Origin: Thiosocius teredinicola
GTDB taxonomy: Bacteria > Pseudomonadota > Gammaproteobacteria > Chromatiales > Chromatiaceae
Assembly (NCBI RefSeq): GCF_002009425.1
Contig: NZ_CP019936.1
Coordinates: forward strand, 4,203,297-4,267,296
Length of the DNA: 64,000 nucleotides
Direction of reading: 5' to 3'
A program made the position numbers and the translations under genes. Shown here piece by piece: positions 1 to 64,000 of the stretch (position 1 is the stretch's first letter; each line of letters opens with the position of its first letter). Below the pieces are notes generated by a model that was not told the origin of the DNA, did no database searches, and saw only the letters and a list, made by a program, of their open reading frames with translations.

Positions 1-604
1 CCTCCGTGACAGCAAGCGCGTCGAGGTAAGACGACACCTCGACCGGTTCGAACTCGAATCCGAATTCGTCCATCAACTGACGGAACACGCGGCTGTGAAT
101 GCTGCGCGCCATCATCGCCACCCGTTTCCCCTGCAGGTCCGCCAGCGAGGTAATCGAGACCGATGGATTGCGGTAGACAACGCCCCAGTTGTTGATCAGT
201 GTCTGGGTCGTGAAATCGAACTGCTGCGCCCTCTCTGCGGTGTACGCGATACCGACAAGCAGGTCGATCTCGCCCGCCTCGAGTTGCGACAGCACGTCCT
301 TCCAGGTGCCGTAGACGTAATCGAACGTCAGTGATTCGCTGGCTGCGACCGAATCGAGGAACTCGACCGAAAGGCCGGCGTACCTGCCGGGCTCTTGCTG
401 AAAGACGATCGGGCTGTTGTCGAAAACGCCGATCTTGAATCGCGGAGATTCGGCGGCAATCGTGGCTGACGCCAGCATCGCCATCAGCAGCAGATACAAG
501 CAGCCCAGCCGGATGCGGGATATGAGGCTGCATCGCCTGCGGCCAGCTTCAGCGCCAGGTGACGCTGCGGCCAGGGCCGGATTCTGCGAAAGAATTAAGT
601 TCAT
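1..604 (-). CDS. Periplasmic substrate-binding protein, family 3 (3' end missing)
   Basis: This minus-strand reading frame starts with ATG at 602-604 and runs off the left edge without a stop. It begins with a positively charged stretch and a hydrophobic segment that looks like a signal peptide (core 'LLLMAMLASATIA'). It then reads as a bacterial extracellular solute-binding protein of family 3, with 'FKIGVFDNSPIVF', 'YVYGTWKDVLSQLEAGEIDLL' spread over adjacent blocks, and 'TAERAQQFDFT'. Such domains bind amino acids or similar small solutes, either for an ABC transporter or as the sensor part of a histidine kinase or cyclase. The C-terminus is outside the window, so a fused signalling domain cannot be excluded. 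An in-frame ATG just before the hydrophobic core is an alternative start. No transporter genes are visible beside it. Confidence 0.75.
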   Translation of the reverse strand, partial: MNLILSQNPALAAASPGAEAGRRRCSLISRIRLGCLYLLLMAMLASATIAAESPRFKIGVFDNSPIVFQQEPGRYAGLSVEFLDSVAASESLTFDYVYGTWKDVLSQLEAGEIDLLVGIAYTAERAQQFDFTTQTLINNWGVVYRNPSVSITSLADLQGKRVAMMARSIHSRVFRQLMDEFGFEFEPVEVSSYLDALAVTE

Positions 605-696
605 CCCTGGGTCATCGGCCTGCCGCCCGCCGACTTGAAGATCCTTTTTCCCACACCGGGCGGCGCCGTAGCGGGCGGCCCAGCCGGAGTTGACGG

Positions 697-963
697 CTAG
701 TCGACCGCCAGCGGTTTCTTCGACTTCACCTCGTCCTCGTCCTGCCAGGTGATGCGCACCGTGATCCGGTTGCGCGAGTCGTCCTGACTCGCCGTAACCT
801 TGAGATTCAGCAGATCGCGCGGCTGCAGCACGATCTCGCCGTCTTCATCGCTGAAGGTGAGTTTGCCCTTGCCAAGGCCCTTGGTGATCGCCTTCAGGAT
901 GTCCTGAATCGTTTTGCGGTTCTGCAGGGATTCGTGTCTGAAGCTCTGTTTGCTCTGGCGCAT
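697..963 (-). CDS. amphi-Trp domain protein (intact copy)
   Basis: An 88-residue acidic/basic soluble protein starting 'MRQSKQSFRHESLQ' with the pattern of the small amphi-Trp domain: a helix followed by beta strands ending in a Trp ('VRITWQDEDE'). The domain is described from family models and has no known activity. From memory it recurs with GAK-system genes (HprK-related kinase plus ATP-grasp), which fits the operon here. It is the last gene of the minus-strand operon. Its first 72 codons are duplicated just upstream at 1103-1318 by a 355-bp tandem repeat, so this is the only full copy. Identification is by pattern recognition; the function is unknown. Confidence 0.7.
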   Translation of the reverse strand: MRQSKQSFRHESLQNRKTIQDILKAITKGLGKGKLTFSDEDGEIVLQPRDLLNLKVTASQDDSRNRITVRITWQDEDEVKSKKPLAVD

Positions 964-1457
964 GGGTGTGCAGCTTACTCCTTGTTCAGGGCGTCGGGCC
1001 TGAGAACCTTGGCATGTGGATAATCGGTGCTGATGCCGAGGACATAGCCCGCAGGATCGATGATCGTGACGCCGGCACCGTAACCGTCCATGTTCTCCTT
1101 GCGGTGATGCGCACCGTGATCCGGTTGCGCGAGTCGTCCTGACTCGCCGTAACCTTGAGATTCAGCAGATCGCGCGGCTGCAGCACGATCTCGCCGTCTT
1201 CATCGCTGAAGGTGAGTTTGCCCTTGCCAAGGCCCTTGGTGATCGCCTTCAGGATGTCCTGAATCGTTTTGCGGTTCTGCAGGGATTCGTGTCTGAAGCT
1301 CTGTTTGCTCTGGCGCATGGGTGTGCAGCTTACTCCTTGTTCAGGGCGTCGGGCCTGAGAACCTTGGCATGTGGATAATCGGTGCTGATGCCGAGGACAT
1401 AGCCCGCAGGATCGATGATCGTGACGCCGGCACCGTAACCGTCCATGTTCTCCTTGC
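748..1457. repeat. Perfect 355-bp direct tandem duplication
   Basis: Two adjacent copies, 748-1102 and 1103-1457, appear identical base for base as far as I can compare them by eye, with a constant offset of 355. Each unit holds the last ~128 bp of the metallophosphoesterase gene, the short spacer and the first 72 codons of the amphi-Trp gene. The ends share at most 1 bp of homology, which suggests a recent non-homologous or replication-slip duplication, or an assembly artefact. Confidence 0.93.
986..1318 (-). pseudogene. Truncated amphi-Trp copy created by tandem duplication
   Basis: The first 72 codons are identical to the intact amphi-Trp gene downstream. The frame then crosses the duplication junction at 1102/1103 into a partial copy of the metallophosphoesterase tail, read in the wrong frame, giving an unrelated proline/arginine-rich end of about 38 residues. 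The conserved Trp-containing last strand is lost. The start lies 11 bp after the metallophosphoesterase stop, so this fragment keeps the original operon spacing and may be translated, but it is unlikely to fold normally. Confidence 0.8.
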
Positions 1458-2664
1458 GCCGCGAATTGCGGTCCATGGTGATATCACTTTCGATATGCAA
1501 CATGCCGCGACGCAATGTCAGACGCTGACCGGTCGTGCGGTTGCGATGGCCGTGCACCACGGTGTGCAGGCCCTGACGATAGGCACGCTCGACACCGTGC
1601 CGGGTCAGCGGCATATCCACCCCGCGGTACTTGGTGCGCATCGTGTTGGCCAGGGGCCCGTAATAAAACTCGAACAGATCGTGTCTGATCTGTTGGCGAA
1701 ACTGTTCGTTCAGATAGGCGACGCTCTCCTCTTCGATCAGGGTCGCGATCCGATCATCGAGCCCGGCATGGACGAACAGGAATGAACCAGCACGATGGGC
1801 AAGCTGCATGTCGCCGAAGAACCAGCCGAATTCGCCGTCGGGTTCGAGGAACAATTGTTGAGAGCGCATCGCGGCCGCATAGACATCGCGCAGCGACAGG
1901 CCGGCATCGGCACAGGCCTGTTCGAAACCGTCCACCTTCTTGCGCATCCTCACCAGTTCACGCTCGATCGCGCGGGGCGGCATCAACCATTGCGCGATCT
2001 CCGGAAACTCGTCGAACCAGCCGGGTGAGGGAAACAGCCTGCGCCGACATTCTTTCTTGTCGGGTATGCCGCGCAACGCCTGTTTGCCGCGCAGGTATCG
2101 TCGATGCACCTCGCGCAGCAACGGCACCCCCTTCGGGCCCATGCGAACGAACATATGCTCGGTCTTCAGATCGCGCGGTTGCTGCAACGCGCGTATGGCC
2201 ATGAAGAAACGCATATCGTGGTTGCCGGCGAGCAGTTTCACGCGCGCACCGCTGTCGATCAGGCCGCGCACCGTCTGCAGCAGATGCAGGTTGCTCGGCC
2301 CCTTATCGAGGAAATCGCCACCGATGATGAACAGCGCATCACGGCCGGCTTTGGTCAGGCGGAAGTCGCGCACCTTCGGGCCAGTCCGGCGAACGCCACC
2401 CGATGCGACCAGCGAGGCGCTGAACGCTTCCGCATCGGCGTGGGGATCGGCGAAGAAATAGATCGGCCGCTTCGGCCACTGTATCGGGGTGTGAGAAACC
2501 GCATGATTCAGTGCCTTGACCAGGCCATGATGATGGCGGCGTCGCGCATCTTTCTGCGAAGGTTTGCCGAGCGACCACGACTCGCTGGTCACCGGCAATC
2601 CCTCACGTACCCACTTGCTGCCGCGATAGTTCGGCAGATCGATCGAACCGTGCTTTTCAGACAT
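1330..2664 (-). CDS. Calcineurin-type metallophosphoesterase
   Basis: A 444-residue cytosolic protein with the full metallophosphoesterase motif set in order: 'FADPHAD' (D-x-H), 'GGDFLDKG' (GDxxD), 'LAGNHDMRF' (GNHD), 'VHAGLDDR' and 'VVHGHRN' (GHxx). These residues bind two metal ions and hydrolyse phosphomono- or diesters; the substrate cannot be told from sequence. It is longer than a minimal catalytic domain because of N-terminal and central helical insertions. It lies in the minus-strand operon between the histidine phosphatase gene and the amphi-Trp gene. Its last ~43 codons are duplicated downstream by the tandem repeat, but this copy is intact. Confidence 0.85.
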   Translation of the reverse strand: MSEKHGSIDLPNYRGSKWVREGLPVTSESWSLGKPSQKDARRRHHHGLVKALNHAVSHTPIQWPKRPIYFFADPHADAEAFSASLVASGGVRRTGPKVRDFRLTKAGRDALFIIGGDFLDKGPSNLHLLQTVRGLIDSGARVKLLAGNHDMRFFMAIRALQQPRDLKTEHMFVRMGPKGVPLLREVHRRYLRGKQALRGIPDKKECRRRLFPSPGWFDEFPEIAQWLMPPRAIERELVRMRKKVDGFEQACADAGLSLRDVYAAAMRSQQLFLEPDGEFGWFFGDMQLAHRAGSFLFVHAGLDDRIATLIEEESVAYLNEQFRQQIRHDLFEFYYGPLANTMRTKYRGVDMPLTRHGVERAYRQGLHTVVHGHRNRTTGQRLTLRRGMLHIESDITMDRNSRRKENMDGYGAGVTIIDPAGYVLGISTDYPHAKVLRPDALNKE

Positions 2665-2727
2665 CTTGTTGGGTTGTCTCCCGCTTGCTTCGATCTATAC
2701 CCGGCACATGCTCAACTCGCTGTACAA

Positions 2728-3432
2728 CTAATCCAGCGAAGATCCGGAACCATGGCGGACCTTCCATTCGCCGCCGACGTGTCGCCAGTCGTCGCCGATA
2801 CACTCAAGGTACACCGGGTGCACGTGATACATGCTCAAGCGGGCGATGTCGGCGTACTCCAGCACCCCTAGGTGATAAGCAGCGTGTCGAAACGCGGCAC
2901 CATGACCGACGAACAGCTTGAGGCGGTCTTCCGGCGTATCGTGTACGGCCATGTCCGCCATGCATTGACGAATATACGCGGCGACGCGCTCCCCCGCTTC
3001 GAGCAGGGACTCGGCACCCATCAACGGCAGGCGGTATCGGCTGTTCGATTTCCAATCGCTGGGTAGCGGCGAGAAACGCGGGTCTTCGGCGACAGCCGCC
3101 TCGATCTGCTGCAAGGTCAGATTGGCCGCGCTGCCCAGACCGCGCTCCGCGAGCGCATCGGTGCCGCGCAGACGCACCCCGCCGGCCGCTGCATCCTGCA
3201 GACCATCGGCTATGATCTGCGCGGTCTGCCAGGCACGCAGCAGGTTCGAGCATTCGATCAGTGGTTCGAGTTTCCAAGCCTCATTGCGCAAGGTTTCGCG
3301 CAGCATCTCGACAGCCTGCGCGGCCTGCGCCCGGCCGCTATCCGTGAGCGGGAAAGGCTGATGGGCACTCGGCGTGCCCGGCAATTGGCGGTAGTCGCCG
3401 TGGCGGATCAACGCGACGAACAGTCTGCCCAT
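2728..3432 (-). CDS. Histidine phosphatase superfamily protein
   Basis: A 234-residue protein with the 'LIRHGDY' RHG motif close to the N-terminus and a second catalytic His in 'FVGHGAAFRHA', the hallmarks of the phosphoglycerate mutase/acid phosphatase branch. These enzymes pass phosphate through a phosphohistidine on the RHG His. I chose the ATG at 3430-3432, which overlaps the upstream TGA by one base; the frame stays open further upstream but that part overlaps the SixA-Nudix gene and is low-complexity. The substrate is unknown. Its place in an operon with an HprK-like kinase and a SixA domain suggests removal of phosphate from a protein or cofactor. Confidence 0.82.
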   Translation of the reverse strand: MGRLFVALIRHGDYRQLPGTPSAHQPFPLTDSGRAQAAQAVEMLRETLRNEAWKLEPLIECSNLLRAWQTAQIIADGLQDAAAGGVRLRGTDALAERGLGSAANLTLQQIEAAVAEDPRFSPLPSDWKSNSRYRLPLMGAESLLEAGERVAAYIRQCMADMAVHDTPEDRLKLFVGHGAAFRHAAYHLGVLEYADIARLSMYHVHPVYLECIGDDWRHVGGEWKVRHGSGSSLD

Positions 3433-4403
3433 CAGTCGGTCACCGCCAAACGCCGCGCGAGTCGCTCCACCATCGGGCGCAACTCGGGCTGCCTGAGCAG
3501 GCCGGCGGCGAGATCCGGCGGTACCCAGCGCCGACCGCGGTGCCGTTCTTGCCATTCGTCATCACCGATCTCGCGGCTTACGGCCATCGGGTACACCGTT
3601 ACGGTGCAGCTGGCTCCCCACTTGGTGCACTGATAGCTGCCGAGGGATTCGTCGCCGACGACGCCTTCCACGCCCGCCTCTTCCCACGCCTCCTTGGCGG
3701 CAGATTCGCGCATGCTCAGGCCGACGTCGGCGATGCCCTTGGGTACCACCCAGTGTTTATTGCGACTCGAGCGGATGATCAGGATCTCGACCTGCCCGGC
3801 AGTCACGCGGTAAGGGATGACGGCCGACTGGGTGTAGTAATAGGCGGGTCGGTCACGGGTGGGTTCGCCGTCGGGACCGGGGAAGGGAAATTTTTCGGGC
3901 AAGTCCGCCGGGTATTGCAGATTCAGCACGCTCGCCGACCCAGCGGCCAGGTCGCGCCAGCCATCCGCCAACCGCAACCGCGCCAAGGTCGCAGTCGGTA
4001 GCAATCTACCCTTGCGGTTGCGCTGCAGCCGTGTGGCGGACAAATCGACGAGCAGGCGCTCGAGCCCCAGGTTGTGGCCTACCAGCATCACGCGGCGTGC
4101 GTTCGATGGCACCTCGGCCAGCACGGCCTTCAACGTGATCTCGTCTGCGAGATACAGCCGTTCATCAGTGTGGACCTGCTGCGCACCGATGCCCATCACC
4201 TTGCAGGCATTCTCTGCGGTCACCCGGGCACGTGAGGCTGGAGACGCGATGATGTAATCCGGTACCAGGCGTTCACGCGCGAGCCACGCGCCGATTCGCT
4301 GCGCAGCGCGCTTGCCGCGGTCAGTCAGTGGACGCCGAAAATCCTCGCCATCGAATTCGGGATCGGCCTTGCCATGACGCATCAGGAGAAGTTCGTGGCT
4401 CAC
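3432..4403 (-). CDS. SixA-type phosphohistidine phosphatase fused to a Nudix hydrolase
   Basis: A 323-residue two-domain protein. Residues ~1-160 resemble SixA: 'LLMRHGKAD' (R9-H10-G11) and 'MLVGHNLGLERL' (H110), a compact histidine phosphatase that in E. coli acts on phosphohistidine of ArcB or the NPr protein. Residues ~185-320 carry a Nudix domain with the box at 223-245 ('GIADVGLSMRESAAKEAWEE'), typical of diphosphoinositol/diadenosine polyphosphate-type hydrolases. The fusion links protein or nucleotide dephosphorylation in one polypeptide. It sits 6 bp downstream of the HprK-like gene and overlaps the next gene. Which substrates are used is not shown by the sequence. Confidence 0.85.
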   Translation of the reverse strand: MSHELLLMRHGKADPEFDGEDFRRPLTDRGKRAAQRIGAWLARERLVPDYIIASPASRARVTAENACKVMGIGAQQVHTDERLYLADEITLKAVLAEVPSNARRVMLVGHNLGLERLLVDLSATRLQRNRKGRLLPTATLARLRLADGWRDLAAGSASVLNLQYPADLPEKFPFPGPDGEPTRDRPAYYYTQSAVIPYRVTAGQVEILIIRSSRNKHWVVPKGIADVGLSMRESAAKEAWEEAGVEGVVGDESLGSYQCTKWGASCTVTVYPMAVSREIGDDEWQERHRGRRWVPPDLAAGLLRQPELRPMVERLARRLAVTD

Positions 4404-4409
4404 CTGTGC

Positions 4410-5501
4410 TTACCTCACCAGGCTCTTCAACTGTCGCGCCAGATCGTCGAAATCGACACCACCACTGGCGGCATAGACGGGCACATCTGCGAAAGCCACC
4501 AGATAAACATCCTCGTCGGGGGTCAACTGATTGCCGAGAAAACTGCCATCGGCATATTGCATGAAAGGCCCGGGCGATTTCATGATCGCGCCCAACAACG
4601 CCCGCTGCTCATGTAGATCGACTCGTTCGAGCCGGGTTGCCGCATTGCTGTGCCGATCCCAGTTCAATACCAGGAATCCATCGAGTGGGGCCTGCATCCG
4701 GATACGACCCGGCCCGTAAAGTTGATCGATCATCACGTCGTACTTCTGCTCCAGTTCCCAGAGCTGATCCGCGGGCAGCTCAAGCAATGCAGCGCGTTCT
4801 AATTCCGGGATCAAGGGGTGCAGACGCTGGTTGTTGACGATGGTGCCGGGATTGATTCGCGGAAGCTTGGGCACCCCCGCGGCCTGTACGCCGCCGGGTT
4901 GGCGGGAGACGAACAATCGGTCGTTGCTCAGAAACCGGGTGGCGTCATCTTCGAGCAGGCGCAGCATCAGCGTCGACTTGCCACCGCCGGAGAAACCGGC
5001 AAGGCCCCACGCGCTGCCGTTGCGAACCACGCCCGCCGCATGACAGATCAACCAGTCGCGCACCTGCAACCAGTTCATGTATTGCGTGATGATGAAGTTG
5101 ATCACCTGATTGTCGTTGTCCAGGCACGGGCCGGCAGCAATACGCCGCGATTCACTTTGCAGAAACACCATACCAGTGCGCACCTTGCGCACCAGGCGAC
5201 CACCGGCAAAATCGTGGCAACTGTCTTTGCGCCCCGTTTTCCCCGGCTCGCGTCGCCAGTCAACGAACTCGACATCGAGTTGTGGAGCATCACGCTCGAC
5301 GGCTATCACATCGATATCGTGGCCGTCGTCGGTTGTCACGACGAAACCGAAATAGCGGCGCAGCCGTTCGATCAGTTCGTCGGCGTTGCTGCGCACACGT
5401 ATGCGACAGTCACCGAGCAGCAGGCACAACGCCTGCTCCTTCAGCACGGCGTTGCCGACAAGCCGGGTAGCGAAGTCTTCACAGACAGTGCAACTGTTCA
5501 T
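4410..5501 (-). CDS. HprK-related kinase B (GAK-system type)
   Basis: A 363-residue protein whose C-terminal half resembles HPr kinase/phosphorylase: 'CHAAGVV' followed by the Walker A loop 'GFSGGGKSTL' (169-178) and a later 'FLSNDRLFV' segment. The N-terminal ~130 residues are specific to this family. No HPr/PTS gene is nearby, so the target is unlikely to be HPr in its usual role. Related proteins are annotated as HprK-related kinases that occur with an ATP-grasp enzyme and an amphi-Trp protein, as here. The start codon overlaps the stop of the ATP-grasp gene by 4 bp (ATGA), showing translational coupling. The phosphorylated substrate is unknown. Confidence 0.82.
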   Translation of the reverse strand: MNSCTVCEDFATRLVGNAVLKEQALCLLLGDCRIRVRSNADELIERLRRYFGFVVTTDDGHDIDVIAVERDAPQLDVEFVDWRREPGKTGRKDSCHDFAGGRLVRKVRTGMVFLQSESRRIAAGPCLDNDNQVINFIITQYMNWLQVRDWLICHAAGVVRNGSAWGLAGFSGGGKSTLMLRLLEDDATRFLSNDRLFVSRQPGGVQAAGVPKLPRINPGTIVNNQRLHPLIPELERAALLELPADQLWELEQKYDVMIDQLYGPGRIRMQAPLDGFLVLNWDRHSNAATRLERVDLHEQRALLGAIMKSPGPFMQYADGSFLGNQLTPDEDVYLVAFADVPVYAASGGVDFDDLARQLKSLVR

Positions 5502-6394
5502 ACGCCCCTCAACCGCTCAACAACATATTCCACGTAGCTCGCTGCGGCATCCACGCCGGCGCCCTCCAGCGCACCGCGAAACCCGCCGAAAGCCGACACC
5601 TCGAACACGATCGGACCGTCAGCCGTCTCGGCGACGTCGACCGTCGTATAGTCCATACCGAACGGCGCCTGGGCGCGAGTCGCGAGATCGATGATCTCTT
5701 GCGACGGCGAATAGGCAGCGTAGCGTCCGCCGCTGTGGATCGTGGTGTTCCAGGCATCGCCTTCAGATACCCGCGCATAGGTGCACAGATACTCGCCACC
5801 GAGAAACACCACGCCCAGATCGCGCCCCGAAAGGTCGACTTTCCGTTGTATGTACATCATTGGATTGTCGGCATGAAAATCTTCGATAGCCGTCCGCGCG
5901 CGCTGTTCCGGTTCATCGGCATCCAGCACCACCATACCGCGCGCCTTGGTCGAGAACAGCGGCTTGAACACGGCCTGGCCGAAACCACGAACCGCACCCA
6001 ATGCACCGTCGACGTCTTCGGTGACCAGGGTATCCGGCATCGGAATGGCGGCACCGCGCAGGGTCACCGTGCAGCTCAGGCGATCGATCAGACGCAACAT
6101 GTTCTCGGCACCGCTGAACACGCGCACGCCGGCGTGTTCGGCAACGCGCAGCATCTCCAGTCGATCGAGGGTGTTCGGGCTGTATACGGCGCTGATCTTC
6201 TTGACGATCAAACCATCCAGATCGCCCAGATCGTGTTCGCCGAAACGCAGCCGCCCAGCGCCCAGATCGAGTTGCACGCGCCCCATATCGATCACCAGGC
6301 GGAAACCTGTGCGTTGCTCGACGGCATCGGCCAAGGCCTCGGTCGACCAGGCACCGGGTATGCCGATTACTCCAATGCGCAGATCAGCCAACAA
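5498..6394 (-). CDS. RimK-like ATP-grasp ligase (GAK-system type)
   Basis: A 298-residue ATP-grasp protein related to RimK and other glutamate/peptide ligases. Visible features are the N-terminal Rossmann-like segment 'LRIGVIGIPGAWSTEAL', the 'DRLSCTVTLRGAAIPMPDT' lead into the ATP-grasp fold, the ATP-lysine segment 'AVFKPLFSTKARGMV', and the metal-binding end 'IVFEVSAFGGFRG', where the usual N of the E-x-N motif is replaced. Such enzymes activate a carboxylate with ATP and join it to an amine or thiol. Placed between the PhoU/APH fusion and the HprK-like kinase, with overlaps on both sides, it is clearly part of one transcription unit. The substrate is unknown. Confidence 0.83.
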   Translation of the reverse strand: MLADLRIGVIGIPGAWSTEALADAVEQRTGFRLVIDMGRVQLDLGAGRLRFGEHDLGDLDGLIVKKISAVYSPNTLDRLEMLRVAEHAGVRVFSGAENMLRLIDRLSCTVTLRGAAIPMPDTLVTEDVDGALGAVRGFGQAVFKPLFSTKARGMVVLDADEPEQRARTAIEDFHADNPMMYIQRKVDLSGRDLGVVFLGGEYLCTYARVSEGDAWNTTIHSGGRYAAYSPSQEIIDLATRAQAPFGMDYTTVDVAETADGPIVFEVSAFGGFRGALEGAGVDAAASYVEYVVERLRGV

Positions 6395-8024
6395 AGACCT
6401 CCTTCACCGGGGTACGAAAACGGGCTGCCTTGTGCGGCGGCGTAGCCAGCACCCGTTCAAGCAGGTATCGCGCACGCAGAAACATGCCCTGTGCCAAGGA
6501 CTCATCGAGGATGAACCGCGTAGACGTGGCGAACGAGCGCGCCAGTCCAAGCGCCAGTCGCAGATCGAAGGTTTCGTCACCCCGTTGTTTCGCATATCGC
6601 CTTGCCATGCCGTAGAAATCCCTCGCCGACATCAGGATACGATCGCGCAGCGGCGCATCGAGAACCTGTAAGCGGTAGTTGGACACCATGAACACCGAGA
6701 CATCCTGCACGTAGTCCATGTAGCGCGAGCGGTGCAGATCGATGAAGTTGATACGTTTCTCGATGGGATCATAGATGATGTTGTCGACGTTGAAATCGCC
6801 ATGGATGTAGACCGAGAAAGGCGCGGCGAATGCCACCTCGTAATCGTTTGCCTGCCTGACCAGCGAATCGAAGCCCGGCACTTCCAGCCCGCATATCCGG
6901 CTGTTGTCCTCGCGAAACTCGGGATGGATGCGATAGACATCGTCCAGTCGACACTCCAGTTGATGCATGAAACCCGCCGACACCGGCTGCTCGGTGTGCG
7001 TCTCACGCCATACGGAATTGAGTGTCTTGCCGAGCCGTTTTAACGATTCGGCGAGCAGCTTCGGGGATTCGTGCAACAGGATCTGCTCGATGGTCAGCCC
7101 CGGCAGGTGTTCAATCAGCAACGCAGCCGACTGGCCGCGTTTTTTATAGGACAGTATCTTCGGCGCCAACCCGGGGTAGATCTCGTGCCAGCTCTCCACG
7201 CCTGCGCGTTCCTCCTTGAGCTTGCCTTTATGACCGTCCTTGAAGATGCCGACGTACCCGTCCGACTTGCGGTGCGAAGACGCAATACCTGCGATAGCAC
7301 TTCCCGAACGGGTCTGGGCGATAGTTTTAATCTGCACTTCGCTGATGTCCTCAGCGACATCCAGTTTCTCTACCGTCGCTTGCATCGAACGAAAACGCTC
7401 CAGGTTCACCGGCTGACCGAGGTTGACCGACAAAACCGCCTCACCCATCTCCAACAACGCATCGCCCATCTGTTCGATACAGTGTGCAGCCAGCAAGCCA
7501 TGCGTCAGATCTTCGGTATTGCCCTTGCGCTTGAGACCGGCGATGTGACGCTTCATCAGCTTCGCGTAGTCCCGATCCAGCTTGCTCTCCAACTCACCGA
7601 TCTTCAGCGCCCGTCGCGTATCGTTTTCCACAATGGCCGGTTCGATCCATTCCATGCCCTGGCGCACGCGCTGCAGCATCGACACATACGCCTTGGGCGC
7701 TATCCGGTTCAAACCTTCGACATCGCGCAGCTGACGGATACAGTCGCGACACAAAGCCGCAATCTGGTCGAGCTTGGTTGCGATGAACTCGATGCTGCGC
7801 AGCGCCAGCGGATCTGAATCGTTCGGTTTCTGCGATGCCAGCTGGTCTGCACAGCTGCTCTGGATGCGCATCTTGAGATTGTAGGCGTACCCCCCGCGAT
7901 CCAGGACGCGTTTACCGACCGCGGCCGAGGGCTCAAGCAGGTAGTTCTGCAGATAACCCACCTGCGAATCGACCTCGACACAGAGAAAGCGAAGATTCTC
8001 TCTAATGCTCGCTGGTAATCGCAT
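6384..8024 (-). CDS. PhoU/DUF47-like domain fused to aminoglycoside phosphotransferase-like kinase
   Basis: A 546-residue fusion. Residues ~1-220 are helical and PhoU/DUF47-like ('CIEQMGDALLEMGEAVLSVNLGQ'), a fold that binds metal-phosphate clusters in phosphate sensing. The C-terminal ~300 residues are an aminoglycoside phosphotransferase/choline-kinase-like domain with 'YIHGDFNVDNIIYD' (catalytic loop, around residue 405) and 'NFIDLHRSRY' in place of the usual metal-binding D-x-D. I chose the ATG at 8022-8024, giving 23 bp overlap with the Nudix gene; the frame is open to 8096 but that extension lies inside the Nudix gene. It overlaps the ATP-grasp gene by 11 bp. It may phosphorylate a small molecule in response to phosphate or polyphosphate; this is inference. 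Confidence 0.8.
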   Translation of the reverse strand: MRLPASIRENLRFLCVEVDSQVGYLQNYLLEPSAAVGKRVLDRGGYAYNLKMRIQSSCADQLASQKPNDSDPLALRSIEFIATKLDQIAALCRDCIRQLRDVEGLNRIAPKAYVSMLQRVRQGMEWIEPAIVENDTRRALKIGELESKLDRDYAKLMKRHIAGLKRKGNTEDLTHGLLAAHCIEQMGDALLEMGEAVLSVNLGQPVNLERFRSMQATVEKLDVAEDISEVQIKTIAQTRSGSAIAGIASSHRKSDGYVGIFKDGHKGKLKEERAGVESWHEIYPGLAPKILSYKKRGQSAALLIEHLPGLTIEQILLHESPKLLAESLKRLGKTLNSVWRETHTEQPVSAGFMHQLECRLDDVYRIHPEFREDNSRICGLEVPGFDSLVRQANDYEVAFAAPFSVYIHGDFNVDNIIYDPIEKRINFIDLHRSRYMDYVQDVSVFMVSNYRLQVLDAPLRDRILMSARDFYGMARRYAKQRGDETFDLRLALGLARSFATSTRFILDESLAQGMFLRARYLLERVLATPPHKAARFRTPVKEVFVG

Positions 8025-8547
8025 CGTCTTCGAATGCACCGAGATACAAGGTGTGGTTGCCGTCAAACGCAGTCTGTCGACGAATGCCGTCGGCAAGAAA
8101 TGCCGGTAACAGGCTCAGACCATCGACTTCATCCAGCGGCACCCAGACGACATCCACTTGGTATTTGTCCGGACGCTCACCGTTGCGTGCTTGGTAGCCG
8201 TCCGGAACTTCGCAACGAAACAGAAACTCAACAACGTGACGGCGAGTTGGAGGCTGGGTATTCCTGAGCTTGAAGAAATCCGCCACCTGTACCATCGCGC
8301 CCACCGCAACTGCGGTCCCGATCTCTTCGATGCACTCGCGGTTGAGCGCCTGGGTCAGGGATTCGCCCAGTTCCTGCGCACCACCGGGCAAGGCGAATCG
8401 TTCACCACGACCGCCGCCTGTCTTGCGCAATGCCAGCAAGTGCGAATCGCGCACGATCAAGGCGCGGACGGCATTCCTGATTCCGGGCAGCGTCTCAATC
8501 ACGAGCGGGCATTTCGTCGATGGATGTTGCTGGTCGCTTCCATACAT
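8002..8547 (-). CDS. Nudix hydrolase, first gene of the GAK-like operon
   Basis: A 181-residue protein with a clear Nudix box: 'GGAQELGESLTQALNRE' then 'CIEEIGT', i.e. G-x5-E-x7-R-E-x2-E-E-x-G. The N-terminal strand pattern ('NAVRALIVRDSHLLALRK') and 'RFALPGG' fit the MutT/NDP-sugar hydrolase class. It would cleave a nucleoside diphosphate linked to another moiety. It is the promoter-proximal gene of the minus-strand operon, and its 3' end overlaps the PhoU/APH fusion gene. A second Nudix domain occurs in the SixA fusion four genes downstream, so the operon encodes two distinct Nudix activities. Confidence 0.85.
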   Translation of the reverse strand: MYGSDQQHPSTKCPLVIETLPGIRNAVRALIVRDSHLLALRKTGGGRGERFALPGGAQELGESLTQALNRECIEEIGTAVAVGAMVQVADFFKLRNTQPPTRRHVVEFLFRCEVPDGYQARNGERPDKYQVDVVWVPLDEVDGLSLLPAFLADGIRRQTAFDGNHTLYLGAFEDDAITSEH

Positions 8548-9410
8548 CTATTGTGACTGCTCAATGTGTGAATGTCTTTACCGCAACAACATGTAGTCCG
8601 TCGGTTCGATCACGATGCGTTGAGTACAGAGCGCGTGAACACAATGGCCCGAACTCGATGCAAAGGCCATCTGCACAGTGCGCATGGCGAACACCCCCCG
8701 GTGGTAGTTTCCGAGGGCGCACACGGCCGGGCGGGATGCACACAATCGACCGGGAACAACGTCGGCGCTTCGATCACGATCTTCGGCGGGCACATACACC
8801 CGATGGGATTGCAATCCCACAGGAGGCCGCATCATGCGATGTGCCCGGCTTTTCGACGTATCCGCCCGCTCGACAATCCACCTATGCGGACATCCGGCCA
8901 GCGGTGTCCCTTCTGCGAGAACACGCCTGCAGTAGTCCCGCGCCCGAATGCCGCCGGGCGCGTGGCCGTCACGCCGGCAACTAGCAGCGCCAGCCCCGCT
9001 CGGGAGGCTGCTCCGAGCGACAAAAGCAATGCCAACGTCACACGCCGCGAAACCCAGTCTTAACGTTGCGTCAGCTGGGGTCGTTCGACGCACCGAGCCG
9101 GTATGTCCGACAGGGTTTTTTCGTATTGAGTGCCCCCACCTTTGTCCTGAACCGAACGCCGCCATGCATGCCTAAAGACGGTGCTAGGCTGAACGCTAAA
9201 CGCTTATGAGAGCGCATTTTTCCGGGATTGCCCTGCCCTTGGCGACGACGATCCGACCCGGCATTCACTACCGTTGAAACGCATACAGGCCGGATACCGT
9301 GAATAGGCGTTTGAGCCAAGGCCCAACAATGCGTTTGAAGCGTCGGCCGGAAGGATGCCGCCGCCACCTTCCGCCTTCGTATACCCAACAGTTGGCACAA
9401 TGGAAAACTG
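8548..9410. other. Intergenic stretch without a convincing gene
   Basis: This 863-bp stretch separates two divergent units. Several open frames occur, the best being a minus frame starting at GTG 9041 with a short hydrophobic start, but codon pattern and composition do not convince me. It holds a perfect 16-bp palindrome at 8804-8819 (TGGGATTGCAATCCCA) and must hold the promoter for the GAK-like operon near 8550-8620 and, at its right end, that of the binding-protein gene. It may be a decayed gene. Confidence 0.5.
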
Positions 9411-10529
9411 ATGGTCGACGTCATGATTGAGGTGAGAAATGCATCGAGGGCTGAAGCCGGTTGTTCAACATTGAACGACCCGGCTGACAACAGAGACGCA
9501 CAAGCGCCCCTTTCGAGTCATTGCAACCGCTGCAACAAAGCTGCCGGTTTGACGAACAGGGACGCCCATGACGCCCGATTCACTTTTCTGACGACTCTCT
9601 TCGTATTTGCGTTGAGCATCCTGCAGCCATGCGCAGCCGAAAAATTCGGCATCGTCGGCAAGAGCTCCAGCGACCCCAATTTCGTTGTGACCTTCCAGGG
9701 CTGCGACGACGTCGCGAGGCGCAACGGTGACGAATGCGAACTCATCCAAAACCCCGGCCCGGCCAACGTCCACCTGCAGGCCGAGGCGCTTCGAGAGGCG
9801 CTGCAGTCGGGACGATTCGATGCCCTGGCCGTGTCGGTGACTTCATCAAGAGAGATCGAACAGGTTCTTGAATCAGCAACGATCCCGGTCATTACCTTCG
9901 ACTCGCCACTCAAAACCTCAAAAGACGGCAAGCATCGCATCTACGTCGGCATCGACAACTTCGAGTTCGGTCGAAGCCTGGCAAAGATGGCAAAACGGCA
10001 TGTCCCCCGCGGCGGGCGAATCTGTTTGATGACGGCCGCACACGACCCCAACCTCGAACAGCGGGTTGCCGGCATCCGACGTGAGTTGAGCAACGACCCG
10101 GCTTACCCGACCGGCACCCCCCTCGATGGACAGGGCGGATGGACCGAGGATCCACGCTGCCCATGGAATACCGGTGACCAGATCGATCGCGCCTTGCTGC
10201 AAACGCGGATCACGCTGTCCACCATGGATGTCGACGTCCTGCTGTCGGTAGGACATTGGCCGGTGGTGGAGGCGCTACGCTACCGCCAAGCGATACAGGC
10301 TTTCGAAGACCGCTTGATCCGTGGCGACACCTACGTCATCGTCGGCGTAGGCAACATCGACCCTGAAATGCAGCGCCTGCTCGACGACCGCCTGGTGCAT
10401 GGCTATGTCGGGATTGACTTCCGCGCCATGGGACAAAGCAGCTACCAAGCAATGCGCGACTCACTCGATGGTGTCACGCTGCCCTGGATCATCTCAACGA
10501 CGACCACATCCGTCGCAGCGAATCGATGA
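9411..10529 (+). CDS. Periplasmic sugar-binding-like protein (signal input for GGDEF/EAL partner)
   Basis: A 372-residue protein whose hydrophobic segment at ~57-75 ('FTFLTTLFVFALSILQPCAA') looks like a signal peptide, so the true start may be inside the first 50 codons (a TTG at 9549 is a candidate). The mature part resembles type I periplasmic binding proteins of the ribose family: 'DALAVSVTSSREIEQVL', 'VITFDSPLK', 'YVGIDNFEFGRSLAKMAKRHVP' and 'VHGYVGIDFRAMGQ'. No permease or ATPase gene is near. Its stop overlaps the start of a HAMP-PAS-GGDEF-EAL gene (ATGA), so it most likely feeds a ligand signal to that membrane sensor rather than serving transport. Confidence 0.75.
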   Translation: MVDVMIEVRNASRAEAGCSTLNDPADNRDAQAPLSSHCNRCNKAAGLTNRDAHDARFTFLTTLFVFALSILQPCAAEKFGIVGKSSSDPNFVVTFQGCDDVARRNGDECELIQNPGPANVHLQAEALREALQSGRFDALAVSVTSSREIEQVLESATIPVITFDSPLKTSKDGKHRIYVGIDNFEFGRSLAKMAKRHVPRGGRICLMTAAHDPNLEQRVAGIRRELSNDPAYPTGTPLDGQGGWTEDPRCPWNTGDQIDRALLQTRITLSTMDVDVLLSVGHWPVVEALRYRQAIQAFEDRLIRGDTYVIVGVGNIDPEMQRLLDDRLVHGYVGIDFRAMGQSSYQAMRDSLDGVTLPWIISTTTTSVAANR

Positions 10530-13310
10530 TGGGCAAGCCCTCGCTGCGCAAAGCCCTGTTGGTTGCCGCGCTACTGGGCCTGTTCATTCCCGCGACGCTT
10601 TTCACGCTGTACGAATCGTATGTTCAGTTCGATCAGGAGACCGAACGACACGTGCGGGCACGCATGGCGCAGTATTCCGAGATCCTGAAATCGGGCATCG
10701 CACTGGCCATCTGGACCGCTGACTATCCTTATGCCAACGAGCTGGCCGCCGCCGTATTGAACGACCCGGATGTTGCAGAAGTCATCGTCGAAGACGAGTT
10801 CGACGAAATTATCGTCGCGCTCGGCGAGGATATCGAACAGAGCGGTTCACAGACCAGCGCACAATTCGATATCACATTCGATGGGCGTCGCCTCGGGTCG
10901 CTTCGTCTGGGAATCACCTCGACCAACATCCAGCAGGCACTGCGCAATAAGCTGCTGGTGCAAGGCCTGCTTCTGCTGTGCCAACTGCTGCTATCTGCGA
11001 TCCTGATCTTTCTGCTCATCGAGCGACGCATCGTTCAACCGTTGCTGACTTTGCAAAGATCGGCCGAGCGGGTTGCCAAGGGAGACATGTCACGCTCACT
11101 CAAATCGACCCGGCGCGATGAGATAGGCGTGCTTTACGATGCCTTCAACACGATGCGTGAGAACCTAAGCGGCCTGTTATCGGCCAAAGAACGTTCAGCA
11201 AAGGAACTACGCAAGAGTGAAGAACGCTTCCGCATTATTTCGTCGATTGCAAACGATCTGATTTTTACCGGACAGCAACTCGACAACGGCGAGACCCGCC
11301 TCGACTGGATGGCAGGAGACGCGCCCGGCATTTTTGGTTGCGGGGTCGACCAGGTGGTCGCCGAGGGTGGTTTCTTGCCTTTCGTCTGCACCGAGCAACG
11401 CATCGAGTTCCTTTCAGCCATGGAAAAACTGAAACCGGACCATCCGGTTGAACTGCAGTTGGGTATAGACACAATCGACGGACGACGGCGTACCGTCCAT
11501 TTTCGGGCAGAGTTGATCGGCACCTCCAGCGCGCGCAAGCGACCGACCCTGTATGGCGTCGTCCGCGACATCACCGAGCAGATCGCCTCCGAAAAAGCGT
11601 TGCGCCTGGCCGACGCAGTCTACCGCAACAGCGGCCAGGCGATTGCGATTGTCGACGAACGTCTGCGGATCATTGCGGTGAACCCGGCCTTCACCGCGAT
11701 CACCGGCTATGCATTCGACGACGTCCGTCATCGGCCTCCCGGGATATTGTTCTCGAATCAACGCGGCCGTGAGCTGCTGCTCGCGATCAATGAAGCCATC
11801 GCACAAACCGGGCGCTGGGAGGGAGAAACCTGGCATCAGCGCAAGGATGGCGAAGAATACGCCGCTTGGCTGTCGGTTGACGTGGTTCGCGATGAAGACG
11901 GTGAAACATCGCCACTACGTAGCGATGTTTCACGACATCACCGAAAAGAAACGCGCAGACGCCCTTATCTGGGAGCAAGCCAACTACGATCAACTCACCC
12001 GACTCCCCAATCGCCGACTGTTCGCCGACCGTCTCGCGCAGGACATCAATCGTTGCCGACGCGACAACTCCTTGCTCGCCGTGCTGTTCATCGACCTCGA
12101 CCGGTTCAAAGAAGTCAATGACTGTCTCGGGCATGACCTGGGCGACGAGCTGCTGCTGGAGGCGGCGAAACGTCTGCAGCGCTGCCTGCGCACCGATGAC
12201 ACCGTTGCCCGCATAGGCGGCGACGAGTTCACGGTGACGCTTCCCGGGCTCGCCAAGACGCTGGATATCGAGCCGGTCATTACGGCGATTCTCAGAACCC
12301 TGGCCGAACCGTACCGGCTCGGTGACGAAGACGCCTTTGTCTCGGCCAGCATTGGGGTCGCCTGCTTCCCTGACGATGCCGATAGCGTCACCGATCTGCT
12401 CAAAGGCGCCGACCAGGCCATGTACAATGCGAAACGTTCGGGGCGAAACCGTTTCTGTTACTACACGGCCGCCATGGAAAAGGCGTCGCAAGTGCGCATG
12501 CACCTGATTTCTGCCCTGCACCAGGCAATCGACGAAAAGCAGTTCATCATCTACTACCAACCGATCGTCGATCTCGAGACGGGCAGGATCATCAAGGCAG
12601 AGGCACTGCTACGCTGGCGTCACCCGGAACACGGCATGATCAGTCCCGGTGCTTTCATTCCCCTGGCCGAAGAGACAGGCACTATCAACGATATCGGCGA
12701 CTGGGTGTTTCGCGAAGCGGTGCGCAACGCAGCCGTCTTGCAGCCACTGATCTGTCCCGATTTTCAGATCAGCATCAACATCTCACCCGTGCAGCTCCGC
12801 CACCCGGATAGGCTATGCGCCGGTTGGATCGATTTCTTGCGCGAGCAAGCGCCGTGTCCGTCCGTCGTTATCGAAATCACCGAAGGCGTGTTGCTGCAAG
12901 GCGACGACATTGTCGACGACCAGCTACGCCTGCTACGCGACGCCGGCGTTCAGTGTGCTGTCGACGATTTCGGCACCGGTTACTCGTCGCTCTCGTACCT
13001 CAAGAAGTTCTCGATAGACTACGTGAAGATCGATCAGAGCTTCACCCGCAACCTCGGCCCCGAGAACGATAGCCTGGCATTGTGCGAGGCTATCGTAGTG
13101 ATGGCCCACAAACTGGGGCTACGGGTGATCGCCGAGGGTATCGAAACGGCCGAGCAACGCAGGCTGCTTCTCGCGATTGGATGCGATTTCGGCCAGGGTT
13201 ATCTCTATGGCAAACCCATGCCGATCGATGAATTCGAAAAACTCGTGGGCAATCGGGAGGCGACGACCGAAACAGTCGCCCTGATCCACCGCCGCGAACC
13301 CTTGCATTGA
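10526..13310 (+). pseudogene. HAMP-PAS-GGDEF-EAL c-di-GMP protein, broken by a 1-base frameshift
   Basis: The first frame starts at ATG 10526 with a membrane segment, a periplasmic sensor region of ~125 residues, a second membrane segment ('LLLLCQLLLSAILIFLLI'), a HAMP linker and two PAS domains, the second ending 'VDVVRDEDGETS'. Near 11908-11912 the frame is lost; removing one C from 'tcgccac' restores 'HYVAMFHDITEKK' and continues through an intact GGDEF domain ('RIGGDEFTV') and an EAL domain ('EALLRWRHPEHG', 'DDFGTGYSSLSYLKKF', 'AEGIETAEQ') to the stop at 13310. If real, the shift uncouples sensor and output; a sequencing error is equally possible. The upstream binding-protein gene overlaps it by 4 bp. 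Confidence 0.85.
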
Positions 13311-13474
13311 TCAAGCTGAAGAGACTGTTGCAGCCAGTGCGATTCGGTACCGGTCACGGCGCGCGATAGCACGGCATCCAGGCAAAGCCGGACTGGTCTC
13401 CGTCGTGCGCATTACACCGCGCCGACGGCCGTGGTTGTTTGGCATGCTGCACACAGTGCGGCTCGCTTGCTTCA

Positions 13475-13506
13475 GTCGATAGCGATACGAAGCACGTGCT
13501 ATCGAC
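13475..13506 (-). terminator. Stem-loop at the end of the histidine kinase gene
   Basis: GTCGATAGC (13475-13483) and GCTATCGAC (13498-13506) form a perfect 9-bp stem with a 14-nt loop that includes the histidine kinase stop codon. There is no T-run, so it may act as an mRNA 3' end or a bidirectional block between convergent genes rather than an intrinsic terminator. Confidence 0.35.
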
Positions 13507-14809
13507 TGCTAGGCCCCGCTGCCGAATGATCACCGGCCTCGGCAGACAGCGGCCCGACATCCGCCGGGAACGATGCCTTCACGCAAACCCCGACCAGCGG
13601 ATCAGAACTGATCTCCAGCCGCCCTTCGTGCGCATCGATAATGCGCTTGACGATCGCCAACCCCAGGCCTGTACCCTGAGCACGGGTCGTGAAGAAAGGC
13701 TCGGTCAATCGGTCGAGATCGCGCTCGGCGATTTGCCCAGGATTGCGCACCTCCAGCGCGATCCAACCGGGTTCGGGTTCGGCGCACAGCGTCACCGCAA
13801 CGGACTGGTCATCTGACGTGGCCTGAAAGGCATTGCTCACCAGGTTGGTGAGTACCTGGATGAACTTGTCACGATCGACGAGCGCGACAGTCGCGTCGGC
13901 CTGGCAGCGATAATCGATGGTCCGGCGGCCGGATTCCGCCAGCTCCGACAGTGGCAGAAGGGCCTCTGTAATCAGCGCATCCAGATCCAGCGAATGGCGA
14001 TGCAGCGATTGCGGTTTGGCGAACGCGAGAATCTCACTGAGCAGCACCTGCAGGCGCCGACTCTCCTGCGATGCCAAGCCCACGCGCTTGACAGCACCGG
14101 CCGGCAAATCGCCTTGCTGCAGATAATCGAGCGCCATGTCGATGGTCGATAACGGCGAACGCACCTCGTGCGTGATCATGGAAGCGAACTCGCCGATGGC
14201 TGCCAGCCGTTCCCGCTCAACGAGTTGTGACTGCGTCTCTTTCAGTTGGCGCGTGCGCTCGTCGACCAGTTCCTCGAGCCTGCTGTTGAACGCCTCGAGC
14301 TTTTTGAAGGCGAAGAAGCGCTCGATGGCGGCCGCGGCACGCTCGGCAAACAGGCTGGTGATCTGCACGTGGTTCTGCGAAAACTGTCGCGGCTGCGCAT
14401 GGAACGAACAGATGGTGCCAATGGTCCGGCCATCCGAGGTACGCAGCGGAACGCCGACGTAGGCGCGATAACCCTCGGGCAGGGTGCCGTGTTGCGGAGC
14501 AGTGGCCGTATCGGCAACGCACAGCGATTGCCCCCTGTCGATGACCTGTGCCGTAACAGTGCCATGCAGGGCATAGGTCTTTTCGGCCGCAGCGCCGATG
14601 TCTTTCGAGCTTGCGAGGATACGGTCGAACCCGGGATTCTCTGCCAGCGTCACCACCGACCAATCGATGCCCAGCAAGCGGCTGACCGACTCGGCTATCC
14701 GCGCCAGATATTCGTCGAGTTCACCGGTTTGATATTCCAACGCGCTGAGCGCCTGCAGCGCAGCGGCCGTGTCGATGGATGGTTCTTCAGATGGGTCGCA
14801 TGTGCTCAT
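13499..14809 (-). CDS. Soluble GAF-domain sensor histidine kinase
   Basis: A 436-residue protein without membrane segments. Residues ~15-165 form a GAF domain ('YRAYVGVPLRTSDGRTIGTI'). A coiled linker leads to the HisKA helix with phosphoacceptor H214 ('ITHEVRSPLST'). The HATPase domain shows the N box 'QVLTNLVSNAFQAT', and the G box 'GTGLGLAIVKRII'. It is therefore expected to autophosphorylate in response to a cytosolic ligand or redox cue. No response regulator gene is adjacent, so it is an orphan kinase. It is convergent with the GGDEF/EAL gene. Confidence 0.88.
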   Translation of the reverse strand: MSTCDPSEEPSIDTAAALQALSALEYQTGELDEYLARIAESVSRLLGIDWSVVTLAENPGFDRILASSKDIGAAAEKTYALHGTVTAQVIDRGQSLCVADTATAPQHGTLPEGYRAYVGVPLRTSDGRTIGTICSFHAQPRQFSQNHVQITSLFAERAAAAIERFFAFKKLEAFNSRLEELVDERTRQLKETQSQLVERERLAAIGEFASMITHEVRSPLSTIDMALDYLQQGDLPAGAVKRVGLASQESRRLQVLLSEILAFAKPQSLHRHSLDLDALITEALLPLSELAESGRRTIDYRCQADATVALVDRDKFIQVLTNLVSNAFQATSDDQSVAVTLCAEPEPGWIALEVRNPGQIAERDLDRLTEPFFTTRAQGTGLGLAIVKRIIDAHEGRLEISSDPLVGVCVKASFPADVGPLSAEAGDHSAAGPSSR

Positions 14810-15032
14810 CTGTGGTTACCGACGTCACGTCGGCCCCTTGGCGGCAATGTGTAGGTTCTTACCACCTTTGCCGCGAGCAATGCAATGCGCTCGGCAGAAC
14901 GCCGAGAACATCAACTGGCTTGAACGGTATTCAATCAAGCCGTGCTGAAAAAGCGGCGGTGCCGGCGAATTTCGCCATGCACCGCGCTGATAGATCCACC
15001 CGGCGCGATGCCGCGCGGATCATTGCCGTTGA

Positions 15033-15293
15033 TTAGCGACGATCGCCGCGCGGCTTGGCTTCGTTCACCTTGAGGTTACGACCGCCCATAGGGGTCTCAT
15101 TGAGACCTTTGATCGCTGCGTCGCCGGAGGAGTTGTCAGCCATTTCGACAAAGGCAAAGCCCTTCGAGCGGCCGGTATCGCGATCGGTGATCACGTTGAC
15201 ACGGTTGACATCACCAAAGGCGGCAAAAGCCGTACGCAGTTCGTCTTCGGTAGCGCTGTACGGCAGGTTGCCGACGTAAATATTCATCATCAT
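15033..15293 (-). CDS. RRM-type RNA-binding protein
   Basis: An 86-residue single RNA recognition motif protein. It has RNP2 'IYVGNLPY' near the N-terminus and RNP1 'KGFAFVEM' in the middle, followed by a short basic tail ('EAKPRGDRR'). Such proteins act as RNA chaperones, often cold-induced. Three consecutive ATG codons start the gene, with a TTAGGA ribosome site just upstream. It lies 98 bp downstream of the RhlE helicase gene on the same strand, a common pairing for RNA remodelling at low temperature. Confidence 0.92.
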   Translation of the reverse strand: MMMNIYVGNLPYSATEDELRTAFAAFGDVNRVNVITDRDTGRSKGFAFVEMADNSSGDAAIKGLNETPMGGRNLKVNEAKPRGDRR

Positions 15294-15323
15294 TCATTCC
15301 TAATCTGTGTGTTGAAAGAGAGA

Positions 15324-15359
15324 CACCACCGTTGAGCCAACACACAAGACGCGGTGGTG
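15324..15359 (-). promoter_or_regulatory. Hairpin in the leader of the RRM gene
   Basis: CACCACCG and CGGTGGTG arms (15324-15331 and 15352-15359) form a perfect 8-bp stem around a 20-nt loop, ending ~30 nt before the ribosome site of the RRM gene. On the transcript it could be a terminator for rhlE, an mRNA-stability element or a temperature-responsive leader. The sequence alone does not distinguish these. Confidence 0.35.
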
Positions 15360-15391
15360 ATTTGCCATTGCTGGCGAATTCATTGAACGTA

Positions 15392-16705
15392 TCAAGCCTG
15401 CCCGACTACCGCAGGACGACCGCCACGCGAGCGCCGCTTGCGACGCGACGACGGGGCGCTGCCGTTGTTGTTCTGCGGCCGCTTGCCGCCGGGTTTGCCG
15501 TGTTGTTGCCTGCCGCCACCCGACCGGCTTTTCTTAGTCGGCTCGGGTTGACGTGCCGGCGCCAAGGCCTTCGGCTCGAACACCGGCACCTGCAGCACCG
15601 GGATATCCTTTTTCAGCAGTCGCTGAATGTCTTTGAGCAGTTTCACCTCGTCGCTGCCGACCAGCGACAACGCTGCACCTTCTTCTCCCGCACGACCGGT
15701 ACGACCGATGCGATGCACATAGTCTTCCGGCACGTTCGGCAGTTCGTAGTTCACGACGTGCGGCAGGCGATCGATATCCAGCCCGCGCGCGGCGATATCA
15801 GTGGCGACCAACACGCGCAGACTACCGTCTTTGAAACCGGTCAAGGCCTTGGTACGCGCACCCTGGCTCTTGTTGCCGTGGATAGCCGCGGCATCGATAC
15901 CGGCGCGATTGAGCTGCTCGGCCAGGCGATTGGCGCCGTGCTTGGTCCGGGTGAACACGAGAACCTGGAACCATTGCCCGTCATCGATCAGGTGGATCAA
16001 CAGGTCACGCTTGCCATCCTTGTCCACGCGATAGACATGCTGGGTCACCGACTCGGCAGCCGTATTGCGCCGCGCCACCTCGATCAACACCGGCTGATGC
16101 AGCAGGCTGTCGGCGAGTCGCTTGATGTCATTCGAGTAGGTGGCCGAGAACAGCAGGTTCTGGCGGCGCTTGGGCAACAGGGCCAACACCTTGCGTATGT
16201 CGTGGATAAAGCCCATGTCGAGCATGCGGTCGGCCTCGTCCAGCACCAGGATCTCGACCTCCGAAAGGTCTGCGGTGCCCTGCTGCACGTGGTCGAGCAA
16301 TCGGCCAGGCGTAGCCACCAGGATATCGACACCGCGACGCAATGCGTCTTTCTGCGGTTGGATGCCGACACCGCCGAAGATAACGGTCGACTTCAACGGC
16401 AGATGTGCACCGTAAACGCTGACACTCTCGCCCACCTGGGCAGCGAGCTCGCGGGTCGGCGCAAGTACCAGCGCGCGCGGGCCTTTGCCGTTGGCCTTGG
16501 GATGACCGCGGCTACTCAGGCGCTGCAGCATCGGCAACGTGAAGGCGGCGGTCTTTCCGGTTCCCGTCTGGGCTCCGGCGAGTACATCGCGGCCTTCGAG
16601 AATGACTGGGATGCCTTGCGCCTGGATGGGCGTGGGGCAGGTATAACCCTGCGTCGCAACGGCGCGCAGGAGGCCGGTCGAAAGACCGAGGTTTTCAAAT
16701 GACAA
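15392..16705 (-). CDS. rhlE: DEAD-box ATP-dependent RNA helicase RhlE
   Basis: A 437-residue DEAD-box helicase with the motifs in order: Q motif ('[13 protein letters not shown]'), Walker A '[11 protein letters not shown]', 'PTRELA', 'VLDEADRML', 'SAT', and the C-terminal motifs '[12 protein letters not shown]' and '[10 protein letters not shown]'. The tail is rich in Arg, Lys, Ser and Gly. The start 'SFENLGLS' matches the usual RhlE N-terminus, so I chose TTG at 16703-16705, which has GGAG ~10 bp upstream; an ATG at 16738 would add 11 residues but lacks a ribosome site. RhlE unwinds RNA during ribosome assembly and mRNA decay, and the RRM gene follows it. Confidence 0.92.
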
Positions 16706-17028
16706 GGAAACGTTTCTCCAACTCAAACCCAACGTCATTCAGACGGTGCCGGCCCAAGGTAGAGTTATGTAAGTTCGGGAGGGTCTATCAGCGAGGGAGA
16801 CGATCGCGAGGTCAGCACACCGACCGGATGGTGCGCGGAAAGCCGCATAGTATCCCAGGGTATTGGAATAAACAAATACTAAATGCCGTATCGACGCATT
16901 ATCCGCGGAGAGTCCCGCTCGCTGCTCATGGCGGACATGCACCTACCTGCCAAGGTTCTCGAAAAAACCACCAAGAGCGCCGCATAGAAACCTGTCGAAC
17001 TGGCGCGGCATCGACACCGCGCCACTGG
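16706..17028. other. Intergenic region upstream of rhlE
   Basis: A 323-bp stretch between rhlE and the next minus-strand gene. It is less GC-rich around 16850-16900 and probably holds the rhlE promoter. I see no gene, RNA or clear hairpin in it. Confidence 0.5.
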
Positions 17029-17514
17029 CTATGCGACCTGCAGGCGACTGAGGCTGGCAAACGCCGACGGGTCACCCATGTCGGGATCGATCTCGAGCTC
17101 CAATACCCTCGTTGCCGGCAGATCGACCGCGTGATCTTCGACTTCGACAGGCGCGGTGCGCGGATTGAAGTTCCATTGCTGCCTGACGATCTCGCGACAT
17201 GCCTCGCCCGGTTGCGCCGCATGCCGCAACACATACTGCTGCGTGCGCTCAACGCCCGCCTCGTCGAACCGCACTCTTATATGACGCACTCGCAGCGGCT
17301 CGAAGAAGATCAACCGGATCAACTGGGGACCGGGCGCGCCGGCCCGCCAACCTTCACCGCCCGCCCGGGCAAATGCCGCTTCGATCGGGTGATCGGGGTC
17401 TTCCGACGTCAATTCGACTTCGGCCAACGTGCTGAGATCGAGCCAGTCCTGTTCGACGCTGGACTCGGCGTCGGGCCTGGTTTGCGATGGATGGGAAATT
17501 TTCCGCTTTTGCAT
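17029..17514 (-). CDS. Small discoidin-like (F5/8 type C-like) protein of unknown role
   Basis: A 161-residue soluble protein. The block 'PQLIRLIFFEPLRVRHIRVRF' (read in parts) and 'QQYVLRHAAQ' has the alternating strand pattern of a galactose-binding-like jelly roll, ending in 'VLELEIDPDMGDPSAFASL'. I chose the ATG at 17512-17514, preceded by GGGGGTG; the frame is open upstream but the extra 50 residues are low-complexity and lack a ribosome site. There is no signal peptide from this start, so it would be cytosolic. The neighbours give no hint of the ligand. Confidence 0.6.
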   Translation of the reverse strand: MQKRKISHPSQTRPDAESSVEQDWLDLSTLAEVELTSEDPDHPIEAAFARAGGEGWRAGAPGPQLIRLIFFEPLRVRHIRVRFDEAGVERTQQYVLRHAAQPGEACREIVRQQWNFNPRTAPVEVEDHAVDLPATRVLELEIDPDMGDPSAFASLSRLQVA

Positions 17515-17725
17515 GTAACACCCCCATGCGCCCAGATTACCGCTCGGCGCGGCTTCGGCATAGCCGCCGGGATTCGACCGGCTTCCGGCTTGGCGCTTAC
17601 TTTCAGTTTGGCATCGGCCGCCGCTACCAGCACCAATGCGCATGCGGCAGTATAATTGTCGCAATTGCGCCCAAGGCAGCGACTACGACGTTTCGGCGCC
17701 GCCATTCACTACATGAGAAGCGCCC

Positions 17726-17992
17726 ATGCGCTTGCCCGGTAACAAAACCAAGCTGGTGTGCATCATCGGTCCGACGTCGGACAGAGCCGACATCCCGACG
17801 AAGATGCTGATCGCCGGCATGAACGTCGCGCGGCTCAGCTTTTTGCACGGCGACTTCGACTCGCATGCACGCACGATCGAACGCCTGCGTGACGCCGAAA
17901 AACAAACCACGTGCCGCCTCCCCACCTGCGTCGATCTCCCGGGCCCGAAGATCCGCATCGGCACTGAAGGAGAACAACAACATGAATGCTGA
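17726..17992 (+). pseudogene. N-terminal stump of pyruvate kinase
   Basis: An 88-codon frame that reads as the first ~80 residues of pyruvate kinase: 'KTKLVCIIGPTSD', 'MLIAGMNVARLSFLHGDF' and 'DLPGPKIRIGTEGE'. These are the first strand, the substrate-site Arg segment and the segment preceding the B domain. Intact enzymes have ~470-600 residues; here the similarity stops abruptly and a sulfotransferase gene begins inside the last codons. The stump is probably inactive and marks a deletion or replacement breakpoint. It may still be translated and couple to the next gene, whose ATG lies at 17982. Confidence 0.8.
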
Positions 17993-18938
17993 ATCCCTGG
18001 GTGCGGATGGCACTGGCGCCGACACGCCGACATCGACGACGACGGCTCTGCCGAACTTTTTCATCCTTGGCACGGCGAAAGCCGGGACCACTGCCCTGGC
18101 TGCATATCTGGCGCAGCATCCTCGGATATTCATGAGCCCAACCAAGGAACCACATTTCTTCACGCTGGAGGACGAGAACCCGACGTTCGTCAACGCCGGG
18201 GACGCCAAGCGTGCGGTTACCCGCTGGGACGACTACATCGAGCTGTTCCAGGGAAGGCGCAATGAAACAGCCATCGGCGAAGCATCAACCACCTACCTGC
18301 ATTCCGCAAAAGCAGCTAACGGCCTGCACGCACGTTTTCCCGATGCACGGCTGATTGCCGTGCTGCGCCAGCCGATCGAGCGCGCCTATTCCGCCTTCGT
18401 GATGTACCGCCGAGACAACCGTGAGGCACACGATGACTTTCTACAGGCCATAGCGCATGAGCAGGAAGCCAAGCACTACCACGGCGAGAGCGGTGTCTAC
18501 CTGGCTCGCAGCTTCTACTTCGAACCGCTCAAACAGTACATCGAGCTGTTTGGCCGGGAAAACATCCAGGTACACCTGTACGAAGATTTTCGGCGGCAAC
18601 CGCAGCAGATGCTCGACAAGCTGTGCAGCCATATCGGCGTCGATACCTTCCGACCCGATATGTCGACATCCCACAACGTCGGCGGGCTGCATAGATCCGG
18701 CACGGTGAAACAACTGCTGACCCGTCCCAACCCATTGCGTTTTCTCGCCCGAACACTGCTTCCCGAATCCGTCAGGATAAAAGGGCGCGAGCGCATCAAA
18801 AGACTTTCACTGAGGAATGCCCCAACGTTGGACGCGGAGATCTGGACACACCTCCTGGATGAGTACCGTGAGGACATCCTGCGCCTGCAGGATTTGATCG
18901 ACCGAGACCTGGGGCACTGGCTAAGGCCAGAACCTTGA
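17982..18938 (+). CDS. PAPS-dependent sulfotransferase
   Basis: A 318-residue sulfotransferase of the heparan/aryl type. The 5'-phosphosulfate loop is 'FILGTAKAGTTAL' near residues 25-37 and the 3'-phosphate site 'VLRQPIERAYSAF' around 125-140; 'KEPHFFT' and 'GEASTTYL' are also typical. It transfers sulfate from PAPS to a sugar or other hydroxyl acceptor; the acceptor is unknown. The ATG at 17982 has an AAGGAG ribosome site and overlaps the pyruvate kinase stump. No PAPS synthesis or glycosyltransferase genes are near, suggesting an acquired gene. Confidence 0.87.
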   Translation: MNAESLGADGTGADTPTSTTTALPNFFILGTAKAGTTALAAYLAQHPRIFMSPTKEPHFFTLEDENPTFVNAGDAKRAVTRWDDYIELFQGRRNETAIGEASTTYLHSAKAANGLHARFPDARLIAVLRQPIERAYSAFVMYRRDNREAHDDFLQAIAHEQEAKHYHGESGVYLARSFYFEPLKQYIELFGRENIQVHLYEDFRRQPQQMLDKLCSHIGVDTFRPDMSTSHNVGGLHRSGTVKQLLTRPNPLRFLARTLLPESVRIKGRERIKRLSLRNAPTLDAEIWTHLLDEYREDILRLQDLIDRDLGHWLRPEP

Positions 18939-18956
18939 ACACGCCGGCACTTGGCA

Positions 18957-19631
18957 ATGCAAAAAACACGAAAAAAGAATACTGCCAAAAGCTCCGAGAA
19001 GGCCGCGGCCACAACCTTATTGCAGGAAAGAGGATTCGGCATTCTCCCGCTGCGACCGCCGTACCAACACGTCCTGGGCGACTACTTCGTCAAGAAGAAC
19101 GGCAAATATCCCAGGTCGGTTGTGCATCTCGTGCGCACCTTTCTCAAACGCTCGAAAGGCGATGCTGATCGTGCAAATGACAGCGATACCAATGTTGCCG
19201 TTCTGACCGGTGAGAAATACAACCTGATCATCATCGACGTGGATTATCCGCAAGGCGGTAAGGCGTCAATGCGACTGCTCGATCTACCGGAGACACTCAC
19301 GGCACAGACGGGCAACGGCATTCACCTTTACTATCGCCATCCCGGTGGCAAGGTGCCGACCGCAGCAGGACAGCTGGCGCCCGGTATCGATGTGAAGGGA
19401 GAATACAGCTTCGCAACCGCTCCCCCCTCCGTGCACTATTCAGGGTGCCGCTATCGATGGGTCAATCGTGACGCAGAGATTGCCGATCTGCCACCAACAA
19501 CCGTCGAGGCGCTACGCGCACTGCCGAACCGTAGCCTGCCGCGCAACATCTTTCATATATTGGCAGTCGCCAACATTTTGATGCCGCTCAGTGCGATGTT
19601 GGGCCTGTTGTTACAGCGCAGACGCCACTAG
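18957..19631 (+). CDS. Orphan primase-polymerase (AEP/Prim-Pol) domain protein with C-terminal membrane helix
   Basis: A 224-residue protein matching the bifunctional DNA primase/polymerase N-terminal fold: 'GFGILPLRPPYQ' start, 'NVAVLTGEKYNLIIIDVDYP' with the metal-binding D-x-D, 'QTGNGIHLYYRHPGG' with the conserved His, and 'GIDVKGEYSFATAPPS' followed by 'YRWV'. These cover the AEP catalytic motifs. Family members are usually fused to a helicase in plasmids, phages or integrated elements; here no helicase follows. The C-terminus ends in a hydrophobic helix ('ILAVANILMPLSAMLGLLL') and basic residues, unusual for a primase. A TTG six bases upstream is an alternative start. It begins 18 bp after the sulfotransferase. 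Confidence 0.75.
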   Translation: MQKTRKKNTAKSSEKAAATTLLQERGFGILPLRPPYQHVLGDYFVKKNGKYPRSVVHLVRTFLKRSKGDADRANDSDTNVAVLTGEKYNLIIIDVDYPQGGKASMRLLDLPETLTAQTGNGIHLYYRHPGGKVPTAAGQLAPGIDVKGEYSFATAPPSVHYSGCRYRWVNRDAEIADLPPTTVEALRALPNRSLPRNIFHILAVANILMPLSAMLGLLLQRRRH

Positions 19632-19636
19632 TCAGC

Positions 19637-19665
19637 CTGGCGATGCTCGGAGCGAGCATCGCCAG
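19637..19665 (+). terminator. Strong hairpin after the Prim-Pol gene
   Basis: A perfect 12-bp stem (CTGGCGATGCTC / GAGCATCGCCAG) with a 5-nt loop starts 6 bp after the Prim-Pol stop codon. It lacks a T-run but its position suits a 3' end that insulates the carboxysome operon. Confidence 0.5.
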
Positions 19666-20165
19666 CGATGTCGAGACGCCGCGATTGCAAGCATTATCAA
19701 CAGGCAGTGTGTGGTTGTCCCCAGGATGCACAAGTCCGCATAGCTTTTCATGCGGCTGCCGCGCTACCCGACGCCAACAACTGACATCGATAAGCAGACG
19801 GCGCGTTCGGCCTGGATGCCGAACATGAAGGTTCACCCGAACGCATCTCGACACCCATCGCGAGCTTCATAGATGGTTTCAATGCGTAACTGCGAAACGC
19901 ATCTATTCGTGACCGATTTCGGCGTCTGGCGCCTACACCTGCCCGCGCTTCTTCCGCTGCGACACGATCACTAACAACCCTCTTAAAGCCGCGTGACCGC
20001 ACGCGATGACGCCGCGGCCTTAGCGTGCAGGCAATCTGATAAGACTATGAATTGCCGGGCGTTTCAACGGTTCTCCAAGTGCCTCCGGCAAACCTTTGCA
20101 CCGCGCACGAATGAGTGATGGGTCGCCCCCTCCCACACCCCGGCCGCCGCCCACCGTCAGCCACT

Positions 20166-20183
20166 CATAGACCGCATTCTATG
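20166..20183. promoter_or_regulatory. Candidate CbbR/LysR-type operator dyad
   Basis: CATAGA-N6-TCTATG is a perfect inverted repeat ~110 bp upstream of the cbbL start. LysR-type regulators bind AT-rich interrupted dyads of this size, and a CbbR-type gene is at the other end of the operon. The exact T-N11-A spacing is not met, so the assignment is tentative. Confidence 0.4.
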
Positions 20184-20294
20184 AATTTCCGCAGGAGGAT
20201 TTATTGGAAGCCCTGCGGAGCCGCTCCCTAAGCTTCACGCCACATCGAGGCAAACCTCACCGAACCGCTGACACAGCAAGAACAGGAGTTAAAC

Positions 20295-21710
20295 ATGGCC
20301 CTGAAATCCTACGATGCAGGCGTTAAAGAATACCGCGACATGTACTGGACCCCGGACTACGTGCCGCTCGATACCGATCTGCTCGCATGCTTCAAGTGCA
20401 CCGGTCAGCCGGGCGTTCCGCGTGAGGAAGTCGCGGCCGCGGTTGCCGCTGAATCATCGACCGGCACCTGGTCGACCGTGTGGTCCGAGCTGCTGACCGA
20501 CCTGGAATACTACAAAGGTCGCGCCTACCGCATCGAAGACGTGCCGGGTGACAACGAATCTTTCTACGCCTTCATCGCCTACCCGATCGACCTGTTCGAA
20601 GAAGGTTCGGTGGTCAACGTCCTGACCTCGCTGGTCGGCAACGTGTTCGGCTTCAAGGCGCTGCGCCACCTGCGTCTGGAAGACATCCGTTTCCCGATCG
20701 CCTACATCAAGACCTGCGGCGGACCGCCGGCCGGTATCTCACTCGAGCGCGACCGCCTGTCGAAGTACGGCCGTCCGATGCTGGGTGCGACGATCAAGCC
20801 GAAGCTCGGTCTGTCGGCGAAGAACTACGGTCGTGCCGTCTATGAATGTCTGCGCGGCGGCCTGGACATGACCAAGGACGACGAGAACGTCAACTCGCAG
20901 CCGTTCATGCGCTGGCGCGATCGCTTCGAGTTCGTTGGTGAGGCCATCCAGAAGGCCGAACAGGAAACCGGCGAGCGCAAGGGTCACTACCTGAACGTGA
21001 CCGCGCCCGATCCCGAGCAGATGTACGAGCGTGCCGAGTTCGCCAAAGAGGTTGGCTCGCCGATCATCATGCACGACTTCCTGACCGGCGGTTTCACCGC
21101 GAACACCGGTCTGGCCAACTGGTGCCGCAAGAACGGCATGTTGCTGCACATCCACCGCGCCATGCACGCCGTTATCGACCGTCACCCGAAACACGGCATC
21201 CACTTCCGCGTACTGGCCAAGTGTCTGCGTCTGTCCGGCGGCGACCACCTGCACACCGGCACCGTCGTGGGCAAGCTGGAAGGCGACCGTCAGTCGACGC
21301 TGGGCTTCGTCGACCAGCTGCGTGAATCGTTCGTACCGGAAGACCGCTCGCGCGGTGTGTTCTTCGACCAGGACTGGGGCTCGCTGCCCGGCGTCATGGC
21401 CGTCGCCTCCGGCGGTATCCACGTATGGCACATGCCGGCACTGGTCACGATCTTCGGCGACGACTCGATGCTGCAGTTCGGTGGCGGCACCCAGGGTCAC
21501 CCGTGGGGCAACGCAGCAGGTGCGGCAGCCAACCGAGTGGCACTCGAAGCCTCGGTCAAGGCGCGTAACGAAGGCCGCGAGATCGAGAAAGAGGCACGCG
21601 ACATCCTGACCGAAGCCGCGCGTCACAGCCCCGAGCTGGCGATCGCGATGGAGACCTGGAAAGAGATCAAGTTCGAGTTCGACACCGTGGACAAGCTGGA
21701 CGTCGGCTGA
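20295..21710 (+). CDS. cbbL: RuBisCO large subunit, form IA (carboxysomal)
   Basis: A 471-residue protein of the expected length. The active-site segment '[17 protein letters not shown]' carries the carbamylated Lys near residue 194; '[11 protein letters not shown]' and '[19 protein letters not shown]' are further catalytic blocks. It fixes CO2 to ribulose-1,5-bisphosphate inside the carboxysome. As first gene of the cso operon, followed by cbbS and csoS2, it is the carboxysomal form IA. An AACAGGAG ribosome site precedes the ATG. Confidence 0.98.
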
Positions 21711-21760
21711 GCCGCGCCAAGCAACAACCACAGCAACCGGAATTATCAGGAGACTAAACC

Positions 21761-22105
21761 ATGTCCATGAGCAACGAAGTCGGTGATTTTCAAACCGCGC
21801 AGACGCTGGAAACCTTTGGCTTTCTGCCGAAGCTGACCCAGGAAGAAGTGTACGACCAGATCGCCTACATGATCGCCCAGGGTCTGACCCCGGCCATCGA
21901 ACACGAGCATCCGTCGAACTCGCGTGACCACTACTGGACCATGTGGAAGCTGCCGATGTTCGGCGAACAGGATCTGAACGCGGTCGCTGCGGAGATCGAA
22001 GCCTGCCGCCGCACCTATCCCGACCACCACGTCCGCCTGATCGGCTACGACAACTACACCCAGAGCCAAGGCGTGTGCTTTGTCGTACACGAGGGGCGCG
22101 CCTGA
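21761..22105 (+). CDS. cbbS: RuBisCO small subunit, form IA
   Basis: A 114-residue small subunit with 'FGFLPKLT' (19-26), 'QIAYMIAQG', 'IEH' (46-48), the Trp/Pro pattern W59-W62-P65, '[12 protein letters not shown]' and 'FVVH' at the end. It caps the L8S8 holoenzyme and, in alpha-carboxysomes, helps form the groove bound by CsoS2 N-terminal repeats. It follows cbbL by 50 bp with its own CAGGAG site. A divergent paralogue is encoded at 33470-33769. Confidence 0.98.
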
Positions 22106-22179
22106 TCGCAACAGGCAACGTTGAAATGCAGGTCGCCCTTGCGACCTGGCGAACACGGTTGATATAGGCAGAGACAACA

Positions 22180-24468
22180 ATGGCAGCAACAGCACAAAAC
22201 GGCAGGGCACTGGCCCTGGCAAGACGCAAGGCGATGTCCAGCGGTGGCAAGAGCGCGATCGCCAAGAGTTCGGTGTCACCCTCGCCGGCAGCGGCACCTG
22301 CCAGCCCGTCGAGTGCTGCGGCGAGCCCGACGAAAGCCTACCAACCGCGCCGCCAAGCCACCGGCGAAGGCGCTCGCACGGCGTCGCGGGCACGACGTCT
22401 TGCCATGTCGAGCAAAGGCAAGCAGGCGATCAGCAGCGCCGATCGTACCCGTACGGGTAATGAACGCGCCAAGCCGGTTGCAAGCAAAGCTGAGATAAAT
22501 GCATCCAAGCCGAACGATGCCATGACGACCGGCGACGCCGGTTGCGGCTGTGGTTGCGGTGGCGACAAGACCAAACGCAACAAGGCACCGGAGACTTCCA
22601 CGGCCCGTGCCCGTACGCGCCGACCGAAACGCTCCACCCTTGCACAGAATCCGAGCAAGGCCGCTGCACTGGCCCGTCGCCGCGCCCAATCGACGCGTGG
22701 CAAGGCCGGCCTGAGCAACGGCGGCATGTCCGAGGCACAGACCGCGCGTGCGGCCAACCCGCAGCTGTCGGGTCGTGAACTCGCCCAAGCCCTGCGTGAG
22801 CAACGCAGCAAACGTGGCAGCAGTGGTCAGAAGAAAACTGCGCCTACGGGACGTCGGCGCAAACCGCAGACCAACGGCCAAGGCGCAGCCCAAGACGCGC
22901 CGTGGAAAGTCGGTGCCAGTGAAACGACCCAGGGTCAGACCGTCACCGGCACCATGGTCGGTCGCGATAAGACCGTCACCGGCAACGAGGCCAGCACCTG
23001 TCGCGACGTGACCGGCACCGAATACCTCGGAGCCGACATCTTCCGCGAGTTCTGCCAGACCGATCCTGCCAAGACACCGCAGCGCGGCTCGCGTACCTCC
23101 ACGTCACGCGGCAATGCCGTGACCGGCAACGAAGTCGGCCGCAGCAGCAAAGTCACCGGCAACGAGCCCGGCACCTGCAAGCGCGTGACCGGTTCGGAGT
23201 ATGTCAGTGCGCAACAGGACGAAGCCTTCTGCGGCACCAAGCCTGCGCCGGCGGCCAACCGCGTAACCGGTAGCGAGACCCGCAAGGGCAAATCGGTCAC
23301 CGGCAACAACGTCGGTCGCAGCGGCAAGGTCACCGGTGATGAGTCCGGCGCACAGCGCGAACTCACCGGCACCCAGTACACCAATACGACGCAACCGATG
23401 GAAGGTCGCGGCGCACCGGCAAAAGTCGGACAAAGCAAAACGCTGCGTGGCGGCACCGTCAGCGGCACGCTGGTCGGTCGGCGCGAGCGTATGACCGGCG
23501 ACGAAGCCGGTAGCTGCCGCAACGTGACCGGCGACGATTACATCGGCCAGGAACAGTTCACCAGCTTCTGCAAGACCAAGCCGGAGCCGAAAGACCGCAA
23601 GGTCGGTGTCTCGGGCACCGGCGGTGGCGAAGAAGTCACCGGCAGCATGACCGGCCGCTCGCAGCGGGTTACCGGCAATGAGCCCGGCACCTGCAAAGCG
23701 GTTACCGGCACGCCCTATACCGGTAATGAGCAATACGCGACCTATTGCGAGCCGAAAGAAAATTTCGATGCCCGTAAACGCATGGACCCAAGCAAGCGCA
23801 GCTTCGGCAAGCCGATGACCGGCCAGCAACCGTCAGTCGGAGGCAGCATGACCGGCGACAGCAAAGGTGCCTGCGAAACCGTCAGCGGCACGCCCTATGT
23901 CGGTGCCGACCAGGCCGCCCTCGCCTGCCCGGCGGTTGCCGCAGAACCCGGCAGCCCTGACTTTCCGCAACCGCTCGAAGGCGCCCCTTGGGAAGACTTC
24001 AGCGTGCAGTCGCCGTCGCATGCGGCGCAACACGCGGCCCATGCCAGCCATGTAACCGGCTCGCAGTATGAGCAAGGCCAGATCACCGGCCCGTTCGGTA
24101 AAGCCGGCGGCAAGGTCACCGGCACCGAAGAGGCGCGGTTCGGCAAAGGCCCACGCGAACCTCAACCGGTCGCAGCCACAGCCACCGAGATCGACGGCCG
24201 GATCAAGTCGCGCATCACCGGCGAAGGCCAGGATGCCGGCCCGAAGATCACCGGCGACGACTGGGATCGCGGCGACCGGGTGACAGGTACCGAGGGTGCT
24301 TCAGCATCATTACGCAACACTACGCGTCGCGGTACACCGATGAGCGCAATGGGTGCGCGCGCCGCCGAACCGGCAGAAGCTCCGCAGCCGGTCAGCAAGG
24401 TAACCGGTAGCAGCGGCAATACCGCACAGGGCTCGCTGGTGACCTACTCCGGCGGTGCTCGCGGCTAA
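22180..24468 (+). CDS. csoS2: Carboxysome assembly scaffold CsoS2 (full-length form)
   Basis: A 762-residue, highly repetitive, disordered scaffold. Residues 1-~220 hold four basic RuBisCO-binding N-repeats (e.g. 'GRALALARRKAMSSGGK', 'ASRARRLAMSSKGKQAI'). Residues ~243-525 are M-repeats built of 'VTGNxxGRxxxVTG' and 'GTCKxVTGxxY' units with paired Cys. Residues ~530-762 form the C-region that anchors the shell, ending in a Gly-rich 'VTYSGGARG' tail. An unusual Cys/Gly run, 'GCGCGCGG' (121-128), lies between the second and third N-repeats. A -1 frameshift site at the M/C border would give a short CsoS2A form of about 532 residues. Confidence 0.96.
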   Translation: MAATAQNGRALALARRKAMSSGGKSAIAKSSVSPSPAAAPASPSSAAASPTKAYQPRRQATGEGARTASRARRLAMSSKGKQAISSADRTRTGNERAKPVASKAEINASKPNDAMTTGDAGCGCGCGGDKTKRNKAPETSTARARTRRPKRSTLAQNPSKAAALARRRAQSTRGKAGLSNGGMSEAQTARAANPQLSGRELAQALREQRSKRGSSGQKKTAPTGRRRKPQTNGQGAAQDAPWKVGASETTQGQTVTGTMVGRDKTVTGNEASTCRDVTGTEYLGADIFREFCQTDPAKTPQRGSRTSTSRGNAVTGNEVGRSSKVTGNEPGTCKRVTGSEYVSAQQDEAFCGTKPAPAANRVTGSETRKGKSVTGNNVGRSGKVTGDESGAQRELTGTQYTNTTQPMEGRGAPAKVGQSKTLRGGTVSGTLVGRRERMTGDEAGSCRNVTGDDYIGQEQFTSFCKTKPEPKDRKVGVSGTGGGEEVTGSMTGRSQRVTGNEPGTCKAVTGTPYTGNEQYATYCEPKENFDARKRMDPSKRSFGKPMTGQQPSVGGSMTGDSKGACETVSGTPYVGADQAALACPAVAAEPGSPDFPQPLEGAPWEDFSVQSPSHAAQHAAHASHVTGSQYEQGQITGPFGKAGGKVTGTEEARFGKGPREPQPVAATATEIDGRIKSRITGEGQDAGPKITGDDWDRGDRVTGTEGASASLRNTTRRGTPMSAMGARAAEPAEAPQPVSKVTGSSGNTAQGSLVTYSGGARG
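22900..23756 (+). repeat. CsoS2 middle-region (M) repeats
   Basis: Imperfect coding repeats of ~55-60 codons, each with three V/I-T-G motifs and Cys-containing 'GTC' and 'FC/YC' positions. They are protein-level repeats under divergent codon use rather than a CRISPR or satellite. In known CsoS2 they contact the shell and set carboxysome size. Confidence 0.85.
23760..23777 (+). promoter_or_regulatory. Predicted -1 programmed ribosomal frameshift site in csoS2
   Basis: The heptamer A AAT TTC (23760-23766) fits X XXY YYZ exactly in the zero frame (codons GAA AAT TTC for residues 527-529). After a -1 slip the next codons are CGA TGC CCG TAA, so translation stops at 23775-23777. This would yield a short CsoS2 lacking the C-region. 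Short and long CsoS2 forms made by such frameshifting are known from Halothiobacillus; the site here is my own reading. Confidence 0.7.
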
Positions 24469-24523
24469 GGCCGGCATCGATTGAACTGATACAGCAACGC
24501 AACACGAACTGACGACAACCGAC

Positions 24524-26086
24524 ATGCTTCGCTCAACCCGACAATCCGGTCGACTTCGTACCCGCCAGGGCACGCGGTCAACGCAGCCTGCACCGCTGCG
24601 CCGCCCCGGCGCGGTCGAGCAGTTGGCCGTCGGTAGTCGCACGCGTGGACCGTCAGGCCGCAGCCCTGCGCGAGCCGGTACTGTGTCTCACCCGCTGTGC
24701 CGCAGCGAAGAGAATCAGCGTCTGTTCGGCTATGAGCGCGACGTGAAAGCGGCGTTCGACAATATCGTGCCGACGCTGAAGCAGATCTCCGCCCTGCAGC
24801 ACGAGGCTGACTTCGAACAGCAGGCGCAGAAGATTGCCCGCGCTCAGCTTGGCTTTGAACTGCCGCAAGAGATCCTTGCGGATGCCTGGGTCACACAGCT
24901 GGACATGCGTCGTCTGTTCGCCTGGTGCGTGTTCTCGACCTATCGCCACTTCTGCGACGACTACTATCGGAATGATCCGCTGGCCGTCGATGCCGGTCGT
25001 GGCGCCGATGACTTCGATAGCTTCCTGCAGGCCTGCGGTTTCCATACGCTCGATGTCTCGCCATGTGCCGACGGTCGCCTTGCGCACCTCGTGCGTTATG
25101 TACTGCGTCTGCCGCAACAGTCGGTACGCCGCAAGTCGTATGCGGGTGCCCTGTTCGATATCGAGGACAGCATTCAGAAGTGGACCGAGGTCGAGCTGGG
25201 TCGCTTCCGCGAAGGTCAGCCGAACACGGCCGATGCACCGACACGCTACTTGAAAGCGGTGACGTATCACTACAGTTCAGTCGACCCGGAACACCAGGGT
25301 TGTGCCGCGCACGGCTCGGACACCGCCAAGGCCGCACAGGCCGGACGCGAGCGTCTGTATGCCTTCCGCGAAGCGATCGAAAACAGTTTCTGTTGCGGCG
25401 CCTCGATCGATCTATTGTTGATCGGTCTGGACACCGACACCGACGCGATCCGCGTCCACGTACCTGACGCAGAGGGCGCCATCGACCTCGACACCGCGGT
25501 CGATGCGTTGTCCCTGTTCGACGCGACCGCCCGGTCGAGCGCGTCTGAAGCCACGCATGCGATTGCCGATGCGATCCGCGCCTGTACGCCGGATGTTCAG
25601 CCCGGTATGGCGCAGCTCGTCGAGCGCCTGATCGAAAACAATCTGTCGCAGATCGCCTATGTGCGCAGCAACCATGGTGATCACTACGCCGACATCGGCC
25701 ACGCCGAACGCTTCATCGGTGCCGGCGTCGGCTTCGAAGAGATCCAGCTGCGCAACCTGATGTACTTCGCGTATCTCAATACCGTTGAGGAAGCGACCGC
25801 CGATCTGGATGTCGGTATCAAGATCTTTACCGGCCTGAACGTGGCGCACGGTCTACCGGTTCCCGTCATCGTTCGATTCGATCACCACGGTCAGGTGCCA
25901 GGTTCGCGTGAACGCGCCGAACAGCACTGTGCGCGTGTTTCCGAAGCACTGCAGGCGCGCTTCGACAGCCTTGCCGAACAGGGTCTGCTGCATGTGCTGC
26001 AGGTGACGCGCGACTGTGACGCGGCGGGTTCGATCGACTTGCTGGCGTGTTCAGTCAATGCACATAAGCAGGCAGGAGGTCACTGA
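24524..26086 (+). CDS. csoSCA: Carboxysomal carbonic anhydrase CsoSCA (CsoS3)
   Basis: A 520-residue epsilon/beta-type carbonic anhydrase. The zinc site is visible as C181-x-D183-x-R185 ('SPCADGRLAH') with H249 and C260 ('YHYSSVDPEHQGC'), matching the spacing of the characterised Halothiobacillus enzyme. It converts bicarbonate to CO2 next to RuBisCO. The first ~55 residues are basic and disordered, as expected for the RuBisCO-tethering tail. The start codon assignment follows that tail. Its stop overlaps csoS4A by one base. Confidence 0.96.
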   Translation: MLRSTRQSGRLRTRQGTRSTQPAPLRRPGAVEQLAVGSRTRGPSGRSPARAGTVSHPLCRSEENQRLFGYERDVKAAFDNIVPTLKQISALQHEADFEQQAQKIARAQLGFELPQEILADAWVTQLDMRRLFAWCVFSTYRHFCDDYYRNDPLAVDAGRGADDFDSFLQACGFHTLDVSPCADGRLAHLVRYVLRLPQQSVRRKSYAGALFDIEDSIQKWTEVELGRFREGQPNTADAPTRYLKAVTYHYSSVDPEHQGCAAHGSDTAKAAQAGRERLYAFREAIENSFCCGASIDLLLIGLDTDTDAIRVHVPDAEGAIDLDTAVDALSLFDATARSSASEATHAIADAIRACTPDVQPGMAQLVERLIENNLSQIAYVRSNHGDHYADIGHAERFIGAGVGFEEIQLRNLMYFAYLNTVEEATADLDVGIKIFTGLNVAHGLPVPVIVRFDHHGQVPGSRERAEQHCARVSEALQARFDSLAEQGLLHVLQVTRDCDAAGSIDLLACSVNAHKQAGGH

Positions 26087-26364
26087 TGAAGATCTGCCAG
26101 GTCGAACGTCCGCTGGTTGCGACCAACCGTATCGCCGAGATGGAACACAAACACCTGCAGGTGGTACGCGATGGCAGCTCGTCGCAGGTCGCGGTCGACG
26201 CGGTCGGCGCCAAACCGGGAGACTGGGTGATCTGCGTCGGCAGCTCGGCGGCGCGCGAAGCAGCCGGCAGCAAGGGTTATCCGAGCGACCTGACGATTGT
26301 CGGGATCATCGACAAGTGGCCCCCGGAAGGTATGGAGGCCGCCGATGCAGATCCTGCAGGTTGA
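26086..26364 (+). CDS. csoS4A: Carboxysome shell vertex protein CsoS4A
   Basis: A 92-residue member of the CcmL/EutN pentamer family: 'MKICQVERPLVATNRIAEMEH' (read as two blocks), 'AVGAKPGDWVICVGSSAARE' and 'IVGIIDKW'. Pentamers cap the twelve vertices of the shell. The gene overlaps csoSCA by one base and csoS4B by 20 bp, so the three are translationally coupled. Confidence 0.97.
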   Translation: MKICQVERPLVATNRIAEMEHKHLQVVRDGSSSQVAVDAVGAKPGDWVICVGSSAAREAAGSKGYPSDLTIVGIIDKWPPEGMEAADADPAG

Positions 26365-26614
26365 AGGTTCGCTGGTGTGCACCTCGCGTATCGAAGGATT
26401 AAAGCACTCGGTGTTTCGCGTCGTACGCGATGCCAGCGGCAAGCGCCAGGCGGCCACCGATCCGGTCGGCGCCAAACCGGGCGACTGGGTGTTTCTGGCG
26501 AGCGGATCGGCCGCGCGTTTTGCGGCCGGCGATTTCGAGATCCTCACCGATCTCACCATCTGCGGGGTAATCGACCAATGGCCGCCGCACGATGCAACTG
26601 ACCAAGGTCGATGA
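26345..26614 (+). CDS. csoS4B: Carboxysome shell vertex protein CsoS4B
   Basis: An 89-residue paralogue of CsoS4A: 'MQILQVEGSLVCTSRIEGL', 'PVGAKPGDWVFLASGSAAR' and 'GVIDQWPP'. The ATG at 26345 lies inside csoS4A; an upstream in-frame start would only read through that gene. Two pentamer genes in tandem are standard for alpha-carboxysomes. Confidence 0.96.
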   Translation: MQILQVEGSLVCTSRIEGLKHSVFRVVRDASGKRQAATDPVGAKPGDWVFLASGSAARFAAGDFEILTDLTICGVIDQWPPHDATDQGR

Positions 26615-26662
26615 ACAACACAGGTTTCAACATTCGCCCTGATGGGGCTACAGGAGACAACG

Positions 26663-26956
26663 ATGGCAACTGAAAACTACGGCATCGCACTAGGCATGAT
26701 CGAGACGCGTGGCTTGGTGCCCGCCATCGAAGCGGCAGACGCCATGACCAAGGCCGCAGAGGTGCGGCTGATCGGACGTGAATACGTCGGCGGCGGCTAT
26801 GTCACGGTGCTGGTCCGTGGCGAAACCGGCGCCGTCAACGCAGCAGTGCGTGCCGGTGCCGACGCCTGCGAACGCGTCGGCGATGGTCTGGTCGCGGCGC
26901 ACATCATCGCGCGTCCGCACCGCGAAGTTGAGCCGGTACTCGGCAACAACAAGTAA
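26663..26956 (+). CDS. csoS1A: Carboxysome shell hexamer CsoS1 (first copy)
   Basis: A 97-residue single BMC-domain protein, 'MATENYGIALGMIETRGLVPAI', 'VTVLVRGETGAVNAAVRAG' and 'AAHIIARPHREVEPVL'. Hexamers tile the shell facets and have a small charged pore. The ATG at 26663 is preceded by ACAGGAGA. The next gene encodes a near-identical copy; letter assignment (A/B/C) is by convention only. Confidence 0.96.
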   Translation: MATENYGIALGMIETRGLVPAIEAADAMTKAAEVRLIGREYVGGGYVTVLVRGETGAVNAAVRAGADACERVGDGLVAAHIIARPHREVEPVLGNNK

Positions 26957-26995
26957 CCCCAATAACAGACAGCTACTTCTAAACGGAGAAAGACA

Positions 26996-27313
26996 ATGGC
27001 AAGTGAAAACTACGGTATCGCCCTGGGTATGATTGAAACGCGTGGCCTGGTGCCCGCCATCGAAGCGGCAGACGCCATGACCAAGGCCGCCGAGGTGCGA
27101 CTGATCGGTCGTGAGTTCGTCGGCGGCGGTTACGTCACCGTGCTGGTTCGCGGCGAGACCGGCGCGGTCAACGCAGCCGTGCGTGCCGGTGCAGACGCCT
27201 GTGAGCGCGTCGGCGACGGCCTGGTAGCCGCACACATCATCGCGCGTCCGCACCGCGAGGTTGAGCCCGTGTTGCCGACCGGTGGTGCTTCCGACTCGAA
27301 GGCTGCGGCGTAA
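26996..27313 (+). CDS. csoS1B: Carboxysome shell hexamer CsoS1 (second copy)
   Basis: A 105-residue BMC protein almost identical to the preceding one over its first ~92 residues but with a longer C-terminal tail ('PTGGASDSKAAA'). DNA differences are spread over silent positions, so the pair is an old duplication kept similar by selection or conversion rather than an assembly repeat. The tail length resembles the CsoS1B type. Confidence 0.95.
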   Translation: MASENYGIALGMIETRGLVPAIEAADAMTKAAEVRLIGREFVGGGYVTVLVRGETGAVNAAVRAGADACERVGDGLVAAHIIARPHREVEPVLPTGGASDSKAAA

Positions 27314-27335
27314 CGCAGCCTGGGTGAACTGACCG

Positions 27336-27812
27336 ATGTTGACCGCACGGGCAGACGACAGGGTACTGGGTTACCTGGGCAGAGCGCTCAGCCTGGAACT
27401 CTCGGCAGTGCAGATGTACAGCACCCAGGCGCGACTTGTCGCGTCCTGGGGACTGGCCGATGCCGCCGCCCGTCTGCGCAACGAGTCGGAAGAGGAACTG
27501 CAACACGTGAACCGCATCATCGAGCGCATGCTTGCAACCGGTGTGGCTCCTAGCGCCTCTCAGCTCCGCCCGGTTCGCCTGGCCCGCGACCTGTCGTCGC
27601 TGCTGCAGATCAATCAGCAATTCGAGAGCGAATTGATCGAGCTGTATCGCAACGCTGTAAATCATTGTGCGCGTGTTGGAGACCACGATCATCGAACGTT
27701 TTTCGAGGCATTGCACGAAGACGAACGCTCGCACCACCAGGAGTTGTTGGGCTGGCAGGCCAGCCTGCAACCGGCGACGGCCGCCGCGAATGGACGACGC
27801 AGCTACCGTTGA
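27336..27812 (+). CDS. Carboxysome-operon bacterioferritin-like protein
   Basis: A 158-residue four-helix protein with ferritin-type metal ligands: 'LSLELSAVQMYSTQA', 'ESEEELQHVNRII', and 'EALHEDERSHHQELL'. Bacterioferritin-like genes are a regular member of proteobacterial cso operons but their role there is not settled; iron or redox buffering is possible. It lies 22 bp after csoS1B. The start codon ATG at 27336 has no strong ribosome site. Confidence 0.85.
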   Translation: MLTARADDRVLGYLGRALSLELSAVQMYSTQARLVASWGLADAAARLRNESEEELQHVNRIIERMLATGVAPSASQLRPVRLARDLSSLLQINQQFESELIELYRNAVNHCARVGDHDHRTFFEALHEDERSHHQELLGWQASLQPATAAANGRRSYR

Positions 27813-27837
27813 CACCCGTTATCGCAGGAGACAAACC

Positions 27838-28095
27838 ATGGCAACTGAATGGCAAGAACGCAACCGACCCAATCGCCTTGAGAAGCGCTACGAATTCGCC
27901 AACTACGATGCATTGCGCGATTTTCTAGATGCCGCGGCCGATCTGTCCGAGCGCGAGAACTACTACCCCGACATGGGTTTCGGCCGTGACTACGTGAACA
28001 TCACGATTCATGCGGACGACACCGACAAGTCGATCCTCCCGGCACAACGTGAGTTTGCCGGAGCACTCGACCAATTGCGCGGGGCCGCGGCCTGA
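27838..28095 (+). CDS. Pterin-carbinolamine-dehydratase-like RuBisCO assembly factor (acRAF)
   Basis: An 85-residue protein resembling pterin-4a-carbinolamine dehydratase ('RYEFANYDALRDFLD', 'GFGRDYVNITIH'). The dehydratase motif histidines are not retained as a set, as is known for the carboxysomal branch, which acts as a RuBisCO assembly chaperone (acRAF). I chose the ATG at 27838 after the GCAGGAGA site. It sits between the ferritin-like gene and mcdA. Confidence 0.85.
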   Translation: MATEWQERNRPNRLEKRYEFANYDALRDFLDAAADLSERENYYPDMGFGRDYVNITIHADDTDKSILPAQREFAGALDQLRGAAA

Positions 28096-28107
28096 CCGGC
28101 ATCCGTC

Positions 28108-28731
28108 ATGACCATCATCGCGCTGGCAGGCAACAAGGGTGGATCGGGCAAGACCACCCTGGCTATCAACCTGGCCAGCGCGCTGGCGCGGCGTGGCAGC
28201 GTGGTGTTGCTGGATGCAGATCCCCAGGGTTCGTGCGTTCACTGGTATACCGCTTGCGACGGCAATGGCCCGTTTGCAGTGTTTGCAGCGGCTGACGACC
28301 TCGATGCAATGCTCGATGCCAATAGAAACGGCAATGACTTCCTGCTGATCGACTGCCCACCGGCAGTGAACTCACCGCAGACCCTGACCGCTCTCTCGGT
28401 GGCCGACCAGGTGTTGATACCGGTGATGCCCTCACCCCTGGATATCTGGGCGGGCCTGCATGTCGAGCCGGTATTGCACCAGGCAAGAGAGAACAACCCC
28501 GCCCTCGAGGCGCTGCTGGTCATCAACCAGTTGGAACCACGCACCAAGCTGTCGAAGCTGGCGCGCCAGGCCCTGAATGAGCTGGGGCTGCCGACCGCCA
28601 CGACCGCGCTGCGGCGACGCGTTGCCTATCGACGGGCGATGCTGGAGGGGCGAAGCGTATTGGACATAGGCTCACGCGGCGCTGAAGCGGCCAGCGAGAT
28701 CGAACAACTGACCGAAGAACTGGTGAGATGA
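28108..28731 (+). CDS. mcdA: Carboxysome positioning ATPase McdA (ParA family)
   Basis: A 207-residue ParA-type ATPase with a deviant Walker A 'NKGGSGKTTLAINLA', Walker A' 'VVLLDADPQGS' and Walker B-like 'FLLIDCPPA'. In alpha-carboxysome organisms such ATPases bind the nucleoid and, with McdB, space carboxysomes along the cell. The next gene, two bases away, has the hallmarks of McdB, which supports this role over plasmid partition. Confidence 0.92.
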   Translation: MTIIALAGNKGGSGKTTLAINLASALARRGSVVLLDADPQGSCVHWYTACDGNGPFAVFAAADDLDAMLDANRNGNDFLLIDCPPAVNSPQTLTALSVADQVLIPVMPSPLDIWAGLHVEPVLHQARENNPALEALLVINQLEPRTKLSKLARQALNELGLPTATTALRRRVAYRRAMLEGRSVLDIGSRGAEAASEIEQLTEELVR

Positions 28732-28732
28732 C

Positions 28733-28936
28733 ATGACCGGCAAAGACAAGACCGAGGACCAGCTGCTTTCGAGCATTCGCAAGAACAAGCCCAGCGCGAC
28801 CGAGCCGACAGCACAAAAAACCACGAAAAAAGTAACGCCGCGCAAGAAGACCGTGTCGCGCGCCAAGCCCAAGCCGAGCGCGCAAGCCGCGAGCGGCGGC
28901 AATTACCAATCCGGGCGGCGCGTCTGGCCCGACTGA
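28733..28936 (+). CDS. mcdB: Carboxysome positioning adaptor McdB (alpha type)
   Basis: A 67-residue, Lys/Thr/Ser-rich, probably disordered protein ending 'YQSGRRVWPD'. The short length, basic low-complexity body and single C-terminal Trp fit the alpha-McdB family, which links McdA to the carboxysome. It begins two bases after the mcdA stop. Confidence 0.88.
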   Translation: MTGKDKTEDQLLSSIRKNKPSATEPTAQKTTKKVTPRKKTVSRAKPKPSAQAASGGNYQSGRRVWPD

Positions 28937-29060
28937 GGGCCGATTGCGAATCCCTGAAGATCACAGGTTTGCCCGCCGTCTTTCAGATAGGAAGATGTGA
29001 GGCACGACGAGAACACGTAATTCAGTGGGGACGAAGCAAAGCCCCTCGGGAGTTAGGAGC

Positions 29061-30104
29061 ATGCCCTACAGCGAGCCCGGTTACACGCCACCCGCGGCAA
29101 TACCGGAATTTCTGATACGCCACACCACGCTGCGCCAGTTGCAGATATTCGAGGCGATCGTGCGGCTAGGCAGCTTCACGCGCGCCGCTGAGGAACTGTT
29201 TCTGACCCAACCCACGGTATCGATGCAGACCAAGAAGCTGTCCGACGCCATGGGACTCCCGCTGTTCGAGCAGATCGGGCGCAATGTTCGGCCTACCGAG
29301 GCCGGCATGGAACTGTACGAATCCTGCCGCAAGATCTTCGAGAACCTGGCCAACCTCGAGATGAAGATGTCCGATCTCAAAGGCATCCGACGCGGTCGAC
29401 TGCGCCTCGGCGTTATCACCACGGCCAAGTACTTTGCCCCCGAGATCCTCGGTGAGTTCTGCAAGGCCTACCCCGGCATCGAGGTCGCACTGAAGGTGTC
29501 CAACCGCGACCGTATCCTCGAGCGGCTCAGCGCCAACGAGGATGACCTCTACATCATGGGTCAGGCACCGCACGACCAGACCGACATCCAGGCCTATCCG
29601 TTCTCGCCCAACCCGCTGGTGGTGATGGCGCCGCGCGATCATCCCTTGGTTGGACAAAAGAGCATTCCACTCGCGCGTATCGCCGAAGAGCCGCTGATCC
29701 TGCGTGAGCCGGGATCGGGTATCCGCGACGCCACCCTACGCCTGTTCGATCAACACGGCCTGCGCCCCAAGGTGCGTATGGAACTCGGCAGTAACGAGGC
29801 GATCAAGCACGGCATCGTCGGTGGCCTCGGCCTCTCTGTGCTGTCGTTGCACACGCTCGCACTGGAAGGCCCGGACGGCCCCGTGGCACTGCTTGACGTC
29901 GAAGGCTTCCCGATCATGCGCCAGTGGTATCTGGTGCACCCCAAGGGCAAGGAACTGTCACTGGTCGCCAAGGCTTTCCTCGAGTTCGCCCTGGATATAG
30001 AGCCGCAGATGCGTGAGCAGATGCAAAAGGCCTGGCCAAGCATGACCGAGGTGCTGAAGGCGATGAAGCCATCCGGGCCGGGCCCGGAGAAAGCCGAAAC
30101 CTGA
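29061..30104 (+). CDS. cbbR: LysR-type regulator, CbbR-like
   Basis: A 347-residue LysR-type regulator. The winged helix-turn-helix covers 'LRQLQIFEAIVRLGSFTRAA' and 'TQPTVSMQTKKLSDAMG', followed by a co-inducer domain with 'RLRLGVITTAKYFAPEIL' typical of CbbR. I chose ATG 29061 with TTAGGAG upstream. CbbR proteins activate Calvin-cycle genes in response to metabolites. Unusually it lies at the downstream end of the operon on the same strand instead of divergent from cbbL, so it could be co-transcribed with its targets. It ends at a strong terminator. Confidence 0.9.
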   Translation: MPYSEPGYTPPAAIPEFLIRHTTLRQLQIFEAIVRLGSFTRAAEELFLTQPTVSMQTKKLSDAMGLPLFEQIGRNVRPTEAGMELYESCRKIFENLANLEMKMSDLKGIRRGRLRLGVITTAKYFAPEILGEFCKAYPGIEVALKVSNRDRILERLSANEDDLYIMGQAPHDQTDIQAYPFSPNPLVVMAPRDHPLVGQKSIPLARIAEEPLILREPGSGIRDATLRLFDQHGLRPKVRMELGSNEAIKHGIVGGLGLSVLSLHTLALEGPDGPVALLDVEGFPIMRQWYLVHPKGKELSLVAKAFLEFALDIEPQMREQMQKAWPSMTEVLKAMKPSGPGPEKAET

Positions 30105-30133
30105 ATTCGAACCCTTACCAGGGCATCCAATTT

Positions 30134-30159
30134 GTGGCCGTTTATCGGCCACTTTTTTT
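30134..30159 (+). terminator. Rho-independent terminator after cbbR
   Basis: GTGGCCG-TTTAT-CGGCCAC forms a perfect 7-bp stem with a 5-nt loop followed directly by seven T residues, 30 bp after the cbbR stop. This is the clearest intrinsic terminator of the window and marks the end of the ~10-kb carboxysome unit. Confidence 0.95.
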
Positions 30160-30540
30160 GCGCGGTGCGAGCGCATGCCGCGTACGCGCGCACGATGAAC
30201 TCGCGAGCGTCTTGCGGCGCGCCGCGGCTGTGCCGATGGTTGCATTGATTGCTCGAACTCAGCCAAGCGATCGACATATAAATCGCGCTTGATCGGACCA
30301 TCCGACGCACGCCGGACCCTTGCAGCGATGTATCGACCCGAAGCTTGGAATCCCGACCGCACCCGTACTCAACGGTGGGTCAAGCAAGATGATAGCAATA
30401 CCCTTGCCCAGCGCCTTGCCGGCAACCCATTTTCCCTGCGCAAATTCATGTTATGCCGTTGATTCCGGCGTGCTAGCTTGCCTCGCTGCCGCAATTGCGG
30501 GGCATGGTTTGATCAAAAGCATGCTTGGAGGAGAGTAAGA
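30160..30540. other. Intergenic region before the dsrE-like gene
   Basis: A 381-bp stretch between the terminator and the secreted DsrE-like gene. It should hold that gene's promoter. A TTGGAGGAGAGTAAGA ribosome site lies at its right end. I see no gene in it. Confidence 0.5.
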
Positions 30541-31044
30541 ATGCTGAAAATAACACTAATGGCGGCCGGACTTATGTTGACCATGATCGGTTCTGTGCAG
30601 GCACAAGAGGCTTTCGACCCGGGCGTCCCGGCGCCGAAGGTTGCCGGTGACTACTACGATGGCGCCGAGAAAACGGTGTTCCACGTCAGCGAAACCCGCG
30701 ACGAGAAAGGCTACTTGGGCATTCTCGGCAACGTCAACAATTACGTGAAGGCCTTGCAGGCCACCGGCAAGAAGACAGACGCGGTCATCGTGATGAATGG
30801 CGATGGTCTCGGCATGTTGCAAATGGCAAAAGAGATCGAGCTCGAGGCAGAGGCGAAACTGCCCGGACGCATCACCGCGATGAAAGAAAGCGGGGTCAAG
30901 TTTCTGGTCTGCTACAACACGCTGGTCGGCCGCAAGATCGCTTTCGAGGATCTCTACGACGCGCATGAGGGAGACATCATCCCGTCCGGCGTCGCCGAGG
31001 TGGGACGACTACAGGCGATGGGCTATCGCCTGCTCAAACCTTGA
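30541..31044 (+). CDS. Secreted DsrE-family protein
   Basis: A 167-residue protein with a signal peptide ('ITLMAAGLMLTMIGSVQAQ', cleavage after the AQA-like site). The mature part has the DsrE/DsrF fold pattern: 'TDAVIVMNGDGLGML', and a single Cys in 'VKFLVCYNTL'. Cytosolic DsrE proteins relay sulfur in sulfur oxidisers; exported relatives of this size are common next to sulfur or redox genes but uncharacterised. The ATG at 30541 has a strong GGAGGAG site. It is monocistronic, ending at a large hairpin. Confidence 0.82.
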   Translation: MLKITLMAAGLMLTMIGSVQAQEAFDPGVPAPKVAGDYYDGAEKTVFHVSETRDEKGYLGILGNVNNYVKALQATGKKTDAVIVMNGDGLGMLQMAKEIELEAEAKLPGRITAMKESGVKFLVCYNTLVGRKIAFEDLYDAHEGDIIPSGVAEVGRLQAMGYRLLKP

Positions 31045-31070
31045 TGACTTCTTGAGCAACTGAGAAGACG

Positions 31071-31104
31071 CGGGCCGGGCGATGCTCCGTCATCGGCCGG
31101 CCCG
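31071..31104. terminator. Bidirectional hairpin between convergent genes
   Basis: A 14-bp stem with one mismatch (CGGGCCGGGCGATG / CATCGGCCGGCCCG) and a 6-nt loop lies between the convergent DsrE-like and ParA-like genes. No T-run is present on either side, but the stability and position suit transcription termination from both. Confidence 0.65.
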
Positions 31105-31120
31105 AATGCATTGACGCGCC

Positions 31121-31882
31121 TCAGGTTGCCGCGTGCAACTGGATAACGTCGGCTGAAGCTTCGTTACCCGGCACAGCCTGGGGGATCAGATCGGCAACCT
31201 GATTCAGCTGTTGCTGCCAGCGACCATACCAGGCTTTGGCGCGTTGACGATCCAACACCGACAGGCAATCGCCTTCGACGCGATTCGCCGCCGCCCAGAA
31301 GCTCAGATTCTTCCAGTCGATATTGGTCATGACGTTGTCATCGAGCTTCGCCAGATCGATGACGCGCGCGCCGCGTGCCTCGGCCTGGGTCTTGGCTTGC
31401 GAACGATCGAAGAAGGCGTCGAAGTTGCTGCCGCGACCGTGGTTGCGAACAACGACAAACGATACGCCACGATGATCGGCGAAATCGTCGATCACGCGCT
31501 GCAGCAGATCGACGGAATTGCGGCTGCCGTCGGTCACGTGCCAGATGGTAACCGGGATATCCAGTTCATCGGCCAGTTCGAGTACACCGCTATCCTGTAC
31601 CCAGCTCTGCAGCGCGCTGGCGCTCTGAGCCGGCAGATCGACCAGTACCACCTGATCGGCGTCCATCGCGGACAGCAGAATGCCATCAGCACTGGCGTTG
31701 TCGCGCAGGTTCAGCGGCTTGGTGTAGTCGGTATAGAAACGCAACAGGTCGCCATGCGATTGATCACCATCCAATGCCACGAATGGCTGGTTGCGATCGA
31801 TGAATACCTGCGCAAGCAGACGCGCCACGGTGGACTTGCCGACACCGCCCTTCTCACCGCCGACGAGATGAATATGGCTCAT
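31121..31882 (-). CDS. ParA/MinD-family ATPase of unknown role
   Basis: A 253-residue P-loop ATPase with 'GGEKGGVGKSTVARLLAQ' and 'VVLVDLPAQSASAL'. The nucleotide-binding region resembles the ParA/CobQ family, but the C-terminal half is unlike McdA or plasmid ParA and matches the type often labelled mobilisation or conjugal ATPase. I chose the ATG at 31880-31882 just before the first strand. No ParB-like partner follows. It may be a second positioning ATPase linked to the carbon-concentrating genes, but its neighbourhood is the only hint. Confidence 0.78.
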   Translation of the reverse strand: MSHIHLVGGEKGGVGKSTVARLLAQVFIDRNQPFVALDGDQSHGDLLRFYTDYTKPLNLRDNASADGILLSAMDADQVVLVDLPAQSASALQSWVQDSGVLELADELDIPVTIWHVTDGSRNSVDLLQRVIDDFADHRGVSFVVVRNHGRGSNFDAFFDRSQAKTQAEARGARVIDLAKLDDNVMTNIDWKNLSFWAAANRVEGDCLSVLDRQRAKAWYGRWQQQLNQVADLIPQAVPGNEASADVIQLHAAT

Positions 31883-32164
31883 GACCCTATGCTCCTTGAT
31901 GGTGCCTTGCACCAATATAGTTCATTGATTTAACGAGGTTTTCTGCATCCGGCCGGACCGAAGGCGGGCGGATTATACCGATCGTTTATAACAAGGCTAG
32001 AAGCAAAACACGGCTTTGGTAAATCCGAACGGTGAGCGAGATCAAACATCGGTCAATCCGCTCGCCGCCGGAACAGCTTTCAGCCATGCGCCGAATGCGG
32101 CTTGCAGGCGCGAATGCAGTTGGGTTTATCCGGGTTGCGGGGCGCACCGAGCCGCAGCGTGCGG

Positions 32165-32749
32165 CTAACCGACCCTGCGCTGAGGCATCAGCGTTTGCGG
32201 CTTCGGCAAACGCCGTGTCTTCTCCAACATGCGCAACGTGGAGAGGTTGTTGTTGTAGCGCGGCACGTCGGGCAGATCGACCCAGGCGACGGCGTTCGAT
32301 TCGTGGCTGCCGGGGATATCGAGGCGATCGTCGATCTCCACCAGAAACCGCATATCGTAGTGTCTGTGTTGTGGCCCACGTTCGCTATGTGGAATGGTGT
32401 GCACGTCAACATCGAACAACGCGCTGCTTACCAGATGGATATGTTCCGCCGGCAGGCCCGTCTCTTCCTGGGTCTCACGCAGTGCGACGCGCAGAATGTC
32501 ATGGTCGTTGTCGGCATGCCCGCCCGGTTGAAACCACTGAAAGTGTTTGCCGTGATGCAGCAACAGCACCCGGTCGCGCGCCGGGTTGACAACCCACACA
32601 GAACCCGTGATGTGCCCCGCCACCAACTCGCGATCGAAGCAATCGGGATGTTGCTCGATGAAGCGTAGCGCGCGGGCAACATAGCCGGCCTCCGTATTGA
32701 ACGGTGTGCGGTAGTGCAGAAGCAAGCCGATCAAGGTGGACCGATGCAT
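32165..32749 (-). CDS. Nudix hydrolase downstream of csoS1D
   Basis: A 194-residue protein with the Nudix box 'GGHADNDHDILRVALRE' followed by 'TQEETGL' and a preceding 'FQWFQPGG'. The N-terminal ~45 residues are helical. The start codon lies 2 bp after the csoS1D stop, so the two are co-translated. A housekeeping role against damaged nucleotides, or removal of inhibitory sugar phosphates or nucleotides in the carboxysome context, is conceivable; the substrate is not readable from sequence. Confidence 0.85.
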   Translation of the reverse strand: MHRSTLIGLLLHYRTPFNTEAGYVARALRFIEQHPDCFDRELVAGHITGSVWVVNPARDRVLLLHHGKHFQWFQPGGHADNDHDILRVALRETQEETGLPAEHIHLVSSALFDVDVHTIPHSERGPQHRHYDMRFLVEIDDRLDIPGSHESNAVAWVDLPDVPRYNNNLSTLRMLEKTRRLPKPQTLMPQRRVG

Positions 32750-32751
32750 GC

Positions 32752-33384
32752 TCAGGTCCCCGCCGGGTTCTGTATCGCAGCGATGGCCGCTGCTGCCGCT
32801 TCGTCGACATCGCCCTCGCTGCCGGCCAGCGTCAATCGACCATAGGCCCCGACGGCGCGTACATCGATCAACGTGATATTGGCGGCCTTTTCAGCCTGGT
32901 TGGCGGCATACACGATATAGCCGGCCGGTTCGGTTTCGAGGATAAACATACTCTGCCCCGGCAGAATCATTGAGCCTCGTCGATCCTGGCGGTTGATCAG
33001 CACCGTATGATCCGGCGTCATGCCGCGAATGATTTCCTGCCAGGCGATGCGACACGGCTCCCTGTGTTCCTGGCGCGCACCCATGCGGTTAAGCAGGATG
33101 CGCCCTGCTTCGACAACATCGCTTTGGTCGCGCTGGTGGATAACCATTGAACCGTAGGCACGTTCCACGACCTGCTGCGCCAGGTGCACGCGGGTCGACT
33201 TCAATGCAATGTCGGTCAGGCGGTGTACCGCCATACCGGGCGACACCTCAACCCAGAGGCACGCATCCCCGGGCACAGGCAGAAAGCCCTGCGATACGGT
33301 CGCCATGTACTCGGCGAGCTGTGGCTGCAGCGAGTCGATGTACACATAGGTGCGCAGCGAGATATTGCCGATGTTTGCCTGCAT
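32752..33384 (-). CDS. csoS1D: Tandem-BMC shell protein CsoS1D
   Basis: A 210-residue pseudohexamer-forming protein with two BMC domains. '[15 protein letters not shown]', '[20 protein letters not shown]' and '[11 protein letters not shown]' match CsoS1D, with the Glu74-Arg75 pair that gates the large pore; the second domain ends '[17 protein letters not shown]'. It would form double-layered, gated trimers that pass RuBP and 3-PGA. I chose the ATG at 33382-33384 by homology; the frame stays open to 33426. It is encoded apart from the main operon, on the opposite strand, as in some other proteobacteria. Confidence 0.93.
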
Positions 33385-33469
33385 ACCGCTTACCGACCCC
33401 GCAACCGGCCGCGGCACGACCTGCATCGTTCAGCAAAGGCGGCGATGCATCGCTCGCCGCGCGCATCGG

Positions 33470-33769
33470 CTAGGGTTGATGCACCACGAACGAGAAACGA
33501 CTGTGGAACGAATAATCTTCGATCTGCAGCCGCACGTGATGGTCCGCGTGTTCCTCGCAGCAACGGTTGAGATCGCTGAACAGGCGGTGCGGGTCTCCGC
33601 CGTAACAGCGTGGCGTTCCCCAGACTTCCCACTTGGTATAGCGTGGTGCAAGCTGTTCGGTGTGCTCGATACAGATCACACAGCCCTTGCGCAGGCAATG
33701 GCCGATCTGCGACAGCACGCGATCGCGATTGCTTACATCGTGTTCGGCGGCACTCGCTGACGATGTCAT
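33470..33769 (-). CDS. Free-standing RuBisCO small-subunit-like protein
   Basis: A 99-residue protein that aligns almost without gaps to CbbS of this window (residues 19-99 against CbbS 31-110): 'QI' (21-22), 'IEH' (34-36), W47-W50-P53, 'DHHVRL' (76-81) and 'FVVH' (94-97) all fall at the same spacing, offset 12-13. It lacks the N-terminal 'FLPKLT' arm of CbbS. It has six Cys (25, 30, 33, 55, 70, 71) against two in CbbS. A CAGGAG site precedes the ATG. It is first in a unit with csoS1D and the Nudix gene. It could bind or cap RuBisCO, similar to the small-subunit-like domains of CcmM in beta-carboxysomes; this is inference. Confidence 0.85.
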   Translation of the reverse strand: MTSSASAAEHDVSNRDRVLSQIGHCLRKGCVICIEHTEQLAPRYTKWEVWGTPRCYGGDPHRLFSDLNRCCEEHADHHVRLQIEDYSFHSRFSFVVHQP

Positions 33770-34554
33770 GTGTGAAGCTCCTGCTTGTTGTCGGTTGCAC
33801 AAGCACAGCGTCTTTTACAGGCAGACACTGCATTAGGTGTGGCAGGTTAGCCACCCCGACGAAGCAGGAATAATCGATATCGGCACCCGCGGCCGGGCGC
33901 CCTTGTCTATGCTCGATAGATGCCAGACGACCCATCGACCGGGCCAATGGCAAGCGTGCATGAACTCGCGAGAATCGCACGACGACAGCCAAACCGTGTC
34001 ACACGACAATGCCGGCAGGCATGGTGTCCCACCGTACGTTGCAGGTGGTCGGTTCGGGGTGGTGCATGGAAATTCTCCGCTTTTGGCTTGCGGACAGTTA
34101 TAAGCGCGTCGCCTCTTTGTTAAAAACAGATACTTTCGATCTAACCCATCGACGATTATCAATCATTGGTTTGCCCGCCTGGCGCGAGCCGTCGATGAGC
34201 GCCTTATAACCCCACCGATCAGTGGCATTTGCCTCAAGGGCCGTGGGCTCAAGGCGCGGCGAGATTGCAACTGTCGGCACCTGTGCACGAGATGCACCCG
34301 GACTACGCGTTGACTGTAGTCATTGGCAATCACGTATCGACGAAAGCCTATCGAAAGAATTCGAATTATCGAATTGTTTTGTCAAAGCACGCTCGCAAGA
34401 CTCTGCCACGTGACGGTTTGGCGGTGAGTTCAATGCACGGGCAACACACAATACGAGCGCGGAAAAGACTGACGAGCGCCACCGCGATGGCGACACAAGT
34501 CACTGCGCGTTGCGCTGCAATCACCCATTGGGCACGGCCATTGAGGTGTGCGCG
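33770..34554. promoter_or_regulatory. Divergent regulatory region between the csoS1D unit and the dab operon
   Basis: A 785-bp stretch, locally AT-rich around 34090-34170 and 34350-34385. It must carry promoters for both divergent units. It contains an inverted repeat at 34358-34375 and two TTATAA boxes near 34098 and 34204. Open frames in it have poor codon character and I do not accept any as genes. Confidence 0.55.
34358..34375. promoter_or_regulatory. Inverted repeat upstream of the dab operon
   Basis: AATTCGA-ATTA-TCGAATT is a perfect 7-bp dyad ~180 bp upstream of the DabB-like start, in an AT-rich island. It looks like a dimeric-regulator operator. LysR-type control by CbbR or a CO2-responsive relative (CcmR-like) would be expected but is not shown. 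Confidence 0.4.
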
Positions 34555-36234
34555 ATGAACCAGCCGATGCTCTACCTGATTCTTCTGCCGCTACTGGCCG
34601 CCGCCGGCGGATGGCTGTTCTCCTCGGTCTCGCGTCAGGCCGGTGTACGCATAAGCATTGCCGGCACCATCGCTACTTTTTTTGTTGCGCTATGGGCGCT
34701 CTGGATGGCACTGAGCGGCGCACCGCCCACCACGGTCGCCATCGGATCAGCCTGGGGAACTTTGACATTCGACCCGCTGAGTTCGCTCATGGCGGTTGTC
34801 ATATCCGGCATCAGCCTGATCGTGCACGTCTATTCACGGCGCTACATGGCGGGCGAGCGGGGCTACACCCGCTTCTTCGTGCTGCTCGACTTGATGACGG
34901 CTGCGCTACTGTTGATGGTCAGCGCCGGCGACCTGATCACGCTGCTGGTGGCGTGGCACCTGATCGGTGTGCTGCTGTACTTCCTGCTTGGCCAGGAAAT
35001 GAGCAATCACACGTCGCACCGCTACGCCGGGTGGACCTTTCTAACCTACCGCTTCGGCGACCTACCGTTGGTGTTGGCGGCAGTGTTGCTCTACCAGGCT
35101 TTCGACACTTGGTCGTTGCCGGCTATCTTCGCCGCACTCGGCGAAGCACCCGATGCGCGTACCGTCTTCGATCTGCCGTTGGCCGAGACCGTTGGTGCGC
35201 TGATCGCGTTATCGGCATTTGCCCGCTCGGCACAATTCCTGTTGCACACCTGGCTGCCCTACACCATGAGCGGGCCGACCCCCGTATCCGCACTGATGCA
35301 CGCCGGCATCGTCAACGCCGGTGGCTTTTTGATCAACCGCTTCGCGCCCTTGTTTGTACATACCGATGGTGTATTGCATTGGATATTCATCGTCGGCCTG
35401 GTGACGGCCATCGTCGGTTCGGTATTGATGCTGGCGCAAAACGATATCAAGAAGGCGCTCGGCTACTCGACCATGGGCCAGATGGGATTCATGGTGATGG
35501 AGTGTGGTGTCGGCGCCTTTTCGCTGGCGGTATATCACCTGATCGCACACGGCCTGTTCAAGGGCACGCTGTTTCTCGGCGCCGGCGGCGTGATCCATCA
35601 GGCACGCAAAAATGACGGCGTACCGAAAGACGATCTGTATACCTTCGTCGTCGAGCGACGCCCCGCAAAACAGCGTCGACCCTGGCTGCTGATGGCCGCC
35701 GTCACGTTGATCGTACCGGTCGTTATCCTGATCGTTGCGCACTGGCTGGTGGCCAATGATTTCTTCCAGAAACAGGGCGCCATCGTATTGCTGTTCTTCG
35801 GCTGGGTGACTGGCGCACAGTTGATATTTGCCGCCTATCGCATGCGTACCGAGAACACCCGACGCCTGCTGGGACTGATCCTGTTTTCGTTCACCATCGT
35901 GGTGGTCGGCTACACCCTTATCGCGCATGCCTTCGATGTATTCCTGTACCCGGACGAAGTATTCCGCGCGCAGATCTACGCATCCGCCGGCATCGACATC
36001 TTCTGGTTCGATGTATTGGTGATTCTGGTGACCCTGGTGGTCGTGTTCGGCTGGCTGATCACGTATTACGCACAGAACAATGGCGGACGCCGCGGCCTGC
36101 AGGCGAGTGCCGTATGGCGTCGCTTCTACACCCTGGTGGCCTGCGAGTTCTTCGTCGCCGCGATTTACCGCCGCCTATCGGATGCACTGCTGGGTGCTGC
36201 GACCCGTCTTAATGCCATGTTGAGGTGGTCTTGA
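34555..36234 (+). CDS. dabB: DabB-like proton-channelling subunit (NuoL/MrpA-type)
   Basis: A 559-residue membrane protein with about 14-16 hydrophobic helices, of the proton-conducting antiporter family shared with complex I NuoL. Core signatures are 'TWLPYTMSGPTPVSALMHAG' and 'DIKKALGYSTMGQMGFM'. With DabA it forms the DAB complex that couples cation flow to trapping CO2 as cytosolic bicarbonate. The ATG at 34555 has GAGG upstream. It is the first gene of a four-gene operon. Confidence 0.9.
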   Translation: MNQPMLYLILLPLLAAAGGWLFSSVSRQAGVRISIAGTIATFFVALWALWMALSGAPPTTVAIGSAWGTLTFDPLSSLMAVVISGISLIVHVYSRRYMAGERGYTRFFVLLDLMTAALLLMVSAGDLITLLVAWHLIGVLLYFLLGQEMSNHTSHRYAGWTFLTYRFGDLPLVLAAVLLYQAFDTWSLPAIFAALGEAPDARTVFDLPLAETVGALIALSAFARSAQFLLHTWLPYTMSGPTPVSALMHAGIVNAGGFLINRFAPLFVHTDGVLHWIFIVGLVTAIVGSVLMLAQNDIKKALGYSTMGQMGFMVMECGVGAFSLAVYHLIAHGLFKGTLFLGAGGVIHQARKNDGVPKDDLYTFVVERRPAKQRRPWLLMAAVTLIVPVVILIVAHWLVANDFFQKQGAIVLLFFGWVTGAQLIFAAYRMRTENTRRLLGLILFSFTIVVVGYTLIAHAFDVFLYPDEVFRAQIYASAGIDIFWFDVLVILVTLVVVFGWLITYYAQNNGGRRGLQASAVWRRFYTLVACEFFVAAIYRRLSDALLGAATRLNAMLRWS

Positions 36235-36235
36235 T

Positions 36236-36994
36236 ATGTCGTCGATCGGCTGGCTGCTTGCCGCACTGTTTCTGCCGCTGTTTCCGTTCAGCATGGTGTT
36301 CAACCGGCTGCTCGCCCGCATCGAGAACACCTGGTTGCGCATCGCACTGTTGATCGGATGGCCGGCCGCGGGCCTATCGATCCTTCTCGCGACCGAAGCG
36401 ACGCCGCCTGCATGGGTCGCCCATTGGAGCGTGGCGACCGCCTTGCTGTATGCGTTTCGCGCGTTGACGTTGCGTGATCTGCCGCTCTGGCTTGGCCATA
36501 TAGCCACATCGGCCTGGGCGCTGTTGTGGTTGCCGATTGTGTTCGGCGACGCGGATACCTCGCTTGCGCCGCAACTCACGGCGTTCAGCGTGCCGCTCGT
36601 CCTGCTGGCCTGGTTGACCGGGCACCTGGAAAAAATCTTCGGCGCAGCATATGCCGGGGCTTTGGGCGGCCTCGCGATCGATGTGCCGCGTCTTGCCGGT
36701 TTACTGGTGGTCGTCGTGCTCGCAGCAATCGGCACACCGCTGTTTCCCGGCTTCTTTGCCCTGCTCGGCATGGTCAACGATCTATTGCCTGCACAACCGG
36801 TGACCGCCATCGGCGTGCTGCTGGTGTGGATGTTGTGGGCATGGGCCGGCATGCGCATCCTGCAAGGGTTGGTCGTTGGGGCGAGCGATACCCGTACGCG
36901 GTCCGACATCGGTTGGCTGCATGCCGGGGCACTCAGCGCAACGCTAGTGATATTCGCGATGGGTGGAATCTGGCTTTCGGGGAGTCTGGTATGA
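36236..36994 (+). CDS. Small antiporter-like membrane subunit of the dab operon
   Basis: A 252-residue hydrophobic protein with about seven membrane helices, starting one base after the dabB stop and overlapping dabA by 4 bp (ATGA). Segments such as 'GTPLFPGFFALLGMVNDLL' recall the C-terminal half of NuoM/NuoN-type antiporters. Two-gene DAB systems lack it, so it may be a further ion-path subunit. Coupling with dabA suggests it is part of the complex. Confidence 0.75.
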   Translation: MSSIGWLLAALFLPLFPFSMVFNRLLARIENTWLRIALLIGWPAAGLSILLATEATPPAWVAHWSVATALLYAFRALTLRDLPLWLGHIATSAWALLWLPIVFGDADTSLAPQLTAFSVPLVLLAWLTGHLEKIFGAAYAGALGGLAIDVPRLAGLLVVVVLAAIGTPLFPGFFALLGMVNDLLPAQPVTAIGVLLVWMLWAWAGMRILQGLVVGASDTRTRSDIGWLHAGALSATLVIFAMGGIWLSGSLV

Positions 36995-39900
36995 GCATTC
37001 CGATGGGAGAAAACCTGCGCATTCGCTCCATGGTGTACGTCGCCGCAGAGCCGGTGCCGTATTTCTGGCCGATGCGCAGCTTCATTCACCACAACCCACT
37101 GCACGGCTTCGAGCACCTGCCGTTCGAACAAGCGGTCGACAAAGGCACCCGGCTGTTCGGTGCGCGCGGCTACCTTTCCCGTTCTGCGTACCAACGATAT
37201 CTCGCCGAAGGCAAAGTAGACACCGAGTCACTTCGGCTGCAGGTACAGCGCTTCATCGACTCACAGAATGTTTCGCTGCCGATCGATACGACTGCTTGGT
37301 TGATGTCGGAACTAACCGAGTCTACCGAGCAGGTCGCCGATGAACTGACGATCGCCGACCACGACATGGTCTACGCGCAGTTGCATGGTGAAGCGTGTGA
37401 CCCTCCCAGCACCGATAAGACACAAGTCGCCGCGGAGTTGGAGCAGCGCGTGCTGCACCACCGACCGATCTATGAAGCGTTCGACGCTCTGTTCGGGACA
37501 ACGATCGCCGGCGATCTCGACGAACAGGTAATCCGCGCCTGCCTGGATTTCTTCGACGAAGGACAATCGGTGTGGGACATGCCGCACCGCGATCAAGGGT
37601 TTTTCAGGGCCTGGCTGGGCGTCGCCGGCGGCGCGGTACAACGCACGCTGAGCGGGTTGGCCAACCGAGACGGCAACTCAGCGACAATCGAACCCGAACA
37701 GGTGATCACCCTGATCCTGCGCCAACTGCAGGTGCCGGAAGACGAATGGGTAGCCTACTTCACGCGTGAACTGACGCGACTGCACGGCTGGTCCGGATTC
37801 ATCCGTTGGCGCGCCAACACACCGAACTATCACTGGCAACGACGCTACCCCGGCGATCTGGTCGACTATCTGGCGGTACGCCTGCTGTCGGCACTGACGC
37901 TATTGCAGCAGCAGGCCGGTGGACACCGACCCTACACCTTGGAGGCATTGCGCGAGGCCATCGGTTCGAACCCCTTCGAACTGTATCTGCGCTTGGAACT
38001 CAACAGCCGCGGCGCCTTGGTCGCAATGGCCCGCGACATCGAGCAGACGCTGCAGCACGGCAAGCCGAACAAGATCGAAAAACTGTTTGCCGAGTATCGC
38101 GCCGGGAAGGCGCAATGCGAGGCCCGGCAACAAGCGCACAAGCTTGTGGCGTTGGCCGAGCGGACAAACGACCGCGACGGTCTATCGAGCCTTTCACGTG
38201 ACGAACTCGCGCGGCTGTTACAACTGCTGCATGCGTTCAACCGTGAAGAAGGCCTGCTATGGCTCAAGGCCATGGAAGCCAAGGCCACCGACCAACTGTT
38301 TGACGGCCTGAGCCTGCAACCGCCGGCACCGCGCGAAAAACGCCCGTTCGCCGAGGCGCTGTTCTGCATCGACACGCGCTCCGAGCGCATCCGCCGTCAC
38401 CTCGAATCGGCCGGCGATTACAACACCTATGGCATCGCCGGCTTTTTCGGCGTGCCGGTGAGCTTCATGGAACTGGGTAAAGGCAGCGAAAGCCACCTGT
38501 GCCCGGTATTGCTGACACCGAAGAACCTGGTCATCGAGATGAGCTCGATCGGCGTGCAGGATACCGCGGCAGTCACCGCACTCGAAAAAGCGATGCACGA
38601 ACTGAAGGAATCGGTGCTGACACCCTTTGTTACCGTTGAGGCAATCGGCTTGTTGTTCGGCTTCGACATGGTGGGCAAGACATTGTTGCCGACGACTTAC
38701 AATCGATGGCGCGCCCACCTGCACGAACACAAACCGTCGACCCACTTGGTACTCGACAAGCTCGACCGCGAACAGGCGGACTCCATCGTGCGTGCAGTGC
38801 AACGCGCGGTGATCGTCAAAGCGGTCGAACAGGAACTGGAGGTCGAGCCCGAGTTGGTGACCGATGCGATGGTCAAAGAGCTGCGCGAGGCGGCATTGCG
38901 CCATCAAACCGGCTGCCCGACCTTTGCCGCATTGGCAGGTGTCGGCGAAGAACGTCTCGAGACATTTGTCGCCCGCCTGCGCACCGCCTACCGTATCAAT
39001 TCAGCGTTCGCCCGGCTGCAGATGGAGCGTCTTGGACGTATCGGCTTTTCGCTCGACGAACAGACGCGCTTCGTCGCCCAGGCATTGCAATCGATCGGCC
39101 TGACCAAGGACTTCTCGCGCTTCATCCTGCTGGTCGGCCACGGCAGCACGTCCGAGAACAACCCGTACGAGTCGGCGCTTGACTGCGGTGCCTGCGGTGG
39201 CGCACACGGCATCGTCAGCGCGCGCGTGTTGGCACAGATGGCCAACAAGGCAGAGATCCGCCGCCGCCTGCGCAAGACCGGCATCGAGATTCCCGACGAT
39301 GCCTGGTTCATCCCGGCGCTGCACAACACCACGACCGATGAGATCACCCTACACGATCTCGAGCTGTTGCCGGCATCGCACCTGGTCTACCTCGACCGGC
39401 TGCGCGACGGCCTGCTCTCCGCATCCCGCCTGTGTGCACAGGAGCGCCTGCCGAGCCTGCTCGGCGAAGACAAGACATTGAAGCCGGCAGTTGCCTTCCG
39501 CGACGCGCAACGCAACGCCATGGACTGGTCGCAGGTGCGGCCGGAATGGGGCCTGTCGCGCAACGCCTACTTCGTGATCGGACGGCGCTCGCTCACCCAG
39601 TCGAAGATGCTCGACGGGCGCGCCTTTCTGCACTCCTACGACTACCGCGTCGACCGCAAGGGCCGCTTGTTGGAGAACATCCTGACCGGTCCGTTGGTCG
39701 TCGGCCAGTGGATCAACATGGAGCACTATTTCTCGACCGTCGACAACGAGAAGTTCGGCAGCGGCAGCAAGGTCTATCACAACGTCGCCGGCCGCTTCGG
39801 CGTGCTCAGCGGCAACCTCAGCGACCTGCGTACCGGGCTGCCGGCGCAGACGGTGCTCGACAATGGCCATCCCTATCATCAGCCGATGCGTTTGATCACC

Positions 39901-40113
39901 GTGATCGAGGCGCCACAGGAACACGCGCGCAAGGCCATTGAGAGCGTGGTCGCGGTCAAGCGACTGGTGCGCAACGGCTGGATCCGCCTGCTGATCGTCG
40001 ATCCCGAAAAGTCCTTGGTCTGCCACTACGACGACGGTGAATGGACCACGCGCGAATTCGTCGAGGCCGACACGGCCGACGCCCCCATCCTTCACGAGGC
40101 CCGCAGCGCATGA
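36991..40113 (+). CDS. dabA: DabA, beta-carbonic-anhydrase-like subunit (DUF2309)
   Basis: A 1040-residue soluble protein starting 'MSIPMGENLRIRSM' with the typical 'FIHHNPLHGFEHLPF' near the N-terminus. The zinc site is visible as C459-x-D461 ('FCIDTRSER'), H717 ('VGHGSTSENNPYESALDC') and C732, the spacing H-x14-C matching the characterised protein. DabA hydrates CO2 to bicarbonate in one direction, driven through its membrane partner. The length is normal for longer DabA types. It overlaps both neighbours by 4 bp. Confidence 0.95.
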   Translation: MSIPMGENLRIRSMVYVAAEPVPYFWPMRSFIHHNPLHGFEHLPFEQAVDKGTRLFGARGYLSRSAYQRYLAEGKVDTESLRLQVQRFIDSQNVSLPIDTTAWLMSELTESTEQVADELTIADHDMVYAQLHGEACDPPSTDKTQVAAELEQRVLHHRPIYEAFDALFGTTIAGDLDEQVIRACLDFFDEGQSVWDMPHRDQGFFRAWLGVAGGAVQRTLSGLANRDGNSATIEPEQVITLILRQLQVPEDEWVAYFTRELTRLHGWSGFIRWRANTPNYHWQRRYPGDLVDYLAVRLLSALTLLQQQAGGHRPYTLEALREAIGSNPFELYLRLELNSRGALVAMARDIEQTLQHGKPNKIEKLFAEYRAGKAQCEARQQAHKLVALAERTNDRDGLSSLSRDELARLLQLLHAFNREEGLLWLKAMEAKATDQLFDGLSLQPPAPREKRPFAEALFCIDTRSERIRRHLESAGDYNTYGIAGFFGVPVSFMELGKGSESHLCPVLLTPKNLVIEMSSIGVQDTAAVTALEKAMHELKESVLTPFVTVEAIGLLFGFDMVGKTLLPTTYNRWRAHLHEHKPSTHLVLDKLDREQADSIVRAVQRAVIVKAVEQELEVEPELVTDAMVKELREAALRHQTGCPTFAALAGVGEERLETFVARLRTAYRINSAFARLQMERLGRIGFSLDEQTRFVAQALQSIGLTKDFSRFILLVGHGSTSENNPYESALDCGACGGAHGIVSARVLAQMANKAEIRRRLRKTGIEIPDDAWFIPALHNTTTDEITLHDLELLPASHLVYLDRLRDGLLSASRLCAQERLPSLLGEDKTLKPAVAFRDAQRNAMDWSQVRPEWGLSRNAYFVIGRRSLTQSKMLDGRAFLHSYDYRVDRKGRLLENILTGPLVVGQWINMEHYFSTVDNEKFGSGSKVYHNVAGRFGVLSGNLSDLRTGLPAQTVLDNGHPYHQPMRLITVIEAPQEHARKAIESVVAVKRLVRNGWIRLLIVDPEKSLVCHYDDGEWTTREFVEADTADAPILHEARSA

Positions 40114-40436
40114 AGAACCTGAATTTCAGCCCATTGAAGAAACTCGAGATCATTCTCGGCGGCGAGCACCGCAGTTTCGCCACCGATTTATTGGACCGTG
40201 CCGGCGTGAAAGGCTACACCATCGTCAACAACCTCTCGGGCAAAGGCAGCCACGGCTTTCATGAAGGCCACCTGATGTTCAATGAAGACGACGTGTTGAT
40301 CATGATCATCGCCGCCGTGCCCGAAGAGCTGGTCAATCCGATCCTGCAGGGATTTGCCCCGTTCTATAACGAACACTCCGGGGTGGTCTTCATCTCGGAC
40401 ATCCAGGTCACGCGATTGGTGAAGTTCAGCGGTTGA
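40110..40436 (+). CDS. PII-like signalling protein of the dab operon
   Basis: A 108-residue ferredoxin-like PII-family protein: 'KKLEIILGGEHRSFATDLLDRAGV', 'GYTIVNNLSGKGSHGFH' and 'VIFISDIQV'-like end. It resembles carbon-linked PII-like proteins (CPII/SbtB class) without the GlnB uridylylation Tyr loop. It overlaps the dabA stop by 4 bp (ATGA). It probably senses nucleotides or bicarbonate and regulates the DAB complex. Confidence 0.85.
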   Translation: MKNLNFSPLKKLEIILGGEHRSFATDLLDRAGVKGYTIVNNLSGKGSHGFHEGHLMFNEDDVLIMIIAAVPEELVNPILQGFAPFYNEHSGVVFISDIQVTRLVKFSG

Positions 40437-40478
40437 TCCACTAGTGCGGTCATACCGCCAGATTGCCGTGCCAGGCCA

Positions 40479-41294
40479 TCATCGGTCCGCCAGCGCTGCG
40501 CGTAGTGCTTTTATCTCGTTGCGCAAGGCGAGCAGGTCATTGTGCAGTTCGGCATTCTCGCCGTGCACGATCTCGCCGATTTCGGCCGTCTCCTGTCGCT
40601 TGGTCTCTTCGACCATCGATTGCATCGTGCTGACGATGATCGCGATGAACAGGTTCAGCATCGTGAATGTCGCAATCAATATGAACGGCACGAAGTACAC
40701 CCAGGCCCAGGGGTAGGCCTCCATCACTGGCCGAGCAATACCCATCGACCAACTCTCCAGCGTCATGACCTGGAACAGGGTGTACATCGATTCACCTAAC
40801 GTACCGAACCATTCCGGGAAACGTTCGCCGAACAGGCCGGTCGCCATCACCCCGGCGACATAGAACAGGATCGTCAGCAGTCCGGCGATCGACATGATGC
40901 CAGGGATCGCCCGCAACAAAGATTCCACCACGAAGCGGAAACGCGGCACCATCGAGATCAGGCGCAGCACTCGCAACACCCGCAGTACCGTCAGTGGTCC
41001 GCTCGAAGGCACCAGGGCGATGCCCACGACGGCGAAATCGAACACGTTCCATGGATTGCGAAAGAACCGCAGCCCGTTGGCGTAAAGCTTGATGACGATT
41101 TCGGCGACAAAGACGGCAAGCAGCGCGCGGTCGATGATCTTCAGCAGGCCGCCGACAGCGGCCATTACTTGCTCGGAGGTCTCGAGCCCTAACGTGACTG
41201 CGTTCAACAGGATCAGCGCAATGATCACGCGCTGTACCGAGGCGGATTCGACCCAGGCTCCGGCGCGCGACCGCAAAGAAATGGTCTGACTCAT
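40479..41294 (-). CDS. NaChBac-type voltage-gated sodium channel
   Basis: A 271-residue single-repeat ion channel. S4 shows Arg every third residue ('LTVLRVLRVLRLISMVPRFR'), the pore filter is 'TLESWS', and S6 is 'FTMLNLFIAIIVSTMQ', followed by a C-terminal coiled coil ('NDLLALRNEIKALRAALAD'). This is the BacNaV signature; four subunits make a sodium channel. I chose the ATG at 41292-41294; the upstream open stretch overlaps a divergent gene. It may serve motility, pH or sodium handling. It is convergent with the dab operon. Confidence 0.92.
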   Translation of the reverse strand: MSQTISLRSRAGAWVESASVQRVIIALILLNAVTLGLETSEQVMAAVGGLLKIIDRALLAVFVAEIVIKLYANGLRFFRNPWNVFDFAVVGIALVPSSGPLTVLRVLRVLRLISMVPRFRFVVESLLRAIPGIMSIAGLLTILFYVAGVMATGLFGERFPEWFGTLGESMYTLFQVMTLESWSMGIARPVMEAYPWAWVYFVPFILIATFTMLNLFIAIIVSTMQSMVEETKRQETAEIGEIVHGENAELHNDLLALRNEIKALRAALADR

Positions 41295-41498
41295 ACCGCT
41301 ACAGACTCCAGCTTCAGGTTGGCAAAACGGATGGTACCCGATCAGAGTTGCTGGCGGCAGCAGCTCAACGGCACGAACCTTCGAGCGGCCTCCCTCCCAT
41401 GCGCGTCGCGCCCCCGCCGGCGTGGAACCACTGTTTGCGAACCGTGTTCGACGGAATGGGGTATATTCAATCGGATTGGGCCCCCTTGAGACATCGCA

Positions 41499-42407
41499 AT
41501 GAATCCGTCTGCCGCCCCTACCCCCCCCACGCCGCCACCCGAACCACCACCCTCGGCACTGCAGGAGGTCGGCGTAAACCTGATCGACCAACCCGCACTG
41601 TGGCTCGACCAGGCGATCAATGGGCTCACCACCGCGCTCAAGATCTTCCTGCCCAACCTGTTGGGTGGCATTGCCTTATTGTTACTGGGGTGGCTTGTTG
41701 CGTTTCTCGCGCGCTGGCTGATCATGCGTTTCGGCAAGGGGCTCGACGCGATACTCGCAGTCGTGCACCGCTGGACCGGACAAGAGGTAAGCCAGCCGCG
41801 CTGGTCGGTTTCCACCTTCGTCGCCACCATCACGTTCTGGATGATCTTCGTCTATGCGGTAAGTGCCGCTGCCGAACAGATCGGGCTGGACACCTTCGCC
41901 ACCTGGGTCCTCAGCCTGCTGGGTTATCTGCCCAGCTTGTTGATCAGCCTGTTCATTCTCTTCATCGGCTATCTCGTCGCCGGCGGCGTGCGCAACCTGA
42001 TCCTGGCGGTCGCCGAATCGAACGGCTTCCAGCACGGCCTCACCCTGGGTCACCTTTCGGCGGGGTTGATCATGGCGTTCACGCTGTTGCTCGGCCTGTC
42101 TCAACTCGGCCTCGATGTCACGCTGTTCGCCAACATCATTACGCTCGCCGCCGCTGCATTGTTTATCAGCGTCGCGCTGGCCTTTGGTATCGGCGCCGCC
42201 GATGCGGTGCGCAATGTGCTGGCGTCACACTATGTGCGCAAGGCATTCCAACCGGGCCAGCACGTGCGCATCGAGAGTCTGCAGGGCGAGATCCTTGAAC
42301 TCACCCAGATCGCGGTGCTGGTCGGGACAGAAGAAGGCGAAGCCTGGGTACCGGCACGCCAGTTTCTGGACAAGGTCACTCTGATCCTTGAGGACGAGGA
42401 GGTTTAG
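41499..42407 (+). CDS. Small-conductance mechanosensitive channel-like protein
   Basis: A 302-residue membrane protein with a Pro-rich cytosolic start, about five membrane helices, and a short beta domain ('QHVRIESLQGEILELTQIAVLVGT') as in MscS. The repeated 'LFILFIGYLVAGGVRNLI' helices match the CmpX/TM-helix subgroup of MscS proteins, which respond to membrane tension. It is first of three plus-strand genes leading to MgtE. Confidence 0.82.
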   Translation: MNPSAAPTPPTPPPEPPPSALQEVGVNLIDQPALWLDQAINGLTTALKIFLPNLLGGIALLLLGWLVAFLARWLIMRFGKGLDAILAVVHRWTGQEVSQPRWSVSTFVATITFWMIFVYAVSAAAEQIGLDTFATWVLSLLGYLPSLLISLFILFIGYLVAGGVRNLILAVAESNGFQHGLTLGHLSAGLIMAFTLLLGLSQLGLDVTLFANIITLAAAALFISVALAFGIGAADAVRNVLASHYVRKAFQPGQHVRIESLQGEILELTQIAVLVGTEEGEAWVPARQFLDKVTLILEDEEV

Positions 42408-42408
42408 C

Positions 42409-43242
42409 GTGCTTGACGTCGTCACCAAAGGTTACCTGACACTGCATCCCGAATCGGCGGCACGGACATTGGCGCGCATCGACAAGCGCGACGCCGCGGA
42501 GGCCTTCGGTGCAATGCCGCGACAATTGGCAGCGACCGTGCTCGCCGCCATGGCGCCGACCTCGGCAGCACGCTGCCTGACGTTGATGCCACCACCGGTG
42601 GCCGGCGAGATCCTGGCACGCACACCGCTTCCGGCAGCGGTCTCCGCGTTGCGTATGTGCGACGAGAAACAGACACACACGGTCCTCAAACACCTGCCCA
42701 GGCCGAAGGCGGCGAGGATCCGGCTGCGCCTGCGTTTTTCCGAATGGGTGATAGGCGCCTTCGTCGACGACGACGTACTGACCCTGTCGCCACAACAGCG
42801 GGTTGGCGATGCACTGCGTCTGCTGCGCAGCAGCGGACACCCCGCCGGCCAGACGATCGTCGTGGTCGACTCCCACCGTCGGCTGATTGGCATCGTCGAC
42901 CTGTGCGAGTTGCTCCACCAGTCCGATCGCCGCATCGTTCGGCATGTGATGCAGCCGGTCGCGCATGTACTCAACGCACGTGCCGCACTGCAGACGGTCG
43001 CCAACCATCCGGCATGGATGGAGAACGACAGCCTGCCGGTCGTCAATCGCAATGGCATATTCCAGGGTGTGCTGCGCCGCTCACGCGTCAGGCAGGAAGA
43101 AACCCAGTTGCTGAACGAGATCGTCGAACGCAACGAGTTGATGACCACGCGCTCCGCGCTCGCCGATATCTTCTGGCTGGCGGTCGGTGCCCTGTTCATC
43201 GGGCCCGGACGTTCCGAAGAACGCAACGCGCAGGACAGCTAG
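42409..43242 (+). CDS. MgtE N-domain/CBS protein without transporter domain
   Basis: A 277-residue soluble protein that reads as the cytosolic half of MgtE: a helical N-domain ('ARTLARIDKRDAAEAFGAMP') and two CBS motifs ('IVVVDSHRRLIGIVDLCEL', 'SLPVVNRNGIFQGVL'). The five-helix transport domain is missing; only one weakly hydrophobic segment is near the C-terminus. It starts with GTG one base after the preceding stop and ends directly against mgtE. It may act as a separate magnesium sensor for the downstream MgtE. Confidence 0.75.
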   Translation: MLDVVTKGYLTLHPESAARTLARIDKRDAAEAFGAMPRQLAATVLAAMAPTSAARCLTLMPPPVAGEILARTPLPAAVSALRMCDEKQTHTVLKHLPRPKAARIRLRLRFSEWVIGAFVDDDVLTLSPQQRVGDALRLLRSSGHPAGQTIVVVDSHRRLIGIVDLCELLHQSDRRIVRHVMQPVAHVLNARAALQTVANHPAWMENDSLPVVNRNGIFQGVLRRSRVRQEETQLLNEIVERNELMTTRSALADIFWLAVGALFIGPGRSEERNAQDS

Positions 43243-44550
43243 ATGAAACAGCGGCTGAACAATGCGATCCATGCGCTGCAACGCGATCTGATCGAGAGTC
43301 ATCCAGACGATGCGGTGCGTCTGCTGGAACGCCAGGCAGCCGCCGACGTGGCAGAGGTACTGGGGCGGCTGCCGATCGCCGATACGGCACTGGTATGGGA
43401 GCGGCTGTCGCCCGACGTCGGGATCCGCGCGCTGGAGGCCATGAACAAGGTCGAGGTCGGGCAGGTACTGCGCAGCATCGACCCGACGCGTTCCGCGGCT
43501 ATGCTCGTGATGCGCGATGAAGCCACCCGCGACAAGTTCCTCGCCCTGTTGCCCGATACTGAGACCCAGGAACTACGCACGATTCTGTCCTACCCACCCG
43601 ACAGTGCGGGCGCCCTGATGGATCCGCGGGTGATGCTGTTGCGCGGTGAAACCACGGTGCGCGAGGCCTTGACGCGCATCCGCGCACTGCGCCGGCGTGC
43701 AATGCGCAGGCTGTTCATCGTCGACAAGGACAATCATCTCGAAGGCCAGGTCGATATCCAGGACCTCGCGACCGCCAGTGCGGCCACCCACTTGGAAGAG
43801 ATTCAGCGTCCCGTACGGGCCGTGGTCAATGCCGTCGCGCCGCGCGAAGAGGTCGTCGACATCATCGAACAATACAAGCTTACCGACCTGCCGGTGGTCG
43901 ACGCCGAAAATCGATTGATCGGGGTCGTGCGCTATCGCAACCTGATGGCGGCGGCAGAAAACGAAGCCACCCTGGCGATGCAGACCATGGTCGGTGTGAG
44001 CAAGGATGAGCGCGCGTTGTCGAAGGTATCGTTTGCCGTTCGCAAACGTCTGCCGTGGTTGCAGATCAACCTGGTGACCGCGTTCCTCGCCGCTGCCGTG
44101 GTCGGCCTGTTTGAAAGCACGATTGCCAAGTACACGGCGCTGGCCGTGCTGCTGCCGGTAGTCGCCGGCCAGTCCGGCAACACCGGCGCCCAGGCGTTGG
44201 CGGTCACCATGCGCGGCCTGGCACTGCGCGAGATACGCATCCGGCAGTGGCCACGCGTCGTATTCAAGGAGGCATCCACGGCATTCTGGAACGGCTTGGC
44301 CGTGGCACTGACCACGTCGCTCGGCGTGTGGATATGGAGCACATCGCTCGGACTGGCCGGCGTCATCGGTACATCGATGATCCTGTCGATGGTGATCGCC
44401 GGTGTCTCGGGTGCGGCGATACCGCTGCTGCTGACCGCGGCACGCCAGGACCCCGCCCAGTCGTCTTCTATCGTGCTGACTACGGTCACCGACGTGGCCG
44501 GTTTCTTCAGCTTCCTCGGTATCGCAACCTTGTTCGCCGAGTTTATCTAG
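43243..44550 (+). CDS. mgtE: Magnesium transporter MgtE
   Basis: A 435-residue Mg2+ channel/transporter with an N-domain, two CBS motifs ('RRLFIVDKDNHLEGQVD', 'DLPVVDAENRLIGVV') and a five-helix membrane domain including 'LPVVAGQSGNTGAQALAV', the conserved pore segment. The CBS region closes the pore when Mg2+ is high. It starts immediately after the stop of the soluble paralogue. RuBisCO needs Mg2+, but no direct link is shown. Confidence 0.93.
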   Translation: MKQRLNNAIHALQRDLIESHPDDAVRLLERQAAADVAEVLGRLPIADTALVWERLSPDVGIRALEAMNKVEVGQVLRSIDPTRSAAMLVMRDEATRDKFLALLPDTETQELRTILSYPPDSAGALMDPRVMLLRGETTVREALTRIRALRRRAMRRLFIVDKDNHLEGQVDIQDLATASAATHLEEIQRPVRAVVNAVAPREEVVDIIEQYKLTDLPVVDAENRLIGVVRYRNLMAAAENEATLAMQTMVGVSKDERALSKVSFAVRKRLPWLQINLVTAFLAAAVVGLFESTIAKYTALAVLLPVVAGQSGNTGAQALAVTMRGLALREIRIRQWPRVVFKEASTAFWNGLAVALTTSLGVWIWSTSLGLAGVIGTSMILSMVIAGVSGAAIPLLLTAARQDPAQSSSIVLTTVTDVAGFFSFLGIATLFAEFI

Positions 44551-44565
44551 TTGCGCGCGGCCGTC

Positions 44566-44943
44566 TCAGTTGGACGGGTGCGCAGCGGCAACAAGCGCAA
44601 CACGCAACAGCAGGTCATTGCACAGCTGGTCGAGTACCTCGTGCACCTTCGGCATCGCGGCAAGGGCAAGCGCATAGTCGGATTTGCCGCAATGCCAGCC
44701 ATCGCTATCCAGGCTGCCGATGGTCACGCGCGGCGGTAACGGGTAGGGATAAACAGCGCTGCCTCGCATGTTGGCCATCATCAGGCGCACCCGGGCATGC
44801 TCGGTGACCGCCTGCGCCTCTCGGTCGCGATGCAGCCCGCAGAACCGCACCAGGTAACGCTGCGGCTTTTCGGCATCCGCCTCCAACATCAGATGACAGT
44901 TCGCCGCGACATTGATGCGGCGTGGCTGAAGCGCGTGCGTCAT
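44566..44943 (-). CDS. Hypothetical small protein
   Basis: A 125-residue soluble protein, 'MTHALQPRRINVAANCHL' at its start and 'RYLVRFCGLHRDREAQ' in the middle. I do not recognise the family. I chose the ATG at 44941-44943, where the composition changes to gene-like; the frame stays open further upstream. It is convergent with mgtE and divergent from pyruvate carboxylase. Confidence 0.6.
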   Translation of the reverse strand: MTHALQPRRINVAANCHLMLEADAEKPQRYLVRFCGLHRDREAQAVTEHARVRLMMANMRGSAVYPYPLPPRVTIGSLDSDGWHCGKSDYALALAAMPKVHEVLDQLCNDLLLRVALVAAAHPSN

Positions 44944-45200
44944 AGTCTCCGGCCTCGATGAAGCAGGTGCTGATGGAATGAAACCATACGTGCTCGGCCG
45001 TAGGGCGGCAACCGCAGCTCCCCGCGGTCGGGCACACCTACTCGTCCGCAATGCCCTCCGTAGCAACCGGGACTGCGCGAGCATTGCTTGCACCATCCGG
45101 CAACGGCAGAGGATCAAACCATTCAATACTGCTTTCGCCCGCAGGCTTGCTATATTTCGCCAATCCCGCGTCGGGTTGGCTTTCTAAAAGGTAAGGGCCC

Positions 45201-48200
45201 ATGCCCATCAAACCGTTCAAAAAACTCCTGGTCGCAAACCGCAGCGAGATCGCGATCCGCATCTTCCGAGCCGCGAATGAGCTGGGCATCAAGACAGTGG
45301 CCGTGTTCGCCCAAGAAGACCGGTTGTCGATGCATCGTTTCAAGGCCGACGAGGCCTATCAGCTCGACGCCGAGAAAGGACCGGTCGGTGCCTACCTGGA
45401 TATCGCCGGCATCCTCGAGATCGCCGTGGCCAAGGGAGTCGACGCGATCCACCCCGGTTACGGTTTCCTGTCTGAAAACCCGCGGTTCGCGCAGGCCTGC
45501 GCCGACAACGGCATCACCTTTATCGGACCGCGCGCGGATCTGCTGGCGCAGATGGGCGACAAGACGGCGGCGCGTGAACTCGCACAACGCGCAGAGGTGC
45601 CGACCCTGCCGGGCACCGAAGAGCCGGTCGAAGACCGCGAGACCGCGCTGGCGATCGCCGACCAGATCGGCTTCCCCTTGATCATCAAGGCGGCGCACGG
45701 CGGTGGCGGCCGCGGCATGCGCGTCGTACGCGAATCCAAGGACCTGGGCAGCCTGCTCGATGAGGCACGTACCGAGGCACACAATGCCTTCGGCAACGGC
45801 GCCGTGTTCCTCGAACGGTTCATCCAGCGCGCCAAACACATCGAGATACAGATCCTCGGTGACCGCCACGGTAACGTGGTGCACCTGCACGAACGTGACT
45901 GCTCGGTGCAGCGGCGTCACCAGAAGGTGATCGAGGTCGCTCCGTCGGTCGACTTGGCCGAAGAGACACGTGCCGCACTGTGCGACGCGGCGGTTCGCCT
46001 GGCGCGCGAGATCGGTTACGACAATGCCGGCACGGCCGAATTCCTGGTCGATGTGGACAGCGGCGACTGGTTCTTCATCGAGATGAACCCACGCATCCAG
46101 GTCGAGCACACCGTGACCGAAGAGATCACCAACATCGACCTGGTGCGCTCGCAGATACTGGTCGCCTCCGGGCGAGAACTGCACGGCCCCGACCTGCGTA
46201 TCCCGGTCCAGGAAGAGATACCGCGCAGCGGCTACGCGATCCAATGCCGGATCACTACCGAAGATCCCGAGAACGGTTTTGCGCCAGATGTCGGTCGGTT
46301 GCTGACCTACCGCTCACCGGCCGGTTTCGGCGTGCGCCTTGACGCCGCGATGGCGACCAACGGCGCGGTCGTATCGCCGTATTACGACTCGCTGCTGGTC
46401 AAACTGACCGTGCGCTCACTGAACTGGGAGAACGCGCTCGAACGCACCCACCGGGCGCTGCGCGAGTTCCGTATCCGCGGCGTCAAAACCAACATCCCGT
46501 TTCTGGAAAACATGGTGCAGAACGAAACGTTCCGCGCCGGCCAGGCCACCACACGTCTGATCGACACCACGCCGTCGCTGTTCGAGTTCAAACCGCGCCG
46601 CGATCGCGCCAGCAAACTGCTGAGCTATCTCGGCGACGTGATCGTCAACGGCAACCCGCACGCCAAGGGCTGGAAGCCGGAGAAGGCGTTCGAAGCGGCA
46701 CCGGTACCGCATTACGATCACATGGCGCCACTCGAAGACGGCACCCGCGCGCTGCTGCAACAGCTCGGCCCGAAGGGTTTTGCCGATTGGGCGCTGGCGC
46801 AGCAAAAGGCGCTGTTCACCGACACGACGCTGCGCGATGCCCACCAATCGCTGCTGGCAACGCGCATGCGTACCGACGATATGCTGCGGGTCGCCGAGGT
46901 CATCGCGCACAAGACGCCGAACCTGTTCTCGCTCGAGATGTGGGGCGGCGCCACGTTCGACACGGCGATGCGTTTCCTCAACGAAGATCCGTGGGAGCGT
47001 CTGGCCAAGCTGCGCGAGCTCATTCCGAACATCTGTTTCCAGATGCTGTTGCGCGGGGCGAACGCGGTCGGCTATTCGAACTACCCGGACAACGTGGTCG
47101 ACAGTTTTGTACGCCGCGCGGTCGAGAACGGCATGGATATCTTCCGTATCTTCGACAGCCTGAACTACATCGAAAACCTGTTCCCGGCCATGGAGGCCGT
47201 GCTGCAGGATGGCCGCGCGGTCTGTGAGGCCGCCATCTGCTACACCGGCAACATCCTCGATCCCAAGCGCAACAAGTACGACCTCAAGTACTACGTCGAC
47301 ATGGCCAAGACGCTCGAGCAGCGCGGCGCGCACTTCCTCGCGATCAAGGACATGGCGGGAATACTGCGCCCTTACGCAGCCGACCAACTGTTTCGCGCGT
47401 TGAAGGACGAGATCAGCATCCCGATCCATTTCCATACCCACGACACCTCGGGTATCAATGCGGCATCGGTGCTGCGTGCGGTGGACGCCGGGGTGGACGT
47501 GGTCGACGGCGCGATCGCCGGCCTATCGGGCTGCACCTCGCAACCCAACCTCAACTCGATGATCGCGGCCCTCGAACATACCGCGCGCGACCCGGGCATC
47601 AACCGGGCCGCCCTCGACGAGATGTCGCACTACTGGGAACACGTGCGTTCTTACTACAAACCATTCGACACCAGCGCACCGCACGGCACTGCCGAGGTCT
47701 ACCTGCATGAATTGCCCGGCGGGCAGTTCACCAATCTCAAGGAACAGGCGAGCGCGATGGGGCTCGGCGCCCGTTGGCCCGAGGTCGCGCGCACCTATGC
47801 CGAGGTCAATGAACTGTTCGGCGACATCGTCAAGGTCACCCCGAGTTCCAAAGTGGTCGGTGACATGGCGATCTTCCTGGTTACGCGCGGCATCAAGGCG
47901 CAGGATGTATTGAACCTGGCACCCGGTTCGGTGCCTTTCCCGGAATCGGTCATCGATATGCTGGCCGGCGGCCTCGGCCAACCCAAAGGCGGCTGGCCGA
48001 AAGACCTGCAACAAGTCGTGCTCGGCGATCGCAAACCGATCGAAGATCGCCCCGGCCTGCATGCCGAAGCGGTCGACTTCCAGGTATTGAAGTTCGACTT
48101 GGTCGAGAAACTGGGGCGTGAACCGAGCGACGAAGAACTGCTGAGCTACCTGATGTATCCGCAGGTGTTTCGTGATTTCGACAAGATCCATCAGCAGTAC

Positions 48201-48656
48201 GGCGACCTGTCGGTACTGCCGACGCCGGCATTCTTCTACGGCCTGTGCTGTGAAGAGGAGATCGCGGTCGAGATCGAACCGGGCAAGACGCTGTTCATCA
48301 AGCTGCTGCATGTCGGCGAACCCGACAAGCACGGCAAGCGATCGGTGATCTTCGAACTCAACGGCGATGCGCGCCACATCCAGATCCAGGACCGCAACAT
48401 GGTGGTCGACGTCGTAACGCGACCGAAGGCCGATCCGGACGACCCGCGCGAGGTCGGCGCGCCGATACCGGGTAAGGTCTCCGAGATCGCGGTTAGCGTC
48501 GGCCACAAGGTTGCCAAGGGTGATCCGCTGTTCACGCTCGAGGCGATGAAGATGTACACCACGGTCAACGCACCGATGGCCGGCGTCGTCAAAAGCATCG
48601 AGGTCGAGGATGGCGCCACGGTCGAGGCGAAGGATCTGTTGCTGCGCCTCTCGTAG
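45201..48656 (+). CDS. pyc: Pyruvate carboxylase
   Basis: A 1151-residue full-length biotin enzyme. Order: biotin carboxylase (~1-450; 'IIKAAHGGGGRGMRVV', 'FIEMNPRIQVEHTVTEEI'), carboxyltransferase (~530-1000; 'LRDAHQSLLATRMRT', 'IKDMAGILRPYAA') and a C-terminal biotinyl domain with K1117 in 'LEAMKMY'. It makes oxaloacetate from pyruvate and bicarbonate, an anaplerotic step that uses the bicarbonate pool raised by the DAB system. The upstream region is short; the ATG has a GTAAGGG site. Confidence 0.97.
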   Translation: MPIKPFKKLLVANRSEIAIRIFRAANELGIKTVAVFAQEDRLSMHRFKADEAYQLDAEKGPVGAYLDIAGILEIAVAKGVDAIHPGYGFLSENPRFAQACADNGITFIGPRADLLAQMGDKTAARELAQRAEVPTLPGTEEPVEDRETALAIADQIGFPLIIKAAHGGGGRGMRVVRESKDLGSLLDEARTEAHNAFGNGAVFLERFIQRAKHIEIQILGDRHGNVVHLHERDCSVQRRHQKVIEVAPSVDLAEETRAALCDAAVRLAREIGYDNAGTAEFLVDVDSGDWFFIEMNPRIQVEHTVTEEITNIDLVRSQILVASGRELHGPDLRIPVQEEIPRSGYAIQCRITTEDPENGFAPDVGRLLTYRSPAGFGVRLDAAMATNGAVVSPYYDSLLVKLTVRSLNWENALERTHRALREFRIRGVKTNIPFLENMVQNETFRAGQATTRLIDTTPSLFEFKPRRDRASKLLSYLGDVIVNGNPHAKGWKPEKAFEAAPVPHYDHMAPLEDGTRALLQQLGPKGFADWALAQQKALFTDTTLRDAHQSLLATRMRTDDMLRVAEVIAHKTPNLFSLEMWGGATFDTAMRFLNEDPWERLAKLRELIPNICFQMLLRGANAVGYSNYPDNVVDSFVRRAVENGMDIFRIFDSLNYIENLFPAMEAVLQDGRAVCEAAICYTGNILDPKRNKYDLKYYVDMAKTLEQRGAHFLAIKDMAGILRPYAADQLFRALKDEISIPIHFHTHDTSGINAASVLRAVDAGVDVVDGAIAGLSGCTSQPNLNSMIAALEHTARDPGINRAALDEMSHYWEHVRSYYKPFDTSAPHGTAEVYLHELPGGQFTNLKEQASAMGLGARWPEVARTYAEVNELFGDIVKVTPSSKVVGDMAIFLVTRGIKAQDVLNLAPGSVPFPESVIDMLAGGLGQPKGGWPKDLQQVVLGDRKPIEDRPGLHAEAVDFQVLKFDLVEKLGREPSDEELLSYLMYPQVFRDFDKIHQQYGDLSVLPTPAFFYGLCCEEEIAVEIEPGKTLFIKLLHVGEPDKHGKRSVIFELNGDARHIQIQDRNMVVDVVTRPKADPDDPREVGAPIPGKVSEIAVSVGHKVAKGDPLFTLEAMKMYTTVNAPMAGVVKSIEVEDGATVEAKDLLLRLS

Positions 48657-48706
48657 TCGTAGAGATTGCTGCAGCGTTGAGCGCAACGGTTGACGCGATG
48701 AGGCTA

Positions 48707-48721
48707 CCGGCGCGACGCCGG
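48707..48721. terminator. Short hairpin between convergent genes
   Basis: CCGGCG-CGA-CGCCGG lies between the convergent pyc and transglutaminase genes. The stem is 6 bp with a 3-nt loop and no T-run, so termination is only a suggestion from position. Confidence 0.3.
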
Positions 48722-48728
48722 CAGAACG

Positions 48729-49586
48729 CTACAACCGCTTCACCGCGACGTGCACCGTCAACTTGGGCTTGGGTTCGAGCGGCCCGATAAAGGAACCGGA
48801 TACCGGAGGCACCGCCTCCGGGTGGCGGTGCACGGCAGCAACGATATGATCGCCTCCCACCAACTGCCCGCTGGTCGAATCAAAGCCGCGCCAACCGGCG
48901 CCCGGCAGGTAGATCTCCGCCCAGGCATGCGTGGTCGCCGTATCCTCGACGGCGGCACTGGATACCAGGTAACCGCTGGCGAATCGGCTGGCCAAGCCAC
49001 GCCGTCGGCATGCCTCGATGAACAAGGTCGCCACATCGCGACATGAACCCTTGCCGCGCCCGAGGGTGGTCGCCGGCGACTGTACCCCGGGTTCGTCACG
49101 CACGATGTATTTGATCTCGTCGGCGATGCGCGCATTGAGTGCATTGAGGAAGTCCATCGTGTCGAACGTCGCACCGGCTTGCCAACTATCGGTGAGCCAG
49201 GCATCGAGCACTGCCTGGTCGTCGACAAACACCGGCGTCTGATACGGAATGACATCGATCTGCTCCATCGCGTCATAGTCGAACGGCAGGCTTTGCGCAG
49301 CCGCGGTCAGGTTCAGCGTCGCAACCGGGCCTTCGTATTGCTCGACGACGACGGTGCTGACGATCTCCAGCACATCGGCCGCGGCATCGAAACTGACGAT
49401 CGCAACCGAATTGCCATACACATCGCGCTGCCAGTCGATGGAATAGTTCGGGGTAATACGCAGCGCCGAACTCTCGATACGGATATCGTGACCTTCGCGC
49501 GGACGCACATGCAGCTTGTGTTCGAGAAAGCTAACCGGCTTGGGATAGGTGTAGGTTGTCGTGTGGGTTATCTCTATGCGCTGCAT
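48729..49586 (-). CDS. Transglutaminase-like cysteine protease fold protein
   Basis: A 285-residue protein with the bacterial transglutaminase N-domain ('ITHTTTYTYPKPVSF') and a transglutaminase-like core. The catalytic triad is C182 ('KGSCRDVA'), H220 ('TTHAWAEIY') and D236 ('GFDSTSG'). Such proteins are thought to cleave or cross-link peptides. I chose the ATG at 49584-49586, the usual family start. A DUF2126 gene lies divergently 147 bp away; in other bacteria this domain is fused to a related transglutaminase. Confidence 0.88.
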   Translation of the reverse strand: MQRIEITHTTTYTYPKPVSFLEHKLHVRPREGHDIRIESSALRITPNYSIDWQRDVYGNSVAIVSFDAAADVLEIVSTVVVEQYEGPVATLNLTAAAQSLPFDYDAMEQIDVIPYQTPVFVDDQAVLDAWLTDSWQAGATFDTMDFLNALNARIADEIKYIVRDEPGVQSPATTLGRGKGSCRDVATLFIEACRRRGLASRFASGYLVSSAAVEDTATTHAWAEIYLPGAGWRGFDSTSGQLVGGDHIVAAVHRHPEAVPPVSGSFIGPLEPKPKLTVHVAVKRL

Positions 49587-49733
49587 GCTTGCCTCCACAC
49601 AAACTCTCTGGCACTCAGGGGTTACCCGAGTTATGGTAACCCCATCCGATTGCTGTAGGACGACACCTTGGTTTCTTCAGCCAGACCAGGCACTTGGCCA
49701 ACACGCCGGCGCAAGCCGTTCGCCTGATCCGAC

Positions 49734-51887
49734 ATGCAGGAGAAGGAGGCAGCGCGATTCGAATCGGCCATCCAGGCGCACGATGCCGCAGTCGCCAATG
49801 TCGGAAAGTCGATCTGGGTAGGCGCGGAACCGACCTTCACCCTGTTCGAATCGGAGTCACCGGAATGGTTGAACGAGGCGCTCGGCGGCAACAAGCAGTC
49901 GCTTGCCTTGCGCATGGTCGGCGAGATCCGGCGCCGCCACCCCGGGTGTCTGGTGATGCGCACCGTCGGTCGCCAGTATGCCGACGAAGACTACCCGCGC
50001 TGGTCATTCGGCATCTATCAGCGACGCGACGACAGCCCGGTCTGGGCAGGCCCACCCGATCCTTTGATGGATACTTCGGACACCGCCAAAGCGGTCGACC
50101 TGGATGCATTCACCGGCGAGCTGCAACGCGCCTTGATCGCCGCGGGATGGAACTGCAAGCCGTTTCGCGCCCCCGAAGATTTTGAGCGGCGCCTGCTGTT
50201 GTGGCACGGCGACAGCGCGACGGTGGATCTGCACGATGAACGCCTTGGGCGCCCTTCGGTGCACGAACACCCTACCCCCGACCATGGGCTGAGCGACGAG
50301 CTTGCGGCAGAGGGTCTGCTGTTGCTGGCGATCGGTGAGATCGCTTCGGCAACCGGCAAACCCGTTGCCTGTATCGAGCTGCCTGAATTCAGCGACGTGG
50401 CACAGTTCCTCGCGGTGCTGTCTGCGGTCGAGAAATCTGCGCAGGCCTCGGCTCTCTCCCACTTGGTGTTCCGCGGTTATCCGCCGCCGGTCGACCAGGA
50501 TATCGCCTGGACCACCTTCACCCCCGACCCGGCGGTGATCGAGGTGAACCAGGCGCCACAAAGTGAGATCCGGCCGTTCCTGCGCGCCTCGCAAGAGCTC
50601 TACGAAGTCGCGAGCAGTCTGCGCCTCGCTCCCTATCGCATGCACTATAACGGCGGCATCTCCGATTCAGGCGGCGGAGGTCAGTTCACCCTGGGCGGGC
50701 CCTCTGCCATCGAGAGTCCGTTCCTGGTCGATCCGGTGCTGCTGCCTCGCCTGGTGCGTTACGTCAACCAGCACCCGGCATTGTCCTATTGGTTTGCAAC
50801 CGCCTACATCGGCGCAGCCAGCCAATCGCCGCGGGTCGATGAAGGCACGCGCGACGCATTTCACGAGCTGGCGTTTGCCCTCGAACAACTCGAGGACGCA
50901 CCACACGACACATCACCGGCATCGCTGTGGGCAAGTCTTGCCCCCTTTCTCGCCGATCCCTCCGGCAACTCGCATCGCAGTGAGTTGAACATCGAGAAGC
51001 TGTGGAATCCGTACTTGGCGAAGCGCGGCTATCTGGGGCTCGTCGAGTTTCGTGCCTTTCGCATGCCGCACTCGCCGCAGCGTGCGGCGGCGGTCGCAGC
51101 CTTGTTGCGGGCGATCGCCGCGATGCTGGCTATTGCAGACCCGGTTAGCGGCCTGCAGGACTGGGGCAACGAACTGCATGACCGGTTCGCGCTACCGCAT
51201 TTCCTGGTGCGCGATCTCAAGAAGGTGTTCACCGATCTGCAGACCTACGGGCTCGGCCTCGATCCGGTCTTGCAGCAGACATTGACCGACGACCCGCTCG
51301 GCTCACGTTGGACGACAACCTTCGGCGGCTGTCAGCTGTGCCTTGAGCAGGCGCTGGAGTTCTGGCCACTGGTCGGCGACGTGGCCTCGCAGGAGAGCGG
51401 TGGGTCGCGCCTGGTCGACTCCAGCACGCTGCGCCTGCAGATCAGCCTGCACGCGGCCGATGCCGATGCGCCGGACCTGCAGCAATGGCAATTGCGTATC
51501 GGCGATATCGAGATCCCGTTGCGCGACGTGCAGGACGCATCAGGTGCATTGCGCCTGATCGGTTTGCGTTACCGCGACTTCGTTCCCTGGCGTGGCCTGC
51601 ATCCGAACATCCCGGCGCAACCTCCGCTGGTTTTCACCCTGTCACACCCGGTGTCGCCCGATGCCGTCGAAATCACGCTGCACAACTGGCAACCCCAGGG
51701 TAAGGCCTATGCCGGGCTGCCGACGTCGATCGAAGACGCCGGTGCGAGACTCGCAGAACGGCTTGTTGTGCGGCCGGTTTCCCGCGCCGAACTGCCGCCC
51801 GCCAAGCAAGCCCCCGCGCACGCGGCAAGCGGCTACACTTTTGACTACCGGCGCTGCGTGCAGACCCCGTCCGACGGCGGCCACTGA
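49734..51887 (+). CDS. DUF2126 family protein
   Basis: A 717-residue soluble protein that begins, after a short helix, with the family hallmark 'WVGAEPTFTLF', and has 'AEPTF', 'MHYNGGISDSGGGGQF' and 'VEFRAFRMPHSP' further on. In many proteobacteria DUF2126 is the C-terminal part of a ~1100-residue protein whose N-terminus is a transglutaminase. Here it is a separate gene, divergent from a transglutaminase gene. The function is unknown; an amide-bond or peptide-ligase-like role has been guessed from glutamine-synthetase-like similarity. Confidence 0.85.
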   Translation: MQEKEAARFESAIQAHDAAVANVGKSIWVGAEPTFTLFESESPEWLNEALGGNKQSLALRMVGEIRRRHPGCLVMRTVGRQYADEDYPRWSFGIYQRRDDSPVWAGPPDPLMDTSDTAKAVDLDAFTGELQRALIAAGWNCKPFRAPEDFERRLLLWHGDSATVDLHDERLGRPSVHEHPTPDHGLSDELAAEGLLLLAIGEIASATGKPVACIELPEFSDVAQFLAVLSAVEKSAQASALSHLVFRGYPPPVDQDIAWTTFTPDPAVIEVNQAPQSEIRPFLRASQELYEVASSLRLAPYRMHYNGGISDSGGGGQFTLGGPSAIESPFLVDPVLLPRLVRYVNQHPALSYWFATAYIGAASQSPRVDEGTRDAFHELAFALEQLEDAPHDTSPASLWASLAPFLADPSGNSHRSELNIEKLWNPYLAKRGYLGLVEFRAFRMPHSPQRAAAVAALLRAIAAMLAIADPVSGLQDWGNELHDRFALPHFLVRDLKKVFTDLQTYGLGLDPVLQQTLTDDPLGSRWTTTFGGCQLCLEQALEFWPLVGDVASQESGGSRLVDSSTLRLQISLHAADADAPDLQQWQLRIGDIEIPLRDVQDASGALRLIGLRYRDFVPWRGLHPNIPAQPPLVFTLSHPVSPDAVEITLHNWQPQGKAYAGLPTSIEDAGARLAERLVVRPVSRAELPPAKQAPAHAASGYTFDYRRCVQTPSDGGH

Positions 51888-51931
51888 AGATACGGCTGCT
51901 CGGTTGTGCCGGAGCACGAATCTGACGCATA

Positions 51932-54346
51932 GTGTCGCTGCCGTCAGACATGCCAGATCCTTGGGCCAATTCTTTGTCGACACTGACTATTTCGCGCGAT
52001 GAACGTCCGCTAGGCCAGTTGGTCTGGTGGCTGATGTTTCTGGGCTGGACTCCCATACTCGCGTCTTACGGTTATGTGCTCGACCCGATCGCCACCTTGG
52101 AGACCGGCGCGATCGCGACCTTCACCAACGAGGTCACGCTGTATCAACAGCGCGGATTCGGCCATCCGGCGCTGGGCATCCTGACGCTGGCGACCCTTTT
52201 GCAGGCGCTGGCTATCAGGCGTCTTCGCTGGCGCACACTTTGGCCGATACCTGTTTTCCTGGGCCTGTCTTGTTTCATCTATGTGTTCAATGCGCCCAGT
52301 TCCGCCAGTGCAAGTGAGTCCGGCGTTCACGCGATGTATGCCGTGTTCGCCACCTGGTCGGCCTACCTGTTTCTGCGCCATGGGCACCTGATGAGCGCGG
52401 GCTTCGGCGGCTACATTGCGCTGTTGTTCATCGACGTCGTGCTGCACTGGTTCGGCATGGATGGCGGGCTGCTCGGCTTGGTGTTCTATGGCTATGTACC
52501 CAGCCTGATTACCACCGCCATCTTTCTCGCCCTGACGGTGTTGATCCGCATGGCCTGGTTGATGGTTCGCGACAACCGGGCCTTCATCCAGAGCCTCGAC
52601 CGCGCCACCTTCCGGCTTGCACTGCGTCGCACGCTGCTGTTGTGGTGGCCGATGCCGATTGTCTTCGTACTGTTTGGTTTCGCTTGGTGGGCAGCAGCAC
52701 AATATTGGGTGAAACCGAAAACGCTGGCGGTTGTCACGCAACAATCGCAGGCCACCGAAAGCGCACTGCAAGCCTGGATCGAGACGGAACAGGCCAAGCC
52801 CGCCCTACCAGCCAAACAGCAAGGATTTCTCGAAAAGTTTCAAACCTACGCCCATGAAGTTGCGCGCCTGCGCCGGCAGATACTCAAGGAGCAACGCCGT
52901 AGCGGCCACATACCCGGTGTATTCAGCAGCAATGAACTTCGCGAATATCAGGACGCATTGGATGCGCTGCGGCGAGACTTCCAAGCGCCACCCTCGCACG
53001 CGCCCGAGATCGCACGCAAGGCGCTCTTGCAGCAGAGCATCGAATCTTACGCGGCATGGAAGGCGGCGCCCGAGACGTCCGAAGACCCGCTCGAACGCCA
53101 GATGCGAAGGCTCACCGAACTGCAAACCATGCTGACCGGCGCGCAGACGCAGCTCGCAATCATCCTCGCCAGCCAGAAGTCGGATAGCCTCGAGGCGCTG
53201 CCCGAGACGGCCCGCCGCGAGATCGATCAGGAACTGTTCCCGCGCAGCGCGCTGCCGTTGGTCAATGTGCCAAAGTGTTTCGTCATCGAGTTTCTCGACC
53301 CGGTCTGCGCAGTGGAGGCACGCATGGCGCGCGGTGCAAACTCGGCCATGACCGGGCTGCGCGAGGACATGATCGACGCGGTTGTCGAGAGTATCGAAGG
53401 CCCGGCAACAGAAGGTGCCAAGAGCGTGGACGAGGCGATGCTCAAGGCGTTGGCCGAGGCACAAACACAGTTCGACGGCTTCGAAACGCGCAGTGTCAGC
53501 GCAATCAAGCAGGGCTTTCAGACCTGGCGCAATGTCTCACTACTGGCGACGCTCTACAGCCTGATCATTCTCTTCAAGACCCTCCTGATCGTATTCTCCC
53601 GGGTGATCTTCTCACCCAAGGTCGCGCCGAATCTCGCTGCGCCCTTTCTGCCGGAGACGCCGACGGACGGTCTGCCGCAGCTGACCCGACACGCGCAGAT
53701 TCTGCGTATTCCGGTCGACGATCCCGACGCACATTTCGTATCGCGTTGGGGCGTGACACTCGAAGGCCCACCACCGGCAAGACGACGCCCTATGGGCCTG
53801 CGCTTTCCCGTCATCCGCATGCTGACCCGCAACTGGTCGATGAATCGCATCGACGGCAGACGCAACCCGGACGATTACGAATTCGACGCCCACCTGAAGG
53901 TGGACGAACCGGCGGAACTGGTGTCGTGGCGGTTGCGCGAAGGCGAGCAGGTGGTGTTTCGTTTTCAGGACTTCGTCGGCATGGGCGAGACCGTGAAGGT
54001 ACGGCGCGTCGCATCGTTGTCGATCACCACGCTGATCCTCGGTCGCATGATCTACTACGTTGCTGAAGGCCCTGGGGTGTTGATTCTGCGCACGACTGCG
54101 GCGGCCCGCATCAGCTCCGACCCGGAGGCACACCGCCCGGCACCGATGCCCAAGCTGGTGGCCTGGGCTGCGCATACCTGTTTCGGCATCCTGGCCGCAC
54201 AGACCACGACCGACACCTTCCTGTCCGGCTACAACCTGAAGACGGGCGACAAAGATACGGTGATCTGGGATACCTCGACGCGCCGCGGCAACGGCCCGGG
54301 GACCGGCATCCTGCGTTTTGCCAAGAGTTTCCTACTGCCAATCTAG
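51932..54346 (+). CDS. Large multi-domain membrane protein of unknown function
   Basis: An 804-residue protein. Residues ~25-260 hold seven or so membrane helices. Residues ~260-510 form a long helical, probably coiled-coil, extracytoplasmic or cytosolic region ('AHEVARLRRQILKEQRRSG'). One more membrane helix follows ('LLATLYSLIILFKTLLIVFS'). The C-terminal ~200 residues are beta-rich ('VWRLREGEQVVFRFQDFVGMG'-like, 'GPGVLILRTTAAA'), recalling AIM24/TRAP-like folds. A GTG at 51932 or the ATG at 51950 could start it. It may work with the next gene, a hydrolase-TPR membrane protein on the same strand 131 bp downstream. I do not recognise the family. Confidence 0.7.
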   Translation: MSLPSDMPDPWANSLSTLTISRDERPLGQLVWWLMFLGWTPILASYGYVLDPIATLETGAIATFTNEVTLYQQRGFGHPALGILTLATLLQALAIRRLRWRTLWPIPVFLGLSCFIYVFNAPSSASASESGVHAMYAVFATWSAYLFLRHGHLMSAGFGGYIALLFIDVVLHWFGMDGGLLGLVFYGYVPSLITTAIFLALTVLIRMAWLMVRDNRAFIQSLDRATFRLALRRTLLLWWPMPIVFVLFGFAWWAAAQYWVKPKTLAVVTQQSQATESALQAWIETEQAKPALPAKQQGFLEKFQTYAHEVARLRRQILKEQRRSGHIPGVFSSNELREYQDALDALRRDFQAPPSHAPEIARKALLQQSIESYAAWKAAPETSEDPLERQMRRLTELQTMLTGAQTQLAIILASQKSDSLEALPETARREIDQELFPRSALPLVNVPKCFVIEFLDPVCAVEARMARGANSAMTGLREDMIDAVVESIEGPATEGAKSVDEAMLKALAEAQTQFDGFETRSVSAIKQGFQTWRNVSLLATLYSLIILFKTLLIVFSRVIFSPKVAPNLAAPFLPETPTDGLPQLTRHAQILRIPVDDPDAHFVSRWGVTLEGPPPARRRPMGLRFPVIRMLTRNWSMNRIDGRRNPDDYEFDAHLKVDEPAELVSWRLREGEQVVFRFQDFVGMGETVKVRRVASLSITTLILGRMIYYVAEGPGVLILRTTAAARISSDPEAHRPAPMPKLVAWAAHTCFGILAAQTTTDTFLSGYNLKTGDKDTVIWDTSTRRGNGPGTGILRFAKSFLLPI

Positions 54347-54477
54347 ACAGCGATCGAATCACCCCTCGGCGCGGTCAGTCAGCGACCCGCGATCCCAGGG
54401 GTAACAACGGCGCGACCTTGCATCCCCGCCCTACCGGCACTAGCCTGCAGGTTGTCGGATAACACCCAATAAAGATC

Positions 54478-57400
54478 ATGGCCGAGATCCAAACCGATGC
54501 CGAAACCCTGTCTGCCGAGGCCGGTAGTCAGGCTGCTTCAAGCTCGCAGAAGAAGGCCGATCTCGGCATCTTGCTGGTTCACGGGATCGGTCAGAGCCGA
54601 ACCGGCGAGACGCTCAAGCACTTCGGCGAACCGCTGGTGCAATGGATCGCCGAATGGGTCGGCCTGAATCAGGGTGCGGAAGTCGAAGTCGTCGACGGCA
54701 CGCTGGGCAATGAGCCGGAAAGCCCGACGAGCCGCGCCCATGCCCGCCTGAAGATCACCGCGCCGGCCATCGATTCGGCAGGACCCAATACCAAGGAGTG
54801 GCTGATTGCCGAATCCTGGTGGGCCGAGTCTTTCATCCCGCCAACTTTCAATGAACTGGCGAACTGGGGATTCAAGATTGTCCCGTGGACGATCTTCTTT
54901 CATTTTCACCACCGTTTTTCCGAGGCGACCGGTCGCTTCTCTGCGGCCTTCAAGGCGCAGCCACGCCAAATGCGCCAACTCCTGTCTGCGTCGAAAGCCG
55001 TCGTGTGGGAGCTTTTCTGGGTGGTCCTGTCGATCCTGTATGCACCGGTGCTGTTGGCGGCGCTGGCCATCATCCTTCTGCTCGGCATGATTCCCGTACC
55101 CCAGGTGCGCAGCTTTGTCGGCAAACTGCAGCGCGGGCTTGCCCTGACGGTTGGCGACAGCTATTCACTGCTGGCGCCGCGAGTGGCGGCGGCGAGTATC
55201 TATGGGCGGGTCAATCGCGATCTCGACTGGCTGTTGCGACATGCCGAGAACGTCGCCGTGGTTGCCCATTCGCAAGGCGCCGCCGTCGCCTACCGCGTGG
55301 TCTCACGGCGACAGTCTGAACAGTGCAAACTGTTCGTCACCTTCGGCGCCGGTATCCGCAAGCTCGTGCAGATCAGACAACTGTCAGGCCCGGGTACCGG
55401 GCGCTGGGTGGTCAATGCGTCGCTCGCCCTGATCGCCTCGACGATCGCCCTGTATATCGCCAACACCACGCTCGGTCTGCGCTACAGCCTGCTCATCTTT
55501 GCCGCCGTCCCAGTGGTGTTCTTTACGCTGTCTTTCTCTCTGGGCATCGTTCTCAGCATCATTGCCGCGATTACCCGAAAGGCGGACCTCGCATCCCGGG
55601 TGCTCAACGCCATCACCAACCGGCCGCAACTGACTGCGGTCTTCGGCTGGTCGTTGACGGCCACGACCGTCGCCGGGATAACCCTGTTGTTCCCCGGCGA
55701 GACGCGTTCCACCACGATACCTGTGGCCATACTCGTCTCGGTGTCACTCGGTTGGCTGGCTGCCGCCTACCAGACCGCCAGTCGACACATACGCGAGGTC
55801 AAGGTCATGCAGCCTTCCTCCGATGGCCGCGCCCACCCGATGGGCGAGACGCCGCTGCCGCAACACACGCGCTGGGTAGACCTGTACGCCACCTGCGACC
55901 CGGTGCCGAACGGCGCGCTGTTCGACAGGCAGCAGACCGATCGGCTGTCACTCTCTTGCGAGGCGCAAGGATTGACGTCGATGGAGGTCGACAACCGGGA
56001 ATCGCTGGTGACCGACCATACGACCTATTGGAAGAACGCCGAGAGCTTCATCGCCACGGTGGCGGGCGAACTGGGTGCACTGTGCGGACAACGGCTCGCC
56101 AACGTCTTTCCGCTCGACGACGAGCGGCTGACGATTGCCCGCCATATGCGGCGACGCAGGGTTACCTGGTTGAAGCGCAGCCGTTGGATCCTGATTCTCG
56201 GACTCATCGGCGTATGGCAGTGGGGCAATCTCGAGCAGTACGGGATACAACTGCTCAATGCCCTTGTCGAGGCAGGGCGCGCGATACCGCTGGTCGGCGG
56301 GCTGATCGAGTCGGCCATATCCGGCACGGTACCCAGCAGCAGCAACACCGAGATGCTGTCGTTGGCGGTCGGCGGCGTACTGGCCGCTGGTATCATATTC
56401 TCGGCCTGGTCGTACTGGGACTACTGGGAACGCACCTTGCTGATCATGCGCCTGCCCAACCGCCAGCGCGCACCGGCCGAGATGCCGTTCCATCTTGCGT
56501 GGCTGGCCACCCTTGTGACGGTCGCCTTACTGATCGCGGATATCGGATCGATACCCTGGTGGAGCTACGTCGTTGTCGCAATTGCAAGCCTGGTTATTGC
56601 GAGCGCGATCAGCGTCAACAGCATCTATCGCGGTGATGTTGCCGATGTCTGGACCAGGCTGATGAAAAAGCTCGACCTGTGGAGCCAGGAGCTTCACGAA
56701 CTATGGGTCGCCAAGGTCGCAACGAGTCAGACGGTGGTGGTCGACGCGAACAAAGACGACGCAGGCCAACTCCAGTGGCGGATCAGGACCACCCTGGTGT
56801 GGTACATCAAGTCGCCCATGCTGACCCATTGGAGAGGCGAGCACACGGCGGCGACGCTACGCGAAGCCGCAAACATTGGCCACGGTTTCAACCAGACCGT
56901 CTTCGTCATGACCGGCGAGTCGCAGGCGCTGCAGGTCGAGCAATTGATTGACGGCGCATACCCACCTGCCCCGGCCGCCGTCTTCTGGACGTACATCATC
57001 AAGAATTACGCCGGCGACGACATACAGCTGTCGGAAGCCCGGGTCTTGAGGGCGCAGGCATTCGACCGGCTCGGCGACCCTGAATCGGCGATAGACGACT
57101 ATGCGGCGGTCATCGCCATGCAGGCAGCCGCACCCGATGACCTGTTGGTGGCTTACATGCAACGCGGATATCTCCGCCAGGTCCGCGACGATGCCGCGGG
57201 CGCGATCGACGATTACACGCATGCGATCGAGCTACCGAACATCACACCTGAACAGAAAGCCGGCCTGATCAATCTGCGGGCGCAGTGTCACAGCCTGCTT
57301 GGCGACGGCGACGCCGCCGAGGCCGACTACCGGTCGGTCACCGTGATACCCGAGGTTCCGGACGGAGAAGCGGCCATCGCATTCGGCAATCTCGGCTGGA

Positions 57401-57726
57401 TGGCCTTTGAGCGAGGCGACCATGCGGCGTTCCTATCGTTGACCAAACAGGCCTTCGATCACGATACGACACACTGCGCCATCGGTTTTAATCTTGGACT
57501 TGCCTTACTCCTCAACGGCAACGGCGAAGATGCCGTCATGCACTATCGCAAGATCGCCCAGGACTGCCCCGCTGCAGAGGCGATACGGTCGGCCGTCGAC
57601 GAGGTAGAGCAGATCGAACTGCCGTCGGCCGAGGTGAAGAAGTCGGCCAACCAGGTCATTGAAGGGTTGCGTAGTCGCTTGCGTGAGATCGAGGGCGAGG
57701 CCTCAAAGACGGAAGCCCCGTCTTAG
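54478..57726 (+). CDS. Membrane alpha/beta-hydrolase with C-terminal TPR repeats
   Basis: A 1082-residue protein. The start has an alpha/beta-hydrolase strand and oxyanion loop 'GILLVHGIGQSR' (30-41); the nucleophile elbow is 'VAHSQGAAVAY' with S265. Membrane helices interrupt the hydrolase (~175-205) and occur again near 310-370, 390-435, 575-600 and 640-700. Residues ~850-1050 are TPR-like helical pairs ('ARVLRAQAFDRLGDPESAIDDY', 'GNLGWMAFERGDHAAFL'). It might be a membrane-tethered lipase or esterase with a protein-docking tail. It follows the unknown membrane protein gene. The catalytic Asp and His are not assigned with certainty. Confidence 0.75.
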   Translation: MAEIQTDAETLSAEAGSQAASSSQKKADLGILLVHGIGQSRTGETLKHFGEPLVQWIAEWVGLNQGAEVEVVDGTLGNEPESPTSRAHARLKITAPAIDSAGPNTKEWLIAESWWAESFIPPTFNELANWGFKIVPWTIFFHFHHRFSEATGRFSAAFKAQPRQMRQLLSASKAVVWELFWVVLSILYAPVLLAALAIILLLGMIPVPQVRSFVGKLQRGLALTVGDSYSLLAPRVAAASIYGRVNRDLDWLLRHAENVAVVAHSQGAAVAYRVVSRRQSEQCKLFVTFGAGIRKLVQIRQLSGPGTGRWVVNASLALIASTIALYIANTTLGLRYSLLIFAAVPVVFFTLSFSLGIVLSIIAAITRKADLASRVLNAITNRPQLTAVFGWSLTATTVAGITLLFPGETRSTTIPVAILVSVSLGWLAAAYQTASRHIREVKVMQPSSDGRAHPMGETPLPQHTRWVDLYATCDPVPNGALFDRQQTDRLSLSCEAQGLTSMEVDNRESLVTDHTTYWKNAESFIATVAGELGALCGQRLANVFPLDDERLTIARHMRRRRVTWLKRSRWILILGLIGVWQWGNLEQYGIQLLNALVEAGRAIPLVGGLIESAISGTVPSSSNTEMLSLAVGGVLAAGIIFSAWSYWDYWERTLLIMRLPNRQRAPAEMPFHLAWLATLVTVALLIADIGSIPWWSYVVVAIASLVIASAISVNSIYRGDVADVWTRLMKKLDLWSQELHELWVAKVATSQTVVVDANKDDAGQLQWRIRTTLVWYIKSPMLTHWRGEHTAATLREAANIGHGFNQTVFVMTGESQALQVEQLIDGAYPPAPAAVFWTYIIKNYAGDDIQLSEARVLRAQAFDRLGDPESAIDDYAAVIAMQAAAPDDLLVAYMQRGYLRQVRDDAAGAIDDYTHAIELPNITPEQKAGLINLRAQCHSLLGDGDAAEADYRSVTVIPEVPDGEAAIAFGNLGWMAFERGDHAAFLSLTKQAFDHDTTHCAIGFNLGLALLLNGNGEDAVMHYRKIAQDCPAAEAIRSAVDEVEQIELPSAEVKKSANQVIEGLRSRLREIEGEASKTEAPS

Positions 57727-57738
57727 AGCCTGTCGGCC

Positions 57739-58862
57739 CTACTTGAGCAGCACCGCCGTCATCTGGTTGCCGGTTTCGAGGGCGCGTTCGAAGACGAGAT
57801 CGCGCGCACGATGCGCCATCTGTGCGGCAACCATCGTGCCTTGAGTCGATCCCGGCACGGATACCGCGCGCACCGGCACATCCGAGTCGACCTCGATCAC
57901 ACCGAGCCTGTCGTCGCCCAGGTCGGCGAAGACCGTGCGTCGTTCACCGCCGTCATCACGCCATGCCCAGTCGACCCGTACCGGCGCACAACGTGCCTCT
58001 TCGACCCGCGTCAGGGTTACCGGAAACTGCCTGCTGGATACACTGAACTGCCACACCGTCTGTTTGCCGGGCACGGCCTTGCCGCCCGCTACGCGCCATC
58101 CGAGCAACGAGGCGAGCCAACCGACCAGCAGCGACGCCATCGCCACCGCGTGCGGCCCATGCTCGATATGCAGGCTGGTGATCGCCAACAGCGCACCCGG
58201 TTGCACGTTGGGATCGAGTACCTGGCTGAGCAGGTTGCGCCAGTGCTTGAGGCGTCGCCAGGCCAGATTGTCGATCACGTACTCCGAACTCTGCGCCGCC
58301 ACCCAACGCGACATCGCCTGCATGCCTTTGGTCGGTGCCGACCAGCCGATGCTGTCGTAGATGATCTGATCGGCCATCGCCGTCAGGGGATTGAACACCT
58401 CACCGAGAAACGGCGCCGGCTCACGCGACGCCCACCATAGGGTCGTGGGCAGATCACCGACCAGATGGGCGCGTGCAACCGGGGCAAGGCGCTTATGTGC
58501 CGTTGAATCGGCGACCACGCGGATCAATTCGGCACTTACCTGCAACCCACCCGGCAAGGTGCTGTAGAGACCGGACACGAACACATCCAAGCCGGGCTCG
58601 CCGGTATAACCCAGGCCGGTCAACACAACCACGCGAGAGGGATGCGGCGTGACGATGTCGTGCAGGCTGCTGACGATCTCGGCGGTTTGATCGTCGTCGT
58701 CGCAATAGATGATCAGGTTCGACATGCAGGCGCGGGTCACCACCTGGTCTTCACCGAGCTCCCGGTGCAGGCCCGCCCACAGGGCATCGAGTTCGCGCGG
58801 TATATGCCGGATGCGTACGTTCTTCTCCGGCACCGTCTGCAGGCGTTGACGCGGCGAATCGT

Positions 58863-58866
<4 letters not shown>
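57739..58866 (-). CDS. opcA: Glucose-6-phosphate dehydrogenase assembly protein OpcA
   Basis: A 375-residue OpcA-family protein ('RACMSNLIIYCDDDDQ', 'HLVGDLPTTLWWASREP', 'MADQIIYDS'). OpcA is an allosteric, redox-linked activator of glucose-6-phosphate dehydrogenase known from cyanobacteria. I chose GTG at 58864-58866, whose GTGA overlaps the zwf stop by 4 bp; the longer frame runs inside zwf. The pair would switch the oxidative pentose phosphate route, opposed to the Calvin cycle. Confidence 0.9.
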
Positions 58867-60407
<1,541 letters not shown>

Positions 60408-61313
60408 GGTTTTGCTCTCTTTGTTACTTCGGGTACCGGGGATGGCGTGCGCCAACCACCTTTGTCGGCGTTGAAGCCGGCATTGATCTCGGCGTCTTCA
60501 ATGAGATTCAGAGGTTTTTCAACGTCCAACCAACACTCCCGATGCTGTTGCCCCAAGACCCGCTGCAACTTGCATTTCAGCTATATGACGGGATCAACAC
60601 AGCGAAGCCGCTGCATCTCTTGTTTGCGCCAACCTGGAACACAGCAAAACATTTTGCACGGGTCCGGTGCGCACCACTCTCTCAACGCGGGCCGGATCGG
60701 CGGCACGCTGCTTCCAAAAGTCGACACCCATGCGCCACACGACATACCTCATGGGCCAAATTGTCGGCAGCCGTGGCCTCCAAGTCGTTTCAGATGGCGA
60801 CTCTGACGAGCCCATCCAGCCGCGCCTTCACAAGCCCATGGCGTTTTGCAGCAAACGCCGTGCCTTACTCCGTAAGTGACCGTCCGCACAATTCGGCTTG
60901 CCGGTACCTGCGACGTTTCATAAGCCCAGGCATGTTGAGCCGAAACCGGCTCTTCCCCGCCCGCGGCGACTAACAGGCCGAAGTTTGTCGTACAGCCAAC
61001 AGTAACGGCACTCCTTGACCGACGGGGGTGCTTGCTCGCATCCGAACATCCGCGACCAAAAACTCCGCTCCGCACATGAGTTGCGCATTTTGTGCGGAGT
61101 TAGCGATTTTCGGTCAGAAACCGTGAACTAAGCTTAGCCTGCATAGCCGATCGCGAAACCCAGATATCGGGAAGGTGATCGCAAGCACGGCTTCGGAAAT
61201 GATCCGCCGGTGTCTGCGCCCACGGCGGTGGCGATCACCCAAAGCATTGAGTCGTTCATACCGAAACCTCATCCGCCGATGGCGCCCTCAGACTGCAAAC
61301 GCGGAAACCCGTC
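60408..61313. other. Long intergenic region without a clear gene
   Basis: A 906-bp stretch between zwf and the glycosidase gene, less GC-rich than average. Short open frames on both strands have poor codon character. A TCCGCAC/GTGCGGA dyad lies at 61069-61098. It must contain the zwf promoter and probably that of the glycosidase. Confidence 0.5.
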
Positions 61314-62846
61314 ATGAAGAACCTGTTCGTGAAACATTACGCCAACAGAGACCAAAGGACTTTAGATCCCAATTTGCCGGCCGGTTTTCGATGCCGCCCC
61401 TCCCGTGCCTTCTGCTTGTTCGCAACCTTGCTGGTGGCAAGCCTTGCCTTCGATGCGTACGCACAGCGTGGTCGCGCGTACGTCGACAATGGAACTGTTC
61501 GTTCCGATCAAGGAACCCTGCTAAGGGGTCCATTTATCAAGTTGTGGAATCGGACCCTCTATCCAATCGACAGCGACGATGCTGAGTTGTACTCGGCAGA
61601 CTACTGGCGGGCTTTCAAAGATACCGGCTACAACAGCGTGAGGATTGCGGTTGCTTGGGGAACACGCAGCTATCCCGACTTTTCACCTGAAGCCACGCTG
61701 CAAGCACTCGATGAGTTGGTTACAGTACTTACGTCACTGGGCATGTATGTGACGATCTGTGGGAGTGCCCACGACTACGCGTACTACTACAAGGACGACT
61801 TGCAAGAGGCATGGAACAACATTGCGCCCCGCTACGCCGGCAACCCGAATGTGCTTTACGAAATTCAGAACGAACCTATGGGAGATCCGAACGGTTTCCA
61901 TTCAAATCCTCCCAGCCCCAAAGGCAACGCCTATGACCTGGTCGAGATCTACCATTCGGTGCGCGACATGGCGCCCAATACCGTCATTGGCATGTGGGGA
62001 TTTTCTGCACTCGGCGATGACACGAACAGCGCCTTGTGGGCGATCAAGAAACATGATCGGAACCAAACCATCTCCTACGACAAGACGGCTGTTGCCTTTC
62101 ACTACTATCCGCCAACCGAATCCGCATACGTCAACAAGCTGCAAGGCACCTACCCGGTATGGATGACCGAAGGCAGCGATGAAGGGCCCGGGGGATACCT
62201 GAATCGCGATTTCGCTTGGTATGCCGACTGCGAAGCCAAAGGCATCAGTTGGTACTTCATGGACTTCCAAGACATGCGAGAGAAAGGACAACAGATCAAA
62301 ACGTACTTGAGCAATCACGGGTATGACTGGGTCCCCGATGCCGCAAGCGGTACTTCCCGTGGTGTATTCTTCGAGTCCGAGGCACTGTCCTCATCCCAAT
62401 CTGCCCAGCTGGCTACCGACTTACTCTCTCACGAGCAGGCCAGCGGCGGCCAAGTCGTGATTCTTCCCAGCTCGCGCATTGGCCAATGGGTCGAGTTCAG
62501 TTTGCCGAATGTCGCAGCGGGTACTTACCGCGTGAGAGCACACGTTCTGCGACATCCAAGCTTCGGTACCTTTCAGATGAGTATCGGCGGCACCAAGGTT
62601 GGTAGTCAGGTAAACACCTTCGGTGACACAAGTCTTCTCACCGCGAGCCAGCTCGGCACTGGCAGTAGCCGTGTCGAAGGCCCGTCGAGCAACTTCGGCG
62701 ACGAGGCAATATTCACTTTTGTGGACATTGCAACCGTCTCCTTTTCATCTTCGGGCGAAAAGAAATTCCGCTTTACCGTTGCAGGCCGAGACCCCGCGAG
62801 CAACGGCTACAACCTTGCGATAGATGCCATCGAACTCGTTCGCTGA
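61314..62846 (+). CDS. Secreted GH5 glycoside hydrolase with C-terminal carbohydrate-binding-like domain
   Basis: A 510-residue protein with a signal peptide around residues 32-51 ('FCLFATLLVASLAFDAYAQ'). The GH5 barrel shows 'NSVRIAVAWG', the acid/base E187 ('YEIQNEP'), 'FHYYPP' and the likely nucleophile E286 ('VWMTEGS'), as in endoglucanases. Residues ~355-510 form a beta-sandwich resembling family 6/35 carbohydrate-binding modules ('VVILPSSRIGQWVEFSLP'). It would cut beta-glucan outside the cell, odd for a strict autotroph. Codon use is less GC-rich than in the neighbours, hinting at transfer. Confidence 0.87.
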   Translation: MKNLFVKHYANRDQRTLDPNLPAGFRCRPSRAFCLFATLLVASLAFDAYAQRGRAYVDNGTVRSDQGTLLRGPFIKLWNRTLYPIDSDDAELYSADYWRAFKDTGYNSVRIAVAWGTRSYPDFSPEATLQALDELVTVLTSLGMYVTICGSAHDYAYYYKDDLQEAWNNIAPRYAGNPNVLYEIQNEPMGDPNGFHSNPPSPKGNAYDLVEIYHSVRDMAPNTVIGMWGFSALGDDTNSALWAIKKHDRNQTISYDKTAVAFHYYPPTESAYVNKLQGTYPVWMTEGSDEGPGGYLNRDFAWYADCEAKGISWYFMDFQDMREKGQQIKTYLSNHGYDWVPDAASGTSRGVFFESEALSSSQSAQLATDLLSHEQASGGQVVILPSSRIGQWVEFSLPNVAAGTYRVRAHVLRHPSFGTFQMSIGGTKVGSQVNTFGDTSLLTASQLGTGSSRVEGPSSNFGDEAIFTFVDIATVSFSSSGEKKFRFTVAGRDPASNGYNLAIDAIELVR

Positions 62847-63087
62847 GCGCACCAGGGCACCTCCCCTCGCTCAGCCGCCCCGGCTGTCGATTGCCCATGG
62901 CGTTGGCAAGCAAAGCGCAAGACACTGATGTGTCCACCGACATCGCTTGACCACAACAACGTTTCCCCGGTCCCCAAGCATGGACCCCATGCTCTGACGT
63001 TATACGCAAGGCGGCTGTAGACGGAGCTTCCCGGTAACGCACAAACCTCTCTCGTACAGACTATAGTTGCCGAGTATCCCAACGAGC

Positions 63088-64000
63088 ATGGTGATTGCGA
63101 TGAAACACCCGGCAGCCCTCGCCAACGATATTCGGCAAACACCGTGCGGCCGTCATGCAGTACGTGAAGCCCTGGTATTTCTGTCTACATTGATCTTGCT
63201 GGCCAGTGTCGCCGGCAAGGCACCGGCCGATACCGGGGCGCAAGTGGAACTCACCGGCACGGTCCACTCGACCGGCATTTCCGGTTACCCCGGGTCGAAG
63301 TTCACACTCGGCGACGCAGACAGCGACAGCCGCGGCCTGGTCGGCGTGTTGTCGCGCGAGCGGTCCGACAAGCCGTGTTTCGTCAGCGCCGGCTGGGAGG
63401 ACGTGAACAAATCCTCGACCAATGGTGCGGCGACCAAAGACCTGTGCGGCAAGAAAGGGCCGAGTTCCGGCACGATGGGTGGTACCTATGCAAACACCGG
63501 GGGCAACGCCAACCGTGTGTTCGTCACCGGTGCGCAGGTGTGCATGAACAAAGGCGACGACCGGGTCAAGGGCATCCATCTGCGCGGCCAGCGCATCAAT
63601 GACGCCGGCGAACTGGTGAACTTCGGCCCCGACGCCCAAGACTCGCGCACCAACTGTCATCAGGATCACTGGAAGCGATGGGTGGAATGCCCCGCCGGCC
63701 AGATCGCCACCGCGGCAATCATCCACTACTCGGCCGGCGACACGCCGCGCAGCTGGACCGGTATCGGTCTGCAATGTCGCGCCATCAAAAGCACAGGGGC
63801 AAGCACCACGCTCACCACCGAAGCGAGCACGCTCGACAGCGTGACGGATACCGGGCCGAAGGCGCTGACCGAACTACCCGGTTGCAACGATACCGAGGCG
63901 CTCGACATTCGCGCGGTCGCCTGGAACATCGCCGACGACTGGGCAGCGTTCTCCCGCAAGGTAGAACGCCAGAGCGGGACGAATCTGGGCGCTTGCATCG
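63088..64000 (+). CDS. Secreted protein of unknown function (3' end missing)
   Basis: This frame runs from ATG 63088 (alternatives at GTG 63091 and ATG 63100) to the right edge without a stop. A hydrophobic segment ('ALVFLSTLILLASVAG') looks like a signal peptide. The mature part is rich in Gly and Cys, with 'PCFVSAGWEDVNKSS', 'VCMNKGDDRVKGIHLRG' and 'GLQCRAIKS'. The paired Cys suggest disulfides in the periplasm or outside. I do not recognise the family. Confidence 0.7.
   Translation, partial: MVIAMKHPAALANDIRQTPCGRHAVREALVFLSTLILLASVAGKAPADTGAQVELTGTVHSTGISGYPGSKFTLGDADSDSRGLVGVLSRERSDKPCFVSAGWEDVNKSSTNGAATKDLCGKKGPSSGTMGGTYANTGGNANRVFVTGAQVCMNKGDDRVKGIHLRGQRINDAGELVNFGPDAQDSRTNCHQDHWKRWVECPAGQIATAAIIHYSAGDTPRSWTGIGLQCRAIKSTGASTTLTTEASTLDSVTDTGPKALTELPGCNDTEALDIRAVAWNIADDWAAFSRKVERQSGTNLGACI

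Follow-up and report, generated by a model that had tools for sequence, protein, structure and literature searches.

In the current view, α-carboxysomes collect their RuBisCO with the help of the disordered protein CsoS2, and β-carboxysomes with that of the small-subunit-like modules of CcmM. The window that we analyzed (the whole stretch of Thiosocius teredinicola DNA, 64,000 nucleotides in length) contains an α-carboxysome (cso) cluster with an ordinary gene for the RuBisCO small subunit, and in addition a separate gene whose product resembles a small subunit. This raises the question of what such an extra protein does at a carboxysome locus. We use the name RbcSL for the product of this gene and for the family to which it belongs.

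A small-subunit-like protein at a carboxysome locus

The features of the window on which the analysis is based are the following.

20295..21710, plus strand: cbbL, large subunit of carboxysomal form IA RuBisCO (an ORF, placed in the CbbL tree; presumed to be cbbL from its sequence)
21761..22105, plus strand: cbbS, ordinary small subunit (PF00101, 131.7 bits; PDB 7yyo, E = 6e-53)
22180..28731, plus strand: rest of the cso cluster, namely csoS2 (PF12288, E = 1.3e-172) and the genes that, from their sequences and conserved synteny, we take to be csoSCA, csoS4A, csoS4B, two csoS1, bfr, acRAF and a parA-type gene
32165..32749, minus strand: NUDIX hydrolase (PF00293, E = 2.4e-14), starting 2 bases past the end of csoS1D
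32752..33426, minus strand: csoS1D, encoding a BMC-T shell protein and lying directly downstream of rbcSL (PF00936, above the cut-off)
33470..33769, minus strand: rbcSL, free-standing RuBisCO small-subunit-like protein of 99 amino acids (PF00101, PDB small subunits, AlphaFold2/Foldseek, 27 further orthologues)

The csoS1D product also matches the NCBIfam CcmP model (E = 1.8e-70, 236.9 bits), a score under the cut-off of 340 of this β-carboxysome model. A scan of positions 32000-34700 for promoters found no sigma-70-like site and was uninformative; the same scan detected two minus-strand terminator-like sites, each inside the csoS1D or the NUDIX gene, and none between rbcSL and csoS1D.

The rbcSL ORF consists of 99 codons and has an ATG start behind an AGGAG sequence. 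Its product scores 51.5 bits against the PF00101 (RuBisCO_small) model (E = 1e-13), the curated cut-off of which is 27, and is thus a member of the small-subunit superfamily. This significant match bears out an earlier note on this DNA, which had proposed, from the letters alone, a genuine free-standing small-subunit-like protein. The one-gap alignment to CbbS of the window, with shared motifs at the same spacing, that was described there was also recovered by BLASTP (24 of 86 residues identical, 28%; E = 4e-11). Among small subunits in the PDB, the best phmmer match had an E-value of 1.3e-10, and the top scores were those of red-type sequences. Three genes of the genome itself exceed the PF00101 cut-off, namely the cbbS that belongs to the cso operon, another cbbS that scores normally, and rbcSL.

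An AlphaFold2 model of RbcSL had a mean pLDDT of 83.4, with residues 1-7 below 50. When this model was searched with Foldseek, 49 of the best 50 of 150 rows were titled as RuBisCO entries (best E = 8.7e-07), and the remaining one, 8uhi_I, is a RuBisCO small subunit according to its phmmer match; these best 50 of 150 rows included no chain of an SSUL, the small-subunit-like type of domain found in CcmM. The model of the orthologue from Allochromatium vinosum, which we take to be G105:C1:3112421-3112678, has the same core (pLDDT 79.3; residues 7-27 below 50). RbcSL is therefore predicted to have the small-subunit fold. It belongs to the same family (PF00101) as CbbS/RbcS and has the same predicted fold, which speaks for the main rival of the reading that we develop below: RbcSL could be an alternative small subunit that occupies the S site of some holoenzymes and gives them other kinetics or another docking face. 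We consider this rather doubtful, for the reasons given in the following sections.

The RbcSL family and its sequence signature

When 210 Chromatiales genomes were searched with RbcSL, 137 contained a match at E 0.001; from their scores and locations, most of these matches are ordinary CbbS. Orthologues were recognized in 27 of the 210 genomes (L004-L030, the one in the window included) and in G224, which belongs to another order, giving 28 in total. In a tree with 29 form IA and 21 red-type CbbS sequences, these 28 form a single clade (support 100/99); judged from the sequences, RbcSL is a separate, well-supported family that is distinct from the carboxysome CbbS. With regard to a possible origin from red-type or form IA CbbS, the trees place RbcSL outside both, on long branches. 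All 28 ORFs are free-standing and encode 99-132 amino acids (with start codons chosen by us), and none is a domain of CcmM or of an activase. Two other Chromatiales sequences with RbcSL-like scores (L031 and L032) are red-type CbbS according to the tree and were left out of the family.

We also searched two wider draws, one with 369 genomes from the class and one with 398 from the phylum, scoring the best 12-13 candidates per genome. In the class draw, csoS2 is present in 72 genomes and RbcSL in two (its own genome and G224); twelve genomes had a match at E 1e-12, the other ten of which were excluded since their best hits are red-type CbbS bearing an arm. The second hit of G355 is a form IA CbbS. 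In the phylum draw, csoS2 is present in two genomes and RbcSL in its own genome only, and of the twelve genomes with a match at E 1e-13 the other eleven were excluded as red-type CbbS (L093-L103). In these draws, RbcSL thus looks rare outside the Chromatiales. A scan of genome contigs with two narrow peptide patterns yielded 12 loci, among them loci of Thiocystis minor, Thiocystis violacea, Thiorhodococcus drewsii and Thiococcus pfennigii; as none of these 12 is titled Allochromatium, absence from the scan does not prove absence elsewhere.

Besides forming a separate clade, and coexisting with a normal CbbS in the cso operon of the window, RbcSL differs from CbbS at several conserved positions. 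The arm motif F[SG]xLP, present as F[SG][YF]L-[PH] in all 50 CbbS sequences compared, is found in none of the 28 RbcSL proteins, in agreement with the lack of an N-terminal CbbS arm pointed out previously. The Phe of the LPxF motif, likewise present in 50 of 50 CbbS, is also lost in all 28, and the residue after it is aromatic in 27. Both losses count against an alternative small subunit. Finally, the Trp that follows the first helix (helix A) in 24 of 29 form IA and 21 of 21 red-type CbbS is replaced in every RbcSL by a cysteine, Cys30. Apart from the start Met, ten residues are invariant in the family (C25, C30, W47, W50, G58, C70, R80, L81, S90 and V96). The invariance of W47, W50, R80 and L81, together with a nearly invariant E35, is much as in CbbS, and this is a second point in favor of a protein that resides in the S site.

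The product encoded in the window contains six cysteines, as had been counted (residues 25, 30, 33, 55, 70 and 71), and the earlier note had thought of a cysteine-rich redox switch. In its general form this idea states that RbcSL is a cysteine-based redox sensor or a metal-binding regulator, for which the small-subunit fold is only a scaffold. In its support, C25, C30 and C70 are present in 28 of 28 proteins, and C30 stands in the place of a CbbS Trp. However, these three are the only invariant cysteines, as C33 (17 of 28) and C55 (19 of 28) vary within the family, and C70 recurs in 50 of 50 CbbS, just as 17 of 21 red-type CbbS share C25. The redox-switch idea therefore rests mainly on C30, which in these alignments is the only invariant cysteine special to the family, and we regard it as weak and a sensor or metal-binding role as unlikely.

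Another position of interest is Tyr96 of CbbS, which faces CsoS2 and is Tyr in 26 and Phe in 3 of 29 form IA sequences. In the MAFFT column of Tyr96, all 28 RbcSL proteins have Ser, Thr or another residue, and none has Tyr or Phe. The gap placement of BLASTP instead puts Tyr86 of the window protein at Tyr96; residue 86 is Tyr or Phe in 9 of 28 proteins, and 21 of the 28 have an aromatic residue at position 88. An apparent loss of the CsoS2-contacting tyrosine therefore depends on which of the two gap placements is used. So, the docking face of RbcSL differs from that of CbbS, with the loss of the tyrosine not established. A crude regular-expression count of N-terminal binding motifs in CsoS2 of genomes with and without rbcSL gave nothing usable.

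The absence of an N-terminal arm and the fast evolution of the gene would fit a decaying, functionless copy of cbbS. This explanation is disfavored and, in our judgment, extremely unlikely: of 13 chosen pairs, 11 yielded dN/dS values of about 0.10-0.32 and two yielded none (dS was > 1 in two pairs), and the ten invariant residues have been preserved across 28 genomes. In 276 pairs from 24 genomes, the median pairwise protein difference was 0.57 for RbcSL versus 0.19 for CbbS, and the two sets of differences are correlated (r = 0.55; none of 2000 permutations was as high). Thus, rbcSL is under purifying selection and is kept, although it is less constrained than CbbS, from which it differs in changing about three times as much, and it has been inherited largely together with its carboxysome. 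The size of the difference is also larger than expected for a protein packed in the slowly changing CbbL8 core, which is a further argument against an alternative small subunit.

Gene neighborhoods and the association with carboxysomes

In 11 of the 28 loci (the window, G186, G187, G189, G191, G030, G021, G007, G004, G069 and G224), the same-strand gene that comes next to rbcSL is csoS1D. In 13 others, the next recognized same-strand gene after rbcSL, at a distance of up to about 1.1 kb, is cbbL (G104, G099, G105, G181, G100, G020, G178, G073, G179, G120, G071, G070 and G072), an arrangement that again favors an alternative small subunit. G004 and G007 combine both arrangements, in the order rbcSL, csoS1D, NUDIX, cbbL, cbbS. 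Two loci have rbcSL beside cbbR (G188 and G101), so that the neighboring recognized gene is csoS1D, cbbL or cbbR in 26 of 28 loci, and the gene is conserved beside carboxysome genes. No recognized cso gene was found around rbcSL in G103 (20 kb fetched) and G180 (a 9.3-kb contig); that rbcSL has been kept in G103 is another point against a decaying cbbS copy.

The position of rbcSL directly 5' of csoS1D suggests that RbcSL may be a partner of this shell protein, through which RuBisCO would be connected with the gated trimer of the shell. The link to csoS1D proposed in the earlier note holds for the window and for the other ten loci of this type, although it is only one of two main arrangements and, at E 1e-10, a csoS1D match is absent in 8 of the 28 rbcSL genomes (G103, G100, G072, G071, G180, G073, G120 and G070), of which G103, G100 and G072 are single-contig assemblies. 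Because of these eight genomes, csoS1D is not a required partner of rbcSL. Moreover, the csoS1D copy of G104 is truncated (G104:C1:981552-981860), that of G188 has an in-frame stop (G188:C206:8747-9391), and a csoS1D-NUDIX pair is present without rbcSL in G192 and G193. We therefore consider a specific partnership with csoS1D very unlikely. The same data have two other implications: the loss of this shell pore protein is apparently tolerated, as its gene is damaged in two rbcSL-bearing genomes and was not found in eight, and the NUDIX and csoS1D genes may be a unit of their own, as the pair persists without rbcSL. In Halothiobacillus neapolitanus, the hypothetical gene between csoCbbQ and csoS1D was described as not conserved among loci in the part of the paper considered here (PMC4633670).

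The location of rbcSL upstream of cbbL in many operons would also agree with a protein that acts earlier, helping RuBisCO assembly as a chaperone or holdase of CbbL in the manner of acRAF, as would the lack of conserved features of a resident subunit. However, many of these operons already contain acRAF, and no chaperone-like feature was seen in RbcSL, and we find such a role improbable.

The steadier association of rbcSL is with the RuBisCO of α-carboxysomes and not with csoS1D. Among the 210 Chromatiales genomes, 78 contain csoS2, which is found in 26 of the 27 genomes that have rbcSL and in 52 of the 183 that lack it (Fisher p = 6e-12, a value that overstates independence because the genomes are related). 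The only csoS2-negative genome with rbcSL, G030, is a fragmented assembly of 88% completeness, in which one contig holds rbcSL and, next to it, csoS1D. The tie of the gene to α-carboxysome loci, seen at first in the window, hence extends to other genomes of the order, and the gene is conserved and under purifying selection. In a CbbL tree, made by a quick method, midpoint-rooted only and including 69 of the 79 genomes that have csoS2 (G224 and 78 Chromatiales), rbcSL occurs in 18 of 19 genomes of one clade (the exception being G041), in 6 of 46 of the clade of the window and in none of 4 other rows. The ten genomes that were not placed are G186, G188 and G191, which have rbcSL, and G042, G113, G115, G116, G118, G153 and G185, which do not; G030 is not in the tree. 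The gene is thus nearly fixed in one branch of α-carboxysomes and scattered in the other. Because G041 lacks it and only a few members of the window's own clade have it, RbcSL is dispensable for carboxysomes generally.

As a separate observation, the PF12288 match of Chromatiales CsoS2 proteins of the second CbbL clade is mostly in two pieces. In 12 of 19 genomes, these two-piece matches skip about model positions 186-253, which suggests a different middle region.

RbcSL as a candidate docking factor for RuBisCO

CsoS2, CsoSCA and the SSUL of CcmM bind the same patch of RuBisCO, formed by two CbbL2 dimers and one CbbS, according to the sections of two papers used here (PMC10614612, PMC8580825), the second of which places the CcmM SSUL in the groove between two RbcL subunits and an adjacent RbcS (PMC8580825). 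Like the SSULs of CcmM (PDB 6hba, 9fwv and 6mr1) and of Rca, the cyanobacterial Rubisco activase (6has), RbcSL is a carboxysome-linked relative of the small subunit that lacks the N-terminal arm of CbbS; the solved SSUL chains that we compared have 4-11 residues ahead of the matched helix and so have no arm. Two of the three SSUL types compared have a His four residues after the Cys of helix B, and the same column is His in 27 of 28 RbcSL proteins. There are also differences. An SSUL forms part of a larger protein (CcmM or Rca), whereas RbcSL is free-standing and occurs in bacteria with α-carboxysomes. In addition, two of the three SSUL types have, besides the helix-B Cys, another Cys at the third residue past the shared Trp, whereas RbcSL, compared by eye, has a Trp at the former position and only the helix-B Cys.

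We tentatively favor, as the best of the explanations considered, that RbcSL is a small-subunit-fold docking factor for the form IA RuBisCO of the α-carboxysome and not an ordinary subunit. Binding to RuBisCO is inferred here by analogy. This reading is favored because the protein has a predicted small-subunit fold and is linked to carboxysomes without the features of CbbS residence, and because an armless docking relative exists in the form of the CcmM SSUL. RbcSL would have split off from CbbS long ago, and would bind to RuBisCO that is already assembled; the most likely site would be the groove that two large subunits form with a small subunit, or its immediate vicinity. Being monovalent, it could compete with CsoS2 and CsoSCA, limiting or timing the condensation and packing of RuBisCO, and in this way might tune the number of RuBisCO sites that are open to these two proteins. 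Alternatively, an RbcSL dimer would bridge holoenzymes.

Several observations argue against a docking factor. Although the RbcSL profile also matches the CcmM SSUL (E = 1.2e-6), 21 small-subunit sequences of the PDB score above the best SSUL (top score 52.7 bits versus 31.8 bits). The grouping of RbcSL with SSULs in the tree is weak (support 70/78, with long branches and only three SSULs). As a single domain, RbcSL is not multivalent, unlike CcmM. The LPxF Phe is lost, yet an aromatic residue nearly always follows directly, the loss of Tyr96 hinges on the gap placement, and the gene is missing in G041 and in 40 of 46 genomes of the window's CbbL clade. A more specific version holds that, in the α-carboxysomes of purple sulfur bacteria, RbcSL is a free-standing SSUL-like protein that arose from a small subunit independently of CcmM, docks in the L-L-S groove as CsoS2 and CsoSCA do, and governs the condensation of RuBisCO; the small-subunit fold would then have been recruited for assembly in both lineages of carboxysomes. 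We put this forward with less confidence, as a possibility only. In general terms, RbcSL is an extra, reduced relative of the small subunit, encoded by a gene of its own in some of the purple sulfur bacteria and related organisms, mostly beside carboxysome genes; it probably binds RuBisCO and may tune its assembly or packing.

If a docking factor is indeed encoded, a dedicated small-subunit-like protein in an α-carboxysome lineage would imply that both solutions for gathering RuBisCO can coexist, and RbcSL would be a small RuBisCO-binding protein for carboxysome engineering. Its role is directly testable in A. vinosum, a cultured strain that carries the gene; the reference list of the genome paper (PMC3368242) includes a title on a genetic system for this organism.

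The earlier note regarded the protein as a new element. We found no paper describing the family in the open-access full-text literature, judged by titles and the openings of abstracts, and a 2026 review on α-carboxysomes makes no mention of SSUL, SSLD or RbcS. The gene itself is not entirely new, however, because the passages used of the 2011 genome paper of A. vinosum already report a second small-subunit gene at the carboxysome locus, with its role left open (PMC3368242). From locus and genome, we infer that this gene is the rbcSL orthologue, even though the passage in question puts it "downstream of rbcL", whereas rbcSL of G105 lies upstream of cbbL in terms of transcription. In a 2024 transcriptome of A. 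vinosum, Alvin_2749-2750 were about 2-fold up on pyrite, and the extra small-subunit gene is not mentioned in the passages of that paper considered here (PMC11267869). A case that resembles it by description, and may or may not belong to the family, is that of Pseudonocardia sp. N23, for which the part of the paper at hand reports a short extra cbbS of 63 amino acids upstream of cbbL in an α-carboxysome locus; it lacks L53, P54 and F56 and was judged non-functional by the authors (PMC9164163).

Two other regions flank the genes discussed. Between cbbR and the NUDIX gene (positions 30478-31915) the window encodes a DsrE-like protein on the plus strand and a ParA/TraL-like NTPase on the minus strand, neither of which was among the hits kept at the 36 other loci compared. 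On the other side, at positions 34510-40436, the carboxysome locus is adjoined by genes that we presume to be dabB-like and dabA-like, together with a gene for a P-II protein (PF00543, E = 1.2e-20); this group is a probable inorganic-carbon uptake unit.
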